A stretch of DNA of 64,000 nucleotides, taken from IMG/VR virus record IMGVR_UViG_3300030419_006795, positions 37,933-101,932 of that record; one strand, 5' to 3'. Below, piece after piece: positions 1 through 64,000 of the stretch. Position 1 is the first letter of the stretch, and every line of letters begins with the position of its first letter. Made by a program: the position numbers and the translations under genes. The stretch comes from a virus. Below the pieces are notes generated by a model. That model was not told where the DNA came from. It was given only the letters and a program-made list of their open reading frames with translations, and did no database searches.

Positions 1-1179
1 GTTTAGTTTCCTTAAATCACCGAAGTTTTTGCCAGCCTTAACAGTTGTCGAAAACTTGTCCAATTTGTTATTGGAGAACAGTTCGACTAACTCTGGTATG
101 TGGCCTTTATCCTCATTTGCCATATCAATCACAATCTCATCATGCACGGAAAATGCAATTTTTGATTTTTTATCTTTCAAAAAATTATGAATCACATTCA
201 TGCGATCGGATATAGTGTCGGCACACGTACTTTGCAGGCAATAATTTAATGCCTTCTCTTTGTTGACTTTGATCCGCCTGCCATAGACGGTTTGAAGCTC
301 CCCGTCGCTCCAGTACTTCTCAATAATTTTATCACGATCGTAGAATTCAGAACTTACATCATCAGACTTGGGGTTATAGAGCCATGCAAAAAATCTCTTT
401 TTAGCTTCATCGCGATCGAGTGTTTTATCAAATATATTTTTTGCATTCCATTCATGGATGTCGTGCTCTGGCTGTTGTTCCCCCAAAAGGGACAGCAGCG
501 TTCTGACTTCGGCTCCATTGTAATCCAAAGCCAGTAGCCAATCATTTTGTGGCTTAATTACCCCCCTCAAGGCTTTCGGCATTGTCAATATTGGAAAAGA
601 ATCTGGGGTGTTAGTAAACCGGCCTGTTTTTGTTCCGAATATGTTGTATGAGCAGCGTTTTTCGTATTTTTTCAAATTATGAAGATAGCCCTTCATAGCA
701 TGCGAGAGGCTAGCCTTTTGAATAGAATTATAATCGATGTTTAGTTGCTGGTGTTTTATGTCGTATACTGTTTTGTATGTTTCGCTCAAGAAATCGTAGT
801 TGTCGGGTTTATCATAATTTTCAAAAACATGCTTTGTGATGTTGTTTCGAACATTAAAGAATTCCTTCAAAAACCCATGAGGTACCAAATCATACAAACA
901 ATTGTCATATAATGAAACTTTAGCTATTTGAAAGGTTTTCAAATATGCCTCAAACTTCTTTTTCACGCGCTTCCAATCGCCCAGCAGGTGCTCGGGGCAT
1001 ACTTCGGCCAATTGTTGACCGTTTGCATAAATATATGCATATTCAACATCCATATTGTCCAGATAAGCTGCGTATTTCCACGTTTTGGTTAAATTCTCCG
1101 GTAGCTTATTGAATATAAGCTCCCCACCAGAATAGACACCAACACAGCTTTTGTTGTCATCAATAGCTTGAAATATCAC
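1..1179 (-). CDS. Family A DNA polymerase, polymerase domain only (3' end cut by window edge)
   Basis: Replicative or repair DNA polymerase of the Pol I (A) family. Reading the minus strand gives 393 codons with no stop before the edge. The motif KTGRFTNTP lies near residue 184, motif A (DYNGAEVR) near 219-226, the O-helix region with R/K and FFAWLYN near 256-268, and motif C (HDE) at 346-348. The last visible residues look like the end of a family A fold, so only a few residues are probably missing. The GTG start at 1179 has AGGGG just upstream and overlaps the previous gene by 20 bases. No 3'-5' exonuclease domain precedes the polymerase domain: the roughly 150 N-terminal residues carry no ExoI-III motif I can see. 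The family call is firm; whether it is the main replicase is inference. Confidence 0.92.
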   Translation of the reverse strand, partial: MIFQAIDDNKSCVGVYSGGELIFNKLPENLTKTWKYAAYLDNMDVEYAYIYANGQQLAEVCPEHLLGDWKRVKKKFEAYLKTFQIAKVSLYDNCLYDLVPHGFLKEFFNVRNNITKHVFENYDKPDNYDFLSETYKTVYDIKHQQLNIDYNSIQKASLSHAMKGYLHNLKKYEKRCSYNIFGTKTGRFTNTPDSFPILTMPKALRGVIKPQNDWLLALDYNGAEVRTLLSLLGEQQPEHDIHEWNAKNIFDKTLDRDEAKKRFFAWLYNPKSDDVSSEFYDRDKIIEKYWSDGELQTVYGRRIKVNKEKALNYCLQSTCADTISDRMNVIHNFLKDKKSKIAFSVHDEIVIDMANEDKGHIPELVELFSNNKLDKFSTTVKAGKNFGDLRKLN

Positions 1180-2455
1180 GTGCACCCCTATAAATTGCCA
1201 TGTTTAGTTTATATTGCTCTTCTTGGGTCAGACCTTTAGCAAAATTATGATAGGATCCAGATTCACCGGAAACGTCACAAATTGCAATCTCCATCATCCA
1301 TAATATATCCCTAATGGGTAGTTTGTCAACCATTTTTGAAAGATTGTTGTATAAAATGTGTAAATTCTCTTCATTTAAGATTGAATTTGATTCGATATTT
1401 CTCAATCTAAGATACAACCACAGCCAGTAATGAGTTGAATAAAGCTTGGTAGCATATTGAATCGTTATCTCTTTGCGTGTTATGCCCCTAATCATCGTTT
1501 CACCATTCGAGCACATAAAGGGCTCAGTATCATAAGGATTAAGAGCAACAAAAGAATTATACATGCCCACAAGCGTTGTAATAAGCAACTCAAATCCGTC
1601 CGGTGCTGCTATATCGTAATATGATGTGAGCACAATGTCAACATGCTCTAGATCACTATTTACAGCCGGTCGCACATCGTAATTCTCCATATATCTTTCC
1701 ATCTGGGTCGATCCAAGATCTGCAATCATTCGCCATGGCGCAGATGCGTCAACATAGAATCCGTGTTCGCGCGCATTGTTTAAATAAAATTCAAAATTGG
1801 GACTAGAAATAAATGCATCAAACTTTCTTTGATCGTCGTCATAGTTTAAGCTTGATATTTCGACCACCAGCCCACTAACCAAGGGCGAACAGAATCTGCT
1901 TTTTATAAAACCAGATCGAGTGACAGGTATTTTGTCGGCGAATTGATAAAATAAACCCTCTACAGTTCTCATAAAATCTTGAAAATTTTTAATTTGTAAA
2001 TTTTTATCAAAAACATGCTGATTTATTGCATTAAAAATGTTTTGTCGATGTTTGGCGTACTCTGCGTCTGCACTTATGTGACCCTTGTATGGCACAATAT
2101 TACTTAAAAATGTTTCATTGGTGGCTAATTCACCTTTATATTGTTTTTTTCTAAAAGCTGCTTTAAAGTCCGCAAAAGCATCAGCAACAAAATTAACCAA
2201 TCGTATTTGTGATTCACTGCGGGATTCAAGGCTTTTGAGTGAGGGTCCGGTAAGCGCTTTTGGTCTCAAAATTATAGGGGCGGGCAATCTGGCAACCCTA
2301 CCATACAGTTGAAATTCATACAAATTGAAAAATACAAAATTTGCATATCTTTCTGAATAGTCTATCAACAGGTTGTCTGTGTTGTATATGGTTTTTTCAT
2401 TGAATATACCCCGTGCGTTTACTAATCGATTTGATCCTTTAAATGATTTTGCCAT
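1160..2455 (-). CDS. Unrecognised protein, probably virion or baseplate associated
   Basis: A 431-residue soluble protein I do not recognise. It has no signal peptide or clear membrane segment, and it is rich in aromatic residues in its second half. ATG follows AGGAGAATAAAA, a good ribosome binding site, 11 bases after the stop of the baseplate hub-like gene. Its 3' end overlaps the DNA polymerase start by 20 bases, which suggests translational coupling. Position at the end of the tail cluster makes a tail or baseplate role plausible, but this is inferred from context only. Confidence 0.8.
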   Translation of the reverse strand: MAKSFKGSNRLVNARGIFNEKTIYNTDNLLIDYSERYANFVFFNLYEFQLYGRVARLPAPIILRPKALTGPSLKSLESRSESQIRLVNFVADAFADFKAAFRKKQYKGELATNETFLSNIVPYKGHISADAEYAKHRQNIFNAINQHVFDKNLQIKNFQDFMRTVEGLFYQFADKIPVTRSGFIKSRFCSPLVSGLVVEISSLNYDDDQRKFDAFISSPNFEFYLNNAREHGFYVDASAPWRMIADLGSTQMERYMENYDVRPAVNSDLEHVDIVLTSYYDIAAPDGFELLITTLVGMYNSFVALNPYDTEPFMCSNGETMIRGITRKEITIQYATKLYSTHYWLWLYLRLRNIESNSILNEENLHILYNNLSKMVDKLPIRDILWMMEIAICDVSGESGSYHNFAKGLTQEEQYKLNMAIYRGARDISSY

Positions 2456-2466
2456 TTTTTATTCTC

Positions 2467-5400
2467 CTATTCATCGGGCAGGCGCGTATACCGTTTCTCG
2501 CCTGTTCTCGAATTTTCGACGTACCCAACAACATCGCCGGCCTGTGCCTCGTTGGGCGTCACGACGATGCCGATCCGGTCGAACTTTCCTCTTTCGTCGA
2601 GGCTAACATTGTCAATTTGTTTTGGTAGAGATTCGCAGTCTTCTGCCGCTTCGGCCATCACAGACGGCGCCAATTCAGGATCATGGCGGCCGCCTCGTGC
2701 AACCCATGTGGCATATAGCGTTGTTTCGTATATTCCGCTTGTGATTTTACTGGCGGTCTTTGTAATCATATAATATCCGCCCATTCCGAGCTGCCAAGCG
2801 AGACTGCCGTACCCATCGTCTCCTTTATCATCTTGTGGTGATCCCATCATTGAACCCAAACCGCGTGGGTCAACATATATGTACGATCCCGGAAAATAAT
2901 TTAAATTGCCAAACATGGTAATCGTTACCGCATAGGGTTCCCTAACTTGAGCCAAGCCTTCGTAACCCTCTTGTTCAAGCATCATTTCTTTGAAATATTT
3001 CTGTTCGGCTTTTTGAAATTGTATATTTTTAACCATACCCTCGCCGCGGCCGATTTCAAAATGAGGAATACCGACTTGGGCATCGTTCACATAATGACCT
3101 TTTCTGTTGTGGGGATAGGCGCGAGAAGCATAAAATACAATATATTGGTATGTCGGCTTGCTTTCTGTGGCCAGCTTATCTACGGAATCTGAGGTTCTAA
3201 TCAGAGCCCGTGAACCTTTTTGAGTTATTTCATCTATGTCGATTCTTTTCATGCCGGATTTGGATGCTGCCATGGTGGCCGGGTCGGCGCCTCGAACTGA
3301 GGCTAGCCCAGAAAGATAACTGACTCGGGCATGAACTTTTGAAATTGCTGAAGATCCAAAACACTCGGCATCCCCAGCAGTTGTAAGAATACTATTCATC
3401 AAGTCTTTGACAAAATTACTCAATGGATATTCAGGCTCTCCGCCTTTCGAGATTACTTTGCCCATAAACCATTCCACAAAATAATCAATAGATACCGGGA
3501 CGTCTGCCATGTTGGCCCTGTAAATTGCGCCTGTTTTTGGTTCCACTAATTCGATATCTCCGGTCAGAATTCTTAAACCTTGGAAGGAGTGAGAAAAAGA
3601 TAGAAAATCTCCATCAACATCCGGATTGCCTGATGCTATATTGTGTGCGTCCGAGGTATATTCAGAAATGTTTCCAAGGCCTGCGTCGAGCAAGTCGCCA
3701 AGAAAAAAGAAGGGCAGTATGTATTCCTTGTTTGATGTGGGGCGACGAATTAATCCAGTTAAATTTTCAGGTAAATCTTTCTTTTTATCATAGGCATCTA
3801 TTATATTAAGGATGTCTTTTTCAACATCATTTTGGACAAAGTTTTCACCTTCTTCTATCTCAAGTGAGTCGTCTTCAGCCCATGGGCCTAGCTTATTAAA
3901 ACTATCTAGGGCCGCCATGGGTATGATATGATAAAATATCTTTTTTTCGCTTCCTAATTTTTCCAATAATGTTTTCAAAGCAGTCTTTTTGTCTCTCTCT
4001 GCTTCCAAGGATAATTCTTTTTTCAATTTTGATTTTTCTTCCGAGGTACAGTCAGATTTAGAAATTATTCTAAGGGTGGACTCTCTTTTTAAGTACTTTT
4101 CCATTAAATCGGTATTTGTTAGAACATTTGCATACTTTGTTGAAAAAGCCGCATCAATATATGCCATATAATCAATATCGAAAGTAACCCTGCCCAGATC
4201 ATCAACGTTAAATGTGTGAGAAACCATTGTTAAATTAAAGATCACAGAAGAGTTTTCTATCGCTGTTCTTAACTCCTGATCTTTAAACAGCTCCTTATCC
4301 AAGCCAGATCTAGGTACTGACCAACCAGCAATAACTTTGATCCTGTAGCTTTCAGGAAATGAGTCCCGGTTTGGATCTTTTTTTCCGCCGGAGGCGCTGC
4401 TGGTTCTTAGTGCCAAGTCAACATATCTAAAGGTTTGCCCAGAATTGCTCCTTCGAATTCTAATTATGTCGTTAAATGAATCGAAATGCATGCTTAGCTT
4501 AGCTTTTATCGCTTTTTTGGCTGTAAAAAAGTTACTACCATCAAAGGTTATGTCAAAGCTGTTTAGGCCGGATCCGGCGCCGCGGGCAGAGCGACTTTCA
4601 AAGACTGTCATGTCGGTTCGGGTTACGTGTGTGTCAAAAAGTATTTCGTTATGCCGTTCGGTACCATTCGGCAATCTATGTACCTTAAATATTCTCAGTA
4701 ACGGTATCAATGCCGATATCTGTGCTGTCGTTAGGTTATTTAATTCTTCGCTTTTTGAGTTCCCGATTAATTTATTCATTAATCCAAAGGGCTCACCTAC
4801 AACGGGAATTGAGGTATTTGAAACTCCGTCAAAATATGGTAATTTTCTACTACGATCAACCTCATCAACTACGTATCCGGAATGAAGCGTTGCGCTAAAT
4901 TTTGCAAAACGTTTTATGCGACTCAACAAATAGCACTGTTGTCTGAATCTCTGTTGTTGTCCGTATGTCTTCCCGGCAACTGTCCCGGCAACACCTGATG
5001 CCGCGCGGGATCCGGCCGGTGCACCGGTGGCGGCCGTGGACGGGCGCGTTTTTGGCGCAAGACCCATAGCCGCAGCCATTGGGCGGCCTTTTTCCCCATA
5101 CCAAGCCGGATACAAAGGCGCAGGAACATAACCTTCAGATGGTTGCTCTCCGGGCTTAAGAATCTTGATTCCTGCGTCTTCCATGGACTTGTTGCTTTTA
5201 GCTACGGTTTCATCATAGGCAGCAAGGGTTTTCTCTGCGTCTATGAGTTCTTTATGTGGGGATTCTGTCTCGGGTATGCCTAATGCTGTAATTTGCTCCC
5301 GTGTTCTCGCTAGCGTGTCTGAGTAGCCAACCCAACCCATATCGCCCGTTGCAATCTCGTCAATATAGCCAGAATTCGGAGAACCGTTGTACTTTTGGAT

Positions 5401-5562
5401 TGCAGTGGAAAGATTTGTTTGGTATGTATCAGCTAGGGCACGTGCCGCATTTTTGCGCTCTGTTTCTTCGCGGGCCGTTTGCCTCTGCTTCTCGGCGCTG
5501 GCGCCGTAGTTATATCTCTTCCCGATATTTGACCAAGTAACTGGTGCCCCATTATCACTCAT
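2467..5562 (-). CDS. Large baseplate hub-like tail protein
   Basis: A 1031-residue virion protein. Residues 1-130 are charged and helical (QRQTAREETERKNAARAL), followed by a Pro/Ala/Gly-rich linker near 150-200. The middle carries beta-rich segments such as LGRVTFDIDYMAY near 450. The C-terminal part (about 865-935) contains VTITMFGNLNYFPGSYIYVDP and GGYYMITKTASKITSGIYETTL, a pattern I associate with gp27/late-control-D hub proteins, which form the ring on which the tail tube sits. It lies directly downstream of the gp53-like gene, whose stop TAG is 2 bases away, so coupling is likely. The hub assignment rests on this short pattern and on synteny; it could be another baseplate protein. Confidence 0.65.
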   Translation of the reverse strand: MSDNGAPVTWSNIGKRYNYGASAEKQRQTAREETERKNAARALADTYQTNLSTAIQKYNGSPNSGYIDEIATGDMGWVGYSDTLARTREQITALGIPETESPHKELIDAEKTLAAYDETVAKSNKSMEDAGIKILKPGEQPSEGYVPAPLYPAWYGEKGRPMAAAMGLAPKTRPSTAATGAPAGSRAASGVAGTVAGKTYGQQQRFRQQCYLLSRIKRFAKFSATLHSGYVVDEVDRSRKLPYFDGVSNTSIPVVGEPFGLMNKLIGNSKSEELNNLTTAQISALIPLLRIFKVHRLPNGTERHNEILFDTHVTRTDMTVFESRSARGAGSGLNSFDITFDGSNFFTAKKAIKAKLSMHFDSFNDIIRIRRSNSGQTFRYVDLALRTSSASGGKKDPNRDSFPESYRIKVIAGWSVPRSGLDKELFKDQELRTAIENSSVIFNLTMVSHTFNVDDLGRVTFDIDYMAYIDAAFSTKYANVLTNTDLMEKYLKRESTLRIISKSDCTSEEKSKLKKELSLEAERDKKTALKTLLEKLGSEKKIFYHIIPMAALDSFNKLGPWAEDDSLEIEEGENFVQNDVEKDILNIIDAYDKKKDLPENLTGLIRRPTSNKEYILPFFFLGDLLDAGLGNISEYTSDAHNIASGNPDVDGDFLSFSHSFQGLRILTGDIELVEPKTGAIYRANMADVPVSIDYFVEWFMGKVISKGGEPEYPLSNFVKDLMNSILTTAGDAECFGSSAISKVHARVSYLSGLASVRGADPATMAASKSGMKRIDIDEITQKGSRALIRTSDSVDKLATESKPTYQYIVFYASRAYPHNRKGHYVNDAQVGIPHFEIGRGEGMVKNIQFQKAEQKYFKEMMLEQEGYEGLAQVREPYAVTITMFGNLNYFPGSYIYVDPRGLGSMMGSPQDDKGDDGYGSLAWQLGMGGYYMITKTASKITSGIYETTLYATWVARGGRHDPELAPSVMAEAAEDCESLPKQIDNVSLDERGKFDRIGIVVTPNEAQAGDVVGYVENSRTGEKRYTRLPDE

Positions 5563-5564
5563 AA

Positions 5565-5900
5565 CTAATACCCTAGCATGTCATAAACCCTGCTAAGGGG
5601 GGTTGGAATATGAATCACTTCGCCCGGAGACATGTGAGCTTCAGTTGGCGCCGTATTAAACCATGCAATTATCCACCATAAACTTGCTTCGCCGTAAAAC
5701 TGATCGGCTAGCCTGTAGAACCTGTCTCCTGCTGTCCAAACATGCGGAGTTAGATTAACCAACGAACGATCATATACAGATGGGTGTCTTAAATTTGCGG
5801 AGTTGTAGTGTTCCACTATTTTGATTTTTCTCCGATCTCTCAATTCGTCATAAACTTCGTTGTCATTCGTAACGACTGTTCTGTTGCTATATCTTCCCAT
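5565..5900 (-). CDS. LysM-like baseplate wedge protein (gp53-like)
   Basis: A 111-residue protein with the LysM-like core WTAGDRFYRLADQFYGEASL followed by WWIIAWFN, typical of gp53-type baseplate wedge proteins and other phage LysM-like tail proteins. In T4, gp53 joins wedges into the baseplate. The C-terminal PGEVIHIPTPLSRV fits the end of a LysM fold. ATG follows AAAGGAAAA. It sits between the gp48/gp54-like pair and the hub-like gene, which agrees with a baseplate role. The LysM-like fold is seen in the sequence; the gp53 equivalence is inference. Confidence 0.75.
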   Translation of the reverse strand: MGRYSNRTVVTNDNEVYDELRDRRKIKIVEHYNSANLRHPSVYDRSLVNLTPHVWTAGDRFYRLADQFYGEASLWWIIAWFNTAPTEAHMSPGEVIHIPTPLSRVYDMLGY

Positions 5901-5912
5901 CTCAATTTTCCT

Positions 5913-7220
5913 TTATTTTTTATTGGCCTTGTTTCTTCGTATTCGTCTTATTGCATTGGCCGTATTGTAGTCATTCTGGGGGTTGGTTCCAAAGCCGGGA
6001 CTCCACGGTGCGTTGTTCTGGCCGGTATGATCGCGGTTGTATGGCCAATCAGCACTAGAGCCTCGGCTCCTTCGGCCAGTCTCCCTGTTCCCTCTTCTGT
6101 TGAAATAGTCTTCGGCGCCTCTGGCAGCGGAAGCTCTCATGTTAGAACACCTTCCGCCTGCGCATGCGGCCGCATCATGTTTTGCCAGCGCTCTTCCAAA
6201 TAATCCATTATATCTCGCTTGAGCATTTAAAATATCAGCTTCTTTATCGCGAAATTCGCGTTCGGACTTGATTAGACCATCTATGTCATCTTGCGTAAGG
6301 CCCGCTTGAAAATGAGTCTCACCATCGTTTATACCATATGGCCAATTGCTAGATCCGTCACTAAAAGCTGCTGATTGCGCGCCGCCGGCTTTACCGGGGG
6401 TGCGAATAATTCCGTTTTCGTCCCATCCAAGCGGTATTTCGTGAACTGGAGCAAATGTTATATCGACTTCTATTAGTTTTGGTATAATTGCCCCTTGGCC
6501 GTGAAAAACACCAACATCTGTATCTAAATTTAGATTCACGGTGACGCTGGTTATAGCACCCAACAGCCCAGTTGGTGTGCCGCCCTGTATTCCGCTGCGG
6601 CCGACAGTTTGTCTGGCATATGAAATTGCCGACCTTACTCGGGCGGTACCGCGCGTGCTTGGGCCAACGACACGGTACCCATGGTGACTTTTAATGTTGA
6701 TTCCCGGATCACCCGAAGCGTGTCTTGAAACCATGTTCATAAACTGCATTCTGACAAGCGGAGATTGCACCAGATGCGTGCGTGAGGGGCCCGCGGTATG
6801 GTGTGTTGCGCTATATCCCGGATATAACATCTTTAAAAACACCTGAAGTCTGGCTAAGTTTTCCACTGCCTCGCTTAATGTGGCAGCGGGCACCTTCCAT
6901 CCGATAGATATTTCTCTACTTGTATTCTTATAGCCGTACACTGGATCGTGTCTGCCGAATATAACCTCTGTATTCCAGTCAGAGCTGTAAGTTTCCACAA
7001 AATTGGTGATAAAAGCCTTGAAAGGAATATATGTATTTGTTCCAACATGTTCAAATCCCAAAATAGAGCCCTTTAGGTTGGCCATGGCATCGGATCCATC
7101 CATATATGGCTGGACCATGGGGGCAATGCCCGGGAATTGAGAACTACCTGCCGGAGTGCTAATTGAATGCATTTCTCCAGTGTCTGTATAATACTTAAGG
7201 GCGTCAAATAAGTTAGCCAT
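5913..7220 (-). CDS. Tail-tube/baseplate junction protein, second of a tandem pair (gp54/gp48-like by position)
   Basis: A 435-residue paralogue of the gene immediately upstream. Both share GSDDLANLK-type N-termini, a segment like FKAFITNFVETYSSDWN, then FGRHDPVYGYKNT, then IGWKVPAATLSEAVENL. The C-terminal 100 residues are charged and variable. ATG sits directly after the TAG of the upstream paralogue, whose last codons (GGAGGAGGA) double as the ribosome binding site. In T4 the genes after the tape measure are 48 and 54, two paralogous proteins that cap the baseplate and start the tail tube. The position here is the same, so this is probably one of them, though I see no direct sequence match. 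Confidence 0.7.
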   Translation of the reverse strand: MANLFDALKYYTDTGEMHSISTPAGSSQFPGIAPMVQPYMDGSDAMANLKGSILGFEHVGTNTYIPFKAFITNFVETYSSDWNTEVIFGRHDPVYGYKNTSREISIGWKVPAATLSEAVENLARLQVFLKMLYPGYSATHHTAGPSRTHLVQSPLVRMQFMNMVSRHASGDPGINIKSHHGYRVVGPSTRGTARVRSAISYARQTVGRSGIQGGTPTGLLGAITSVTVNLNLDTDVGVFHGQGAIIPKLIEVDITFAPVHEIPLGWDENGIIRTPGKAGGAQSAAFSDGSSNWPYGINDGETHFQAGLTQDDIDGLIKSEREFRDKEADILNAQARYNGLFGRALAKHDAAACAGGRCSNMRASAARGAEDYFNRRGNRETGRRSRGSSADWPYNRDHTGQNNAPWSPGFGTNPQNDYNTANAIRRIRRNKANKK

Positions 7221-8471
7221 CTATCCTCCTCCTTCTTCGTCGCCGGGTGACGGATATCCGGCTGCAGCATAACCTGCCGCCATCCTATAGGGATCTCTTC
7301 TCAAAGATGGATCACGCATTCTTTTATTATAGTATTTGGCATCGGCGCGTTTAAAAACGCCCCCCATGAAGCCAGCATGCCTGACTTGGGCAATTTGCCG
7401 GGCGGCTTCTTTATCAGCACGCTCCTGAAGAAGGGCAACCCTATCACTTTGGGCGCTAGCCATGGCATCAAGAGTCTCCCCTTGCAGCATTGGATCAAAA
7501 TCTGGGCCTATTCCGTACGGGAATGAAGAATGAGCGGCCAACGAAGTTTGCATTTTGTTGCCGGCATACCCAGCATATCTGGATTTGTCGAAATCTGAAA
7601 AACCACCCATCGCGGTGGATTTGTGTAATCTATACGAAGGAAGGGCATTGCCGTTGCTATCGCGCTCAGGAACCCACTTGTCAGATGACATGTTCCAGCC
7701 AAGAAGACCTTCGTGAATCGGATTAAATTCCATAGTTATTTCTATCAGCTTTGGAACAATAGCTCCATCGCCATGGAAAACGCCAGCATCTCCTTCGACA
7801 TGATGGTTAACCGTGATGCTTGAAATAACACCCAGAAGACCCGTATCGGTGCTGGTTTCAAATGTAACACTTCCCGGGCGTGCGCCGCTAGCACGATCGG
7901 CGCGCATACCTAGGCGCCGGCGCATATTGCGCGGAGTGCCGATGCTGACTGTGGGGCTGGTTGGGCCTGCGTTGGTTATCATGTTGGTAAACTTTAGTCG
8001 CACTAACGGTGGCGACGTCATGCCTAATGCATTGTACGCTAGATCTTTATCGGGGCCGGGATTTGTGTTATAGGAAGGGTATTGGTACCTTATAAGGTTT
8101 TGAACTTTTTCTAAGTTTTCGATGCCTTCAGCTAAACTGGCAGCCGGAATATTCCAGCCGATTGAAATGCTCCTTTGTGTGTTGCGAAATTGCAACAAAG
8201 GATCTGGTCGACCAAACACGGTCGCCTTTTCCCAGCTAGAATCATAATTTTCATTAAACTGAGTTATAAAGGCTTTAAAAAATACAGAATTTCCAGATGG
8301 GATATGTTTGAACCCAAGTATTGAATGTTTAAGATTCGCTAGATCATCCGAGCCATCGCTAAATGCATATGTGGCCACGCCCGGGCGCTGAGTACTGTTT
8401 GTTCTATGAACTTCGCCAGTAATCGAGGCGTACTTATTCGTATTAAAATTTGGTATGGTTTCGTCTGCCAT
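7221..8471 (-). CDS. Tail-tube/baseplate junction protein, first of a tandem pair (gp48/gp54-like by position)
   Basis: A 416-residue virion protein paralogous to the next gene. Shared blocks are SILGFKHIPSG, FKAFITQFNENYDSSWE, VFGRPDPLLQFRNTQRSISIGWNIPAASLAEGIENL, and a later DTGLLGVISSITVNHHVEGDAGVFHGDGAIVPKLIE-like region that occurs in both copies. The final 60 residues are Arg/Ala/Gly rich. The start ATG follows GAGGGAGAG. It lies just downstream of the tape measure gene. Tail-tube initiation is inferred from synteny with T4 genes 29-48-54. Confidence 0.7.
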   Translation of the reverse strand: MADETIPNFNTNKYASITGEVHRTNSTQRPGVATYAFSDGSDDLANLKHSILGFKHIPSGNSVFFKAFITQFNENYDSSWEKATVFGRPDPLLQFRNTQRSISIGWNIPAASLAEGIENLEKVQNLIRYQYPSYNTNPGPDKDLAYNALGMTSPPLVRLKFTNMITNAGPTSPTVSIGTPRNMRRRLGMRADRASGARPGSVTFETSTDTGLLGVISSITVNHHVEGDAGVFHGDGAIVPKLIEITMEFNPIHEGLLGWNMSSDKWVPERDSNGNALPSYRLHKSTAMGGFSDFDKSRYAGYAGNKMQTSLAAHSSFPYGIGPDFDPMLQGETLDAMASAQSDRVALLQERADKEAARQIAQVRHAGFMGGVFKRADAKYYNKRMRDPSLRRDPYRMAAGYAAAGYPSPGDEEGGG

Positions 8472-8542
8472 GGCTCTCTCCCTCTGTTATAACTACTATC
8501 TTTTCAAATAATTGTTTAATTTAAATTGTCTTTTAAATGCGT

Positions 8543-11221
8543 TCACCCAGTACCGGTACCTTGCTTGATACGGCCTTCAAGATGTTCATATGTAACTGGC
8601 TTGCCTCCCAAGAAGTCTATTGTTCCTTGTCGATCTAATTGAACCACGATATTGCCGGTGCCTGCCCCTGCTGCGGTGTGGGTACTTGGCGCGCCGGGAA
8701 GAGATCTGGCAGCAGTTCCAGCGGTCACAACGGCTGCCGCGGCGGCACGACCGCCCGCTTCGCCGGCGCCCACAGTTACCGCCATCACTTTTTGGACTAT
8801 TGCCGCCTGCAGGTTGGGGAAGCCTTCTAGTTTTTCTAGCTTTCCAAGGGCAGTAGTAAGCGCTACAACACCGCCGGCTAAGCCAAGGAATGCCCCAGCA
8901 AGGCCGCCCAGTGGCAGGATGGCTATTCCAGCAGCATAAGCAAGGAGTGGTAGGGCCGCGGCCATGGCGCCGATACCCACTGCTAAGTCTAAAGGATTAA
9001 TATTTGTAAACAATTCACTCAGCGCTCCAACAAATAAAGACATTCCTGCTGCGGCAAGGCCAATTCCCAAACCTACTAGTCCGACGGCGGCGCCAAGCAT
9101 GAAAATTAGTGGAACCGCCGGTGCCGCGGCTATGGCTATCGCTGCCAATGTGCCAACGAGGAGGACGAACCCAAGCATCAGGGCTCCGACAGCCCATGCT
9201 GCTGGTCCTGCAGCTTCTCCCAAGCCTGCAAATGAGGAGATCATCTCGGATATTCCTAATGTTGCAAGGGCGACTCCGGCGCCCATCAAGACCATGGCAC
9301 CGCCCATTGCTAACATCGGGACTGACATCCTTCCTATAGATGCTGCGGATGCATCTGATACTCTGCCTAGTACAACTATGGCCAAAGAAAAAGCTACCAT
9401 GCCTTCTAAGAAGTTGGAGGCAAATTGTTTTTCAAACAGAATATAAGCCAATGCACCAAGTGCCAATGAGAGTACAAAGGCGACCTTAGACCATTTTCCT
9501 GAGCTTAAGGCTGCAGCCGTCTGCGCACCAGCAAGGCCCCAAGCGGCGAATTTCATGCCTACCATTACACCAATCATACTCTTCATCATTTTTATGTTTT
9601 CTGGCTGTTTGACCCAATGTATAAATTTTGCAAATCCTTTGGCTAGCTTAACCATGTCTGGTGCTAGCTCAATAGCAATTGTTCTCAACTCGGACATAAA
9701 GTCTTTAAGTTGTTGTTGTTCCCGATAATACTTGGCCCAATCTTCAGAAGTTTTGTTGGCCGTTTCTCCGAGAAGGTCAAATTCGCCGCGCATCATCATA
9801 GCCAATTCACCAACAGAAGAGAACCCTATGGCTTCAGCTATCGCTTTCTTTTCAAAGTAAGCCATTGTATCGAAAGATTTACCTGCAGCATCTAAAGCAT
9901 CTTTTAACATCATAAATCTTTCTGACGGGCTTCTCGCCATCATAAGATCTAGTGCGTTTACAAAGTCTCCACCAAGCATGGCGTTTAGGCTACCTACAGC
10001 TTTCGCTGATCCCTCAAATGTATCAAATTGATCACTAATTGAAATTAATCTTTGCATTTCAATTCCTGTTGCTTTCTGAATACGGGTCAAGGCTCTCATT
10101 TCTTTGCCCATGCCTTTACCCATCGCTGCAATTGAGGGGACTACCGAGTCCATCGCTCCAATGATAGTTGAAGGAACCATTCCAATCGAAGCTGCGTAAT
10201 GTCCTAATTGTGCTGCATTCTCAGCGGCCGCCACACCTGAAAGGCCCATTATTCTACCGCTGACCTGCGTTGCTTTAGAGAAGTCGCCAAAAGAAACACC
10301 CGCTTTTTGCGCTGCCATGGCTAAATCTTGTATCTGTGCTCTTGCTGCTGGAGTCATCATTGAAAACTCACTCACGGTTGTGAAAAGCTCCGAAAATGAT
10401 TCCTGTACTTGGTCTGTGGTGTAACCTAGCTCGACAAAACTCTTGGCCACATTCTGTGCTTCGGTTGCCATATCGGCACTCATCCCGGTTGTCATTCGAA
10501 GATTTACCCCTACATCATATATTGATATAGCTAATTTGGCAGCCACCATGAAGAGAGCAGTAAGAGACTCAATGCCTTTGTTTCCAATGCTGTCCAAGAT
10601 ACCAGCGAAACCGCCCATCGCCGCAGACATTTTTTTCAAGCTATTTTCTTGGAACATCATTAAAACAAGATCTTTGGCGAAAGATGTGTGTGTTTTTTGG
10701 CTTATACCCAAAACACGAGCCAGAGTGTTGCCAACTCTTGTGCCGGCATCTGCTTGTTCATTTAAAACATCTAGCTTTTCAGTAGCAACTTCTAAGTCAG
10801 CTTTTGCAGCCCTAATTTGTTGCAGGTACTGTGCGTAAGTCAGCTGACCTTGTTTATACTGGTCTTCAATTTTAGCCAACTTAGAGGCTTCTATTTCTTT
10901 ATTCACCTCTGCTAAATCAACAAGGTCTTCAAAGCTTTTTTTATGGGCCTCTAAAATTCCTTTCTGTGTATTAAGCTGGTCTATTCGCTCTTGAATTTCT
11001 GTTGAGTTCTTCTCACGAAGGCCCAATATTTCTCGGAGAATGACGCGCTGTTCGTTTAGCGACTTGTTCACTTCCGATTCAGCGATATTGTGTTGCGCTA
11101 GAAGATCAAGCTGTTTTTGCTCTAATTGAGCGCCTTCTTTTTTCGCTTTCTTGATCTCTTCTAAAGCGCTTAGAAGCTCTTGGGTTCTTTCTAATTCTTC
11201 TTTAGTAAAGATTTGCGACAT
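8543..11221 (-). CDS. Tail tape measure protein (gp29-like)
   Basis: An 892-residue protein with the classic tape-measure layout. About 170 N-terminal residues are charged coiled coil. An alanine/methionine-rich helical middle follows, then long hydrophobic Ala/Gly/Leu stretches at roughly 540-830 that resemble membrane segments, and a short polar C-terminus. Tape measure proteins set tail length and reach the host membrane during DNA injection. At the usual ratio of about 1.5 angstrom per residue this length would give a tail of roughly 130 nm. ATG follows AGGAGCTAGTAA. It is preceded by a small gene and the gp26-like pair, as expected for tape measures. Confidence 0.88.
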   Translation of the reverse strand: MSQIFTKEELERTQELLSALEEIKKAKKEGAQLEQKQLDLLAQHNIAESEVNKSLNEQRVILREILGLREKNSTEIQERIDQLNTQKGILEAHKKSFEDLVDLAEVNKEIEASKLAKIEDQYKQGQLTYAQYLQQIRAAKADLEVATEKLDVLNEQADAGTRVGNTLARVLGISQKTHTSFAKDLVLMMFQENSLKKMSAAMGGFAGILDSIGNKGIESLTALFMVAAKLAISIYDVGVNLRMTTGMSADMATEAQNVAKSFVELGYTTDQVQESFSELFTTVSEFSMMTPAARAQIQDLAMAAQKAGVSFGDFSKATQVSGRIMGLSGVAAAENAAQLGHYAASIGMVPSTIIGAMDSVVPSIAAMGKGMGKEMRALTRIQKATGIEMQRLISISDQFDTFEGSAKAVGSLNAMLGGDFVNALDLMMARSPSERFMMLKDALDAAGKSFDTMAYFEKKAIAEAIGFSSVGELAMMMRGEFDLLGETANKTSEDWAKYYREQQQLKDFMSELRTIAIELAPDMVKLAKGFAKFIHWVKQPENIKMMKSMIGVMVGMKFAAWGLAGAQTAAALSSGKWSKVAFVLSLALGALAYILFEKQFASNFLEGMVAFSLAIVVLGRVSDASAASIGRMSVPMLAMGGAMVLMGAGVALATLGISEMISSFAGLGEAAGPAAWAVGALMLGFVLLVGTLAAIAIAAAPAVPLIFMLGAAVGLVGLGIGLAAAGMSLFVGALSELFTNINPLDLAVGIGAMAAALPLLAYAAGIAILPLGGLAGAFLGLAGGVVALTTALGKLEKLEGFPNLQAAIVQKVMAVTVGAGEAGGRAAAAAVVTAGTAARSLPGAPSTHTAAGAGTGNIVVQLDRQGTIDFLGGKPVTYEHLEGRIKQGTGTG

Positions 11222-11231
11222 TTACTAGCTC

Positions 11232-11558
11232 CTATTTAAAGGGCCACTTTAGCCCCGTTGCTCTTTCAAATTTTCTAACTGATTGGGTTAGAATTGACTT
11301 ATCTTGGAGAGTTCTTGGATCGTCTAGTCCAAACTGCTTGTAGGAATCCAAATATCTTTTTTCTTGCGCAAGAGCGTTTACGAACGATTTAACCTGAGTG
11401 GGGTGGCCCTTAATTTTTACAGGGATCGGGGAATCATTGAACATGTACTTAAGAATACTCTTGACAGCAAACCCAAACATTTTTAAAAAACTTTCGTTTA
11501 AGGTGTCATTCGAGCACTCGTTAAAATCGATAATAATGGGTTGCAAATCATCCGACAT
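11232..11558 (-). CDS. Small tail-cluster protein of unknown function
   Basis: A 108-residue protein between the tail-chaperone-like pair and the tape measure gene. It is polar and helical with no domain I recognise; KFERATGLKWPFK ends the protein. Strong AGGAGAA ribosome binding site. It begins a new transcription unit: an intrinsic terminator and an ACTAATTAC promoter-like element lie just upstream. In T4 this position holds genes 27 and 28, but I see no similarity that I can name. Confidence 0.8.
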   Translation of the reverse strand: MSDDLQPIIIDFNECSNDTLNESFLKMFGFAVKSILKYMFNDSPIPVKIKGHPTQVKSFVNALAQEKRYLDSYKQFGLDDPRTLQDKSILTQSVRKFERATGLKWPFK

Positions 11559-11581
11559 ATTAAAATTCTCCTGAATCAGTA

Positions 11582-11590
11582 GTAATTAGT
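11582..11590 (-). promoter_or_regulatory. Candidate late promoter element
   Basis: Minus strand reads TTTAAACTAATTAC, matching the recurring AAATACTANTTA element. It sits 24 bases before the ATG and directly after an intrinsic terminator, so the downstream tape-measure unit needs a promoter here. Confidence 0.5.
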
Positions 11591-11602
11591 TTAAACTGTA
11601 AT

Positions 11603-11632
11603 AAAAAACCCTGAACACTTCAGGGTTTTATT
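11603..11632 (-). terminator. Intrinsic terminator after the tail-chaperone-like pair
   Basis: Perfect 11-bp stem (AAAACCCTGAA / TTCAGGGTTTT) with a 3-base loop, followed on the minus strand by a run of T. It begins immediately after the stop codon of the 71-residue gene. Confidence 0.85.
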
Positions 11633-11633
11633 G

Positions 11634-11849
11634 TCATGGCATTTTTGGTTGATTCTCGGGCGACAAAGTATACGTTTGGCGGCCGCGTCCGGACGAAGCT
11701 CCTTCAATTGCCTTCTTTTCATCTTCTAGCTGTTTTAGTAGTCTTTCTACAAACCACTTTCTCAGCCCAATTGGTAAATTGTAGGCTTCTGAAAAGCTCC
11801 AGCCTCCTGAATATTTTAAGAAAAAGAATTGCTCATAAACATTGAGCAT
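11634..11849 (-). CDS. Tail assembly chaperone-like extension (gp51 position)
   Basis: A 71-residue protein containing FFLKYSGGWSFSEAYNLP and GLRKWFVERLLKQLEDEKKA, a pattern I associate with the short protein following gp26 in T4-like phages. The ATG lacks a convincing Shine-Dalgarno and begins 4 bases after the stop of the gp26-like gene, so translation depends on coupling or on frameshifting. The reading frame stays open for 11 codons upstream of the ATG, across a run of seven T in the upstream gene. A fusion of the two genes by a +1 or -2 shift is therefore possible. A terminator follows at once. Confidence 0.7.
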   Translation of the reverse strand: MLNVYEQFFFLKYSGGWSFSEAYNLPIGLRKWFVERLLKQLEDEKKAIEGASSGRGRQTYTLSPENQPKMP

Positions 11850-11853
11850 ATAA

Positions 11854-11882
11854 TCATCGGTCAGGCCAAAAAAAGTCCGCGG
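11854..11882 (-). other. Candidate programmed frameshift window (T7 run at 11868-11874)
   Basis: Only in this 29-base window are both the gp26-like frame and the frame of the 71-residue gene open: the downstream frame has a TAA at 11885-11883 and the upstream gene ends with TGA at 11856-11854. The window contains TTTTTTT. A +1 or -2 slip there reads on as GLTDDY into the first Met of the next gene. A -1 slip would hit a stop two codons later, so it is excluded. Confidence 0.45.
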
Positions 11883-12711
11883 TTAACGGAACCTCCATTT
11901 CCTGTTCATGATCGCAGGACGGACAAACGAAATTTTGTGTTAAATCAACATTTGGAGCTGTCAATTTATATGCCAAGCGAATTTGTCTTGCGTCCATGGA
12001 TGGCATATTCTCAATAAAACCGTTTACATCAGCAGGGTTGTTGCTGCCGTTGACAGATACCACAAATTGTTTTAATTGTCGTGTCACGTTTTTTTCGCCT
12101 CTTTTTGACTTGCGATCCATTTCGGTGCCCTTGACGAGACGTTTCTCGTCCATCCCAGTAAGAAGCCTAAACTCAACTGTAACTCCAGTGGTTGGAAGTT
12201 GAAGCAAGAATGTTCCATTTTCTGTTGGCTGTACTGCCAGTGGATTATCGGGGTCTCCCTCAAAAATATCACATTGGTTCAAATTGAACGAATATTTTGT
12301 TGTTTCTGAACAGGCAGGGCATGTAACCGCCGTTCTGTAGTCGCTGCCGTATGCAGAAACTCTGGCTGCTACTATCATGGCATTTTTATCACCAATCAGC
12401 ATGCTGTCTATGTTGATTTGCTTATTTACAATTATATTGCTCAAAACACGATCCAAAGCGACACCTTGCTTGAGCAAAGTTCTAGATGTTAAAATATCTT
12501 CCTCTTTTGCGGTCATATGTCGCACCTCAATGTGCTGCTGCCCGTGTAGCGGGTGGCCGGGAGGATAATGTTTACCTTTCGATGGCAATTCTACAAATTC
12601 AGTTGGAACTACATAAGAAAAGGTACTTTCTGTTTCTTGTTGAACGTTCGGGGGTGCTGCTCCCGCGTCTTGCATGTTGGCACCCAAGCGTTCGGGGTTA
12701 TTTCGACTCAA
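11854..12711 (-). CDS. gp26-like baseplate/tail assembly protein with zinc ribbon
   Basis: A 285-residue protein resembling the T4 baseplate gp26 family (Pfam T4_baseplate type). It has VELPSKGKHYPPGHPLHG near 41-57, MTAKEEDILTSRTLL near 66-80, and GDKNAMIVAARVSAYGSDY near 108-125. Two CxxC pairs, CPAC at 131-134 and CPSC at 263-266, probably bind one zinc. The family acts in baseplate hub or tail assembly; like other proteins encoded just before the tape measure, it may be a tail assembly chaperone. The start is TTG at 12711 with GAGAGGTG upstream. It follows the tail tube gene, as T4 26-51 precede 29. Confidence 0.8.
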   Translation of the reverse strand: MSRNNPERLGANMQDAGAAPPNVQQETESTFSYVVPTEFVELPSKGKHYPPGHPLHGQQHIEVRHMTAKEEDILTSRTLLKQGVALDRVLSNIIVNKQINIDSMLIGDKNAMIVAARVSAYGSDYRTAVTCPACSETTKYSFNLNQCDIFEGDPDNPLAVQPTENGTFLLQLPTTGVTVEFRLLTGMDEKRLVKGTEMDRKSKRGEKNVTRQLKQFVVSVNGSNNPADVNGFIENMPSMDARQIRLAYKLTAPNVDLTQNFVCPSCDHEQEMEVPLTADFFWPDR

Positions 12712-12738
12712 ATTTCACCTCTCAATTTGTTAGTCATA

Positions 12739-13344
12739 TTAAACGGAGCTTCCGTCAGGAGTAAAGAAGTTGTTAACGCCTGTTCCGCCGGCTGTAACAG
12801 AACCAGCAGTGTTGGTCTCAAGGCGCGCCCAATCATATCTTAACACAACAGAAATATTTGTTAACTCATCGTTTCCATATTCTAAGTCGCCATATTTCAC
12901 ATCTTGAACCCAAGCATTCCAAAGGGTCCATTTTTCAATAGTTTGTCCAGTACCGTCAATCTGGGAAACAAAAACTTGTCCAAGCGAAGATGCGGCGCCG
13001 GCTTTTGACATGGTACCAAGAGAGTTAACATCGGAAGGGGGCGAATAGCCAGACTCCTGCACGATTGAGCTAATGGTAGCGGCAACGTCTGGATCGACCG
13101 GATCGACCAATTCAATTGTAATCTCGTTCCAAGTAACTGAACCGGGATAATAGAAGGTGTGGTTTAGGTACTTATGTTCCGCATTAGCGACCGTAAAACT
13201 CGGCTTATTAACCGACTTTGCGAACCAAAGTATAGGACCTCCCGTCTTACTGTCTACGTTCGAAAACTCAACCTTAAATCTAAAATTTCTTTTCGGATCT
13301 CTAAGGCTAGCGTCGTCTCCGAAATTTTCTGCCCAAAATGCCAT
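12739..13344 (-). CDS. Tail tube protein (gp19-like)
   Basis: A 201-residue beta-rich protein with FRFKVEFSNVD, WFAKSVNKPSF, YPGSVTWNEITIELVDP and NISVVLRYDWARLE, the pattern of gp19-type tail tube subunits, and close to the usual length for the family (T4 gp19 is 163). The protein polymerises into the inner tube surrounded by the sheath. It lies directly downstream of two sheath genes, as in T4 (18-19). ATG follows AAAGGAG with an 11-base spacer. Confidence 0.9.
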   Translation of the reverse strand: MAFWAENFGDDASLRDPKRNFRFKVEFSNVDSKTGGPILWFAKSVNKPSFTVANAEHKYLNHTFYYPGSVTWNEITIELVDPVDPDVAATISSIVQESGYSPPSDVNSLGTMSKAGAASSLGQVFVSQIDGTGQTIEKWTLWNAWVQDVKYGDLEYGNDELTNISVVLRYDWARLETNTAGSVTAGGTGVNNFFTPDGSSV

Positions 13345-13367
13345 TATGTTTGTAACTCCTTTCTAAA

Positions 13368-13376
13368 ATAAGTAGT
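13368..13376 (-). promoter_or_regulatory. Candidate late promoter element
   Basis: Minus strand ACTACTTAT, 24 bases before the tail tube ATG, belongs to the recurring ACTANTTA set found before structural genes. Confidence 0.4.
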
Positions 13377-13407
13377 GTTGCAAGAGGAAAAAGACCCCTC
13401 TTATTTA

Positions 13408-16398
13408 TTAATCATCAAATGATGCGCCTGTTGAAGCAACGACGAAGTCGATTGCAATAAATTCGATAGCCCTTGTCGGCTTAATCATTATTTTGGCATA
13501 CAAAATGTTTTGATCAATCAGGTCTGGTGTGGTAGTAGACTCATCAAGTATAAGTCGGTATTCCGAAATTCCAAATCTAGCCTTAGTGTTCGCAAGGAAC
13601 GGCTCGACTAATGCAATAAATCTATTCCACGTGGCTTCAACATTTTGGTCAAAAAGAACCCTTGTTGCCATTCTGGAAATCTGTTTCTTGAGATAAATTG
13701 TAAGCCTTCTCACATTAATGCGATCAAGTGCAGATTGAGTGTCTTGTAGGGTTTTCTGTCCAAATACTACAATTCCATTTGATGGGAAAGACGCAATTGG
13801 ATTAATATTTGCTTCATAAAGCTTGTCTCTATCTTTTGACGTCAACCTATCGGAAACTGACAGTACCGGTAGGCCTGCGGCGCCTTGGCTTAAGCCGCCT
13901 CTATTGAATCCTGCTGGTGCGAACCAAAGTTCTGATTTTGCCTCCGAACTGGCAAAAACACCAAGCATCGGAACAGATGGTGGTACCCAGAATATTCGAC
14001 CACTTGTCTCATCTTTGATTTGAACCCATGGGTAGAACGTACAGCCATAGCTGCTATCTAAGCCTCGATTTCTTAACGTCGAAACAGCATTTGATACTGT
14101 TCCCTTTCTCTCTGTTATGCTTTCTGTGCCTTCAGTGTCGGCCGTATAAACATTCTCGATATCAATAACCGCTAATGCATCGCCGCGATCTTCACATACG
14201 TTCATCAGATGTGTTGTAAGCTGGGCATTAGTTAAGCCGGGAACGGTGGCCAGATTCATCTCTACGAACTCTGGATCCGCCACGGTATCAATTGCTCTCT
14301 TGATTGTGTTAAAAGCATAGTTGTTGGTTTGCGTGGTGGTCGTACTAAAGCCACTGTTTCTAAGCGGCTCTGCTTCGGTAATATCGAAACCATCAAAGCC
14401 GCCGGCAAATGGCGCTGTAAACTTGTCATATCCTGCATCGAGAATACCTTCATAAGAACTTGAAACAGCCGTGCAAGACGTTCCTGCAACTCTAGAGCCA
14501 GAAGCATATTCAGCATCGTTGCCCTTTCTAACGATATCATCGAGCGTAAATGTATGTGAATACTCCATACCGGTCGATGTGGCTGTTAGGCCGGCCGGCA
14601 AGGCTCTAAGCGCCTCGGGGGTGCTCTGGTCATATGCGGTGCTGAATCGGTTGCGGCCTGTTTGGAATCCAAAATATGCTTTCCTTAAAGAACCCATGGT
14701 AGCGTCGGAAGCACTTACTCTTAATTGCGTAGCGGGGAAGCCAATTGAGGCCGTAATTCTCAAATCGCCCGGGAGAATGAGATTGGCGGAAGAGCCGGAG
14801 GGTGCCTCTTCGGCAAGGCCCGTGCCCTGTCGAATATAGTACTTAAACGTCCAGTCTCCTTCTGAAATATCATTGATGCCCTTAAAGAAGTGATACCCAG
14901 TGCCATCAGAGTTTCCGGCAGAATCTAGATTGAGATAATCAGATGGGAAAGAGCCCGATGGGGCGTTTCTAGGGTTTCCAGAAGCCTGAGCGGCATCGAC
15001 GCCACTAAGAATAAGAAAATCTCTAGGCTTGGGTGGTCCATAATAGCCAAATGGCAGATAGACCGGATCTACAGATCCTTCTGCTACAGAATTAGCAACT
15101 TCAACGCGAACAAATTTAGATTGGTTCTTAAAGTCACCCTGCAGGCGTAATCTTCTCTCCCCTTCGTTCCAAGTGTAGTATTGATCTCCAATTTTTCTTG
15201 CGACATAATTTGGAGAAGACGGATCCAAGTTGCAGTTATCGAATCTTTCAATTATCTTTACAGCGTTATCGTTGTCTCTAATGTTTCTGAGAACGACCGA
15301 GAATGAACCGAATCTGTCGTTTTTGCTAGTCGATCTCTTAATTCTTTCAATTGAAACTTTAACATTTTTGTGTAACCACTCTCCATTCTCTAATCCGTGC
15401 AATCTAAAAAGCTGTGGTGCGCGGCTGTTGTTGTTTGGGTTAAATGTTGCGTAATCGGTGGTAAGGTCTTGTCCAATAAACCAACCAGCGACTGCATTTT
15501 GATAACTTTGTTGATTTGTGTGGTATCCGTACGATCCTGATTGAATTGCCACAATTGCACCCAACATTGAGCCTGAAAGTCCAAGTTTTCTGACTTGGTT
15601 TTCATATGTCTCACCAAGCCAGTATTTTTCTTGATTATCTGTTGCTGTAATCGTTGTGTTCGTTAATTGTGGGTTTGTATTAAATCTTTTACGAATAAAC
15701 TTTTCGCTGTTATCATTAAAATTGAAATTTGTCTTAATAATCTGGCCCGGGGTATCGGCGGTGGCGTCTTGGACTATTACCGTAAACGTGTTGTTGTCAG
15801 AATCTAACGCGTCAGTATCCGAATGGAACCAAGCAGCTGAGCCAGTATGAGTCGAGGTGTCGCTAACGCCCCCAAAGCCTCTGAGGCTGCCTGACAAGAC
15901 AATATTGTACCCCTTCTTCATATACCAAATGGCAGCCAATGTTCCACTAGCGACAGTAGTCGTAGAGGCCGAGGGGATCACAAACAGGCCATATGCTCCG
16001 CCGTTGTCTTCCGCAGTTGCAGATGCGTTATCCAGCTTCCACCCAGCTTCGCCGGCAGATGATTCATAATCGTCGTGCTGGGATCCCAGAAGCCTGACAA
16101 AAGTAACAGGGCCAACATTTGACCTCAAATATGCTTGAGCCGCAAACGGGCCATAGGTTGGGCCGATATAGTTTCCTTGTCTAGAGACGTCGTCCCCAGC
16201 GCCGCCGGCAATTGGATATCCAAAATTCTCTACAAATTGAGAAAAAGAATCTACCTTTACTGGTCGAAGGCCTTGACCTCGTTCAGATCTACCTATAACA
16301 ACTGGTCCAATTACATCTGCTGTTCTGGGAATAAAAGAGTTATCAATTTCATTGATAAAGACTCCCGGCGAGACGAATTTGAAATTCTTTACTGACAT
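13408..16398 (-). CDS. Tail sheath protein, copy A (gp18-like)
   Basis: A 996-residue contractile sheath subunit. The N-terminus has FVSPGVFINEIDNSFIP and IGPVVIGRS, as in gp18-type sheaths. The C-terminal 300 residues (VPGLTNAQLTTHLMNVCEDR, VSDRLTSKDRDKLYEANINP, IYLKKQISRMATRVLFD, WNRF) form the conserved polymerising domain. It is far longer than T4 gp18 (659 residues) because of large inserted domains in the middle (about 100-600), probably surface exposed. A second copy lies immediately upstream; N- and C-terminal parts are nearly identical and the middle diverges. ATG follows AAAGGAATC. Confidence 0.93.
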   Translation of the reverse strand: MSVKNFKFVSPGVFINEIDNSFIPRTADVIGPVVIGRSERGQGLRPVKVDSFSQFVENFGYPIAGGAGDDVSRQGNYIGPTYGPFAAQAYLRSNVGPVTFVRLLGSQHDDYESSAGEAGWKLDNASATAEDNGGAYGLFVIPSASTTTVASGTLAAIWYMKKGYNIVLSGSLRGFGGVSDTSTHTGSAAWFHSDTDALDSDNNTFTVIVQDATADTPGQIIKTNFNFNDNSEKFIRKRFNTNPQLTNTTITATDNQEKYWLGETYENQVRKLGLSGSMLGAIVAIQSGSYGYHTNQQSYQNAVAGWFIGQDLTTDYATFNPNNNSRAPQLFRLHGLENGEWLHKNVKVSIERIKRSTSKNDRFGSFSVVLRNIRDNDNAVKIIERFDNCNLDPSSPNYVARKIGDQYYTWNEGERRLRLQGDFKNQSKFVRVEVANSVAEGSVDPVYLPFGYYGPPKPRDFLILSGVDAAQASGNPRNAPSGSFPSDYLNLDSAGNSDGTGYHFFKGINDISEGDWTFKYYIRQGTGLAEEAPSGSSANLILPGDLRITASIGFPATQLRVSASDATMGSLRKAYFGFQTGRNRFSTAYDQSTPEALRALPAGLTATSTGMEYSHTFTLDDIVRKGNDAEYASGSRVAGTSCTAVSSSYEGILDAGYDKFTAPFAGGFDGFDITEAEPLRNSGFSTTTTQTNNYAFNTIKRAIDTVADPEFVEMNLATVPGLTNAQLTTHLMNVCEDRGDALAVIDIENVYTADTEGTESITERKGTVSNAVSTLRNRGLDSSYGCTFYPWVQIKDETSGRIFWVPPSVPMLGVFASSEAKSELWFAPAGFNRGGLSQGAAGLPVLSVSDRLTSKDRDKLYEANINPIASFPSNGIVVFGQKTLQDTQSALDRINVRRLTIYLKKQISRMATRVLFDQNVEATWNRFIALVEPFLANTKARFGISEYRLILDESTTTPDLIDQNILYAKIMIKPTRAIEFIAIDFVVASTGASFDD

Positions 16399-16441
16399 AC
16401 TTATGATTCCTTTCTGTTATTCATGTTTTTGTTTGTTCTGT

Positions 16442-16511
16442 GACATGTGTAAATAGTATTTCGAAGCTTGAAAAGCGTTTTGTTCTCTGCTGTTGAATAA
16501 AATGCCATTCT
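16442..16511 (-). repeat. Duplicated sheath leader, downstream copy
   Basis: Similar to 19607-19674. Shared plus-strand blocks are gtaaatagtatttcgaag, aaaagcg, tttgtt and aaaatgccat. In the other copy the last block is the 3' end of the tail-terminator gene. Here it is non-coding, so it looks like a relic carried along when the sheath gene was duplicated. Confidence 0.65.
16449..16457 (-). promoter_or_regulatory. Candidate late promoter element before sheath copy A
   Basis: Minus strand TTCGAAATACTATTTAC, 51 bases before the ATG. The same 17 bases occur upstream of sheath copy B, within a longer duplicated stretch. Confidence 0.5.
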
Positions 16512-16525
16512 TTCAAGTTCCTCGA

Positions 16526-19500
16526 TTAATCATCAAATGATGCGCCCGTTGAAGCAACGACAAAGTCAATTGCAATAAATTCAATTGAGCGCGCGGGCTT
16601 GATCATTATCTTAGCGTACAAGATATTCTGATCAATCAAATCTGGTGTTGTCGTCGAATCGTCTAAAATTAGGCGATATTCCGAAATTCCAAATCTGGCC
16701 TTGGTGTTTGACAAGAGCGGCTCGACTGCTGCTTTAAACCTGTTCCACGTGGCTTCAACATTTTGATCGAATAAGATGCGGGTGGCCATTCTGGAAATTT
16801 GCTTTTTAAGGTAAATCGCAAGTCTTCTGACGTTGATTCTGTCAAGTGCCGATTGCTCTGACTGCAAAGTTTTCTGTCCGAACACCACAATTCCAGTGTC
16901 TGGGAATGTCGCAATCGGATTAATATTCGCCTCGTAAAGAGCATCACGATCTTCGGAAGTCAACCTTTCCTGCACGGATAAGACTGGCAATCCTGCGGCG
17001 CCGTCTGAAAGGCTGCCTCTGTTAAAGCCGGCTGGCGAGAACCAAAGCTCTGATTTTGCTTCCGAGCTAGCGAAAACACCCAGCATGGCCACAGAAGGAG
17101 GCGTCCACAGAATTCTACCTGAAGCTTGCTCTTTGATCTGAACCCATGGGTAGAACGTGCATCCGTAACTGTTGTTTATTCCTCTGTTTCTCAAGCTAGT
17201 GATAGCTTGTGATACTGTTCCCTTTCTCTCTGTTATGCTTTCTGTGCCTTCAGTGTCGGCAGTGTATACGTTTTCAATATCAATTATTGCCAGTGCGTCA
17301 CCGCGATCTTCACACACATTCATAAGGTGTGTTGTAAGCTGAGCATTAGTTAAGCCGGGAACGGTTGCAAGATTCATTTCGATGAATTCTGGATCGGCAA
17401 CACTGTCAATGGCTCTCTTAACTGTGTTGAAAGCATAGCTATTTAGATTGTTTGAAGATATGCTCCATTGGCTGTTTCTAAGAGGCTCCGCTTCGGAAAC
17501 ATCGAAACCGTCATATCCGCCAAAGAATGGTGCTGTGAACTTATCGTAACCTGCATCCAGTACACCCTCATATGAGCCACTTTGGGCAGTTACGGAAAGA
17601 TTGTTCAAGCGGGAGCCTGAAACCCAATAACCATCCGAGCCGGTCCTTCTAATATCATCCAACGTGAATATGACTGAATTGGCCACGACGCCCGGTGAAG
17701 TTGAAGTAACATCAGCCGGAAGGGTTCTCAGGATGTCTGGGATACTCGGGTCGAATTCTGTGCTATATCTGTCCTTGCTGGCTTGGAAACCAAAGTACGA
17801 ATCTCTTAGATCTCCCATAGTCGCATCAGAAGCACTAACGCGCAAAGGAATTTCTGGAAACTCAATTGTTCCTGTAAGATCAAAGCGGCCGGTGTGAATA
17901 AATGCGGCGGTGTTTGGCTTGGGGTTGTTACCCATGGCTGCCGAGCCAGTGTGAGCACCACTCTTTGGGAATGGGAAACTGCTAGAGGCGTGAGCTGCAG
18001 TTCCAACAAGACTTCTGGCAATGCTTGATCCAGCCGTGACAAATGCGGACTTGCCTACATCATCACCACCTATAAGTGAACCAAAAGTCCCATCTGCACT
18101 GGCAGTGTAGGCTTGGTTGTGTGGCACATTAGTTCCACTTACAAACATAAAGTCTCTGAATTTAGGTGGACCATAAAAGCCGAATGGCAGATAAAGCGGA
18201 TCTTTTCCACCTTCAGCAATGGCTTCGTCAACTTCAACTCTAAAATACCTAGACTGATTTGGATAATCACCTTGCAAGCGCAGCCTTCTCTCTCCTTCGC
18301 TCCAAGTGTAGTACTGATCTCCGATTTTTCTAGAAATAAAATTAGGCGATGCAGGGTTTAAATTACATTGATCAAATCTTTCCAAAACTTTAACAGCATT
18401 GTCGTTGTCCCTGAGTGATCTCAAGACAACCGAGAAGCTGCCATACTTATCGTTTTTTGATGTAGATTTTTTAATTCTTTCGATTGATATTTTCGCATTT
18501 TTGTGCAGCCATTCGCCATTTTCAAGACCATGAAATTTGAACAACTTGGGGGCGCGCAGTGGGGTTGCAACGCAGAAACTACCAACATCACTTTCAAGAT
18601 CTTGTCCAATAAACCAGCCGGCCGTAGCGTTTTTGTAGCCCATCTTCATATCTTGCATGCCGGTTTTAGCGGAGCCAGACTGAATGGCGACAATTGCGCC
18701 ATATGAGGAGCCTGTTAGGTTTAACTTGTTTAAGCTTCTTTCGTAAGTTTCCCCAAGCCAGTAATACTCACGATTTGCAGATGGAGTGATTGTCGCATTT
18801 GTCAATTGTGGGTTTGTATTAAATCTTTTACGTATAAATTTCTCACTGTTCGGATTGAGGTTAAAACTCGTTTTGTGTATTGTGGCGCCGGCGGCACTTT
18901 GAATGTGTGCGGTAAACGAATTATAGTCACCATCCAAAGAAGAGCTAGTGCTTCCAAAAAGTGCGGCGGCGCCGTCGAAGTCGGCCAGTAGGCGCCCATC
19001 ACCATCGAAGCGAGGACCAGAGTAATCTGGGCCATAGCCCCTCAAGGTCCCACTCAAAGTGAGAGTATATCCTTCTTTCAAGTACCATACTGCAGCCAAT
19101 GTACCCTTTACGGCCGTTCCAATCGATGCAGACGGAACCACAAGTAATCCGTAAGCTCCACCATTGTTGGCGAGCGTTGTGTTTAAATTGGCAGTGTTCC
19201 ATCCAGCCAATCCTGTGCTGGTGGCATCATCGTGCTGTGCCCCGAGAAGCCTAACGAAAGTAACGGGGCCAACTTTAGCGTCCAAATATGCTTGTGCGGC
19301 CATTGGCCCATAAGTGGGCCCAATGTCGTTCCCATGACGAGAAACATCCATGCCGCGACCGCCGGCGATGGGATATCCAAAATTTTGAACAAAATCAGAG
19401 AAAGAGTCGACCTTTATGGGTCTAAGTGCTTGTCCGTGGGCAGATCTTCCAATAACAACTGGGCCTATGACGTCTGGCGTTCTAGGAATGAATGAGTTGT

Positions 19501-19555
19501 CAATTTCATTAATGAACACCCCCGGCGAAACAAATTTAAAGCTTTTTACTGACAT
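16526..19555 (-). CDS. Tail sheath protein, copy B (gp18-like)
   Basis: A 1009-residue sheath subunit, paralogue of copy A. Start (MSVKSFKFVSPGVFINEIDN) and end (IEFIAIDFVVASTGASFDD) match copy A almost residue for residue; the central region (about 170-230 and 480-600) differs in length and sequence. Sheath subunits contract to drive the tube into the host. Two long sheaths in tandem could give a mixed sheath or alternative virion surfaces. It is first in order after the tail-terminator gene, so copy B sits in the ancestral position. ATG is preceded by AAAAAGGAACC. Confidence 0.93.
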   Translation of the reverse strand: MSVKSFKFVSPGVFINEIDNSFIPRTPDVIGPVVIGRSAHGQALRPIKVDSFSDFVQNFGYPIAGGRGMDVSRHGNDIGPTYGPMAAQAYLDAKVGPVTFVRLLGAQHDDATSTGLAGWNTANLNTTLANNGGAYGLLVVPSASIGTAVKGTLAAVWYLKEGYTLTLSGTLRGYGPDYSGPRFDGDGRLLADFDGAAALFGSTSSSLDGDYNSFTAHIQSAAGATIHKTSFNLNPNSEKFIRKRFNTNPQLTNATITPSANREYYWLGETYERSLNKLNLTGSSYGAIVAIQSGSAKTGMQDMKMGYKNATAGWFIGQDLESDVGSFCVATPLRAPKLFKFHGLENGEWLHKNAKISIERIKKSTSKNDKYGSFSVVLRSLRDNDNAVKVLERFDQCNLNPASPNFISRKIGDQYYTWSEGERRLRLQGDYPNQSRYFRVEVDEAIAEGGKDPLYLPFGFYGPPKFRDFMFVSGTNVPHNQAYTASADGTFGSLIGGDDVGKSAFVTAGSSIARSLVGTAAHASSSFPFPKSGAHTGSAAMGNNPKPNTAAFIHTGRFDLTGTIEFPEIPLRVSASDATMGDLRDSYFGFQASKDRYSTEFDPSIPDILRTLPADVTSTSPGVVANSVIFTLDDIRRTGSDGYWVSGSRLNNLSVTAQSGSYEGVLDAGYDKFTAPFFGGYDGFDVSEAEPLRNSQWSISSNNLNSYAFNTVKRAIDSVADPEFIEMNLATVPGLTNAQLTTHLMNVCEDRGDALAIIDIENVYTADTEGTESITERKGTVSQAITSLRNRGINNSYGCTFYPWVQIKEQASGRILWTPPSVAMLGVFASSEAKSELWFSPAGFNRGSLSDGAAGLPVLSVQERLTSEDRDALYEANINPIATFPDTGIVVFGQKTLQSEQSALDRINVRRLAIYLKKQISRMATRILFDQNVEATWNRFKAAVEPLLSNTKARFGISEYRLILDDSTTTPDLIDQNILYAKIMIKPARSIEFIAIDFVVASTGASFDD

Positions 19556-19606
19556 ATTTACGGTTCCTTTTTATAAAATGTATCTATTTAACCCATATTT
19601 GGTACT

Positions 19607-19674
19607 ATAACATCTGTAAATAGTATTTCGAAGTTCTAAAAGCGCTTTGTTATTAACTCTTAGACAAAATGCCA
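19607..19674 (-). repeat. Duplicated sheath leader, upstream copy
   Basis: Partner of the stretch at 16442-16511. It includes the last codons of the tail-terminator gene, a 10-base palindrome (AAAGCGCTTT) and the promoter-like AAATACTATTTAC. It marks the left boundary of the sheath duplication. Confidence 0.65.
19616..19624 (-). promoter_or_regulatory. Candidate late promoter element before sheath copy B
   Basis: Minus strand TTCGAAATACTATTTAC, 61 bases before the ATG, in the duplicated leader. Confidence 0.5.
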
Positions 19675-20582
19675 TAGTCGCGGGGAAATTCTCTTTCTTT
19701 ATCGATGCTTTCATCGTAATCCCCAGCCAAAACACGCTCTTGGGGTTGTCGTAATTCGACTACGTTTTCATCAATTCTGACAATTGGGCGATCCCGGTCT
19801 TCGCCATCGCCTATTAAGTATCCTAAAACTCTGATTGTAATTTCGGTGATGAATTTCCTGTTGTCTTCACCCATGTTCGCAGTATTATTAGATTGAGAAA
19901 AGTCCGATTCGACAAACGCCTCGTATCTGTGGCCGTTTCTGTTCAGCAAGAAAGAATTAATTTGGCCCGGGCGAGTAATAAACGGCGTAACAAGTTCGTT
20001 CATCTGGCTTTGATATTCGGTCTCAATTGTTATTTTGTAATTTGCATTAATATAAACGGGAATTGGTATAGAAACAATTTGAATGACTAGTTTTTTTAAA
20101 TTTTTGTGTGGGTAATGCTCCTGAATTGTGCCACCAGTTTGATTTGCCGGTCGAACAGCATCATTAACAAGGAATTCTCTCGTTTTGTCTTGTTTGATTC
20201 TTTTTGCAATTACAAAACGTCCAGATCTGCCATTTTTTTTATCGGAAAAAAGGTGGGCTTGAAAACCGCCCTTTCTGGCGGGATCTTTTGTTATGTTTGT
20301 CCTTTCGATAGTTATTAAGGGTAATTTTAAATTACCTGTTTCGTCTCTTAATTGTTTTTTGTTTTTAATCTGAAAGGCGCGCTCAGGGGTAACCCACAAG
20401 ACTGGTACGGGCGACAAGCCCTTGTTGGTGGAAGCAACCGGTCTCAAATCTTCTTTTACCCAGCTAACCAAAGACTGATCAACAACTTCAATTGTTGAGG
20501 CATGCATGCCAATGTCTTGGAGTTTAAAATTGCCATATTGTGCGGGTAATTTCGCAAAATCAAAGTTCTTTTTAATCGGCAT
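19653..20582 (-). CDS. Tail terminator / sheath stabiliser (gp15-like)
   Basis: A 309-residue protein placed between the gp14-like neck gene and the sheaths, as gene 15 is in T4. The central part KLVIQIVSIPIPVYINANYK and ITIETEYQSQMNELVTPFI, then KFITEITIRVLGYLIGDGED, resembles the gp15 core that caps the tail tube and joins it to the neck. I place the start at 20582 (MPIKKNFDF) because GAGAGGG lies 8-14 bases upstream and it overlaps the previous stop by 11 bases; a longer start at 20627 is open but less likely. The gp15 identity rests on pattern plus synteny. Confidence 0.7.
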   Translation of the reverse strand: MPIKKNFDFAKLPAQYGNFKLQDIGMHASTIEVVDQSLVSWVKEDLRPVASTNKGLSPVPVLWVTPERAFQIKNKKQLRDETGNLKLPLITIERTNITKDPARKGGFQAHLFSDKKNGRSGRFVIAKRIKQDKTREFLVNDAVRPANQTGGTIQEHYPHKNLKKLVIQIVSIPIPVYINANYKITIETEYQSQMNELVTPFITRPGQINSFLLNRNGHRYEAFVESDFSQSNNTANMGEDNRKFITEITIRVLGYLIGDGEDRDRPIVRIDENVVELRQPQERVLAGDYDESIDKEREFPRDYGILSKS

Positions 20583-21060
20583 CGAATAATCCCTCTCTTG
20601 CTCTGACGCATATAGCAGAAATTTCAAACCTATTGTCTATTTGGCCAAAAAGTTGCCTAGGCTCTTTTAAAATGACAATTTCGTAAAAAGTCTTACCGTA
20701 AAGTATGAAGTCTCCCTCTCTAACAAAAAGATTTTGATCTTCTTCAAGTCTTCTTTTGTGGAAATTAACCGTGATTCTTGCCTCTTTGTCTAGTCCTATG
20801 TTTTCCGAGTATTTTGTCCCATATTCATTTAATTCAACAAGTGCGTAAACTCTTATTGGTGGTAAAAATGTTTTTTCAATGGCTTCGCCATATAATTCAT
20901 TGAAATTTGTATGCTCAATGTCAATCGGATAATATAAAACCTGCTGGCCGATGATTTTTTCAATTAGCTCATCGTTTACCTTTTTTACTAAATCGCGCTC
21001 TTTTTTACCAGTGAATAACGGGGCTGGCGGTGCGTCTGGCTGTCTCCATTCATCTGACAT
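20572..21060 (-). CDS. Neck / head completion protein (gp14-like)
   Basis: A 162-residue protein with RVYALVELNEYGTKYSENIG, ARITVNFHKRRLEEDQNLFV and REGDFILYGKTFYEIVIL, a beta-rich pattern of head-completion or neck proteins. It occupies the gene 14 position between gp13-like and gp15-like genes; in T4, gp13 and gp14 close the filled head and receive the tail. It is shorter than T4 gp14 (256 residues). The ATG follows GTAGGATAAGTTAG, where the TAA ends the previous gene. Specific identity is inference from order. Confidence 0.65.
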   Translation of the reverse strand: MSDEWRQPDAPPAPLFTGKKERDLVKKVNDELIEKIIGQQVLYYPIDIEHTNFNELYGEAIEKTFLPPIRVYALVELNEYGTKYSENIGLDKEARITVNFHKRRLEEDQNLFVREGDFILYGKTFYEIVILKEPRQLFGQIDNRFEISAICVRAREGLFDAD

Positions 21061-21065
21061 CTAAC

Positions 21066-22334
21066 TTATCCTACAAAAATCGGCAATGGGGAATTCTTTA
21101 AAACATTGGCGGCCGCTTCGCTAGCTTCATTTTGCGTCTTAGTCAGTTCTGTGTAGGTTAATTGATCGAGTATTTCCATCAATTTGTCCCTTAACTGTTG
21201 TTGCTCTTCTTTTGCCTGATTAACCAACTCTGGACCATTCAAGGTCACAGATTCTCCCGGAATTGGCAATGTAGCAAATTTACCTCTGACTTGACCCAGC
21301 ATTTCTTTTGAGACCGCCAGTGCATATTTTCTAATCCATTGTTTACCTATGGAGTTGATGTTTTCAAAAGGTAGGTTATCGAATGGCAGTGTATTTAGGT
21401 TGTTGACGCCAACTATTCCCGAATTATAGTCATCATCGTCTACCCATGCATCTGTGGGGATCATAAATTTTACCCACATTCTATCGTTGTTTCCGTAATC
21501 ACTTGGGGTGGGATGTAATCTGAGTCTATTGTTGATTAGTTCATATGAATAATGCGAGGTTCTTGTGTAGATTGAGTCTTCGTACATGATGGCCTGCATC
21601 TTGTTCTGCCAAGTCGGTATTATTTCAAAAGTTGCGTCATCGGCAAATTGTCCATATGTTGAATAGTTGCCAACAACGCCGACGCCGCCGTAATATCCGT
21701 AAAATCTCCACATTGCCCTTGGCGACTTATAAAAGACTCTCGTAATTAATACCTTTTTGCCTCCAACTTTGCCAGAATAAGGAACTGAGTCTCCCTTGTC
21801 ATCAACTCCGGAGTTTGAAGCAGAATCAATAATATCTTGCAAATCATAATCTTGTTGATTTTCGCTTATGGCGAATGAGGCTGAATATTCTCTGATATTT
21901 CCTCCAATGGTTGCTTCCGACCCAAAACCCTCAGCCATTCGTCTGGCGTATCCAAGCTCAAATTTCGGATATTTCAAATTAACGCTTTCTGGGCCTGATT
22001 TCAATTCGCCTTTATGATCGAACGTACCGGTCGCGTCTCCTAGTGAATTAGCTAGCAGGTTTTTCGATTGATGTAAATTGACAATGTAAGAATACTCTAA
22101 CACAGCCTCTTCATAGGCGGAGTATACATTTGCTGTTGTGATTTCAATGTCAATTACATCTCCACCGAGCTTCTTATAAACATAGGCCACTTGGGCTGCG
22201 GCGCCAGATATAAAATCGGCAGATCCCGTGTATATTCCGAAAGGAACTGACGCAGCTACATCATCGGTACTCCCCGTAGCGGTTAGTACATTTTCCGGTG
22301 TTGTTGATTTGGGACTTAAATTTGGTTTTGCCAT
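21066..22334 (-). CDS. Neck protein (gp13-like)
   Basis: A 422-residue protein. The C-terminal part WIRKYALAVSKEMLGQVRGK, FATLPIPGESVTLNG and the following helical LVNQAKEEQQQLRDKL region is the conserved signature I associate with gp13-type neck proteins of T4-like phages. The N-terminal half includes EITTANVYSAYEEAVLEYSY, also typical of connector proteins. Strong ribosome binding site AGGAGG. It heads the 13-14-15 block that completes heads and attaches tails. Confidence 0.78.
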   Translation of the reverse strand: MAKPNLSPKSTTPENVLTATGSTDDVAASVPFGIYTGSADFISGAAAQVAYVYKKLGGDVIDIEITTANVYSAYEEAVLEYSYIVNLHQSKNLLANSLGDATGTFDHKGELKSGPESVNLKYPKFELGYARRMAEGFGSEATIGGNIREYSASFAISENQQDYDLQDIIDSASNSGVDDKGDSVPYSGKVGGKKVLITRVFYKSPRAMWRFYGYYGGVGVVGNYSTYGQFADDATFEIIPTWQNKMQAIMYEDSIYTRTSHYSYELINNRLRLHPTPSDYGNNDRMWVKFMIPTDAWVDDDDYNSGIVGVNNLNTLPFDNLPFENINSIGKQWIRKYALAVSKEMLGQVRGKFATLPIPGESVTLNGPELVNQAKEEQQQLRDKLMEILDQLTYTELTKTQNEASEAAANVLKNSPLPIFVG

Positions 22335-22352
22335 GCATAGACGCCTCCTGTA

Positions 22353-22361
22353 CTAAGTAGT
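22353..22361 (-). promoter_or_regulatory. Candidate late promoter element before the neck operon
   Basis: Minus strand TTAAAACTACTTAG, 19 bases before the gp13-like ATG and about 90 bases after an intrinsic terminator, so transcription of the neck and sheath unit must restart near here. Confidence 0.45.
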
Positions 22362-22453
22362 TTTAAGATACTTAAAAATGAAAATCTCAAAAAATTGGCG
22401 GCGAAAAAAATTCTGGAATTGTGTTTTTTGAAGATTCGTTTGGTTTTGAGAAA

Positions 22454-22485
22454 GAAAAACCCCCCCAACCAAAAGGAAGGGGGGG
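22454..22485 (-). terminator. Intrinsic terminator after the 170-residue structural gene
   Basis: Seven C (22460-22466) pair with seven G (22479-22485), with an inner CC/GG pair. On the minus strand the stem is followed by TTTTTCTTTC. It lies about 40 bases after the stop codon. Confidence 0.8.
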
Positions 22486-22525
22486 ATAGAAACTCTATAT
22501 TAAAATCAATTAATATCTAATATTC

Positions 22526-23038
22526 TTATGCTGGCGTGATACCGTTGTAGTTGTTGTGAATGACGACAGAAGAGGCAGTTCTTGTGCTACCTGACACATA
22601 CCAGTCGGTGCCATCACAGTCAAACTGAAGGTAGTCACCGACAGTCAAGGCGCCGCCTGAACCGTCCATCATAATCGCAGAAGTTGCATTTGTAATCTCT
22701 AAAATGGCTCCGGCAACCATGATGTTACCTCCCATATCGACGGTAGAGCTTCCTGTGTCGACTAAGAAATCCTTCGTTCCCTCATCATCGCTAGCGGTTG
22801 CCAAAATGAACTTAAAAGTCAAGCCGGCTTGCGGTGTCGGCAACTGAGCCACAACACTCACTGTTCCGCAATTAATAAAGTACGTAGTGCCTGAATCGGC
22901 CGCTGTAAGTGTTTTTGTTGGCGCGGAGACCGTTCCAACCGAAGACAATGTTTCAGTCGGGTTGACTCTAATTTTGAGCGCGTTGCTGTTTTGGTTAATT
23001 AACTCGCGAATGCGAGCGTGACCTAATCTTTTTCCCAT
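22526..23038 (-). CDS. Small structural protein, possible head decoration
   Basis: A 170-residue, Thr/Ser/Gly-rich beta protein with ADSGTTYFINCGTVSVVAQLP, DFLVDTGSSTVDMGGNIMVAG and YLQFDCDGTDWYVSGS. This fold pattern is common among phage surface or fibre-tip domains. An N-terminal 20 residues (KRLGHARIRELINQNSNAL) are helical and charged. It lies directly after the major capsid gene but in its own unit, bounded by terminators on both sides, with a strong AAGGAGA site. A capsid decoration role is suggested by context only. Confidence 0.7.
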   Translation of the reverse strand: MGKRLGHARIRELINQNSNALKIRVNPTETLSSVGTVSAPTKTLTAADSGTTYFINCGTVSVVAQLPTPQAGLTFKFILATASDDEGTKDFLVDTGSSTVDMGGNIMVAGAILEITNATSAIMMDGSGGALTVGDYLQFDCDGTDWYVSGSTRTASSVVIHNNYNGITPA

Positions 23039-23082
23039 TATATATTTCTCCTTATTTTAATAATTTATAACGTGTTTATATA

Positions 23083-23109
23083 GAGGTATACACCTCAAGT
23101 ATCCACTTG
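23083..23109 (-). promoter_or_regulatory. Leader hairpins upstream of the 170-residue structural gene
   Basis: Two small adjacent hairpins, GAGGT/ACCTC and CAAGT/ACTTG (each 5 bp with a 4-base loop), lie in the 120-base leader between the capsid terminator and this gene. Their role is unknown. The leader also has AT-rich stretches (GTTATAAATTATT) near the ribosome binding site that might be a promoter. Confidence 0.35.
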
Positions 23110-23157
23110 AACACTTATTAATGATGTGCCCTCTGCTTATACATAGCCTCAGATACA

Positions 23158-23198
23158 CAAAAAGCCCCTGCTTTTTTCAAAGCAGGGGCTCTTTTTAT
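23158..23198 (-). terminator. Strong intrinsic terminator after the major capsid gene region (bidirectional shape)
   Basis: Perfect 12-bp stem AGCCCCTGCTTT / AAAGCAGGGGCT with a 4-base loop, flanked by A and T runs on both sides. It is just beyond the stop of the major capsid gene as drawn on the plus strand, and upstream of that stop in map coordinates; it separates the 170-residue gene from the capsid gene. Because transcription runs from high to low coordinates, it terminates the capsid mRNA. Confidence 0.85.
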
Positions 23199-23214
23199 TG
23201 GACTACGCTATCGA

Positions 23215-24975
23215 TTAGCTAGTAGCGCCGGCTTCGCCGACCATACCGCGAACGATAACCAGACCGTACATATCAGGTCGGACCATCTTCTTCGCATAGC
23301 GAGTCATGACTCCCTTACGGGGCACGAAATCTTCTGGTCCGAAGATTGTAGGTGTAGTTTGCAGTGGTACGTACGGTGCGTACACATATCCGCTTTCGAG
23401 GAAGCTTCCTCCCTTGCGGCCGACAAGAATTACACTTCGCAAGAAGTATGGATCGACATAGACGTCCCACTTCTTAGAAAGGTTTCCAGTCTTAACAGCA
23501 CCGACTGTTCCAGTTTCGCCGTCAACAGTGACATTGGCACGGAATCCAGCAGTGAACTCAAGAATAGCAGCAACTTCAGGGCTACAAACGATGAAGTTAG
23601 CACCACCTCTTAAGGTCTTGCGATGGATCTGAGCCGACACGTCATTAATGGTCTCAACAAGAGTCTCATACCACTCACTGACGGTACCGGTGAAGTCAGG
23701 GGCAGCCGAAGCAGCACCAACCTCATCACCAGTGGTACGGTTCAGGAACATACCGGGTGAACGCGACCAGTAATACTTACCAGCCTTAGCGCCGTTAACA
23801 AGATCGGCAAGAATTTCGCGATCAATCTCAAGAGCAATTTGCTCAGAAAGGATCTGAGTAAGCTCGACCTCGGCGTCAAGGTTGTGGTAGGCATTAAGAT
23901 CTTGTCCTAATTCCGGAGTCCACTTAGCCTTCAGCTTCTTGGTCTGCGCCGTTACGGCGATTGAGCCGACCTGAATGTCGATCTCTGGGATGTTACCCTC
24001 GTTTTCAAGGGCCCAATCAGTTGCACCGATAACAGAACCAACGGCCGTAGCGCTTTGGAGCTTATCGATAATTGGGAAAGTAACTTCAAGAGCACTTGCA
24101 GTGACGTAGTTACTAAGAACTTCCTGAGTGGTAGTTGTTACTTCGGAACCTGTAGATGCAAAGACCAACAGAACGTGCGATTGTGCTGAACCAGAGAACT
24201 GAGTCAGTCGACGCACTTGGTGGCCAGCGCTGAATGTTCCAAGGGTACTATCATAAAGCGTAATTGCTTGAAGATTACCCGGGGATCCGTCCAAAGTGTT
24301 ACCATTAGAGCTTGTAAGTCTTGCAACTGGAACCTTGACAACTTCAACTCGGGTAGAACCAGAGGTGAGATCGAGGTCGTAGCGACAAATTCTATCAAGC
24401 TCCTGATCACCGGTACCAAAGGTACCACTGTGGTGGTGATCAACCAAAAGGTTGGTCAAAGAAGCAGTGGTCGAGGAATAACCGTTGTTTAAGTTAAACG
24501 GACCATCCTCGGCATTGTCGAGCGTCATGTCCACACCGCCGGTGATCTGTTGACCCACGACTCCTTGGCCATAAATAGACTCATTCTTCTCATATGATAA
24601 TCTTCCGTTTGTACTGGTACCTTCACCAATGGTGTTGGAAACAGTAAAGTCAAGGAAGAAGATCAGACCCGATGGCAAGCTCATTGGCTGCACGGATACT
24701 AAATCATTCGCGATTAAACCTGCGAATACTCGGCGGACAATTGGGAATGCAACAGCAGCAAAGCCCTCAACATCACCACCCGACATTGTTGAAACCTCAC
24801 GAAGCAGTTCCTTCGCTTGATTTTCTAAAAGTCGAGCCATGCTTTGACGCTTACGCTCATCTTGCAGTCCTTCAAGAAGACCAGTTTTTTCCCACTTCTT
24901 GAGAAGTGCGTGACCTTCTTTTTTCATATCACGATTGACCATGCCCTCGGTCAATCTTTCTACGATACTAGACAT
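23215..24975 (-). CDS. Major capsid protein (gp23-like)
   Basis: A 586-residue capsid subunit. FPIVRRVFAGLIANDLVSVQPM (about 77-98) followed by LPSGLIFFLDF is the gp23 N-terminal signature; the C-terminus has LRGGANFIVCSPEVAAIL, YVDPYFLRSVILVGRKG and YVYAPYVPLQTTPTIFGPEDF. Residues 1-70 are a helical, charged propeptide ending in DVE followed by G71, close to where the prohead protease cuts T4 gp23 (after residue 65). The ribosome binding site AAGGAGGT is the best in the window, as expected for the most abundant virion protein. Scaffold and protease genes lie upstream. Confidence 0.95.
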   Translation of the reverse strand: MSSIVERLTEGMVNRDMKKEGHALLKKWEKTGLLEGLQDERKRQSMARLLENQAKELLREVSTMSGGDVEGFAAVAFPIVRRVFAGLIANDLVSVQPMSLPSGLIFFLDFTVSNTIGEGTSTNGRLSYEKNESIYGQGVVGQQITGGVDMTLDNAEDGPFNLNNGYSSTTASLTNLLVDHHHSGTFGTGDQELDRICRYDLDLTSGSTRVEVVKVPVARLTSSNGNTLDGSPGNLQAITLYDSTLGTFSAGHQVRRLTQFSGSAQSHVLLVFASTGSEVTTTTQEVLSNYVTASALEVTFPIIDKLQSATAVGSVIGATDWALENEGNIPEIDIQVGSIAVTAQTKKLKAKWTPELGQDLNAYHNLDAEVELTQILSEQIALEIDREILADLVNGAKAGKYYWSRSPGMFLNRTTGDEVGAASAAPDFTGTVSEWYETLVETINDVSAQIHRKTLRGGANFIVCSPEVAAILEFTAGFRANVTVDGETGTVGAVKTGNLSKKWDVYVDPYFLRSVILVGRKGGSFLESGYVYAPYVPLQTTPTIFGPEDFVPRKGVMTRYAKKMVRPDMYGLVIVRGMVGEAGATS

Positions 24976-24993
24976 TTTAAATTACCTCCTTAA

Positions 24994-25002
24994 ATAATTA
25001 TT
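24994..25002 (-). promoter_or_regulatory. Weak candidate late promoter element before the capsid gene
   Basis: Minus strand AAATAATAATTAT differs from AAATACTAATTAT at one base and lies 19 bases before the capsid ATG. It overlaps the scaffold stop codon region and is low complexity, so chance is possible. Confidence 0.25.
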
Positions 25003-26089
25003 ATTTTATTCCAGCTAGTCTTTTCAAACGTTCCGACAGCGGATCGTCTGAGGGCTCCTCTTTACGAGAACCCCTTATAATTGCGGAGGGTCGTGCGATT
25101 GCTTCGCTCAATGATTTTGGAGTACGTTTCTCTTTCGTACTACCCACTGTGCTTTGAAGGGTTTCACATAATACCTTCGCTTCTTCAACTGAACCTGCAT
25201 TTGAAATAGCTTCGACAATTTTACTTTTTTGTCGCTCATTCAAGGAGGCGCTACTGAGTATTCGGTTCGTATACAGTAATCTTGCATTTGAAAGATTAAC
25301 TTCGTCGAGTTTATCTTTCAGCGCAACCACTGCGGATGAAAACTTTTCATTTTGATCTTTAAGAGAGTTGTTCTCTTCCATCAATTCTTCTACAGCCTTT
25401 TTGAGAGCCTTTACGTCTTCTTCGACTTCATCGTCGCGTCGGCGTGCTAACTCTCTTTCCATTTCAGCTTCAATGTGCTCAGCCGGGCGTCCAGCCCAGC
25501 CAGATAATGCCGGTTTTAAATCAACCGTCAATTTTTCATAAATCTTATCTACTAATTCATCTTCAAAAGAGTATTCTAATTCCTCATCTTCATCGAGCAA
25601 TTCTTCCTCTTCTTCTTCAATAACTTCTGAATCATCAATCTCTTGTTCTTCGGACTCATCCTCGGATAATAATTCGACGATAACATCGTCTGAAATTTCA
25701 AAATCTTCGGACTCGGCAACTTGTTGTAAAACGGCTTCTTGGTCCTCTGCAGATCCCATGTCGGATGTTGTTAGGTCTGCTGCAGCCTTGGAAAGCGCCG
25801 AAAGATCAATATCCAATTCAATTTGTTCATCTTCATCGGGGCATGGACATGCTTTGTCTCCATCAAGTGCAGCAAGCGGAGTGTCTGGTGCAGGATCGTC
25901 CATGGGCTCCGGGCCCGCATCCATTCCCAAAGGATCCATTGCAAGAGGTGCGTCTTGTTCAAGCAGCTTGTCAAGCGTTTGCTTAACCTCGCTGGAATAT
26001 TTTTCAACAATTGCGTTTTCTGCGTTTTTAAGAGCCGCCTCTTTTAGGGCAGTGGCGTCTATAATTGCTTGGTCGAGCATCGATGACAT
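25001..26089 (-). CDS. Prohead scaffold (core) protein (gp22-like)
   Basis: A 362-residue, very acidic protein with long Glu/Asp runs (about 135-180) and a coiled coil (about 220-270), followed by LSNARLLYTNRILSSASLNE, which I recognise from gp22-type scaffold proteins of T4-like phages. It forms the core on which the capsid assembles and is degraded by the prohead protease. It lies immediately upstream of the capsid gene, 25 bases apart, as 22-23 in T4. ATG follows TTTTGGAGAA. Confidence 0.88.
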   Translation of the reverse strand: MSSMLDQAIIDATALKEAALKNAENAIVEKYSSEVKQTLDKLLEQDAPLAMDPLGMDAGPEPMDDPAPDTPLAALDGDKACPCPDEDEQIELDIDLSALSKAAADLTTSDMGSAEDQEAVLQQVAESEDFEISDDVIVELLSEDESEEQEIDDSEVIEEEEEELLDEDEELEYSFEDELVDKIYEKLTVDLKPALSGWAGRPAEHIEAEMERELARRRDDEVEEDVKALKKAVEELMEENNSLKDQNEKFSSAVVALKDKLDEVNLSNARLLYTNRILSSASLNERQKSKIVEAISNAGSVEEAKVLCETLQSTVGSTKEKRTPKSLSEAIARPSAIIRGSRKEEPSDDPLSERLKRLAGIK

Positions 26090-26123
26090 ATAAAATTCTC
26101 CAAAATTTAATTATATTTCAAAA

Positions 26124-26132
26124 ATAAATAGT
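26124..26132 (-). promoter_or_regulatory. Candidate late promoter element before scaffold-capsid genes
   Basis: Minus strand GTTACTATTTATT, 35 bases before the scaffold ATG. A separate TATAAT lies 19 bases nearer the gene but lacks a -35 box. Confidence 0.45.
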
Positions 26133-26196
26133 AACTAATTGACATAAAAGACGTTTTTAATTCGACGCATGGGGATGAGCATTTGTTTAGCAATTA

Positions 26197-29100
26197 TCAC
26201 TGCTCAACCCAATCCCCACTTGGATTAAAATATATCGTCTTACCAGTAGAAGAGCTTACTGCATAACCGATCACTCGCGATACATCCCCGCTTGCTGTGG
26301 GCTGTGTTTGGGTCATCTCTCCCGGCGTCGTAGATACATAAAGTGCTGATCCGTGGGTTAATTTATACACCGGCGATGCCGTCAGTGTGCCCGATATGTT
26401 TGCGTAACCATTGACCAATAATCCATCTGATATCCCAGTGCCCAGTGCAATGCCAAGCATGACACCACCACATGATGCTACCGCGTCAGCGTCAGCGTGC
26501 TTCCAGATCCCACCCGTTGCAAGATACATAAGCTTTCCTATGGCCAGAGTATCGCTGGAGTCCTCTGTTCCGAAGAACACTATTTCTCCATGCGCTTTGT
26601 TTGCGGGGAGTGCGTCAACACCCTTTTGGCGAGACGACATCGCTGTGGATTCAATTGAAAGGCTTCCAATTGAGTCAACTCCGACAAAAGCAAAATTAGC
26701 ATCATCATAGTTTAGTCTTAATTGCGATGACGCATATGTTGGCGGCGATGTTGCTGCATGTGTCAAAGTTGCCTGTGAACCTGTTAAGCCGTATCCGTAT
26801 ACGTGACCACCTGTAAAGTGAGTAGATGCGCTCATGTGGGTTCCAGCTTCAACGAAACCTGTGTATACCGCTTCGCCTCCAACGTGAGAGAAGCCGTGCA
26901 CGGAGGATGCTGAAAGAAGACCGAAGAACGTTCCAAGTGTACCAGTCACACCATAAGCATATACGTGACCACCTGTGAAGTGGGTAGCTGCGCTCATATA
27001 AGTGCCGGCTTCGACGAATCCGGTATATGTAGCCTCACCTCCAACATGAGAGAAGCCGTGCACAGAGGATGCCGAGAGCAGTCCAAAGAATGTTCCAAGT
27101 GTACCAGTAATTCCGTAAGCGGAGACTGCGCCACCAGTTATTTCTGTAGATGCTGATACGGTCGTAGGCGCCCAAACATGAGCGTACATGGTTGATGCTG
27201 ACAGAATATCAAATTTACCAGTGTGTCCTCTATGCCAACCACCGGTGATTTCCGTAGAAGCTGACACGTTCGATCCTATGAATACTGATGCGGAGACTGT
27301 GCCGGCATGTTCTCCGTGTGTGGTTCGTACAGCAAAACCCTCATAAGAAGATGCACTGACAACGCCACTGAATGTGCCCAGCGTACCAGTAATTCCGTAA
27401 GCGGAGACTGCGCCACCAGTTATTTCTGTAGATGCTGATACGGTCGATGGGGAGAAGACGTGAGCATGCACCGTCGATGCTGACAGAATGTCAAATTTGC
27501 CGGTGTGTCCCCTATGCCAACCACCGGTGATTTCCGTAGAAGCTGATACATTCGATCCTATGAATACTGATGCAGAAACTGTGCCAGCATGTTCGCCATG
27601 AGTAGTTCGTACGGCAAAGCCCTCATAAGAAGACGCACTGACGACGCTGCTGAATGTTCCCAATGAAGCGGTAACGCCGTAAGCATAAACGTGTCCACCA
27701 GTTAAGAATAGAGACGCTGATACATTGTTGTGTGCAATGAATTCGTCGCCAGTATGCGAATATGCCAACAATACAGATGCTGTGACTTCCGTAGCACTGA
27801 TGTTTGTAATTGTCGCTTTTGAGCCGGTTATACCGTATGCATAAACATGACCACCAGTTAAATATAGCGAGGCGGAGATAGTCGATGGAGAGAAGACATG
27901 AGCATGTATCGTCGATGCTGACAGAATATCAAATTTGCCAGTGTGTCCTCTGTGCCAACCACCGGTGATTTCTGTTGAGGCTGATACATTCGATCCTATG
28001 AATACTGATGCAGAGACTGTACCAGCGTGTTCTCCGTGTGTGGTTCGCACAGCAAAACCTTCGTAAGAAGATGCACTGACGACGCCACTGAATGTTCCGA
28101 GTGTTCCAGTAATTCCAAATGCCGAGACGGCGCCGCCGGTTATTTCTGTAGATGCTGATACGGTCGATGGGGAGAAGACGTGAGCATGCACCGTCGATGC
28201 TGACAGAATGTCAAATTTGCCGGTGTGGCCCATGTGTAAGCCGCCACTTACAATAGTGGAGGCAGACAACGTTGTACCAAACAACAGCGAAGACGAGACA
28301 TGCGTTGCAAATTCGCCTTTAGCGCCTTCGAACTTAAATCCTTTATGCCAACCGCCAGAAACCACCGTAGAGGCAGATATGGTCGATGGGGAGAAGGCGT
28401 GAGCATACACCGTCGATGCTGACAGAATATCAAATTTGCCGGTATGGCCCATATGCAAACCGCCACTTACAAGAGTTGACGCAGACAATGTTGTACCATA
28501 CAGAAGCGAAGATGAAACGTGAGTGCCAACTTCGACCTTGTCGCCGGCAAACTTATGCATATCAGCCCAGCCACCAGTAATCTCTTGAATTGTCGCTAGC
28601 GATCCGGTTATGCCATACGCCATTAACTGACTACCGGTTACAACGCCCAGACCGCCGACGGTAAGTGTGTTACCGTCAAAAGTAAGATTGCCCTCAACAG
28701 TAAAAGTGTTATCAGATGTTTTCCAAGTTATAACGCCATCGTCGTCATCACCCGAAACGCTTCTAGCGGAACCGCCGCCGCCGCCATCTGGAGTCGACAA
28801 CACAATTTTACCAGTTGTTGTCATAGCCAAGTAGCTTCCGCCGCCGGCGCGGGAACCGCTTTCCACGGTGTCAGTGTCGATTACCAAGCTAGAACCGCTT
28901 AGAACAAGGCCACCTGCATCTGAGCCTGAAATTGTTAGGAAATCTTGGCCGGCCTCATCGTACCTGATGTGTGATTCTTGATCTGTGCCAAAGTGGACTT
29001 TGTCATCATCCTCAACAAGGGCGCCCATTGACATCGTAAGAAACTCAGTAACCATCAAGCCGAATGTACCGCGGTGTGCTTTAACTTGTCCACCTGTCAC

Positions 29101-30462
29101 TAACAAACTAGCAGAGACCATCGAGCCTTTATAAAGAGATGATGACACGTGACCCGGGAAACGACCATCATAGGCTGTAACATATGCTCCGCTAATTCCG
29201 TGTGTTGGCGCAACCAATCCATAGGATGCTGTAAGGTGGCTGCCTATAGTGGTTGTGTGGTCGATGGTTGAGCCAAGTATCGATGAGCCACTAACTATTA
29301 GTTCGCCGGCCATAATTGTTAAGGCGGGGCTTGAGCCAGAAATTGTGACGGATCCAGTTACCTCAACTGTGCCATCTGTAATCGTTGTGCTGCCGGCAGA
29401 GCCGCTTTCCGGCGTTGAGCCACTATAGTGCGAACCACTGGTTGAGTGCATAGTTGTGCTGTCTGTGTCTTCGTATGTAGTCCCGCCCGGCGTTGTGGTA
29501 GTGGTTCCCGGGGTCGACCCGCTCATATAAGAGCCAGTCGCAGATGTCGAAGTGGTACTTCCGCCGGCGTCTGTATATGTGGATGAGCCCGATCCATGGG
29601 TTGCAGATCCGCCCGAACCAGTCATAGATGAGCCGGTCGCAGATGTCGAAGTACTGCTTCCACCAGCGTCTGTATGTGTGGTTGAGCCTGATGTTGTCGA
29701 TGTTGATCCGCCGGAGCCCGAGATTCCGGTTTCGTTTGCAGAAATGGTAGTGGTGCTACCGCCGGCATCCGTATATTCTGTGGAGCCTGTTGATGTCGTT
29801 GTCGAACCTCCAGAGCCTGATGTGTATGAACCAGTTGCAGAAACAGTAGTGGTGCTTCCACCAGCGTCTGTGTACGATGTAGATCCTGATGTTGTTGAAG
29901 TAGAGCCTCCGGAGCCTGTGGTATATGAGCCAGTTGCAGAAGTTGAATGTGTGCTACCGTCAGCGCTTGTGTAAATTGATGAACCCGAACTGTGGGTTGC
30001 TGAACCGCCAGAGCCAGTTCCGGCGCCGCCTCCGGAGCCACTAATATAAGAACCAGTCGCAGATGTCGAAGTGGTGCTGCCATCAGCACTTGTGTGGGAT
30101 GTAGAGCCTGATGTTGTCGATGTTGAACCGCCAGAACCCGTAGTGTATGAGCCAGTTGCAGAAGTTGAGTGTGTGCCATCAGCATCGGTGTATGTTGAGG
30201 AACCAGAGCCGTGCGTTGCGGAGCCTGCTGAGCCGCTGGTAACAGATCCGGTCGCAGAGGTTGACGTACTGCTGCCGGCGGCATCGGCAAATGTAGTTGA
30301 ACCTGATGTTGTGGTCGAGGATCCATGGGCGCCGCTAAGCTCGGTACCACTTCCTGAAACTGTAATTGCGCCTTCAGATCCGGTGACAATAAATGAGCCT
30401 GTAATAGCTACCGATCCTGCTGAACCGGATATACCTGCTGAAGTTATTACTATTTTGCCCAT
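26197..30462 (-). CDS. Very long repetitive fibre-like protein
   Basis: A 1421-residue protein in three parts. Residues about 35-350 are low-complexity Gly/Ser/Thr in 25-30 residue units (TGSGGSTSTTSGSTxxTxADG). Residues about 600-1235 are longer repeats built from modules such as HTGKFDILSASTVHAHVFSP, STEITGGAVSAYGITGTLGT and SSYEGFAVRTTHGEHAGTVS. The last 170 residues (HGEIVFFGTEDSSDTLAIGK, GDVSRVIGYAVSS, IYFNPSGDWVEQ) are a compact tip-like domain that I associate with environmental phage fibres. It starts at the TAATG overlap with the upstream fibre gene. Likely a head or tail fibre; receptor binding is inference. Confidence 0.78.
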   Translation of the reverse strand: MGKIVITSAGISGSAGSVAITGSFIVTGSEGAITVSGSGTELSGAHGSSTTTSGSTTFADAAGSSTSTSATGSVTSGSAGSATHGSGSSTYTDADGTHSTSATGSYTTGSGGSTSTTSGSTSHTSADGSTTSTSATGSYISGSGGGAGTGSGGSATHSSGSSIYTSADGSTHSTSATGSYTTGSGGSTSTTSGSTSYTDAGGSTTTVSATGSYTSGSGGSTTTSTGSTEYTDAGGSTTTISANETGISGSGGSTSTTSGSTTHTDAGGSSTSTSATGSSMTGSGGSATHGSGSSTYTDAGGSTTSTSATGSYMSGSTPGTTTTTPGGTTYEDTDSTTMHSTSGSHYSGSTPESGSAGSTTITDGTVEVTGSVTISGSSPALTIMAGELIVSGSSILGSTIDHTTTIGSHLTASYGLVAPTHGISGAYVTAYDGRFPGHVSSSLYKGSMVSASLLVTGGQVKAHRGTFGLMVTEFLTMSMGALVEDDDKVHFGTDQESHIRYDEAGQDFLTISGSDAGGLVLSGSSLVIDTDTVESGSRAGGGSYLAMTTTGKIVLSTPDGGGGGSARSVSGDDDDGVITWKTSDNTFTVEGNLTFDGNTLTVGGLGVVTGSQLMAYGITGSLATIQEITGGWADMHKFAGDKVEVGTHVSSSLLYGTTLSASTLVSGGLHMGHTGKFDILSASTVYAHAFSPSTISASTVVSGGWHKGFKFEGAKGEFATHVSSSLLFGTTLSASTIVSGGLHMGHTGKFDILSASTVHAHVFSPSTVSASTEITGGAVSAFGITGTLGTFSGVVSASSYEGFAVRTTHGEHAGTVSASVFIGSNVSASTEITGGWHRGHTGKFDILSASTIHAHVFSPSTISASLYLTGGHVYAYGITGSKATITNISATEVTASVLLAYSHTGDEFIAHNNVSASLFLTGGHVYAYGVTASLGTFSSVVSASSYEGFAVRTTHGEHAGTVSASVFIGSNVSASTEITGGWHRGHTGKFDILSASTVHAHVFSPSTVSASTEITGGAVSAYGITGTLGTFSGVVSASSYEGFAVRTTHGEHAGTVSASVFIGSNVSASTEITGGWHRGHTGKFDILSASTMYAHVWAPTTVSASTEITGGAVSAYGITGTLGTFFGLLSASSVHGFSHVGGEATYTGFVEAGTYMSAATHFTGGHVYAYGVTGTLGTFFGLLSASSVHGFSHVGGEAVYTGFVEAGTHMSASTHFTGGHVYGYGLTGSQATLTHAATSPPTYASSQLRLNYDDANFAFVGVDSIGSLSIESTAMSSRQKGVDALPANKAHGEIVFFGTEDSSDTLAIGKLMYLATGGIWKHADADAVASCGGVMLGIALGTGISDGLLVNGYANISGTLTASPVYKLTHGSALYVSTTPGEMTQTQPTASGDVSRVIGYAVSSSTGKTIYFNPSGDWVEQ
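26780..28620 (-). repeat. Long internal coding repeats with near-identical DNA
   Basis: Modules recur with little change. For example, the stretch starting at 27421 and that starting at 28141 are identical for more than 80 bases, exactly 720 bases (240 codons) apart. Other partial copies begin near 27120 and 27880. Confidence 0.85.
29410..30360 (-). repeat. Low-complexity Gly/Ser/Thr-coding tandem repeats
   Basis: About ten degenerate units of 75-100 bases encode TGSGG(S/A)T..SGST..DAGGSTT-type peptides. Units vary in length and sequence but keep the reading frame. Confidence 0.8.
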
Positions 30463-32747
30463 TACTCTTCAATCTCCTCTAATACGAATTTGTACAGCTT
30501 TCCTGTTTTTTGATTCCTTATACTCAAATAGTCTGCTTCCTCGACAATCAACCAATCGCCTCTATCATTATTTAAACGAAGGTCACCAGTTGTAATGTTT
30601 GCTGTATAAATATGTGCCCATCGTTTCGAAGCAGAACCCAAGTTAATGTCATTATCGTTAAGGGGAAGAATATCATTGCCAGTTGGATCGACTATAATGT
30701 CACCAGCAGCATTAAGAAGTAAATTGCCATCAGGATTTATTGTAAGATGGGCGTCCGCACCATCATCATCAACCGTTAAAATTGTTGTTGCGCCGGCGAG
30801 ACCTGTTGAAATCGTGCATTTATCGCCGGTATCGGCGGAAGAAAGTAACTCAATATGAGTGTTGGTGTCGGCCTGACCTAAATTAATTGAAAGGCCAGTG
30901 TTTGTATGTGTTCCATCAGCATCGCCGGTCATCACAATTCTGTGACCATAGGAATTTAACGTGCCGTCGCCGGCGACGTTGGTTTCGATATCTGTTTGGA
31001 TTCCAACCACAACACCGGTGGCGCTTGTGATCTCTCCAGTCTGATCTAGATCGATTTGAAGACCGGTTACAGCATCAACAGCTGCAGTACCGTTTGCATT
31101 TCTATCAATTTTAATGCCAGCAACGCCGCCGTTACTATCAGATTGTACAAGTAGCGCAGTGGCGTTAATGGCAGCGCCGGCGTTTTGCACAACTGCTGCT
31201 ACATTTCTAGTGCTGTTGTTCGTTGATTCGCTTTCGACATAAAACGCAGTACCAGTCGTGAGCGCATCCGCTGAAATATTAAGCGCCTTAGCAGTTGTAA
31301 CCGCATCTGCTGCAATATCAACAACATTCGCATCAATATTCTCAGCGGCGATACTAAGGGCAATCGCGTCTGTATCATCATTATCAATAAGAAGGGCCGT
31401 TGCTCCCGAGTCTGAATCATTTTCTATCTCAACCCCGTCGCCGTCAATCTTAATTGCGCCATCAATATCCATTGTAAGATCTGCGCCGTGATCGGAGCCA
31501 TTCTCATACGTTTTAAGGGTGGTCGCGCCGGCGGCTGTTACTTCAATTGCAAAATAGTCCGCGGTGTCGGCAGAGCTAACAATTAGCAAATCCTGACCGC
31601 CATCAGCACAGTTGATTATGAGGCCCTTGTTGGTGTCGGCGCCAACAGCAGTCAACTCCATGCCGGTGGCGGCTGATGTGCCGTTGCCACCGCCGGTTGC
31701 AGTAATGACTGCGCCTTTTACAGTTGGCGTGCCGGCGTTTGCAGCATGTGACAAGGTCGGGGTCACCTGAATACCAGTCATGTTATTGACGCCGGCTGTT
31801 GCTGTTGTGTTATCCACGTCGATGGTAGCCCCATAGATCGTGTTCGCAGTAGTCGAAGTGCCAGTTTTATCTAAGTCAATTTCGAGGCCAGTGACGGTCG
31901 ATGCATTAACGCTCGAATAGTCCTTGTCCAAGATCATTCCGGTACCGCCGCCAACAGATATAACTTTCAATGCAGTAGCTGAGGTAGCGCTAGCGTGTTG
32001 TTGATGAACAAGCACTAAATCTCTGGAAGTGTTGTTTGCTGAGTTGTCTTGAATTTTCATCGCGGCGCCTGAAGTTAGAGCGTCTGCTGAAACATCAATT
32101 ACATTTGCTGTTGTCACTGCATCTGCTGTAATTTCTAAAACATTAGCGGTTGTTTGTGCTGCTTCGATGTGCATTGCTACTTCATCGACATCATTCGCAT
32201 CGATTACAAGTGCCGTTAAAGCCTCGCCATCAGCAACTGATATTTCTGCCTTCGCATCATTCGAAGACCCTGCGCTGTGAGGTGTAGATTTCGGTTCTTT
32301 TTCGCCAATTCCAAATCTATCTAAAACATATGAATTTATTGCATTCAGCGTGCTGGCGCCTGTTACCTGTAAGGAACCTGAAAAGCTGTGTTTATCGCGG
32401 TTAACACCCTGACCAAAGCTGGTTGATCCAGATTGATGTATCTCAGTTAAAGTTGTTGTTATAACATCGAAACTGTTTGCAAAAATTGTGCCGCTAACTC
32501 TTATGTTTCCTGATACTTGGAGGAATGGCGGGTGGAAGGTGGCGCCGACGTCGAGTGTGCTTGTGTACGCACTGCCCGATGCAATTGTAAATCCCTCAGA
32601 GATAGCTGCGGCCGGGCGGATCCACATAAGCTCTTCTTGACCACGAATAGATCTATGGCCATCTTTAAACATAACTGAGCCAGTTGGCCCGGTCGATCCC
32701 GTTACAATCTCGGGATCACAATCGATATATGCCCATCCTATTCCCAT
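30462..32747 (-). CDS. Fibre-like structural protein with internal repeats
   Basis: A 761-residue beta-rich protein. The N-terminus (GIGWAYIDCDPEIVTGSTGPTGS) includes a short collagen-like GSTGPTGS stretch. Two related halves, about 175-400 and 455-680, repeat motifs such as TALVIDANDVDEVAMHIEAA, ITADAVTTANVIDVSADALT and GLEIDLDKTGTST. The C-terminus has NDINLGSASKRWAHIYTANI and RGDWLIVEEADYLSIRNQKT, common at fibre ends in environmental phages. It shares its last base with the start of the 1421-residue gene, so the two are coupled and probably form one appendage. It is inserted between the protease block and scaffold relative to T4 order. Confidence 0.78.
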   Translation of the reverse strand: MGIGWAYIDCDPEIVTGSTGPTGSVMFKDGHRSIRGQEELMWIRPAAAISEGFTIASGSAYTSTLDVGATFHPPFLQVSGNIRVSGTIFANSFDVITTTLTEIHQSGSTSFGQGVNRDKHSFSGSLQVTGASTLNAINSYVLDRFGIGEKEPKSTPHSAGSSNDAKAEISVADGEALTALVIDANDVDEVAMHIEAAQTTANVLEITADAVTTANVIDVSADALTSGAAMKIQDNSANNTSRDLVLVHQQHASATSATALKVISVGGGTGMILDKDYSSVNASTVTGLEIDLDKTGTSTTANTIYGATIDVDNTTATAGVNNMTGIQVTPTLSHAANAGTPTVKGAVITATGGGNGTSAATGMELTAVGADTNKGLIINCADGGQDLLIVSSADTADYFAIEVTAAGATTLKTYENGSDHGADLTMDIDGAIKIDGDGVEIENDSDSGATALLIDNDDTDAIALSIAAENIDANVVDIAADAVTTAKALNISADALTTGTAFYVESESTNNSTRNVAAVVQNAGAAINATALLVQSDSNGGVAGIKIDRNANGTAAVDAVTGLQIDLDQTGEITSATGVVVGIQTDIETNVAGDGTLNSYGHRIVMTGDADGTHTNTGLSINLGQADTNTHIELLSSADTGDKCTISTGLAGATTILTVDDDGADAHLTINPDGNLLLNAAGDIIVDPTGNDILPLNDNDINLGSASKRWAHIYTANITTGDLRLNNDRGDWLIVEEADYLSIRNQKTGKLYKFVLEEIEE

Positions 32748-32780
32748 CTACTCACATACTCCACATACTGATACTTAAAC

Positions 32781-32789
32781 ATAAATAGT
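32781..32789 (-). promoter_or_regulatory. Candidate late promoter element before the fibre genes
   Basis: Minus strand TTTTAACTATTTATG, 34 bases before the ATG of the 761-residue fibre gene. Confidence 0.5.
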
Positions 32790-32799
32790 TAAAATAAAA

Positions 32800-33030
32800 C
32801 TATTTGCGCCTTTGCCGACGTCTTAACCGTCGGGCTTCTTGTCTTTTCCTTTCGCGTTGGGCTTTAATCCTCTTTTGCTTCTTTTTGACCGATGGCTTTT
32901 TATAATGCTTTCGATCTCTAACTTCTTCAACAATCTTCTCTTTTTTTACTTTTTTTATAAACCTTCTAATAAGCCGATCCGCCGGCTCGTTTCTTCTGGA
33001 TTTTAAATGTACATTACATTTTTTTCTCAT
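32800..33030 (-). CDS. rpsU: Ribosomal protein bS21 homologue
   Basis: A 76-residue, extremely basic protein. NEPADRLIRRFIKKVKKEKI (about 14-33), then VEEVRDRKHYKKPSVKKKQK, aligns along its whole length with bS21 (E. coli NEPFDVALRRF..., EVRRREFYEKP...). S21 sits at the mRNA exit side of the 30S subunit near the anti-Shine-Dalgarno and is needed for initiation. Phage copies are known in several environmental phages and are thought to replace the host protein. The gene lies between the head cluster and the fibre genes; its ATG directly follows the upstream TAA, and no strong Shine-Dalgarno is seen, so coupling is likely. Confidence 0.9.
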   Translation of the reverse strand: MRKKCNVHLKSRRNEPADRLIRRFIKKVKKEKIVEEVRDRKHYKKPSVKKKQKRIKAQRERKRQEARRLRRRQRRK

Positions 33031-33447
33031 TTAAACTAATTTACCCCACATTTTGGAAGCTTCAGCCAATGGTCCGGCGAAAGGAACACCCGGATCGTCA
33101 TGTTCTCCCAAATCAGTTGAGCCCGGCTTGGGGGCACCGCTATCAGAAATCGGTTTTGTACCCTCAAATAAATCAACGCCATTGTAGGCGTCTGAGCCGA
33201 TGGCGTCTAATAGTCTTTTTTGGTGTTGATTTATCTTCTTTTTGGTCTCTGCTATTCTTTTGTAATCAAGTTCTTGTTTCGGTGCTGTTTTTGCTGTTTT
33301 TGCCTTCTCGACGATTGGTGGTGCCGAGGAAACTCCTTTTACCACCTCACTTACAATTCCAGAAAGCAACCCTTCTTCTAGAAGGGTTTCTTGTACGCAC
33401 TCTTTCACTAGTGGTTTTATAAGCTTCTTTAAATCTGCCTTATTCAT
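33031..33447 (-). CDS. Small protein with N-terminal helix and LEE-G site, unknown
   Basis: A 138-residue protein whose N-terminus (NKADLKKLIKPLVKECVQET, then LLEEG) is an amphipathic helix related in style to the LRxIIxEE motif of several small proteins in this window. The middle has a Lys-rich helix (KRIAETKKKINQHQKRLLDA), the end is Pro/Gly rich. It overlaps the prohead protease 3' end by 8 bases, with GAGG upstream. It could be a head-internal protein, but no family is recognised. Confidence 0.75.
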   Translation of the reverse strand: MNKADLKKLIKPLVKECVQETLLEEGLLSGIVSEVVKGVSSAPPIVEKAKTAKTAPKQELDYKRIAETKKKINQHQKRLLDAIGSDAYNGVDLFEGTKPISDSGAPKPGSTDLGEHDDPGVPFAGPLAEASKMWGKLV

Positions 33448-34045
33448 CTAGAGCCTCGTTGATTAATCTGTTGATTTTATCTGCTTTTGTGAAGATGTTT
33501 GATTCTTTTAAGCTTTTAGACTCTTTCATCATGTAGGCGCCGGGTGTTGAAGGTTCTGATACAAAATCAAAACAAATTAACTGAAAATCATCTTCAACAA
33601 TTGTGCCATTTTGGCTTTCTTTAACAGAACCCATTCCTCTTGAAGAAATTCCGAGGCTAACACCTGATTTTACAAGCTCTTGCAGTACTTTTCCAGATGG
33701 TGTGTCCAAAATTCTAACCTTGCCCATGACATCTTGCCCCTCCCACCATATGCTGGTGCAAAGGTGTGATGCATTCTTAAGATTGATCACTGAGTCGTCT
33801 GGGTGGTCTAATTCTCCGAGCGCTCGTCGCTCTTTTACAAGCTTAGAGTAGTTTTCAACCTCACGAACAAGAACTTTGTGTGGATAAATTCTTCCATTTC
33901 CATTAACAGTGTCTGATTTTTGCATAATTCCAGACAAAATCATACCGCCGCCGGCCACAAACCTCTTCTCTTCCTCGGTTAAAAGATCCTGACAGACGCC
34001 CCCTTCACATAATTCATAAAATTCTCGTAAAAGTACCTTACCCAT
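33440..34045 (-). CDS. Prohead maturation protease (gp21-like)
   Basis: A 201-residue serine protease that matures the head by cutting scaffold and capsid propeptides. The catalytic His is likely H81 in GELDHPDD and the Ser is in SLGISSRGMGS (about 134-135); GRIYPHKVL near 51-60 is typical of the phage prohead protease fold. I choose the ATG at 34045 because AAGGGGAG lies 7 bases upstream; an upstream ATG at 34090 in the same frame has no such site. The C-terminus (KADKINRLINEALDE) is helical and may be autoprocessed. It lies upstream of scaffold and capsid, with fibre genes and bS21 inserted between. Confidence 0.9.
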   Translation of the reverse strand: MGKVLLREFYELCEGGVCQDLLTEEEKRFVAGGGMILSGIMQKSDTVNGNGRIYPHKVLVREVENYSKLVKERRALGELDHPDDSVINLKNASHLCTSIWWEGQDVMGKVRILDTPSGKVLQELVKSGVSLGISSRGMGSVKESQNGTIVEDDFQLICFDFVSEPSTPGAYMMKESKSLKESNIFTKADKINRLINEALDE

Positions 34046-34093
34046 AGCTAACTCCCCTTGCAGCAATGGCGAACTGGCTGCAACATCCATTTA

Positions 34094-34429
34094 CTAGTCC
34101 ATGTCTTTCCCATTTCTAACTCCTATTTGTATTCCGTTATCGCAAAATAAAACGTTCAAGATATATGATGTACCTGAACTAACACAACCTAAAATAAAAT
34201 AATTTATTAAAGATGTCTCAAACGTAAATAGTTGCGTATACGTACTAACGCCGCATAAAAATACGCCAACCCAAAAACCCATACACATGGGGCAGTGGAA
34301 TAATTCTCCAAATCCATTAAGCCACTGTTTAGTCGGCCTTATCTTGTTGAAAATTGTTCCGTAAATAAGAATTTGAGTTAAACCATACGCCGCCAGTACA
34401 AACCACAATAAATTAAGCAACTCTATCAT
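34094..34429 (-). CDS. Three-helix membrane protein (DUF1360-like)
   Basis: A 111-residue integral membrane protein with helices near 4-24, 48-68 and 73-95. The motif FHCPMCMGFWVG at the second helix recalls DUF1360-type membrane proteins. ATG overlaps the previous stop as ATGA, with GGAGAAGG upstream, so it is co-translated with the 155-residue protein and the FtsZ-like gene before it. A membrane anchor or a role at the host envelope is possible; no function is known to me. Confidence 0.78.
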   Translation of the reverse strand: MIELLNLLWFVLAAYGLTQILIYGTIFNKIRPTKQWLNGFGELFHCPMCMGFWVGVFLCGVSTYTQLFTFETSLINYFILGCVSSGTSYILNVLFCDNGIQIGVRNGKDMD

Positions 34430-34893
34430 TCCTTCTCCGTTGTTAAAATTTCCTCTAAATCATTAATCTGTATTATCATATCCGATGCTATATTTTCAAA
34501 CGGCTGTGCGTTGCCGGATATCGATGATAACTTATTTGTCAGGCTTCTTAATTCTTCTAGAATATCCATTGGCTCTTGAGTCATCACCACCTCCTCAAGA
34601 GGTGCCTGCTTTTCATTATATATGCTTTCTAGCTCAATGCCAATCCTGCCTGCAACGGCGTCAGCTGCACTATCGACAATGCTTTTAATTTCCGTTTCAG
34701 CTACAAAGTCTTTTAACAAATTGTGCAAGGTGCCGTTAATCGCCGATTGAATTGAGGCGAGAGCCACCTCGCTTTGAGACATGGAAGCTTCTAAAACAAC
34801 ACTTTCGTCAAGTCGTTCTTTTTTTTCAGAACGCAACATTATATCATACTCTTCTTGAATAATCTGCATGAGGCGGTGTCTGCTTATTTTCAT
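34426..34893 (-). CDS. Small protein with N-terminal LxxIIxEE motif
   Basis: A 155-residue helical, acidic protein beginning MKISRHRLMQIIQEEYDIML, one of the family of small proteins that share this N-terminal helix. A possible protease site LDE-S occurs near residue 28. The start at 34893 is chosen because GGGAG precedes it by about 10 bases, it lies 14 bases after the FtsZ-like stop, and it places the family motif at the N-terminus. Head-internal location is a hypothesis. Confidence 0.78.
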   Translation of the reverse strand: MKISRHRLMQIIQEEYDIMLRSEKKERLDESVVLEASMSQSEVALASIQSAINGTLHNLLKDFVAETEIKSIVDSAADAVAGRIGIELESIYNEKQAPLEEVVMTQEPMDILEELRSLTNKLSSISGNAQPFENIASDMIIQINDLEEILTTEKE

Positions 34894-34907
34894 TGCAACA
34901 TCTCCCG

Positions 34908-35957
34908 CTAATTTCCTTTGGGTAAACCATTCATGCACAAGATAGCAACCAAGCCCGGTACGTTCTCTTTAACATAGACTCCGGAAAAAAGTGTCTCTGT
35001 TCTTCCTCCGACGTACGAAATTGCATTATCTAGGTGTTTGCTGATCTCTGGATCAGACGCCATCTCAGGGCTCACCACCAATAGTAGTGTGCCTGTTTTT
35101 GGGCGCCCAGAGGGCTGCGGGCAGGGAGAGCGCTTCAGGCAATTTTGTAAAATCATCGATCCAAGGTTGGGACTGGCCGGGTCAGCAATCATCGTAGACC
35201 CAATAAACATTCTACCATCTGTGCTTAAGCACCTAGCAAGATCTTTTGAATCAAAAGACTGGATTGGTGACTGTTCTGCAGACAATCTTAGCACCTGCGT
35301 TAAAAGCTTGGCAAACGCCGTATTGGCAAACGGAAACATTCCAAGCATGCCAACCTTGCCTCTGAGTAACTTAACCTGCCTTTCATTGTCGATCACAATG
35401 TGCGAGTGCTTTGATACGTCATTAATAAGTGACAGTGCATTTTTGCTAATTGTGGGGTTCAAACACTCTTGTGCTGTTGGCCACGATGCGACATAAAGTA
35501 TGTCACCATCGGCCTGAACAGACTTTAAGTATCTTTCGAAAACAGAATGCAATGAAGCGGTGGCACTACCAGTACCTCCGCCACCGCCTGATAATACGAT
35601 AAGCCAATCAACCTTGCCAAGTTTTGTCCGCAAGGCATCTTCAACAACGGCGCTATTGGCGTCAAGTACGGATTTGCCCAAGCTGACATCTTTTCCGATC
35701 CCATCAGCATCCGGAATAAGCACTACATGTGATTCATCGACGTCGCTTGGGATATCTTTTGGAGTAGTATTAATCAACAATGTTTTATTGTAGCCGATAT
35801 CTAAAAAGGCTTTTGCCATTTTGCCGCCCCCACCACCAACGCCAATAATAGCACAGTTTAGCGATGAGCCAACTTCGTTATCTGGTAACTGATCTTCGTT
35901 GGCTACCTCTTCGGCTTCGCCATAGTGATCTATAAAATCAAAATCATCCATTGTCAT
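34908..35957 (-). CDS. FtsZ/tubulin-family GTPase
   Basis: A 349-residue cytoskeletal GTPase homologue. GVGGGGGKMAKAF at 39-51 matches the FtsZ nucleotide-binding T1 region, SGGGGGTGSA at 123-132 is the tubulin signature loop, and SFDSKDLA at 234-241 aligns with the FtsZ T7 synergy loop (NxDFAD), keeping both aspartates that trigger GTP hydrolysis in the neighbouring subunit. FtsZ-like GRMFIGST and GTLLLVVSPEM follow. Length equals the FtsZ core; there is no clear C-terminal FtsA/ZipA tail. The N-terminal 33 residues are acidic. ATG follows AAAGGAGA. It lies between portal and protease genes in the head operon. Filament formation is expected from the family; its role in infection is unknown. 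Confidence 0.88.
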   Translation of the reverse strand: MTMDDFDFIDHYGEAEEVANEDQLPDNEVGSSLNCAIIGVGGGGGKMAKAFLDIGYNKTLLINTTPKDIPSDVDESHVVLIPDADGIGKDVSLGKSVLDANSAVVEDALRTKLGKVDWLIVLSGGGGGTGSATASLHSVFERYLKSVQADGDILYVASWPTAQECLNPTISKNALSLINDVSKHSHIVIDNERQVKLLRGKVGMLGMFPFANTAFAKLLTQVLRLSAEQSPIQSFDSKDLARCLSTDGRMFIGSTMIADPASPNLGSMILQNCLKRSPCPQPSGRPKTGTLLLVVSPEMASDPEISKHLDNAISYVGGRTETLFSGVYVKENVPGLVAILCMNGLPKGN

Positions 35958-36168
35958 TTGTAATCTCCTTTAGATATTCTTGTAATTCTTCTCTAATAAT
36001 TAGTCTCATTGTTTCTTCTGTTACAGTTTTATCCAAGCCCTCATCGGTATTAGCATACAAAGCCTTAAGGTACTGCTTTACGGGGCCCTTTGTACATCCC
36101 ATCTTTTTACCGCGTGAGCCATCTTTGTTTTTTTTATAGACGCATTTTCCAGATGTCGTGTATGGCAT
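35944..36168 (-). CDS. Small basic protein with C-terminal LIIREEL motif
   Basis: A 74-residue protein: GKCVYKKNKDGSRGKKMGCT (two Cys, basic) then GPVKQYLKALYAN, and a C-terminal helix TEETMRLIIREELQEYLKEI that resembles the N-terminal motif of the small-protein family here. AGGAATATAG precedes the ATG. It overlaps the FtsZ-like start by 14 bases, so the two are coupled. Function unknown. Confidence 0.78.
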   Translation of the reverse strand: MPYTTSGKCVYKKNKDGSRGKKMGCTKGPVKQYLKALYANTDEGLDKTVTEETMRLIIREELQEYLKEITNDNG

Positions 36169-36191
36169 TCATCTATATTCCTAGATTAATA

Positions 36192-36611
36192 TTAATCCGT
36201 CAGGCCCGAGCCCGATATCTCGCCCATTGAGTTAGTATCTATGTTTGTTAATTCAGCAATAACTCGATATTCGGCGGTGCCGGCGGGTGAAGACACGTAG
36301 ATCTCTTTACATTTAACATTTAAAGTCATTGAGAGCGGCCGCTCAGAGTTCGATCCGCTGGATCCGGGCCCTAGTTCAACGTAATGGTGTCCAGCTACGA
36401 CTCTCGACGATCCGGTAGGGTTAAACGAAAACCTAATAGGGGTGAGTGACATGTTATACACTGTCACTGCGCGCGTTACTTTCGGGAACGATATTTGGTG
36501 TTCAGTGCCTGCCGTCAATGCGGCCGAACCTGTGATATATGGATAACCCGATACTTGATATGATCCAACGTTGTTTAAGCCGGGTGGATATCTCCATGAA
36601 TTTGCTGGCAT
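36192..36611 (-). CDS. Small beta-rich virion-type protein
   Basis: A 139-residue protein with YITGSAALTAGTEHQISFPK, AVTVYNMSLTPIRFSFNPTG and EIYVSSPAGTAEYRVIAEL, suggesting a beta-sandwich of the kind found in decoration or fibre-attachment proteins. AGGAGAATAAAA precedes the ATG. It is the first gene after a promoter-like element and lies between the portal block and the FtsZ-like block. No family recognised. Confidence 0.7.
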   Translation of the reverse strand: MPANSWRYPPGLNNVGSYQVSGYPYITGSAALTAGTEHQISFPKVTRAVTVYNMSLTPIRFSFNPTGSSRVVAGHHYVELGPGSSGSNSERPLSMTLNVKCKEIYVSSPAGTAEYRVIAELTNIDTNSMGEISGSGLTD

Positions 36612-36638
36612 TTTTTATTCTCCTATAACCTTTCTCTT

Positions 36639-36647
36639 ATAAATAGT
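36639..36647 (-). promoter_or_regulatory. Candidate late promoter element
   Basis: Minus strand ATTTAAACTATTTATAAG, 28 bases before the ATG of the 139-residue gene and just after the previous stop. It would drive the FtsZ-like and protease block. Confidence 0.5.
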
Positions 36648-37196
36648 TTAAATTGTGTATAAATAACTTAAAGAATATGGATCTCTCACATATCCCTTCC
36701 TAATAGAGCCCTTTTCAACAGAGTGCTCAACATCTCCCAAATCAGTGCTATCGATATTTTCCGGATCCGTCATGTCATCTTCAAACTCATCAACAATACT
36801 ATCAACGAATTCAAAGTAAGGCCGCTCATCATCAATAAATTTTGAAATATTTAACAATGCAATCTTTGATGAGCTTAAGTTTTCATCAACTGATTCTAAT
36901 ATGACTGCTTCCATTGAGCCATACACATTACCTGCTTGAACTGACTCAGGAACAATCACTCCTTTTTTTCTAAGGAAAGTAAACAGTCTATTTTGGGCGC
37001 CGTATACCGTATCGGACATGTTCTCCTTCGCGAACGTTACAATTTTATTGCCATCAGGACTTAAAACAATATCAATATCACCATGATCGAAAATCATAAG
37101 ATCGCCATTGAGGGCTTTACGAATATTTAATTCAAGCCTTATGAGATTTTGTTTTGGCTTATTAAGTTCTTTTCCAATGGATACGCTAACAGACAT
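36648..37196 (-). CDS. Uncharacterised head-cluster protein
   Basis: A 182-residue protein with KQNLIRLELNIRKALNGDLM near 15-34, a short acidic C-terminal third (VDEFEDDMTDPENIDSTDLG) and no membrane segment. It starts at a TAATG overlap with the previous gene. I recognise neither fold nor family; co-location with the portal suggests a packaging or head role. Confidence 0.75.
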   Translation of the reverse strand: MSVSVSIGKELNKPKQNLIRLELNIRKALNGDLMIFDHGDIDIVLSPDGNKIVTFAKENMSDTVYGAQNRLFTFLRKKGVIVPESVQAGNVYGSMEAVILESVDENLSSSKIALLNISKFIDDERPYFEFVDSIVDEFEDDMTDPENIDSTDLGDVEHSVEKGSIRKGYVRDPYSLSYLYTI

Positions 37197-38017
37197 TATT
37201 CATAAATTCCCTTAACTAAATTTTGGGTTTTTAAAATCTGTCGTAACATTTTCTCATCTATTGCAACTTTAGAATAAGAATTGAGTTTTTCCATTAGGGT
37301 GTTTATTTTTTCACACATTATGGAATCGCTTGAAATCTCATCCAAAGATAGTGATTTCTTTAATTCAGTTTTTAATCTGCTCAATTCCTCATTCAAAAAC
37401 ATTTTTAATTGAACACCATTATCCGAGAAAGAAGATATATAATGACTTAAAAGCAATTTTTGCTCGCTTAATAAATCATTTGAATACTTTTCATTGAATT
37501 TGCCAATAAACGACTTTAATACAAGGTTGTCAATTGGTTTGAGATTTTTTTCATCAATAGTGGAAGTATCACACATATATTGAACTATTTCTTTTTCCAA
37601 CAATATCGATGACTTGGGGTTTAGTTTTCCACTAAATATCTGAGATATGGATGCCAAGGTTTTGTAGTTTGGAATAAAATTGTTATAAACATCCGAGCTT
37701 AATTCTTTGTTAATCTCGTTGATTAGTTTTGTCTGTTGCTTAAACACTACCTGTGGGTTTAGGAATCTATGTTGCAGTTTAGCTTCTTTGAGAACTTTTT
37801 CGCATTCGTCTTTCTCCAAAGCACAGTTTTCATAAAGACTCTTGTAAAGTTCCAGCTCCTCTCTCAAAATACACCCAGTTGAAAAATATTTCTTCACTAT
37901 CTTCAGTGTTTTGATTTTCTTTTTATCATTTTTTTCAATAATACTTTTAGTAATTTCTTTAATTAAAGATTCGTATATAAAAGCAGTATTTCTTTTTTTA
38001 TTGTGCTTTGGTTTCAT
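37196..38017 (-). CDS. Uncharacterised helical protein next to the portal
   Basis: A 273-residue, Lys/Glu/Leu-rich, almost entirely helical protein starting MKPKHNKKRNTAFIYESLIK. I recall similar N-termini in hypothetical proteins next to portal genes in environmental T4-like phages. It overlaps the portal 3' end by 20 bases with AAAAAGG upstream. Its helical make-up would fit an assembly factor, but this is a guess. Confidence 0.75.
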   Translation of the reverse strand: MKPKHNKKRNTAFIYESLIKEITKSIIEKNDKKKIKTLKIVKKYFSTGCILREELELYKSLYENCALEKDECEKVLKEAKLQHRFLNPQVVFKQQTKLINEINKELSSDVYNNFIPNYKTLASISQIFSGKLNPKSSILLEKEIVQYMCDTSTIDEKNLKPIDNLVLKSFIGKFNEKYSNDLLSEQKLLLSHYISSFSDNGVQLKMFLNEELSRLKTELKKSLSLDEISSDSIMCEKINTLMEKLNSYSKVAIDEKMLRQILKTQNLVKGIYE

Positions 38018-39959
38018 CCTTTTTTAACTCCACTATGTTTTCTTTTTCTTCAAGTGACTTAATTAAGCCCCTAACTTCGTGATTGATTTCGAACAGACGA
38101 TTTTCATTGTCATTATAAATAGGGCCTTGTTGCTCGTAAATACTTCCGCGGGCATGGGTTCTTAATTCTGGCGCGCCTAGATTGTTCTTTCTATAGGTAT
38201 TTACCTCCGGAGAGGCGGCCCTAGCCATGTTTCTTCTTAAAGCCCCAAGACGACGTTGGTCGACCTTTACTCTATGATATTTGCTGGTGCCATGGCCATC
38301 TGGTGATTTATAAATTGTAGGCGAATCTCTATGGCCCGGGGGCGGGCCCTCTGGGGAAGTGAGAAGCATTGATTCGTCGCCCGGAGGCACCTCATCGGCG
38401 GGGGGCGGTGCGGTTTCTAGATCTGCTTCGGGCCCCTCAGCGCCTTCGAGACCTCCTAGGTCACCACCCAAATCGCCACCCAATCCGCCGCCTTCGGCGC
38501 CGAGAGCGCCTGCTTCGGCAATCGCTTGCAGCGCAGAATCCTGCTTACGATCATAAAACAACTCTCTTTGATTGCGAAGGAATTCTTCTTCAGACATATT
38601 GAATAGTTTTTCAGCAACCCATCGTCTCGAAAAATAACCCTCATTTGCTGCGGCGGCCGTATCAAATTTAGATCTCCAGTGTTCAAGCTCCTGCAATTCT
38701 GCGATTTTTGATGGATTGTTTAATGCCAACTTGAAACTGAGAAGGTCGTCTCCTCGAAAGCCCAATGTATATAAGTGGATAATTCCAATTTTTTCCAACT
38801 CAGATACCACAACTCGCTGTAATCTTTGAATAGTTCTTGCGAATCTAATATCTTTTTGTGCTAATGTTGTTTTGTCTTCGTCCGCTCCTTCACCGCGAGA
38901 CAAATAAGATTGTGGTACCTTTAATGCAGAAAACAGCTTATCTCTTAAATATTTAATATCGTCAATCTCTGTTGCGTTCGAGCCGCCCGGGAGCGTTGTT
39001 ATATCAGATGAGGAATTTGCACGAACAGGAATAAAGTAATCCTCCTCAATACTTAATGGATTATATCTAAGGTCAACGCGCCCGGTGTCAGGATCAACAA
39101 CTTGGTGGCGCTTCATCTGTGTTACAATTTTTTGCATATACTGTTCGACATCTTGTGGTGGAATTGAACCAACATCGATCTTGAAGACCCTTCTCTCTGG
39201 TGAGCGAATGACACGATATGCCATCATTGCGTCTTCCATTAAAGTAAGTTGGCGCCAAATCCTTCGGGCCGGCTCTAAAATTGATGTACCGTATGGCGCA
39301 TACTTATCGTTTCCTAAGATTCTAAAGTGAGATATCTGCCAATTCTCAAACGTCATTCCGGCATTATTCCACTGATATTGAATATAATTTGGGTTTGTTG
39401 CGTCTAATCCCTCAAGTCTTTCGACCTCCTGAGAGGGCAGGGCTATGGTTGACTTAACTCCATATTTTTCGTCGATATCTAAATACAAAAAGAAGTCGCC
39501 GTATTTAGACATCGTTCGGCACCATCCAAATAAATTGTAATTAATGTTCATTATGTTATGATACAGAACATCAAGCACTGCTTTGATTTCTTCGTTGGTG
39601 CAATGTATTTTTAACATTGGCTGGAGACTTGAATGTGTTGTCATCTCATCTGCGTATATGTCTAAGGACGAGGCAATCTCTGGCATGTATTCCATTTGAT
39701 CGAAGTCAATATATCTTTCGCTTCTTCTTTGATTTGCAATTGCATTAACAGCAACGACGTCTAGTGGATTGTAGGTGCTCCGTTTAAACTGTTGCCCACT
39801 GGCTGAACGGAACCTTGACGAATATTTATCCAAGTGTTGTCTTCTGATCTTTCGGCCGGTCTGGCTACGATAGTTAATGATTGGTCCGGAAAACAATCTT
39901 GTCAAACTCTTGAATAATTGAGATTGCGGATTTCTTGGATTTTTAGGATTAATTGCCAT
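37998..39959 (-). CDS. Portal protein (gp20-like)
   Basis: A 653-residue portal, the dodecameric ring for DNA entry and exit. FDQMEYMPEIASSLDIYADE near 85-105, NYNLFGWCRTMSKYGDFFLY, YGTSILEPARRIWRQLTLME, and IDDIKYLRDKLFSALKVPQS followed by YLSRG are hallmarks of gp20. It is longer than T4 gp20 (524 residues) because of a C-terminal Gly/Leu/Pro-rich tail (about 490-580) and a basic segment. It lies 9 bases downstream of the large terminase, which must dock on it. Confidence 0.95.
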   Translation of the reverse strand: MAINPKNPRNPQSQLFKSLTRLFSGPIINYRSQTGRKIRRQHLDKYSSRFRSASGQQFKRSTYNPLDVVAVNAIANQRRSERYIDFDQMEYMPEIASSLDIYADEMTTHSSLQPMLKIHCTNEEIKAVLDVLYHNIMNINYNLFGWCRTMSKYGDFFLYLDIDEKYGVKSTIALPSQEVERLEGLDATNPNYIQYQWNNAGMTFENWQISHFRILGNDKYAPYGTSILEPARRIWRQLTLMEDAMMAYRVIRSPERRVFKIDVGSIPPQDVEQYMQKIVTQMKRHQVVDPDTGRVDLRYNPLSIEEDYFIPVRANSSSDITTLPGGSNATEIDDIKYLRDKLFSALKVPQSYLSRGEGADEDKTTLAQKDIRFARTIQRLQRVVVSELEKIGIIHLYTLGFRGDDLLSFKLALNNPSKIAELQELEHWRSKFDTAAAANEGYFSRRWVAEKLFNMSEEEFLRNQRELFYDRKQDSALQAIAEAGALGAEGGGLGGDLGGDLGGLEGAEGPEADLETAPPPADEVPPGDESMLLTSPEGPPPGHRDSPTIYKSPDGHGTSKYHRVKVDQRRLGALRRNMARAASPEVNTYRKNNLGAPELRTHARGSIYEQQGPIYNDNENRLFEINHEVRGLIKSLEEKENIVELKKDETKAQ

Positions 39960-39968
39960 ATTTTAAAC

Positions 39969-41552
39969 TCACTTTATTAGCCACATTAAATGATCATAGC
40001 TTTCTTTTTGTTCAGCTATTCTATCGGTCATTTTTGTGCTTTTGTTTTTGTCCATTCCCTTAATTGTAGTATCAAAACTCGTTTTTGTGTAGACTATAGA
40101 GCTTAAAAAAGCCCTTTGATAATCCATGCTTCTTTGGTTAACTTGGAGTGCGGTGTCCCTAATCCAACATGCAATTGCCAACGACATAACCAAGTCATCG
40201 TTGTACCCTCTCATGGCCTGTGGTTTTCCGTACTGCCAAATAAAAGTCCTCATTTCGTTTATTAAACGACTAGAATTCACAGTAATTAGTTCATTTCTTA
40301 TGAATTCTTCAAGTTTGGCAACTATTAAAGGACGCGTCTTTGAAGTCGTTGAAAAGCCCATCACCGCATTTGTTTGGCTTTCGGCTTGATATTGATCGAT
40401 ATATTCATGTGTTGACTTAACTGAATAGTAAACATTCGGATATCCAAACTCAACCAATTTTTCCAATACAGCGTATCCGATACTGTTGTTTTCAACAACA
40501 ACCAAACAATCTCCAAACTCTCTACCTATTTGATTAATCATGTTGCCAAATAGGTCTGGTGTAGGTTTTCCTTGGTATTCCCCTATAATCTCTAAAGTTT
40601 CAAGCTTGATAATGTGAAATACAGAATAGTCGGTCCCATCACCTCTTGCAACATCAGCAACCATGAGATAATTGCACGATGGATCGTGCTCTTCCCAAAT
40701 CCAAAAATTTCTATCAAATGCTGTTTTGTATTTTGGCTCTCTCACGTTTTTTGCTAGCTTTTCCAAATCTTCCGGATCAATTACAGTTTCGCCAGAAGTA
40801 TTAAAATTGCACTCTAGCTCTTGGGCAATTTGTCGTCTAGACATATTTGCTGTTTCTTTTTCAAACCATTGCTGATCGCGATCTGGATGTACATCCCATG
40901 GTAAGTTCGTGGGATGAAAATTGTTTGCCCCAGAGTCAGCTTCCATATATGTTTTGTGAAACCAATTTCCAACACCATTTGGGGTTGATAGTGCAATACA
41001 CCTACCACCCGTTGACAGCGTGGGATACAGACCGGTCCACAACTCTTCTAATCCCTCAATGTGAGCAGCCTCATCAAGCACAAGCAGGGAGAGTGATTCA
41101 GAACGACCAGCATCACCAGAAGTTGAGGAAGCTTTAATAAAAGATCCATTTGATAATTCGAATGATGTACGGTTGTCAACAGAAATTTCTGCAATTTTTA
41201 TAAAGTCAGGCAGGTTTTTCATTATGCTTTTGACTTTTTTAACGAGGTTTGCAGCGGTACCAAACTTGGTTGCCATAACCAAAACGTTTTTATCGCGATG
41301 AAACAACATCAGCCAAACAACATAGCCCGCAGTTATGGTCGAAATACCTAATTGGCGGGCTTTTAATATCACATTAAAACGATAATCATTAAAATCGTCT
41401 AGTAATTCTTGTTGAAAATCGTATGTTCTGAAAGGTATAGTGCCGTGCAGGGGGTGTGAAATTCTTGCATATGTATTAAGAAAGTATGTCGGATCCTTGC
41501 CGCACTTTAGGATCTCTTTCATCATATCTTTTTTGGTTAATTGAAAGCTCAT
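39969..41552 (-). CDS. Terminase large subunit (gp17-like)
   Basis: A 527-residue packaging motor. The ATPase has a Walker A-like KARQLGIST at 64-72 and Walker B LLVLDEAAH near 155-163, with the coupling motif ALSTPNG after it. The nuclease carries metal-binding acidic residues in VADVARGDGTDYS (about 299), VVVENNSIG and YNDDLVMSLA (about 455). Length is close to the family; T4 gp17 is 610. ATG overlaps the previous stop by 4 bases. No small terminase is recognisable nearby, though one of the small upstream proteins could serve. Confidence 0.95.
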   Translation of the reverse strand: MSFQLTKKDMMKEILKCGKDPTYFLNTYARISHPLHGTIPFRTYDFQQELLDDFNDYRFNVILKARQLGISTITAGYVVWLMLFHRDKNVLVMATKFGTAANLVKKVKSIMKNLPDFIKIAEISVDNRTSFELSNGSFIKASSTSGDAGRSESLSLLVLDEAAHIEGLEELWTGLYPTLSTGGRCIALSTPNGVGNWFHKTYMEADSGANNFHPTNLPWDVHPDRDQQWFEKETANMSRRQIAQELECNFNTSGETVIDPEDLEKLAKNVREPKYKTAFDRNFWIWEEHDPSCNYLMVADVARGDGTDYSVFHIIKLETLEIIGEYQGKPTPDLFGNMINQIGREFGDCLVVVENNSIGYAVLEKLVEFGYPNVYYSVKSTHEYIDQYQAESQTNAVMGFSTTSKTRPLIVAKLEEFIRNELITVNSSRLINEMRTFIWQYGKPQAMRGYNDDLVMSLAIACWIRDTALQVNQRSMDYQRAFLSSIVYTKTSFDTTIKGMDKNKSTKMTDRIAEQKESYDHLMWLIK

Positions 41553-41824
41553 ACATTTTTCAGCGCCATTATGACTTCTTCACGATTTACAAGATCACCT
41601 TCGTTATCTAAAACTAGAATTTCTTCAATTCCATCACGGTAGGCAGCATCTACTAATTGTGCATCTGACATCTTTGCAACGCCATGTGGATCCAAAGCAT
41701 CGTACATTTCGTCTTCGCCGCCCATGTCATGATAATGCCCTTCGTTCAAAACGGCCCTAAGCTCTTCTTTGACAATCTGCCTAAGTTGTGACTTACTAAT
41801 TGTTTTTGAATTTTTCTGTCGCAT
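41549..41824 (-). CDS. Small acidic protein with LRQIVKEE motif
   Basis: A 91-residue protein starting with a basic tail then ISKSQLRQIVKEELRAVLNE, the shared small-protein motif, followed by G and HYHDMGGEDEMYDALDPHG. The LNE-G junction resembles gp21-type protease sites. The C-terminal half is an acidic helical domain. AGGAGATC precedes ATG by about 9 bases. It overlaps the genes on both sides, including the terminase by 4 bases. Confidence 0.78.
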   Translation of the reverse strand: MRQKNSKTISKSQLRQIVKEELRAVLNEGHYHDMGGEDEMYDALDPHGVAKMSDAQLVDAAYRDGIEEILVLDNEGDLVNREEVIMALKNV

Positions 41825-42224
41825 ATTTGTGAAGATCTCCTAATTTCATTAGCCGCATGCCCGCCATATTCATATCAGCAGCTGCGCTAACGACGGCCTG
41901 TAGAAGCTGGAAGAGGTGGTCTATCTGTTTGGGATCTTTAGCAATTTGCATCGCCTCGTCGTAGACGTCTTCTGTAACGAGGCCCTCTGACATGTCAGAA
42001 CGGTCAACACTTACAGTTGGGGCGGCTCTGAATCTGCCAAAAGCTTTTTGCGCGAGGCCAATATCTAAAACATCTTCGCCAGTAAGAGCCGATGCCAGAT
42101 AGTCAATGCTCACGTCTAGGTTGTCTATCTTATTGGACAGTTTTACAATTGCATCAGCTAAAGCCGAATCAGACTCCATCTCTTCTTTAATATATTTTAT
42201 GATTTCCGATTCAGTAATCTTCAT
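41796..42224 (-). CDS. Small helical protein with IIKYIKEE motif
   Basis: A 142-residue helical protein beginning MKITESEIIKYIKEEMESD, a member of the shared-motif family. The rest contains LSNKIDNLDVSIDYLASALT and a possible site MSE-G near residue 80. AGGG precedes ATG. It overlaps the next gene by 29 bases. Function unknown. Confidence 0.78.
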   Translation of the reverse strand: MKITESEIIKYIKEEMESDSALADAIVKLSNKIDNLDVSIDYLASALTGEDVLDIGLAQKAFGRFRAAPTVSVDRSDMSEGLVTEDVYDEAMQIAKDPKQIDHLFQLLQAVVSAAADMNMAGMRLMKLGDLHKYATEKFKNN

Positions 42225-42234
42225 TGTGGGTGCC

Positions 42235-42576
42235 CTATCCTACTGCCGATATCTGATCGCCGTCAATCTTGATGCCGGCGACATTTGCTTCTTCGGGCGA
42301 GGACCGAATTATGCCGAGAAAATTATTATAAAGCCTAGCAATCTGTTCGGTTTCCACCCCTAGGGCGTCCGCTACCAGTTGATATGCGTCGGCTGTGTGT
42401 ATGGATTTTCCTTCCTTGTAGCCATTGTCATGCAATGCTTTGTGTACGGCGAATGCAAACTTCTTCTTATCCATTTTAAACCCGCGCTCGCTGTCCCATT
42501 CTTGCAAATCTCTGTATGCTGTTTCATTTAAAAAATACCGAGGGTCAATTCTTTTTTTATTCTTTCGTATGGGCAC
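42235..42576 (-). CDS. Small uncharacterised protein
   Basis: A 113-residue protein with a basic N-terminus (PIRKNKKRIDPRYFLNETAY) and a helical C-terminal domain (ADAYQLVADALGVETEQIAR). The start is GTG at 42576 sharing a base with the previous TAG; GGAGATG lies upstream. It lacks the LRxIIxEE motif. A DNA-binding or small-terminase-like role cannot be excluded given its place before the terminase, but nothing specific supports it. Confidence 0.72.
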   Translation of the reverse strand: MPIRKNKKRIDPRYFLNETAYRDLQEWDSERGFKMDKKKFAFAVHKALHDNGYKEGKSIHTADAYQLVADALGVETEQIARLYNNFLGIIRSSPEEANVAGIKIDGDQISAVG

Positions 42577-42806
42577 TATAGCATCTCCAGCATTTCTTGA
42601 ATCTTGCGGAGTGGCTCTGCCAAGTCATCTCTCTCGTTGCCTTCAAGATATAAAATAACATCTTTAAGACGTGCGCCGGCTTGAGCCTCTGCGGAAGCAT
42701 CGCCTTCAGGGCCAGTTACGACTGGCTCGCCGCCCATGTCAACAACACCTTCAGAGGATATTTCCTCCATGATAATTTTACGCAATTGTTCTTTTGTGAT
42801 TTTCAT
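42576..42806 (-). CDS. Small acidic protein with LRKIIMEE motif
   Basis: A 76-residue protein starting MKITKEQLRKIIMEEISSEG, then VVDMGGEPVVTG, then a C-terminal helix ending IQEMLEML. The SSE-G junction resembles a prohead-protease site, and DMGGE is shared with the 91-residue protein. The start at 42806 is chosen because its ATG overlaps the TGA of the Cys-rich microprotein as ATGA. Confidence 0.8.
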   Translation of the reverse strand: MKITKEQLRKIIMEEISSEGVVDMGGEPVVTGPEGDASAEAQAGARLKDVILYLEGNERDDLAEPLRKIQEMLEML

Positions 42807-42901
42807 TTGCAACATGCTCCGGCGCAACTACAGCAGCCGCAGCAGCAGCAGCAGTGTTCGCTATTAAATAAGTTTGCTAATTTGTGTAGTACGTTTTTCA
42901 T
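42803..42901 (-). CDS. Cysteine-rich microprotein (32 residues, 10 Cys)
   Basis: A 32-residue open frame with strong gene-like features. The N-terminus MKNVLHKLANLFNSEH is an amphipathic helix. The next 16 residues, CCCCCGCCSCAGACCK, hold ten cysteines, including five in a row. The ATG overlaps the upstream stop as ATGA, AAGGAG lies about 10 bases before it, and its own TGA overlaps the next ATG as ATGA. Both junctions point to real, coupled translation. The cluster could bind metal such as zinc, copper or an iron-sulfur centre, or be lipid-modified; no family is known to me. Confidence 0.72.
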   Translation of the reverse strand: MKNVLHKLANLFNSEHCCCCCGCCSCAGACCK

Positions 42902-43347
42902 TCTTCGGATTCTCCTTCTTTTAATCCAATGCCAGCAGCAGAGCCTTTACCTCTTTGCACAACCTGTCTTGATTTAGTTCTACGTTGTGTATCGGTACCG
43001 CGCTCTTTTCTATAATCGCCTTTAACGCCCAAACCTTGAGAAGCCAAATATGCATCAAGAAAATTGAGCAAACCGTTGAACCTTCCTTTCATTTGGTTTC
43101 CGGGCTGGGCGATATATTGATCCAGTCTCGATTTAATGTTTTCGACAGCTCCAATTTCCATGGTCGTTTCCCCACCCACTGCAGCATCCGGCTCCTCTAC
43201 TGGTCGACTTGGAGCGGTACCACGTGGGCGTCGTTGGCCTGTAGTAGACATGGGGGCAACGGAGCCAATAGGGCCCTCTGACACATCGCGGGCATTCTCT
43301 ATTTCTTCCTTAATGATCTCTCTAAGTGTTTCTTTTGTAAGTTTCAT
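42898..43347 (-). CDS. Small protein with LREIIKEE motif
   Basis: A 149-residue protein starting MKLTKETLREIIKEEIENAR, with DVSEG just after. A Pro/Arg-rich linker (about 35-60) precedes a helical segment (ENIKSRLDQYIAQPG, NGLLNFLDAYLASQGL) and a basic tail (KERGTDTQRRTKSRQVVQRG). The VSE-G junction resembles a head-protease site, and the basic tail would suit DNA binding inside the head. AAGGATAA precedes ATG. Confidence 0.8.
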   Translation of the reverse strand: MKLTKETLREIIKEEIENARDVSEGPIGSVAPMSTTGQRRPRGTAPSRPVEEPDAAVGGETTMEIGAVENIKSRLDQYIAQPGNQMKGRFNGLLNFLDAYLASQGLGVKGDYRKERGTDTQRRTKSRQVVQRGKGSAAGIGLKEGESEE

Positions 43348-43350
43348 AAT

Positions 43351-43908
43351 TTATTTATCCTTATTATCCTTTGCTTTAACATTGGCTTTACGAGATTTTG
43401 TTTCCTTCTCTTTAAAGCCTCCTTGATCGAGAAATTTTCGATAAGAAGCCTCCATAGAATCTTCACTAGCTTGGCCAACAGTTTGAACTTCTTCAATGCC
43501 GCCAATGTTATAAGTCATGTAAGCCTGAATCCAAGAGCGATGATAGCCGGCGCTTTGCACCAAAATGTCAACTTCACCTTCCGCAGTGAGCGAAACATTG
43601 TCACCTGTAACTTTGCGATATTCAGTTTTTAAAAATTTAGCGATTTGGTTTATTTGACTTTCTATTTCTGATTCAAAGCCGCCGTTGTGGATTTCTTTTA
43701 ATTTGACGGCGGTATGATAACAAAGTATCATTCTATTACCATGAAATTTCACATTAAAACCATCAATGACTCTCTCATCAATTAGGGGGTTGCCTTCCTC
43801 TCTTCTAAGCCCAACGTCTAAATAATTACCATTTTCATCCAATGCTCCGTCGTAAACATTGGCTGCGGCTTGCGATAATCCTTTGATTACGTCCATCACT
43901 GAAGCCAT
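43351..43908 (-). CDS. Uncharacterised protein
   Basis: A 185-residue protein with SVMDVIKGLSQAAANVYDGA at the N-terminus, a central beta-rich region (VDILVQSAGYHRSWIQAYMT) and a Lys-rich disordered C-terminus. It starts at a TAATG overlap with the preceding gene, whose last codons (GAAGGAGAAG) serve as ribosome binding site. No family recognised; location suggests a head or packaging accessory. Confidence 0.75.
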   Translation of the reverse strand: MASVMDVIKGLSQAAANVYDGALDENGNYLDVGLRREEGNPLIDERVIDGFNVKFHGNRMILCYHTAVKLKEIHNGGFESEIESQINQIAKFLKTEYRKVTGDNVSLTAEGEVDILVQSAGYHRSWIQAYMTYNIGGIEEVQTVGQASEDSMEASYRKFLDQGGFKEKETKSRKANVKAKDNKDK

Positions 43909-44216
43909 TATTCTTCTCCTTCTTGAGAAAACTCTCTTGATTTCTCATACTCTAAATAGTGCGCAACTGAGCTTAAGTAGTCAGCAGCCTTAGTTATTTT
44001 TGACTGGACCCATCCTTCTAGTTGTTCTGTGTCGCTTATCATGTCGCTTACCTTTTCTGCATAATTCTTAAGCTTATATAATTCCGACTTCGCCATGCGA
44101 CCCTCATTGTCGGGTGGCTGTGGCTCACTTACTTCGTTTTTAATTTCACGTACGTCATGATTTGTTCTACTAAGAAGCTCTTGTCTTATCAAATCTCTAA
44201 TGTCGTCAATCTTCAT
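43908..44216 (-). CDS. Small helical protein with IRDLIRQEL motif
   Basis: A 102-residue protein starting MKIDDIRDLIRQELLSR, a divergent copy of the shared N-terminal motif, followed by a linker and a long helix (KSELYKLKNYAEKVSDMISD, then LEGWVQSKITKAADYLSSVA). It overlaps the zinc-finger gene by 11 bases and has only a weak Shine-Dalgarno, so coupling is likely. Confidence 0.75.
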   Translation of the reverse strand: MKIDDIRDLIRQELLSRTNHDVREIKNEVSEPQPPDNEGRMAKSELYKLKNYAEKVSDMISDTEQLEGWVQSKITKAADYLSSVAHYLEYEKSREFSQEGEE

Positions 44217-44592
44217 TTGGTCGCCATCCAGATGCCCATCTTTCTTCTCGATCCTCGACCCATTTTACGTAACACTGAAAGCAGCAATTAAATTTTGCGA
44301 TGCATATGTCATCTTTTGCAATAGAAAGATACTTTCCGCAAACAGGACAAGAACCTGCGGGTTCTTTATTAAGTAGTTTTTTTGACACCAAAATGCCATT
44401 AACATCTACCTTCTCTGAGCCTTCTTCGATTTTGCGTTGTTTTTGCGCAAATTCTTTGATCTGTTGAAGGTACTCTTTTTCCTTTTCATCGTCCCAATTT
44501 CCTTTCGGATTTTGTACCGTCTCTTGTCCATATTTCTTTGCAATTGCTTTTTCGACGGCGGCGATGTAATTTAGATCTTTTTCATTTTTCAT
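44206..44592 (-). CDS. Small zinc-ribbon protein
   Basis: A 128-residue protein with a charged helical N-terminal half (AAVEKAIAKKYGQETVQN, KEYLQQIKEFAQKQRKI) and a C-terminal zinc ribbon with CPVCGKYL and CCFQCYVKW. I place the start at 44592 (MKNEKDLNY), where it overlaps the previous gene by 11 bases; frames open to 44649 but with no ribosome binding site there. Role unknown; zinc ribbons in phages often contact nucleic acid or other proteins. Confidence 0.75.
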   Translation of the reverse strand: MKNEKDLNYIAAVEKAIAKKYGQETVQNPKGNWDDEKEKEYLQQIKEFAQKQRKIEEGSEKVDVNGILVSKKLLNKEPAGSCPVCGKYLSIAKDDICIAKFNCCFQCYVKWVEDREERWASGWRPNED

Positions 44593-45004
44593 TGTACAAC
44601 TTATATACGCCATATGAACTTGCACCACCAATGAGGATCCCACCAGCAAACCACAGCCATTTGTAGCGGGGCGAAGTTTTTTTTAGAGCAGTGGTTAAAG
44701 AATTTATTTCTCTATCCTTCTGCATTATGAATAAATCGTACTCATTGATCAGCGAGTTGTGTTCTATTTTTAGATTTTCAAATTCAAAATTATATTTTTC
44801 TTGCAACTTTTTTAATTCATAATCAGTTCTTATATCGCATGAATAGGCGGCTATTTCATAATCAGATAGCACTGTTGATATTGCAAATTCATTAAACAAA
44901 ACACCCTCAAAGGGTGCTGGCTGTTTGTACTCTAACATAGTGAACTTAGCGGGCTCGGTTGCATTTGCCGCCAGTGACAACATTAGTAGTAATTTAAGGA
45001 ACAT
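44582..45004 (-). CDS. Exported coiled-coil protein with C-terminal membrane helix (spanin-like)
   Basis: A 140-residue protein with an N-terminal signal-like segment (MFLKLLLMLSLAANA), a coiled coil (KKLQEKYNFEFENLKIEHN and on) and a C-terminal membrane helix (WLWFAGGILIGGASSYGVY). The ATG at 45004 overlaps the upstream stop; a TTG two codons earlier is also possible. No lipobox cysteine is present, so it is not a typical outer-membrane spanin. Together with its two neighbours it looks like part of a lysis cassette. Confidence 0.7.
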   Translation of the reverse strand: MFLKLLLMLSLAANATEPAKFTMLEYKQPAPFEGVLFNEFAISTVLSDYEIAAYSCDIRTDYELKKLQEKYNFEFENLKIEHNSLINEYDLFIMQKDREINSLTTALKKTSPRYKWLWFAGGILIGGASSYGVYKLYNEK

Positions 45005-45377
45005 ACTCAATCCCGAATGTTGTTTCTATATCTTTAATTAGTTGTTCCTTGTCTTGTCTGAACTTTTTTGTATAATCTTCTTTCTTATCTCGTCGGAGGT
45101 CTTCAAGTTCTGCTCTTGCCTCCTCGTAATCGCTTTCAATTGCTGCCATTGATTCTAGGAAACTTTCCATCAGGAGTCGCTTCTCTTCCAATTCTTTTTT
45201 GTGAATCTCCTTTAGTCCTTCGATTTGGGCTTGTGTGGATTCTATTCTAGTTTCGTAAGCGGTTTGCATCAGTTTGTAATCATGCTTCATTTTTAAAATC
45301 ACCACCACCACCAATGCTGCTACTGCTATTTCCTTCCAATATTTTATTACAAATTCGACAATTTGTTTTTTAATCAT
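44994..45377 (-). CDS. Inner-membrane spanin-like protein
   Basis: A 127-residue protein with one N-terminal membrane helix (EIAVAALVVVVILKM) followed by about 90 residues of charged coiled coil (RIESTQAQIEGLKEIHKKEL and on), the layout of Rz-type inner-membrane spanins, which span the periplasm and fuse membranes at lysis. The start ATG at 45377 overlaps the holin-like stop by 8 bases. Spanin function is inferred from topology and the adjacent holin-like gene. Confidence 0.68.
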   Translation of the reverse strand: MIKKQIVEFVIKYWKEIAVAALVVVVILKMKHDYKLMQTAYETRIESTQAQIEGLKEIHKKELEEKRLLMESFLESMAAIESDYEEARAELEDLRRDKKEDYTKKFRQDKEQLIKDIETTFGIEYVP

Positions 45378-45567
45378 TATGGCCCCGGAGGCGAGCGATG
45401 CCATCAATTATTGTTTGGCCGCCAATATAAATTGCAGAAATTATAACCCAATCTTCGCTGCTCACATGACCCACGTAAGTGAGGGCAGTGGCTGTTATCC
45501 AGACCATAAGTTTCCGAGAGGTCAACTTTGACAACCATGTGTCTAAAAATGCTTTTGTTTGTGCCAT
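45370..45567 (-). CDS. Holin-like small membrane protein
   Basis: A 65-residue protein: TSRKLMVWITATALTYVGHV is one membrane helix and DWVIISAIYIGGQTIIDGIA a second, ending with a short basic/acidic tail. The SRKxxVWITA...YIGGQxIIDG pattern is typical of small phage holins, which time lysis. I choose the ATG at 45567 because AGGAGGT lies 8 bases upstream, rather than GTG at 45576. It leads the coupled spanin-like genes. Confidence 0.68.
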   Translation of the reverse strand: MAQTKAFLDTWLSKLTSRKLMVWITATALTYVGHVSSEDWVIISAIYIGGQTIIDGIARLRGHND

Positions 45568-45579
45568 CACGTGCACCTC

Positions 45580-48500
45580 CTATTGATTTACTTTTGCATA
45601 TCCTGATTTCTTTTCAATCACAATTTGCATATCAACACAGTCCTTGAGAGAGTCAAGGTGCGAGATTAACAAGACGTTCTTGAAATACACTTTAATTAGT
45701 TCCAAAATACGAATAAAACCTTCCATATTTTCTTCATCTAATGCTGTGCCGGGTTCATCAAGAATAAATAAATCACTCTTGGGCAACGACGAAACACTCA
45801 AGAGCGCCAAACGAATTGCCATGGCCCCCATGGTTTTTTCGGCGCCGGATGCCATTTCAATCGGTCTCGGTTCGTGTCGAGGGTGCTTGATAAAAATATC
45901 AAATTTCTTTCCAGAATCTTCAAAGAATATTTCAAAGTCAACGATGTTTGCTAGGACTTTCGCGATCTCTTGGTTGATAACTGGAAGTTTGCGTTTAATA
46001 ATATCGTAAGCAATGCCAGATGTATGCATGCAACGCATATAAAGATCATAGGCTGAATACTCCTCCCGTAAAGATAAGTATTCCTGTTTTTGTTCTTTTA
46101 TGCTTTGTACGCGTTCTTCGGATGATCCTATTTCTTTGTAAAGTTCAAGTTTTTGATTTTCACATTTGTTGTATTGTTTCTCTGCCTTCTCTAAGTTGGC
46201 ATGACAAGTTGCTAATTCTGATGAGAACTCTTCAAAGTTTTCGATGACTTCTTTATTTTCTTCATATTTTTGTTTTTTCTGCTCAAACTCTTTCAATTCA
46301 TAGGTTAATCTTTCAATTGAAGCTTGACCTTTTTCGATTGATAAATTTAAATCCGCAATCTCATGAGTAACGGTGTTTTGTTTTTGCAAAACTAAATTGT
46401 ATTTTTCAAGCTGCTCTTCGACAGCTTTCGGTCGCATGCTTGATAATTTTTTATCTAAAATTTTAAACTGAGTTTGTGAGTTTTCTCTTTCTTGTTGCAC
46501 GTGTGGCAAGTTTGCAACAGCGACATTAGCGTCTCTAATAAACTTACACTGAGGATAATCAGAGCCGCAAGGAATCCCATCTAACAATTTTGACTTTTTC
46601 TCAATCTGTTCTATTTGAGAGAGCAGATCATTTAAAATATTTTCCTGTTCTTGTCTTTGTGTTGATAGGTTAGTAATTATGCTGTTTTGTCGATTCAGTG
46701 CATCAATATCAATTTTCGCAAGGTATTCTATGATCTTTTCAGATGTAGCCTTTTTGGATATTAATATGTTTTTGTTCTCTGCGTCTTCCAATTCTAAGGA
46801 GGCGATCTGCATGTTTCTCTTTTTGATTTCCCGCTTTGTGTCTATTACATTTATAACTTCTTCTGGAATCGCCTCAATGCTATTCTTTAGTGATTCACAC
46901 GTTTCTGTAATATCATCGATTTTTGTTTTTAAAATTTCGCATTGAGTTTCGTGGCGCTTCAGTTCCACCCTCTTCTCTTCTAAGGTGGCGGAGGCCTCGA
47001 CTATCTCTTCGTCGTAATTTCTGCTCTCTAAGCGACGGAGGGCACCCTTAAGATCAGTCGAATCCTCTTTAGCTAATTTAAATTTCTTTTCAAATATCTC
47101 TAAATCAAGAAACTTTGCAATTATTTCTTTACGGCGTGTTGAGCCTTCGTCAATGAATGACAGAGCACCGTGCTGTGAGGCCATTGAGGAGATTAGAAAA
47201 TCTTCGCACTCACCAAAATGACGGCGTATGTTGGCATCAGTGTTGTTGCGACTCAGGCCATTTAAAGATACAGTTTCCCCAGTCGCCTGATCATGCACCT
47301 CAAAATTTAAATCGGTCTTGGCTTCTAGAGTTTCCTCACCCTTTAGGCGCTTAATATATTTTTCAGCTGTTCTTTCGACTGTATATCTTAGGTGGCCTAC
47401 ATCGATTGTCAGTTTGCCGCGGCAGAACTCTTTGTTCTGATTAATGACATTGAGGTTCTTGCGTTCGTTTTTCGAGGTTGTATTAAAGAGTGTCCAAAGT
47501 ACAGCATCAATAATGCTACTCTTGCCAGAATAGTTCTTGCCGAAGATCCCTGTAATCCCGTTGAGATCCTCAAAGCTTACATTGTTGCCTTCTCCGTAAT
47601 TAAACAAGTTATCAAATTCAAAATTTGTCAGTCTCCAATTCACGTTTCTCGATATATCATCGCTATTTTCTACCAGCTTTTTATATTTTCGATTCAATTC
47701 GTAAATCTTTTCCATTGTGGAAGAGTCAACTTGGTACTCCTTTAGGTACTCATCCATCAATTCTTCTTGAATATTTATATCACGAAGATTCTCAGTCTTA
47801 AGTGTGTCTGTGATTTCACTGACATCGCCGCGCTCGCCGGCGGCACGATTAAGAAACGTAACACTTTCTGGCTTAAAACGATGCTTCGCGATGTCAATCG
47901 CGCGTTTCATAACACTTAACGGCAAGTTGTTATTGCTTACCAGTCTAAGGCGCGCGCCTTCCGGAACATCTGCACCTTTAGGCATTCTGCCTTTCTGTGT
48001 TAACTCCAACGTTACAAAGGGTTTGGGATTCTTGAAAACAACAGGGTCGATGTCCCAATCGTCCTTAGATTCAATATTCCAAATCAATATTCCCTTGTCA
48101 TTTGTTTCGCCATGGTTCTGTTGTACTGTGGAGCCTGCATACCATACTCGGCCGGCTTCATCTAAGAATTGGCGCCGATGAATATCTCCCAACATTGCAA
48201 AGTCAAAGCCATCAAAGATGCCAATTTCATCCTCGCCATTGGTCATCGTCCAGTTTATATCAGTCTTGCAATTAGATATAGAACCATGATAAAGTGCAAT
48301 ATTTATCTTGTCAGAATCGGACGGCTTGATCCAATTGTCACGATCAAAAACAGACAACACATTAAGGCAAAATTTATCATCCAAAATGGTTTCGCCTGAA
48401 TCTTTTAGCAAGAAAAGGTTCGGATGATTAAGCGCGTTAAATATCGGCGTCAAAGCATCTTGACGACTACTGTTCTTCAAGTTGCCGTCGTGGTTGCCCA

Positions 48501-48729
48501 AAATTGCGTAAGTTGGCGCAATATTAGCAAGATTCTCAAAAAACAATGAACACATCTCAACATACTCAGGTGATATCTGAGTTTTCGTATGCGCAACATC
48601 GCCACAATGAATAATGTAGTCAACCTTTTCTTCTCGCAACTTTTCATAAAGCTGCTCAAAAACGACTCGATATTCGTAGTGGTACTTTAGATTTTTAATG
48701 TGAGTATCACTGATATGTGCAAATTTCAC
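45580..48729 (-). CDS. Mre11-Rad50 (SbcD-SbcC, gp47-gp46) single-chain fusion
   Basis: A 1049-residue fusion of the two subunits of the recombination nuclease. The N-terminal Mre11/SbcD phosphoesterase has SDTHIKN (8-14), HCGDVAH, LGNHDGN and MLGDIHRRQ. From about 370 the Rad50/SbcC ATPase begins: Walker A GKNYSGKSS near 400, a long coiled coil with a zinc-hook-like CGSDYPQC near 720, signature MASGAEKTMGA and Walker B LFILDEPGTALDEEN near 965-995. It processes DNA ends for recombination-dependent replication and packaging, as gp46/47 do in T4. The start is GTG with GGGAGG upstream. A consensus host-type promoter lies just upstream. No stop or frameshift separates the halves. Confidence 0.92.
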   Translation of the reverse strand: MKFAHISDTHIKNLKYHYEYRVVFEQLYEKLREEKVDYIIHCGDVAHTKTQISPEYVEMCSLFFENLANIAPTYAILGNHDGNLKNSSRQDALTPIFNALNHPNLFLLKDSGETILDDKFCLNVLSVFDRDNWIKPSDSDKINIALYHGSISNCKTDINWTMTNGEDEIGIFDGFDFAMLGDIHRRQFLDEAGRVWYAGSTVQQNHGETNDKGILIWNIESKDDWDIDPVVFKNPKPFVTLELTQKGRMPKGADVPEGARLRLVSNNNLPLSVMKRAIDIAKHRFKPESVTFLNRAAGERGDVSEITDTLKTENLRDINIQEELMDEYLKEYQVDSSTMEKIYELNRKYKKLVENSDDISRNVNWRLTNFEFDNLFNYGEGNNVSFEDLNGITGIFGKNYSGKSSIIDAVLWTLFNTTSKNERKNLNVINQNKEFCRGKLTIDVGHLRYTVERTAEKYIKRLKGEETLEAKTDLNFEVHDQATGETVSLNGLSRNNTDANIRRHFGECEDFLISSMASQHGALSFIDEGSTRRKEIIAKFLDLEIFEKKFKLAKEDSTDLKGALRRLESRNYDEEIVEASATLEEKRVELKRHETQCEILKTKIDDITETCESLKNSIEAIPEEVINVIDTKREIKKRNMQIASLELEDAENKNILISKKATSEKIIEYLAKIDIDALNRQNSIITNLSTQRQEQENILNDLLSQIEQIEKKSKLLDGIPCGSDYPQCKFIRDANVAVANLPHVQQERENSQTQFKILDKKLSSMRPKAVEEQLEKYNLVLQKQNTVTHEIADLNLSIEKGQASIERLTYELKEFEQKKQKYEENKEVIENFEEFSSELATCHANLEKAEKQYNKCENQKLELYKEIGSSEERVQSIKEQKQEYLSLREEYSAYDLYMRCMHTSGIAYDIIKRKLPVINQEIAKVLANIVDFEIFFEDSGKKFDIFIKHPRHEPRPIEMASGAEKTMGAMAIRLALLSVSSLPKSDLFILDEPGTALDEENMEGFIRILELIKVYFKNVLLISHLDSLKDCVDMQIVIEKKSGYAKVNQ

Positions 48730-48748
48730 ACTGCCTCCCTATACATAG

Positions 48749-48777
48749 ATTATATCTTATTGATTTAGACCTGTCAA
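48749..48777 (-). promoter_or_regulatory. Consensus sigma-70-type promoter for the Mre11-Rad50 fusion
   Basis: Minus strand TTGACA (48777-48772), 17-base spacer, TATAAT (48754-48749): perfect boxes and spacing, 20 bases before the GTG start. Confidence 0.85.
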
Positions 48778-48782
48778 GCGTT

Positions 48783-49721
48783 TTATACTGCGGACAGCAA
48801 ATCCAATAGCAAATAATCGTCTCTATCTATTAAATTGGCGTTGCTTTTTCTTTCTTCAAAAACACCTTTTGGCATAGAACCTACGTCTTCGTAGCCAGAT
48901 ACATCGACTTTATAAACCTCGATATCATATCGCAAGAGCATTTGAATAATTTTACGCTCTTTTGCGGCAGCGTCGGGATCCAAGGCGACATAGATTGGGG
49001 TGTCGTTTTGTACAATCTTTCGTAATAATTTTGATTCTGCCCGTAGGGTTGAACCCAATATAGGAGCAGCGTTTCCGGCCCGAATAGCATCAAAAACTCC
49101 TTCAACTAAAACAAGGTCAGTATTCCAGTCAATATATAGCTCGTTAAAAATGATATTCTTAGAGGCTTTGGGATTTTTATATTTTTTATATTCATTGGAA
49201 TAATTTCTCGCAATAAAATAATTCAAATCTCCATCTTTATTAAAAGAAGGAATTATAATTCTGTTTTCATATTCGCCTGAAAAGCAGTACCCTATTTTCC
49301 ATTTAAGTATATCTTCTTTAGTGATGTCTCTGTTCTTTAAATACGATAAGGCAGCAATGCCAGTGGCGGGCGCCCTATTGTTTGCTAAGCTTTTGAATTC
49401 TACCGGTAGTTGTAATATTTCTTCCGGCTCAGTGACGCTCGAATCGAACAAAGAATCAAATACTGTAAGATCAACTTGGCCTGATAATCTGTCCCATGCT
49501 TGTAATTGTGCAAACGTACCAAAACGCCTAACAAGCCGGCGAATATTACGGCCGCGATAATCACAAATCCAACAATGAAAAGCATTTTTATCCAAATTAA
49601 TAGCGAGCTTATGCTTTCGATGATCGCATGCAGGGCATTTGAAATAATACTCATCATTGCTTAGTTTTCTACAAGTGCCCAACACCGCACTTAGGGTATT
49701 TATTGCGTCTTTGGTATGCAT
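48783..49721 (-). CDS. DnaG-type primase
   Basis: A 312-residue primase. An N-terminal zinc finger has CPAC near 29-32 and CWIC near 50-53. The Toprim catalytic core has LVLVEGVFDAIRAG near 204-217 and VALDPDA near 243-249. It makes RNA primers for lagging-strand synthesis. It is shorter than bacterial DnaG and lacks a helicase domain, similar in size to T4 gp61. The start is ATG with GAGGG upstream. A -35/-10 pair with a 17-base spacer lies just upstream. No helicase gene is visible in the window. Confidence 0.9.
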   Translation of the reverse strand: MHTKDAINTLSAVLGTCRKLSNDEYYFKCPACDHRKHKLAINLDKNAFHCWICDYRGRNIRRLVRRFGTFAQLQAWDRLSGQVDLTVFDSLFDSSVTEPEEILQLPVEFKSLANNRAPATGIAALSYLKNRDITKEDILKWKIGYCFSGEYENRIIIPSFNKDGDLNYFIARNYSNEYKKYKNPKASKNIIFNELYIDWNTDLVLVEGVFDAIRAGNAAPILGSTLRAESKLLRKIVQNDTPIYVALDPDAAAKERKIIQMLLRYDIEVYKVDVSGYEDVGSMPKGVFEERKSNANLIDRDDYLLLDLLSAV

Positions 49722-49735
49722 GTGCCCTCAACTAT

Positions 49736-49764
49736 ATATTAGTATGCTAGGCCAAATAAGTCAA
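49736..49764 (-). promoter_or_regulatory. Sigma-70-type promoter for the primase gene
   Basis: Minus strand TTGACT (49764-49759), 17-base spacer, TAATAT (49741-49736), 14 bases before the ATG. Five of six and four of six matches to consensus. Confidence 0.55.
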
Positions 49765-49769
49765 GAAAT

Positions 49770-50213
49770 TTATTCAGGCTCTTGAACAGAAACAAGCTCA
49801 ATCTCAAAATTGAGATCTTCGCCAGCAAGAGGGTGATTCAAGTCAAGGACTGCAACGTCTTCATTCAATTCGTGCACTTTAGCCAAAAAAGATCCACCAT
49901 CGGGTCGTTGACCTTGGACGGTTTCTCCAACTTCAAGCTGTGTAAAGTTTTCCCCAAAGGCACCCTTGGGCACCGGCTGAAGTGCTGCGGGATCTCGATC
50001 TCCATAAGCTTGGCTTGGTGTTAGTGTGACAGTTTTTGTTTGACCCTCAGTCATTCCAATTAGAGCGTCAGTGAATCCACTAATCATCGCAGTGACGCCC
50101 ACTTGAAAATCCAAGGTCTGACCACGGGTGCGCGAATTATCAAATTCGGTTCCATCTTTTAAGAGAGTGCCACGATAGTGTACACTCACATTGCTTCCAG
50201 TTTTTACTTTCAT
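49770..50213 (-). CDS. FKBP/SlyD-type peptidyl-prolyl isomerase
   Basis: A 147-residue FKBP-fold protein of the SlyD type: VSVHYRGTLLKDGTEFDNSR, MISGFTDALIGMTEGQTKTV, and YGDRDPAALQPVPKGAF leading into an IF (insert-in-flap) chaperone domain, then DLNHPLAGEDLNFEIELVSV. It should catalyse proline isomerisation and assist folding, perhaps of the large virion proteins or a host factor. It lacks the His-rich metal-binding tail of E. coli SlyD. AAAGGAGAAATA precedes ATG. It has its own promoter. Confidence 0.92.
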   Translation of the reverse strand: MKVKTGSNVSVHYRGTLLKDGTEFDNSRTRGQTLDFQVGVTAMISGFTDALIGMTEGQTKTVTLTPSQAYGDRDPAALQPVPKGAFGENFTQLEVGETVQGQRPDGGSFLAKVHELNEDVAVLDLNHPLAGEDLNFEIELVSVQEPE

Positions 50214-50244
50214 TATTTCTCCTTTTTAATGAAATTGCTTAACA

Positions 50245-50273
50245 ACTATAACACACAAAATTAAATGTGTCAA
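50245..50273 (-). promoter_or_regulatory. Sigma-70-type promoter for the FKBP gene
   Basis: Minus strand TTGACA (50273-50268), 17-base spacer, TATAGT (50250-50245), 32 bases before the ATG; the -35 box overlaps the end of the resolvase gene. Confidence 0.75.
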
Positions 50274-50839
50274 CGTTTATTTAAGGTATTTTTTTCTTCT
50301 ATAATAGCGCCAGCTTTCGCGATAACAATTGCATCTGCTCTATCATAAGATTCAGGTTTTGGGTTTCCAAATCTTGTATATTCTATTTTAAAGGCAGACT
50401 CGTTTGTCAATAGGTGCTCTAAAACTACTTCTTTTGCTTTTTCGCCGCGCTTCACTTTAATGCCGCATTGTTTTCGTGCCGTGGTTGCTGCGATGTATTG
50501 TGGCTTAATTTCAAAGAGTTCATATACAATATAAGATACTATTCCGTTAAATCTCATTAATTTAGACAGGGTGCTGGCGGAAGACTTGCCCTTCATAAAC
50601 ATATGGAGCGGTTGTTCAATGTAAATATTTGTTATTGGAAATCTTGATCCACCCCAACCTGAATCATTATCAAGCTGGTAAGCCTCAAAATAATCTTCTA
50701 GGTGTTCTTTGAGAAAATTCGCTTTGTCAAAAAGATCGTCATGCTTTCTAAGATCGACTGAGCCATAATGCAGCAGTTTTTGATCGCCGACAATGGAGAA
50801 GCCCGTGATGCTTGTTGATATATCAATTCCTAGAATCAT
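50270..50839 (-). CDS. RuvC-like Holliday junction resolvase
   Basis: A 189-residue RNase H-fold nuclease of the RuvC type. Catalytic acids are visible as D6 in GIDISTSITG, E75 in YIEQPLH and D166/D169 in YDRADAIVIA. GIKVKRGEKAKEVVLEHL is typical of RuvC-like enzymes. It would resolve branched DNA before packaging, a role played by endonuclease VII in T4. ATG at 50839; GTGAG lies 5 bases upstream and the previous gene ends 11 bases earlier. Confidence 0.85.
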   Translation of the reverse strand: MILGIDISTSITGFSIVGDQKLLHYGSVDLRKHDDLFDKANFLKEHLEDYFEAYQLDNDSGWGGSRFPITNIYIEQPLHMFMKGKSSASTLSKLMRFNGIVSYIVYELFEIKPQYIAATTARKQCGIKVKRGEKAKEVVLEHLLTNESAFKIEYTRFGNPKPESYDRADAIVIAKAGAIIEEKNTLNKR

Positions 50840-50850
50840 AACTCACTATA

Positions 50851-52065
50851 CTATAAATCAACCTTAAGTTTAAACGTTAAACTTCGACCACTTGGCTTTC
50901 TAACCGGATTAGCAACTGTAGCAACGCCAATTAAGTTTTTGTCTTTGTCATAAATTGCAACTCTGGAAATGTATACTTGTTTTTCATAAACGCCCGGAAC
51001 ATCTGCAAAACTAGAACTGGCTATATTTTTTAAGACTCTGTATTCATTTTCAGCGTACCCAAAACTTCCTGTGTTTCGCAAATCTACTGAGCCGCTCCTA
51101 ATATATGTGGGATTTGTAGAATAATTTGCTTGCCCTATCTTCGCGTGTGCCAACATTGTCACGGTTTGAATTTGTTGCGAACCAGAAAATGCTAAATTAT
51201 AACTACTGGATATCAAACTTGTCCTTCCGGAGTCCGAGGGGGCGAACCCATCATTCGCACCAACACCCCAGAATAGCCATGCTGGATTATTTTTAACTGT
51301 TACATCGGAAACGTAATTGAAACTATTTGTGTCCAAGGCCCAGCTTCCGGTTAAAAGAAGAAAGCCCTCTTTATATAATGCAACGCCCGCTACTGAACCA
51401 GATCCGTTAGAGCCTTCGGGGCCTATTTGTATAAGCTCACCATTTCTTTTCTCGTCTTTTATTTGACCAATAAGTGTGCCACTTATATAATACTTCAGGT
51501 CAATTGTGCCTTTTTTGATTTCTGTACCATAAAAAATAGAAGGTATGGAAATCAAATTAATTTTTTGGGTTGCCTTATCTCCATACAAAGGGACCGCATC
51601 GGGTCGACCATTCTCAGTGAAAGCATAATGGCGACTTATTTTTTTATAATGATCTAGCGTGCTCTGCAATGCTAGTATTCTTTTCCTGTTTGATGTGTCA
51701 ACGGCTGATACGATATATTCTCGCGTAATACTAGCGGAAAGCGGATACGAACTAGTTAGCGTGTCTCCAAATCCAAATCCGGTATGAAAAGCGGTTGTAG
51801 ACACAGTTTTGAATGATGACAGCGTGCTGTCTTTTGTGATAAAAGGGTATGAATAATTATTCGAACCACTTAGTTTATCGACATTCATTTCATACAAGCT
51901 TATGTGGCCGGTCGGAACGCTATTAGCGTTAGCATTAAAAGCGCCAGATAATTCTGGTGTTTTGTTGTAAAATATGCGCCCGTTGTATATGAAAAATTCA
52001 CACTTCGGATAAGCTTGAATTGTATTTATTAAGACTTCTTCTGGATTGAATTTCTTAAATGCCAT
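50851..52065 (-). CDS. Structural protein, second of a tandem pair
   Basis: A 404-residue beta-rich, Ser/Thr/Tyr-rich protein. Its C-terminal 120 residues (GQANYSTNPTYIRSGSVDLR, then VYISRVAIYDKDKNLIGVAT, then PVRKPSGRSLTFKLKVDL) match the C-terminus of the 372-residue gene just upstream. Such repeated virion domains suggest tail or baseplate appendage parts. The ATG follows the upstream stop closely with no strong Shine-Dalgarno, so it is probably coupled. Function unknown. Confidence 0.7.
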   Translation of the reverse strand: MAFKKFNPEEVLINTIQAYPKCEFFIYNGRIFYNKTPELSGAFNANANSVPTGHISLYEMNVDKLSGSNNYSYPFITKDSTLSSFKTVSTTAFHTGFGFGDTLTSSYPLSASITREYIVSAVDTSNRKRILALQSTLDHYKKISRHYAFTENGRPDAVPLYGDKATQKINLISIPSIFYGTEIKKGTIDLKYYISGTLIGQIKDEKRNGELIQIGPEGSNGSGSVAGVALYKEGFLLLTGSWALDTNSFNYVSDVTVKNNPAWLFWGVGANDGFAPSDSGRTSLISSSYNLAFSGSQQIQTVTMLAHAKIGQANYSTNPTYIRSGSVDLRNTGSFGYAENEYRVLKNIASSSFADVPGVYEKQVYISRVAIYDKDKNLIGVATVANPVRKPSGRSLTFKLKVDL

Positions 52066-52069
52066 TTCA

Positions 52070-53188
52070 TTAGTAGTCCAATCTCACTCTTAACGTCAAT
52101 TCTGTTGATTCGTCCTTTCTCAATGGCTCGGACAACTTGGCTACAGCTAACAATTCGTTGGATGCATTGTAGAGTCCAATTCCAGTAACATAGGAAACGG
52201 CCGTATCCGTCGCCGAGTTTTTAACTACAATCTTGGACGAGGTTAGGTAAGTTGGATTAGTGCTGTAATTGAATTCATTGTGAGCTAATCTGCAGAAGTA
52301 AATCTTTGAATGAATCTCCGTTGTGTTATTGAAGGAGATGTTGTAGATTCTCTGTCTGAGCGCGTCTGCTGATGCCGTAATGGCGCCGCCTGTAATTGCC
52401 TGAACCAATGCATGCGGAGAGCCTGTAACTGAAACAAACGAAGAGTTCAGGTTAATTGATTTGCTTAAGTAGCCACTAGGAATAATCTGGTTAGAGCCCG
52501 TTGGTGAAAATATTGAGGAAGTTAATACAACGATGCCGGCTTGATAGTAAATTAAACCAGCTTTAATAGATGTAGGGTCGTGCGTTCCTGAAACCGGTGC
52601 GCCGGATGAGTTCGTGATATACAAAAAACCGTATTCGCCGGCGGGAGAATTGACTCGGTAGTCCGATGCGGCATTGTAATCAATTATTTTTGCTCTTAAT
52701 TCATGGAGGTCGGCGCCAGTGGATGGCTCCATGCCAAGCTCTAAAGTAAATGAACCTTTTTTGATTTCGTCTTTTGTCAAAAGACGAGAAAAGTTGAGGA
52801 AGAACACATCAGTCATCTTGGTGCTGGTTGTGCTAAAGTCGCCGTCAGGATCGAATTTTTGAATTTCACCCGATGAGCTATGACCCACTAGCATTTTTGC
52901 CATTTGATAATAAATATTTGTCTTCTTTTCGTGTTGAACGTTAGTCGATGCTGACAAGCATGACGTTTCAGAATAACCCATTGTTATATCAAATATATGG
53001 TTCGCTGAAGAACTTAAATAAGGATAATCATAAACTGATTGGAACATGCCGTGAGTATAATTTTTAATATTATTATTTGCATAAGTTCCGGAATTTATTA
53101 TCGCCCCAGTGATAGGGATTGCTTCATGTAATAATGTTTTTGTTGTTGTGCTATCTGCAGCTGCTAAGTTTTTAAATATTCTTGCCAT
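52070..53188 (-). CDS. Structural protein, first of a tandem pair
   Basis: A 372-residue virion-type protein, paralogous in its C-terminal part to the next gene (FNYSTNPTYLTSSKIVVKNS, IGLYNASNELLAVAKLSEPL, TELTLRVRLDY). It has YPYLSSSANHIFDITMGYSE near the N-terminus and VFFLNFSRLLTKDEIKKGSF in the middle. AAAGAGAAT precedes ATG. It belongs to the adhesion/baseplate-like cluster. No named family. Confidence 0.7.
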   Translation of the reverse strand: MARIFKNLAAADSTTTKTLLHEAIPITGAIINSGTYANNNIKNYTHGMFQSVYDYPYLSSSANHIFDITMGYSETSCLSASTNVQHEKKTNIYYQMAKMLVGHSSSGEIQKFDPDGDFSTTSTKMTDVFFLNFSRLLTKDEIKKGSFTLELGMEPSTGADLHELRAKIIDYNAASDYRVNSPAGEYGFLYITNSSGAPVSGTHDPTSIKAGLIYYQAGIVVLTSSIFSPTGSNQIIPSGYLSKSINLNSSFVSVTGSPHALVQAITGGAITASADALRQRIYNISFNNTTEIHSKIYFCRLAHNEFNYSTNPTYLTSSKIVVKNSATDTAVSYVTGIGLYNASNELLAVAKLSEPLRKDESTELTLRVRLDY

Positions 53189-53212
53189 ATTATTCTCTTT
53201 ATGTTATATAAA

Positions 53213-54241
53213 TTATGTTAACTTCTTCAAAAATCTCACTGGTATGTCAAGGGCGTACCCGTTTGTCATGCCGCGAACTCTCACCATCGTATCAACATAC
53301 TTGTAGCTACCGCCCGAACTAAGGATGTTGCTATCGAACATAGTGGTGGATACGCCGGCTGTGAGTTCTTTTCCCAATTTATCTAGCAAATTATCATTTC
53401 CGCCTAATTCAGTAGCATTGACATCAATTTTAAATCTAACTCGTGTTCCGCAAGGGCCTTGTATTGGAGTTGCGGTTGGGTATACATCGCTCGGATCGAT
53501 ACTAACAAAACTGGTTCCCGTTGCTGTGGTTGCATTCAATATGTACGCAGCCATGTTGTCATCATCTGAGGGGCCGGTTGGAAGTATGTTTCCGTTCACA
53601 TCGGTAATTTTCCCCAAACGGCTATCGATCTCAATCAAATAGTCCGATTCTACCAAGTTCATAGAGCCGGCTGTTAAATAAGACGTTCTAAACTTAGATA
53701 TATCCGGACTGTCGAGCCCCTGATCAACAACAATTCGACCGTCGGTGCTGGATGGGCTGTATCCATTTAAATAATTTTTCTGAGGAGAAGAGCCTCCGAT
53801 AACCTTGACAGATGTGGCGGTCGGGGAAGCGGATTCTGAATCTGTACCGTCCATCATTGTTCGCGTATTTTCATCATAAATAACCAAGAAGACATCGCCG
53901 CCGGCAGTGCCGGGATTGACAGGATCGCCCTTGTGGCCATCGCCGGCAGTGTTTATCTTTAACACCGGGAGATACAAAGCACTGCCGTCTATTGTCATTA
54001 GATTACTTTTGATGACAGAGGTATTATTTGTGAAGGCCTCCAGTACCGGTGTCTGCATAATTTTTAAATCATGGTACGCGCTTCCGCTAACATGATTTAT
54101 ATCGTAAAGGCCGTAGTCAACCTCATCGTCACCGAGTGCAAACTTATTAACTGAAAAGTCTCCGTCTGCCATTCTCATTCGTCCCAAATCAGTCAACACA
54201 GCGTCCAGTATGATGTCGCCTGAGTTATCTAAAAAAGCCAT
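53213..54241 (-). CDS. Structural protein, second of a tandem pair
   Basis: A 342-residue protein whose N-terminus (MAFLDNSGDIILDAVLTDLG, then FALGDDEVDYGLYD, then LKIMQTPVLEAFTNN) is paralogous to the 401-residue gene upstream; both end with a VDT.V...TGY...IP.R.....T motif. GCGAGGAAAA precedes ATG. An ACTAATTAT element suggests its own late promoter. Likely a tail appendage component; function unknown. Confidence 0.72.
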   Translation of the reverse strand: MAFLDNSGDIILDAVLTDLGRMRMADGDFSVNKFALGDDEVDYGLYDINHVSGSAYHDLKIMQTPVLEAFTNNTSVIKSNLMTIDGSALYLPVLKINTAGDGHKGDPVNPGTAGGDVFLVIYDENTRTMMDGTDSESASPTATSVKVIGGSSPQKNYLNGYSPSSTDGRIVVDQGLDSPDISKFRTSYLTAGSMNLVESDYLIEIDSRLGKITDVNGNILPTGPSDDDNMAAYILNATTATGTSFVSIDPSDVYPTATPIQGPCGTRVRFKIDVNATELGGNDNLLDKLGKELTAGVSTTMFDSNILSSGGSYKYVDTMVRVRGMTNGYALDIPVRFLKKLT

Positions 54242-54259
54242 TTATTTTCCTCGCTGAAT

Positions 54260-54268
54260 ATAATTAGT
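54260..54268 (-). promoter_or_regulatory. Candidate late promoter element
   Basis: Minus strand TTAAATACTAATTATATT, 19 bases before the ATG of the 342-residue gene; one of the closest matches to the shared element. Confidence 0.5.
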
Positions 54269-54315
54269 ATTTAAGAGTGTTTTCTTCCACTTATATTGCA
54301 TTATGATTTCATGTC

Positions 54316-55521
54316 TCATGTAAATAGTCTTATATACCTAAGCGGTATCGTGACTCCGTATCCCGTTGTTCCTGAAATAATTTTTACTTCTGTATCCACA
54401 TACTTGTATCCATAATAATTGGAATTGGCTATAGCCGTGGCGTACGTCACATCCTCTCCGAATATCTTTAATGACACCTCTGTTGTTAGTAGTGTCCCAA
54501 TTCTATCAAATTCATCCGGATTGTGTAAGATTGATAATGGATAGTGAGATAGTGGATAATCTACGTATGTCCCATTGCCTAAACTTAATTTAAAATTCAA
54601 TCTATAGCTTCTGGGCCCATGAATTACGGTCTCTAAGGGCGTTGTTTCTTGGGGAGCTATCATCTGTAATGTGCCCGGGGCAAGGCTAGTGTACCCCTCG
54701 GTCCTAAATCTGGTTTCAAATTTTGGTGCTGCAAGATCAAATTCTCCCAAAGTGTTATATCCACCTTGTTTTTGAGAGCCGGCGATATCACAAGGAAAAC
54801 CAAACATTGGATTAAATTGTATGTAAAAATCAGTTTCCCACAATCCATAATCAGAATTTAAATATTCATCGGTATCATATGGTGATATCACATCCATTGC
54901 GGTACCTTTTGAATCAATCCCGTGTTCAACCGAAATACAACCGCCACAGTCCGTCGCCGTTGGTTGAAATGCATTTAGAAAATTAATCCCTCTTGCAGAT
55001 CTTTCCCCCAGCACGCTGTATGAGTTAGCTATGCCCTCATCGAAGTCGTGGCCGTTCAACTTGTGCAGTGTATCTTCATCAAAAATAACCACAAAGCCCT
55101 CTTCAATTCCTCGGCCGGCTTCCGGTGCTTCGCCACGCGTGGACTCGGCGCCCCAAGTCGGAGAAGAATCAACTTGTGGAAAATAGTCTTTTCTATTGTA
55201 GTTTGGTCTTATGATTGGTAAATAATCGGGATTACCATCTAATGTAACCAGCTTGCTTTTACCAATTGCAGATCCCCTAGTAAATGCTTCAAGCACAGGT
55301 CGTTGTAAAATATCTAAATCAAAATAAGCACTCCCACTAGCGTGCTCTTCACCGAAGCAGCCATACTTGCTTCTATACAACGAATAATCTATTTCATCAT
55401 CAAAAAGCGCGAATTGTGTAATTTTTTGTGATTCTTTTCCTTCTGCGATATAATAACGCCCTTGGGTTGTCAACACGGCGTCGACTATAATATCATGTGA
55501 ATTTTTTAAAAATGATGCCAT
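54316..55521 (-). CDS. Structural protein, first of a tandem pair
   Basis: A 401-residue paralogue of the next gene: MASFLKNSHDIIVDAVLTTQ, FALFDDEIDYSLYRSKYG, LDILQRPVLEAFTRGSAIGK, and the shared C-terminus. It carries an extra 60 residues in the middle (CDIAGSQKQGGYNTLGEFDL region). AAAAGGAATTA precedes ATG. It follows the 1071-residue structural gene by 18 bases. Confidence 0.72.
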   Translation of the reverse strand: MASFLKNSHDIIVDAVLTTQGRYYIAEGKESQKITQFALFDDEIDYSLYRSKYGCFGEEHASGSAYFDLDILQRPVLEAFTRGSAIGKSKLVTLDGNPDYLPIIRPNYNRKDYFPQVDSSPTWGAESTRGEAPEAGRGIEEGFVVIFDEDTLHKLNGHDFDEGIANSYSVLGERSARGINFLNAFQPTATDCGGCISVEHGIDSKGTAMDVISPYDTDEYLNSDYGLWETDFYIQFNPMFGFPCDIAGSQKQGGYNTLGEFDLAAPKFETRFRTEGYTSLAPGTLQMIAPQETTPLETVIHGPRSYRLNFKLSLGNGTYVDYPLSHYPLSILHNPDEFDRIGTLLTTEVSLKIFGEDVTYATAIANSNYYGYKYVDTEVKIISGTTGYGVTIPLRYIRLFT

Positions 55522-55539
55522 ATTAATTCCTTTTATTAA

Positions 55540-58500
55540 CTAGTCCCCAATTGTCACAGATCCGGCCGACCCGATCCCGGTTGGTCCGACCGACCCGATC
55601 CCGGCCGGAGCCAAGTCGGCACCCAATTCCGCCGACGATACCGTGGTCGAAGACCCGAGTATCGATGAAGGCGACTCCGGCTCAAGTGGAGAATCCGGTT
55701 CTCTTGCTTTTTCTATATTGTTTGTTTTAAATTTTATATTTAAATCAATTTTACGACCAGTTTTCTTAGATGTTAAGCGAATTTTAAATTTTTGTTCATC
55801 CCAGATTGTAAATTTATTTTCATCTCCCATTCTGACATGTCGCATAGCTTCGTATCCTGTACCATATTCTGCTAATTTTTTATGGTTTAAAACTCTTTGT
55901 GAGATGGAGGGAGATATCCTAATAAGTCTTCGAATTGGTTTCGATAACTGCTGCATGCGTTTTGACAGCTCATCTCTTGTTGGAATTTCATGAACCTTGA
56001 CAACTGGATATGTAATGTCTCCTTTTTTGACTAATTCCACTTCATAAATCTCAGAACACTGCCCGGGTGTGTCGTGGCTATCGACAGACCTGAACATGTA
56101 ATAATACTTTGTGTTGGGTTTTATTTTTTCTATAAAAACATAATTTGATGTTCCGGGCTGGGTGCGAATGTAATTGTGCATTTCGCCATTAAGATCCGAC
56201 CATAAGTATGGGGCTCTTTCAGTTCTATAAACCTCTAAGCCCACAATAGGACTAACCGAGTCATATCTAATTTCTGCATTAGTTGGCAAACCATTTGATA
56301 GCAGGTATCGCCTTCTGTATTCTTCGTCGCCTGCTGTGACTATTCGCGGCACTTCTGATGTGGGGACATCATCAAATCTAATCCTAAATCCTGCCGTGTC
56401 TTCTCTGTTTTCAACTTTGAAAACCTCAATTCCCGGCTTTGACGTCGGGCTTTCAAGCACTGTGCCATTATAGGCGAACAAAGGAACTTCAATAATCTCA
56501 GCAGATGGCTCATATTCAATTTCAAAATCAGCAAGAAAGGGGTCTGGTGATACTTGTATATGATCAGGTGAGAATGTCAGACCAAGATCGGCCAATTCGC
56601 GCATGGTCATACCCTCTTGCCGGCCGGTACCGCCTATAACTTCTCTTGGCATTTCATAGTCGAATAACGTTACTGTTTCTGTATACGAAGTATCCGCTGG
56701 GGACATTAGGTCAAACTTTGCCAGTGGAGCGGCGTCTTCTCCCGTCTCTGCATCATAGAATGACAAACATGTCTCCTCTATCGGTTCGCCGCTGGTATCG
56801 ACACGGCCGGCACTAACTTCGCCGGATATTCTTTTGCTAATTTTTAACTTTTTATATTTATATTTTGTGCCAATAACTACTTTGTATGCGTAGACATCGT
56901 ACCTATAATTTGCTCCATATTTTACTTGCGTATCAAAAAAGCTCATCACATCCATTCTTTTTGAATTCATAATCCAAAAATTTTGAATTATTGGTGTAAG
57001 TTTGTTGGGGCCTTCGGCGGCGCCGCCACGTTTAACAATTCTATATGCTACGGTTTCAACATAGCTTGGAGTGGCTTTTAGCACATCAACATAGTTTCTA
57101 TTGGTCGCATCAAACTTATCTTCAAAAAACTTTCTCAATTGCGATGCAAATTTTAAATGCTTTGTTGTGTTTTCAAATCGATATCGATTTTGCGCATCTG
57201 TTGCGAGTTTTACGCTTTCAGTTGACCTTCCAACAAAATTAATATTTTGAAACGAGCCGGGGTTTCTATATCCCGCGTCCCACCAGCTAAACAGATTCAT
57301 ACAATTTAAATCCACTGCTTCACTTTCATGCACAAAAAGATTGTATGAAAATCCCTCTTCGTCAACTTTCTCAATCGGCTCTTCTACTGTCTTAACAAAA
57401 CCTCTTCTTCTAGTTTTATAAATGTCGGACTGTTGTGCAAATCCGTGATGAAGCCCCAACATAAACTTACCGTCTAAATTGCTTTTTTCCAGCATGTCGA
57501 TAAATAAGCCCGGTGTTTCAGTTCTCATTCTGAGATTTATATTCGCTGGGAATAATTTTGCAACTTTTTGCGCGGAAGTTCGCTCCTTCAAATATTCGTC
57601 TGCGGCATCAATGTCGAAAAAGATATTTTTCATGTAATTGTATATTTCAGGATTATCTGTAACCGCTTGTTGTATTTTATTTGAGTATCCCTCCAAATAT
57701 TTGGCCATTTGTTGTTCTTGTCTTGTTGTTCTGTATATTGTCTCTGCCGGAACTACGGTCTTCTTTTCCCTAAACATGTCGGCAACGCGGCCGGGAGAAA
57801 TATGATTATTTAAAATTGCATGCCTATACCACGTAGCATCGCGGTACAGCGCATAAGGATATAATCCGTCCTTATCTGAGCCAACCGGTACGGCTGGACC
57901 GGGCGCCAAAACCTCCTCACCAGTCTCTTCATCTATAACATAATCCAGCCTTTTTCCAATAAGATCTGCTCTTGTTGTTTTTGTCAGATCAACTTTTGAA
58001 GAAGCCCAAAGAGCATAGTAATTTGGCAATGCAATTTCCAAAATTTGCTTGCTCTTAGATTCAAATTTTGGATTATAAAGATTATATGACATGTTAAAAT
58101 CAGCAAAATATTTTATCTTTGTGTCACCTAAATTATATTTTTCTAGCTGATCTTCGGTCATTGGCACAATTGATGAGTGTAGGTGATCCGCCACTTGAGT
58201 GCTGGGTATGATGCCCTTATGTTCGACATCATTGTATGTTCCGCCGGCCACATAAGTTCTCCATTGTTCATCTGTTTGGAAAAATTGTGGGTCTCCCACT
58301 ACTCTTATTGGCATCGACCTTTTATTGTAAAATGTGTTATTTGTTACTATTGCGTTGCTAACGCCAAATATGATTTTAGAAATCTTACTTGACGGTCGAT
58401 AATTATACGGGGTGTGAGCATAGTGAGGAGGGGTCCCCGGTGCTCCTAGGAGTTCATCCAATTTTGGAAGCGGCTCTATTGATAACCTATTGTGTTCGTT

Positions 58501-58755
58501 TATCTTCCATAAATTTCTCAATTCACGTCTAAAATTATCTGCCTCTGGAGTCTGATATATTTGTGAATCAGCGTATGTGCATTGCTTGCCGGCCAGAGCA
58601 TGATCAGAATACCTAGGCGATAAGCCATGGCGCCGATCTGCTTTTGTAAAGAATCGTAATTCCTTCTCTGCTTCGGTAAGGTCATGTCGACTAGCCGGAT
58701 CGGCACTGTCGGCTGGAGCGACTCCAATTGTCGGGGCCCAAAGTATATCAGACAT
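55540..58755 (-). CDS. Large structural protein with an FN3-like domain
   Basis: A 1071-residue virion-type protein. Around 815-910 a fibronectin-III-like domain is suggested by VGLEVYRTERAPYLWSDLNG, then FIEKIKPNTKYYYMFRSVDS and a following beta strand; such domains mediate adhesion in phage tails. A long basic segment (about 920-1010) and a Pro/Ser/Gly-rich tail with GPTGIGSAGSVTIGD follow. The first 800 residues are unassigned. AAGGGAGAATC precedes ATG. A distal tail or adhesion role is inferred. Confidence 0.7.
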   Translation of the reverse strand: MSDILWAPTIGVAPADSADPASRHDLTEAEKELRFFTKADRRHGLSPRYSDHALAGKQCTYADSQIYQTPEADNFRRELRNLWKINEHNRLSIEPLPKLDELLGAPGTPPHYAHTPYNYRPSSKISKIIFGVSNAIVTNNTFYNKRSMPIRVVGDPQFFQTDEQWRTYVAGGTYNDVEHKGIIPSTQVADHLHSSIVPMTEDQLEKYNLGDTKIKYFADFNMSYNLYNPKFESKSKQILEIALPNYYALWASSKVDLTKTTRADLIGKRLDYVIDEETGEEVLAPGPAVPVGSDKDGLYPYALYRDATWYRHAILNNHISPGRVADMFREKKTVVPAETIYRTTRQEQQMAKYLEGYSNKIQQAVTDNPEIYNYMKNIFFDIDAADEYLKERTSAQKVAKLFPANINLRMRTETPGLFIDMLEKSNLDGKFMLGLHHGFAQQSDIYKTRRRGFVKTVEEPIEKVDEEGFSYNLFVHESEAVDLNCMNLFSWWDAGYRNPGSFQNINFVGRSTESVKLATDAQNRYRFENTTKHLKFASQLRKFFEDKFDATNRNYVDVLKATPSYVETVAYRIVKRGGAAEGPNKLTPIIQNFWIMNSKRMDVMSFFDTQVKYGANYRYDVYAYKVVIGTKYKYKKLKISKRISGEVSAGRVDTSGEPIEETCLSFYDAETGEDAAPLAKFDLMSPADTSYTETVTLFDYEMPREVIGGTGRQEGMTMRELADLGLTFSPDHIQVSPDPFLADFEIEYEPSAEIIEVPLFAYNGTVLESPTSKPGIEVFKVENREDTAGFRIRFDDVPTSEVPRIVTAGDEEYRRRYLLSNGLPTNAEIRYDSVSPIVGLEVYRTERAPYLWSDLNGEMHNYIRTQPGTSNYVFIEKIKPNTKYYYMFRSVDSHDTPGQCSEIYEVELVKKGDITYPVVKVHEIPTRDELSKRMQQLSKPIRRLIRISPSISQRVLNHKKLAEYGTGYEAMRHVRMGDENKFTIWDEQKFKIRLTSKKTGRKIDLNIKFKTNNIEKAREPDSPLEPESPSSILGSSTTVSSAELGADLAPAGIGSVGPTGIGSAGSVTIGD

Positions 58756-58766
58756 ATGATTCTCCC

Positions 58767-59714
58767 TTATTCATACATTCCGCCCACGGGGCCGCCGTCG
58801 CCAAATACACCGCCAACTGAGCCGGCATCAGGGATTCCATCGGCAGCCCCGGGGTCGGATACGGAGGACGCGGGCACTGATATCACGGAGTCCGATATAA
58901 CCGTTGGCGGCGAAAACCAATCGTCATCGGAAGACATTGTGGCACCGGTGGTGCCGGGCCCCAGAGGGATTTGTTCATATTCCGGAATTGCTCCAATGTT
59001 TATATTATTTAAATTGGTGGAAATAAAATTGTCAATATTGAGTTCCTTTTCTTTAATTTTTGAATATATTTCTCTGCCTGCGATGGGTGGCTCAATTCCC
59101 TCAAGCATAACACCTACTAGCATTCTAAGAGCTTGGTCGGCATCGCCGGCGAAGCGGCCCGGCCAAGCGGCAGTATTAAGGGTCTGTATCGTTTTTCTAC
59201 CCTTCTCAACAAAGGCTGCCAAGGCCGGGTCACCACCGGTGCGGGACACATTATCAAGCTGTGCTGATGTGAGCATGAAAATGCTATTAAGATATTCGTC
59301 AGTTACGTATCGGCCGATTGACGAAACACCGGCGCCTACTTTGGCCAGATCCTGCATGCCGGGCGCTATAAACGTCGGGGGAGGCGGAACCCATTTAACA
59401 TCCTCATAAAAAACCGGTTCGACTACCCTATCCTCAACCAAAACAGGATAGTGGCTCATTTCAATGTTATTAGCTATATTATCGAGCATATTTATTGACA
59501 TCTGGCTAAATTGAGGCTTGTTCATGTGAATTAGGTTATAGCCGGGAGCGTTTTTCCAGCCGGGTGGAATGTCGCGGTCGACCTTGCCTTCAACCGTTGG
59601 GAGGGTCGGACCATAATGTTCAAAACTTGACAGCAAAAAAAATTGAGACCATCTCTTGCCCGTAATAGAGTCCCAATATTCATCGAATTCTTCTAAACCT
59701 TCTAAATCTGGCAT
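58767..59714 (-). CDS. Uncharacterised virion-cluster protein
   Basis: A 315-residue soluble protein. The N-terminal half contains YWDSITGKRWSQFFLLSSFE and HMNKPQFSQMSINMLDNIAN; the C-terminal 70 residues are Gly/Pro/Ser-rich and end with GGVFGDGGPVGGMYE, similar in style to the tail of its 1071-residue neighbour. AGGAGCACC precedes ATG. Lies 11 bases before the next gene. Function unknown. Confidence 0.68.
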   Translation of the reverse strand: MPDLEGLEEFDEYWDSITGKRWSQFFLLSSFEHYGPTLPTVEGKVDRDIPPGWKNAPGYNLIHMNKPQFSQMSINMLDNIANNIEMSHYPVLVEDRVVEPVFYEDVKWVPPPPTFIAPGMQDLAKVGAGVSSIGRYVTDEYLNSIFMLTSAQLDNVSRTGGDPALAAFVEKGRKTIQTLNTAAWPGRFAGDADQALRMLVGVMLEGIEPPIAGREIYSKIKEKELNIDNFISTNLNNINIGAIPEYEQIPLGPGTTGATMSSDDDWFSPPTVISDSVISVPASSVSDPGAADGIPDAGSVGGVFGDGGPVGGMYE

Positions 59715-59730
59715 TGATTAGGTGCTCCTG

Positions 59731-60636
59731 TTAATATGTTGTATTTCCGGAAGTAATGGCCGGCTGAAAGGGGCCAGAGTCAACCGTAAGCTCATCTGGA
59801 GAAGTTGTGCCGGCGGAAGACAAAATACGATCCGGTTTTGTGGCCATCATTTCATCTAGTTCACTAGTCCCTGCAGAGGAGAGAATTGCCACCTTTTGGT
59901 TTATTCCGGCGGCTCGGCTAGCGATAAATCTCGTTGCGCCGGATCCAATAACTTTGCCGCGGGTTGTCGTGATCTGCTTCACCGCTTCGGGCGTTACGCC
60001 CATAGACGGCCTATATGCGCTATAGACGTTTGGGTAACCAGTTTGGCCAACGTTGTGTAACTCAGACATTCGGCCGGCGATTCTCATTAGATAATCTCTT
60101 TGGGATTGATTCATTGAAGTCAGTCTAGAATTTTGTTTGACTTGACTTCGCTTTTTCTTTGATAGCTTTGTGAACTCTTGATCCCCAACTGTTTCGTCAA
60201 GCTCAATCTTCTTCAGCGGGTTTACTTGACCATCGGGGAATGTTGATACATTTCGGATAGGCTTAATAGATAGAATACTGTTAACCGGCGTAGAAATTCC
60301 CATCGATGAAAGCATTGCTATAGCTTTTTGATCGTCTCTCAGTCCTTCTAGGCTCAAATTTTGCATTTCTCCCAATGCAGTTTCAATTTCAGCATTTCTA
60401 TTAATTTGATTCAACTGATCTGGTGTTTTATTCTTTAGACTAACTGATCTACCATTAATCATTGTTTTATTCGGCCTGATTTGAATCGGTGCTTTTTTAT
60501 TCATCTGGCTTTCACTGACAGATAGTTCGCCTTTTGTTCTGAATTTTTTTGAAAGAAATTTGGCAACCTTTCTAGTATGTTCAATATCCTCATTAAAGGA
60601 ATATTGCAGTGATTGAATACTTCTTGATTTTGGCAC
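59731..60636 (-). CDS. Uncharacterised virion-cluster protein
   Basis: A 301-residue basic protein rich in Ser, Lys and Gln. It has a duplicated ILSSAGTxExDEx motif in the C-terminal part (VAILSSAGTSELDEMMATKP and RILSSAGTTSPDEL), which could be an internal repeat. The start is GTG at 60636 with GGAGGTG upstream. It is preceded by an ACTAATTAA element. No family recognised. Confidence 0.68.
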   Translation of the reverse strand: MPKSRSIQSLQYSFNEDIEHTRKVAKFLSKKFRTKGELSVSESQMNKKAPIQIRPNKTMINGRSVSLKNKTPDQLNQINRNAEIETALGEMQNLSLEGLRDDQKAIAMLSSMGISTPVNSILSIKPIRNVSTFPDGQVNPLKKIELDETVGDQEFTKLSKKKRSQVKQNSRLTSMNQSQRDYLMRIAGRMSELHNVGQTGYPNVYSAYRPSMGVTPEAVKQITTTRGKVIGSGATRFIASRAAGINQKVAILSSAGTSELDEMMATKPDRILSSAGTTSPDELTVDSGPFQPAITSGNTTY

Positions 60637-60656
60637 TGTGTATCACCTCCGTGTTA

Positions 60657-60665
60657 TTAATTAGT
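60657..60665 (-). promoter_or_regulatory. Candidate late promoter element
   Basis: Minus strand AAATACTAATTAATAAC, 21 bases before the GTG start of the 301-residue gene; nearly identical to the element at 54260-54268. Confidence 0.5.
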
Positions 60666-60714
60666 ATTTTTTAGACTTTATTCTTTAGTTGTACCAAATT
60701 AATCTATAAGAGGA

Positions 60715-63700
60715 TTAATCGCCAGATCCAAAGGGGAACTCCACAGGAATCAAATAGGGTGACATTACCATGTCGCCCGGTTCGGAGAAATACCCACCCT
60801 CATCGTCGCCGGCGCTTAGGGCGATGTCGACGCCGATGCCTTCTCCTTCTTCTGATATTCGCATATAGCCACGGATATCATTTATGTCAAAATATGGCCA
60901 AAAGCCCATCACCCTTAATCTTCTAACGCCCTCAAGCAAATCTTCTATCAATTCGCGCATTGGAAGATCGATTTGGCCCCAGCCGCGGGTTTTCGACATA
61001 TTTTCGGCGCCTCGAAATGGATCTTGAGAATCTGGGCCGTTCTGAATATATCCCAAGGCGTTAAAGGGCCATCTGCCGGCAAAATAGCGATTATTAATTT
61101 GGTTTGCAGTTAAGCCAGAACATTGTTTTAAATGTTGCAGATACAGATCTACATAGCGTCGGAGACCTTTTCTAATTCTTTCGCGAAGTACTTGAAAGTC
61201 GTACGCTTTGTTTACTACTGATTCGCTGCCGGGAGTGTTCTCCGGAAGGTAAAAGTTCCCGCCTCCTGCACGTGATACGCCGGCGGCTAGGGCTTTTTCA
61301 GTGCCAGAAGTGCCTGCCTTGCCGCGGGAAGCCAATGTGGCTTCCATAAATAATTCCCACGCGCCTTTTCTCATTCCCCCCGGGGCAGTTCCTTCATCAA
61401 CCAAGCCCAGTTCGATATTCCTCAGCACATCGTATGTCTCATTAGAGGCCCCGGCGCCGATGAACGCGAGTCCTCGGCTGGTGCTGGGAGCGTACCCGTC
61501 AGAATAGTCGTCAAGGAATTTATCAAATATTTCAAATTGTTTAGCGGTGGGCGCCCGAATGCCTTTGCCGGCTGGCGGACTGGGATCCACATTTTCAGAA
61601 CTAACCGAATTATTATCCGTAGTTGTGATTGGTGTCATGTGTATGTGCAGCACCTCGTCGCCGGGGTTGTCAAACGTCACCGTGAAGAGCGCTCTTTTTA
61701 CGAGCAGCTGGAGACTAATCATTTGGTTGTGGACGATTCCTTCATCCGAGCATTTCTGTATGGTCTCCATATTAAATTGTGAAATTGCCCGGGCATATTG
61801 TTCGTACTCTACGCTTTCCATAATCGTATGATATATTGAAAACGCATCTGTAATTGGGTATGTTCCGGTAGGTAGGGGCATGCCGGCACCAGTATGAACG
61901 CCATGGTCGCCGGCACCATGATAGCTGTGGCCGTAACCATATGGGAAATCAAACGATGGTTCGCAAATGGGGTTTTTGGATGAGAACATGTTTTCGCGAG
62001 GTTCAAAGTTCTTATGCCATGAATATACGCCGGCTAACTCTTCAAACTTGTCACCCAAGTGCATGCCTCGGAAATTGGTATGCCAACTATTAACTAAACC
62101 GTTAAAGTCTTCAACAAATTCACGCAATGCATATATTGTACCAGATGTTGGATCGATCGATTGGATTATGTTAAGTGTCTTCTCGCGCATAACTGCGCTG
62201 TTGCCGCCGTAGCTGTTGTTCAGTAAATCTTGAACTAATACATAATATGCTACGGGCTTTGTCCACCAAGCATTGCCTAGGTTATTATAGAACATTTGGT
62301 GAAATTGATCTCCGAAAAATTCATTAAATTTCCCAGTGCGGTTATCGAAAGAGCACACCCTTTCAGCAAACGCCAAATAATCTTCGATTACGCTTCTCTG
62401 CCTTCTCAATTCGTTCCATATAACATAACACATGCCACCAATATTATTAATTACACTGTAGTCTGCCACGTATTTTAAATGAATCTTTTTTATTGGCGAG
62501 CCATTATGGGTAAATGATGCTTTTACTGAACAATCTTCTACACCAAACATTCCCATCACAGGTTCAGAAAAATAGAAAAATAATATTTTTTCCATTTTGT
62601 CGGGATTTTTTAATAAAGCCGGATGAGTTACTTGAGCATGTAATCCAGTGCCATAATGCCCGGGGCCCTCTGGATAGCCGTACAGATCATCATCGGCAGT
62701 GGCTCCCGTCTCAAAAGGTGAAAAGGTATCTCGGCGGCGCTGTAAGCCTAATTTTTCGGTGGTATTGTTAGTGCCAAACCAATCAATAGGATAATAACCC
62801 TCACCAGTTGTGATATCAGAATCACCAAAGGTTGCATCACCATCGTATGTGGCCACAGAAGGCTGTAAATACGGCTTTACTATGCGCATACTCAGATTTG
62901 TCGCAGTCTTTGATACATCAGTTCCATCGCCCGGATCATCAGTAGCTTGACGAGTCAATGTTGATGTGAATACGTGCTCTTGGGTACGACTAAGAATAGG
63001 CATAGAAACATTATCTGTGCCGGCAGCGCCGACGCCCCAATATTCGGACGCATCGTTATAATCTACCGCCGCTCTTTGTAGGGTGACTTGGTCGACAAAA
63101 AAGTATTTTGAAATAACACCAAAACCAAAATGATGCACTAATTTCTTAGTAAGCACAAAATGTTTGGCAGTCGGGTGATATATAGCCTTATACATCATGT
63201 TTTCCAAGTTTAACATAAACCAGCCATTAATTCTTTTTTTCAAAAAATCGGCATTAACTCTATCAAAGCTTAAACGATTTCTCGGGTCCGACATATCGCC
63301 GGCAGCAACAAGTCCGGTATTCATGTCAGTACCAGAGGGATCAAACCTTTCTCCCGGAATGTCAGAAGTTAACCATATTTTACTGTGGGGGGATGGGCCA
63401 AACTTAAAAGAGGTAGCTCCGTGATCGTACATTGGCAATACGCAAGAGTGCAGCTTGCGCTGAGTCCAAATATCTGCCGAGCCCATGCCGTACCCGGCAT
63501 CTATTTCGGAAGGGGCACAAAATTTTATTCCAGACGAAGATGCAGATCCGGGTACGCGCCTATCAAAATATTTAGAATTTCTAACCATTTTTTTATAGAC
63601 TCTCTCTGTCGACAAAAACATGCCCTTCAGCTGCTCCATCACATCGGAAAACGCATTTGCTATTATGCCGGCAGATGTGGTAGTCCGACGATCAGACATA

Positions 63701-64000
63701 AGCCTAAGTTGCTGATATAATTGAAAAAACATTTCAGGGTATTCAGCATATCCAATCAAATTACTAACAATGTATGAATAATATATCAATGCTGCGTTTT
63801 CTTTTTCGGTTTCCGTATTTATCAAAGACAATACCCTATCAGCTATTTCATTAGCAATTCTCTCGTTGTCATAATTTAAAGCTTTTACGTAATCCCCATT
63901 CGTATTCAATACCAATGGGCCCTGAAAAAGACGATCATCTTCTGTAAAATATTTGTACTCTCTAAAGTTGATCTCACCACCGTCAATCATGTGTTCGTAT
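60715..64000 (-). CDS. Giant virion-cluster protein, possibly cut at the window edge
   Basis: At least 1091 residues. The frame has an ATG at 63990 but stays open to the window edge (YEH before it), and the 10 bases before that ATG hold no ribosome binding site, so the true start may lie outside. It has helical segments near the N-terminus, many aromatic and Gly residues, and the motifs NGWFMLNLENMMYKAIYHPT and LRRYVDLYLQHLKQCSGLTA. I recognise no domain. As the first of the nine virion-type genes it is probably a major tail or baseplate part. Confidence 0.7.
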   Translation of the reverse strand, partial: YEHMIDGGEINFREYKYFTEDDRLFQGPLVLNTNGDYVKALNYDNERIANEIADRVLSLINTETEKENAALIYYSYIVSNLIGYAEYPEMFFQLYQQLRLMSDRRTTTSAGIIANAFSDVMEQLKGMFLSTERVYKKMVRNSKYFDRRVPGSASSSGIKFCAPSEIDAGYGMGSADIWTQRKLHSCVLPMYDHGATSFKFGPSPHSKIWLTSDIPGERFDPSGTDMNTGLVAAGDMSDPRNRLSFDRVNADFLKKRINGWFMLNLENMMYKAIYHPTAKHFVLTKKLVHHFGFGVISKYFFVDQVTLQRAAVDYNDASEYWGVGAAGTDNVSMPILSRTQEHVFTSTLTRQATDDPGDGTDVSKTATNLSMRIVKPYLQPSVATYDGDATFGDSDITTGEGYYPIDWFGTNNTTEKLGLQRRRDTFSPFETGATADDDLYGYPEGPGHYGTGLHAQVTHPALLKNPDKMEKILFFYFSEPVMGMFGVEDCSVKASFTHNGSPIKKIHLKYVADYSVINNIGGMCYVIWNELRRQRSVIEDYLAFAERVCSFDNRTGKFNEFFGDQFHQMFYNNLGNAWWTKPVAYYVLVQDLLNNSYGGNSAVMREKTLNIIQSIDPTSGTIYALREFVEDFNGLVNSWHTNFRGMHLGDKFEELAGVYSWHKNFEPRENMFSSKNPICEPSFDFPYGYGHSYHGAGDHGVHTGAGMPLPTGTYPITDAFSIYHTIMESVEYEQYARAISQFNMETIQKCSDEGIVHNQMISLQLLVKRALFTVTFDNPGDEVLHIHMTPITTTDNNSVSSENVDPSPPAGKGIRAPTAKQFEIFDKFLDDYSDGYAPSTSRGLAFIGAGASNETYDVLRNIELGLVDEGTAPGGMRKGAWELFMEATLASRGKAGTSGTEKALAAGVSRAGGGNFYLPENTPGSESVVNKAYDFQVLRERIRKGLRRYVDLYLQHLKQCSGLTANQINNRYFAGRWPFNALGYIQNGPDSQDPFRGAENMSKTRGWGQIDLPMRELIEDLLEGVRRLRVMGFWPYFDINDIRGYMRISEEGEGIGVDIALSAGDDEGGYFSEPGDMVMSPYLIPVEFPFGSGD

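Follow-up and report, generated by a model that had tools for sequence, protein, structure and literature searches.

We propose that FtsZl, a GTPase of the FtsZ/tubulin superfamily encoded by a large T4-type phage, is a GTP-driven filament that organises late virion assembly or packaging, a reading to which we give a probability of about 0.4. Its membership in the superfamily is solid, and the best reading of its relationships is that it represents a third family of phage FtsZ/tubulin GTPases, which is not FtsZ, PhuZ or TubZ by the features tested. Tentatively, FtsZl may be an undescribed third phage cytoskeleton, i.e., a dynamic FtsZ-like filament, encoded by a core gene of widespread T4-type jumbo phages devoid of a nucleus, that would organise assembly or packaging in the open cytoplasm. 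It is from sequence that we infer its polymerisation, late expression, tethering and role in assembly.

The FtsZl Gene and Its Neighbourhood

The window, i.e., the whole stretch of 64,000 nucleotides that was analysed, belongs to a 101.9-kb viral record, and a 203-kb contig carries an identical FtsZl gene. The coordinates and the 349-residue length given in a preliminary description agree with the ORF list of the window, which places the gene on the minus strand; the description gave no strand, and the plus strand of the same interval is riddled with stop codons. The surrounding genes form a T4-type head operon with little space between them (TerL, portal, small ORFs, FtsZl, a 155-aa ORF, DUF1360 and protease), past which are found the gp23-type major head protein (MCP), the tail sheath and the tail tube (Table 1). 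The gene had been said to sit between the portal and the prohead protease, which is true in the window, except that it adjoins neither of them: four small ORFs separate it from the portal gene, and the 155-aa ORF and DUF1360 from the protease gene. The ATG of the 155-aa ORF (34893) lies 14 nt past the FtsZl stop, and the listed GTG start (34938) is less likely. The presence in the window of a good ribosome-binding site proper to FtsZl, and the overlap with the upstream ORF, count for the filament reading.

Table 1. Features of FtsZl and of its surroundings in the window.
Feature	Position	Strand	Remarks
Major head protein (MCP), gp23 type	23215..24975	-	PHROG 138, E 3e-72
Head maturation protease, gp21 type	33440..34090	-	PHROG 207, E 5e-57
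DUF1360 protein	34094..34429	-	hydrophobic
155-aa ORF	34426..34893	-	directly downstream of FtsZl; N-terminus MKISRHRLMQIIQEE; no family match
FtsZl, FtsZ/tubulin-superfamily GTPase	34908..35957	-	349 aa
FtsZl N-tail	residues ~1-20		disordered, acidic, with DFDF motif
FtsZl GTPase domain	residues ~34-200		
FtsZl H7/T7 and C-terminal domain	residues ~204-345		no C-terminal tail
Ribosome-binding site AAGGAG	35965..35970	-	7 nt ahead of FtsZl ATG at 35957; read from the sequence
74-aa ORF	35944..36168	-	overlaps FtsZl start by 14 nt; LIIREEL motif
139-aa ORF	36192..36611	-	head region
182-aa ORF	36648..37196	-	conserved in the clade
273-aa ORF	37196..38017	-	conserved beside portal; also in immuto and Mel-JY01, 26-28%
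Portal protein, gp20 type	37998..39959	-	PHROG 213, E 2e-71
Terminase large subunit (TerL)	39969..41552	-	PHROG 2, E 5e-52

FtsZl Belongs to the FtsZ/Tubulin Superfamily

From the following lines of evidence, we conclude that the identity of FtsZl does not result from a chance resemblance. First, the protein matched the Pfam Tubulin family (PF00091) at the curated cut-off (33 bits, E 9e-8) and FtsZ at the profile level (E 4e-10), with the T1, T4 and T7 loops aligned. Second, its best whole-protein sequence match in the PDB was the archaeal CetZ of Methanosaeta thermophila (3zid; residues 38-346, E 7e-8, 18-21% identity), followed by many FtsZ. Third, AlphaFold2 run on a 66-sequence alignment (mean pLDDT 94.2, pTM 0.91, superseding an earlier model based on 25 close sequences with a pLDDT of 71) predicted a complete two-domain FtsZ/tubulin fold joined by the central helix H7, which Foldseek matched across both domains to FtsZ, CetZ and TubZ, protofilament structures included (TM-score ~0.65-0.79, 15-20% identity). 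Fourth, 18 active-site positions are invariant (see below). The PHROG matches were weak (17961, residues 39-184; 4733, "tubulin PhuZ", residues 35-134, E 5e-4).

The motifs on which the preliminary description had relied are present as described: T1 is IGVGGGGGK (38-46), the T4 signature is GGGGGTGS (124-131) and the T7 loop is QSFDSKDL, with both aspartates D236 and D239. The structure prediction and Foldseek comparison that it had called for found the tubulin GTPase core (pLDDT 94), and its assignment to the FtsZ/tubulin GTPases is borne out by the conserved fold and intact active site.

Active Site, Terminal Tails and Proposed Filament

All 18 nucleotide-loop and T7 positions checked (G39, G41, G42, G44, N63, T65, D85, G126-S131, R142, E164, N191, D236 and D239) are invariant in 125 non-redundant relatives, including the two catalytic aspartates, which align with the FtsZ T7 loop. 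Conservation in these relatives is highest in the nucleotide loops and T7, whose mean entropy is 0.09-0.67 bits (T4, 0.09; T7, 0.36) against 1.18 bits for the rest of the core. The pairwise dN/dS values, where measurable, are 0.01-0.08, similar to those of TerL, and the FtsZl gene is under purifying selection.

The termini are arranged differently from those of FtsZ. In the 125 sequences, only 0-7 residues follow G344, and neither a linker nor a conserved peptide of the FtsZ C-terminal type was found. Instead, where FtsZ would have its C-terminal tail, FtsZl has an N-terminal tail, often acidic, of 18-149 residues. The tail harbours the motif D-F-[DG]-F once in 90 of the 125 sequences and two or three times in 30, the remaining 5 lacking it by the strict pattern. 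This motif, which was not found in the other proteins of the window, is presumably a docking peptide.

In FtsZ and tubulins the GTPase site is completed across the head-to-tail interface between subunits, and in bacteria tethering is the job of the FtsZ C-terminal peptide. Since FtsZl has intact T1-T7 loops with both T7 aspartates, we propose that its GTPase is likewise completed head-to-tail, and hence that it forms a dynamic filament. The T7 loop of one subunit would complete the GTP site of the next one, generating a head-to-tail polymer, and the resulting filaments would elongate, consume GTP by hydrolysis and turn over. A tether to a partner is probably provided by the conserved DFDF peptide of the flexible N-tail, and the filament would position or deliver proheads, or a packaging/assembly zone, in a phage devoid of a nucleus. 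A precedent exists in PhuZ, by which the nucleus is positioned and capsids are brought from the membrane to where packaging takes place (PMC7950403).

The same features bear on the alternative proposal that FtsZl targets the host divisome, by co-assembling with or displacing the host FtsZ to block or redirect division, so that the cell elongates. Phages do possess small proteins that block FtsZ, e.g., T7 Gp0.4 (PMC13423816). A protein related to FtsZ could compete with it for the ends of protofilaments. Other phage proteins with a blocking effect on FtsZ are lambda Kil and SPO1 gp56. Nevertheless, we regard this proposal as unlikely for the following reasons: FtsZl is only ~18% identical to FtsZ and stands apart from the FtsZ of Flavobacteriales in the tree; only 0-7 residues follow its core, and the C-terminal peptide of FtsZ is missing; both catalytic aspartates are invariant in 125 sequences, a degree of conservation that a poison subunit would not require; and the gene sits with late, not early, genes.

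Phylogeny and Comparison with Known Systems

A tree was built with the phage proteins, the FtsZ of E. coli, Bacillus and three Flavobacteriales, two PhuZ (201phi2-1 and phiKZ) and one CetZ. The FtsZl proteins form a single clade (support 99/98), apart from FtsZ, including that of Flavobacteriales, and from PhuZ. FtsZl and CetZ were joined at 88/85, a grouping that we do not trust because of the very long branches on both sides of this pair, which includes a single CetZ sequence. The comparison with bacterial FtsZ that the preliminary description had asked for thus indicates that FtsZl is not a recent host FtsZ. The phage collection does contain FtsZ genes that look like host DNA or bacterial sequence, which could suggest that FtsZl comes from contaminating host DNA, or is a host ftsZ that was recently captured and is decaying. 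This possibility is hardly conceivable in view of the separate clade (99/98), the dN/dS values of 0.01-0.08, and the occurrence of the gene, with no frameshift and amid T4-type genes, in over 400 viral contigs; recent capture is ruled out by the tree and the selection.

FtsZl has the same fold and loops as FtsZ, but their identity is ~18% and its score on the NCBIfam model TIGR00065 (31.4 bits) is far under the equivalog cut-off (295.2); furthermore, FtsZ possesses a C-terminal linker and conserved peptide in place of the N-terminal tail. PhuZ (gp59 of 201phi2-1 and gp39 of phiKZ, two nucleus-forming jumbo phages) is also a phage-encoded FtsZ/tubulin GTPase, yet it belongs to a separate clade, and FtsZl, taken as a whole, resembles FtsZ, CetZ and TubZ more closely. 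Chimallin accompanies PhuZ, whereas FtsZl occurs in T4-type phages, in which no chimallin was found: 11 long contigs gave no match in a single-sequence search that recovered its positive control and that could miss a diverged chimallin. Moreover, PhuZ is present in only 66% of chimallin phages (PMC10299810), so that it is missing from a third of them, as compared with none of 21 long clade contigs for FtsZl. TubZ, from Bacillus plasmids and plasmid-like prophages, has the fold in common with FtsZl (TM-score 0.72-0.77 by query length, 16-18% identity) and differs by its TubR/tubC partners, FtsZl being found in T4-type phages and having no C-terminal tail. In the window, the only sequence inspected for this purpose, a Pfam and repeat search that could miss a diverged TubR detected neither a TubR-like HTH gene nor tubC-like iterons beside FtsZl, and a TubRC-like partition cassette was rejected. 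As chimallin was not found, and the TubRC features are absent from the window, neither the PhuZ-nucleus nor the TubZ-partition reading transfers directly to FtsZl.

These comparisons weigh on the proposal that the FtsZl filament acts not on proheads but on replicating phage DNA or replication factories, which it would position, spread or segregate in a TubZ- or PhuZ-like manner. This role is in keeping with the characterised phage tubulins, PhuZ and TubZ, whose targets are DNA or the nucleus (PMC7950403, PMC7824862), and with the large genomes (~200-280 kb); it appears rather improbable given the lack of a TubR-like HTH gene or a tubC-like iteron array beside FtsZl in the window, the lack of chimallin in the 11 long contigs, and the separation of the FtsZl clade from PhuZ.

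In the viral structure library (BFVD), the top matches were A0A6J5RW92 ("FtsZ" of an uncultured Caudovirales phage, E 2e-23) and A0A8S5UFG9 (Myoviridae sp. ctcyQ27, E 4e-19), followed by PhuZ-type proteins. The first two are only 17-19% identical to FtsZl and, judging by their sequences, would be other, undescribed phage FtsZ-like lineages. The 360-aa gp071 of phage immuto, encoded at the same operon position, is unrelated to FtsZl.

Genomic Context in Relatives

As judged from the flanking markers, FtsZl occupies at least six sites in its relatives (the numbers of loci are not those of independent contigs, since loci overlap between scans). It lies upstream of TerL and after SbcCD (SbcCD/137-aa ORF) in 43 loci, the commonest marker-flanked site and a point in favour of DNA positioning; between MCP and the head-tail adaptor in 42 loci, plus 24 with only the adaptor visible; between DUF1360 and the protease in 22; before a putative prohead core gene in 5; and as in the window in 3. 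No marker was in reach in 65 loci, and about a quarter of the loci have no head marker nearby. In 24 related loci, DUF1360 lies immediately upstream of FtsZl. The strand, in contrast, is constant: all marker late genes near FtsZl (1087/1087) are on its strand. The tie to the head genes therefore consists of a shared strand and, usually, a shared neighbourhood, not of a fixed place.

This finding weakens the argument for prohead positioning that had been drawn from the location in the head operon, and, with at least six positions, we abandoned fixed synteny as a functional argument; a prohead-positioning role is nonetheless plausible. The non-conserved place among head genes, and the lack of a partner gene travelling with FtsZl among the related loci, count against the assembly reading. 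As the T4-type late promoter TATAAATA was not enriched ahead of FtsZl (2 of 143 upstream regions), late expression is something that we can only infer. We favour a role late in infection because FtsZl is a single-copy core gene, is under selection equal to that of terminase, and shares its strand with the late genes.

The gene runs in the same direction as the core, MCP and protease genes and, in several sub-clades, immediately adjoins some of them, as would suit a polymer with a structural or scaffolding function in the virion or prohead (e.g., an inner body), for which GTP would be mainly an assembly switch. Such a role is very unlikely considering the strong conservation of catalytic, and not just structural, residues. 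Furthermore, prohead-protease cleavage of the N-tail at a candidate L-P-E/D-N site was dropped, because its acidic residue is variable (D in the window protein) and the model shows a structured segment there.

Some of the loci without a marker adjoin PhoH genes or a PrkA-DUF444-SpoVR cluster, known from bacterial stress and sporulation. In one sub-clade (L101, L102, L113, L119, L122 and L123), PrkA, DUF444 (YeaH type) and SpoVR lie a few genes from FtsZl (Pfam E < 1e-117 for the three representatives tested). In L055 and L058-L060, the gene immediately before FtsZl encodes a 237-aa protein (L058:7188-7901), which by eye looks like a T4 gp55-type late sigma factor, with no PHROG or Pfam match.

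Distribution and Hosts

At least 403 IMG/VR contigs encode a FtsZl relative (successive scans yielded 46, 403 and 356 contigs, in overlapping sets), while tblastn with FtsZl gave no match in 50,697 phage records or 72,556 plasmids. Exactly one copy occurs in each of 21 long clade contigs (65-281 kb), 8 of them selected solely on their terminase, including the near-identical relative of the window. Conversely, the family profile and Pfam detected no FtsZl in 8 of 8 immuto-type contigs or in Mel-JY01. FtsZl is therefore a clade-defining core gene, which substantiates the preliminary impression of an unusual T4-like system. Its divergence tracks that of TerL, MCP and portal (Spearman 0.59, 0.52 and 0.71, respectively; 0/200 permutations).

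Only three contigs were found in bacterial genomes, all binned in Flavobacteriales MAGs, and they look viral since each of these genomes also has a normal FtsZ. This binning is a weak hint of a Flavobacteriales host, with which the terminase comparison would agree, the nearest isolate being Flavobacterium phage immuto (47%), with a Microcystis phage almost as near.

Significance

Reviews name two classes of phage tubulins: PhuZ, known from jumbo phages that form a nucleus, and TubZ, known from plasmid-like prophages (PMC7950403, PMC7824862). In the literature searched, no FtsZ-like gene of T4-type phages is described, and an earlier mention elsewhere is possible. Our data suggest that widespread, large, uncultured T4-type phages build their own filament in the infected cell, though they lack the known phage nucleus, the structure that filaments of this sort had been believed to serve. 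In T4 biology, spatial assembly is left to diffusion and membrane-bound initiation. If FtsZl proved active and universally kept in T4-type phages, this would mean that phages can benefit from a dynamic filament even when they form no nucleus, and would make it testable whether these phages organise assembly in space. FtsZl also adds to the FtsZ/tubulin superfamily a deep branch with hundreds of natural variants.

Other Features of the Window

Two neighbouring tail-sheath paralogues of one family, ~1000 aa each, are encoded at 13408-16398 and 16526-19555 (minus), the latter matching PHROG 23 (tail sheath). The head region also encodes two very large Ser/Gly/Thr-rich proteins (26197-30462, 1421 aa; 30462-32747, 761 aa; minus) with few relatives among the related loci. 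SbcD and SbcC (T4 gp47 and gp46 type) are fused into one 1049-aa protein (45580-48729, minus). Finally, the motif MK-[IL]-[ST]-x-x-x-L-[RK]-x-I-I-[KR]-E-E begins, or occurs in, many small proteins of the window (42898-43347, 42576-42827, 41796-42224, 41549-41824, 43908-44216 and 34426-34893; all minus). This repeated motif is similar in sequence to the capsid-targeting signals, with their I-x-E site for the prohead protease, of T4 internal proteins; if it acts in the same way, it would identify many proteins as packaged.
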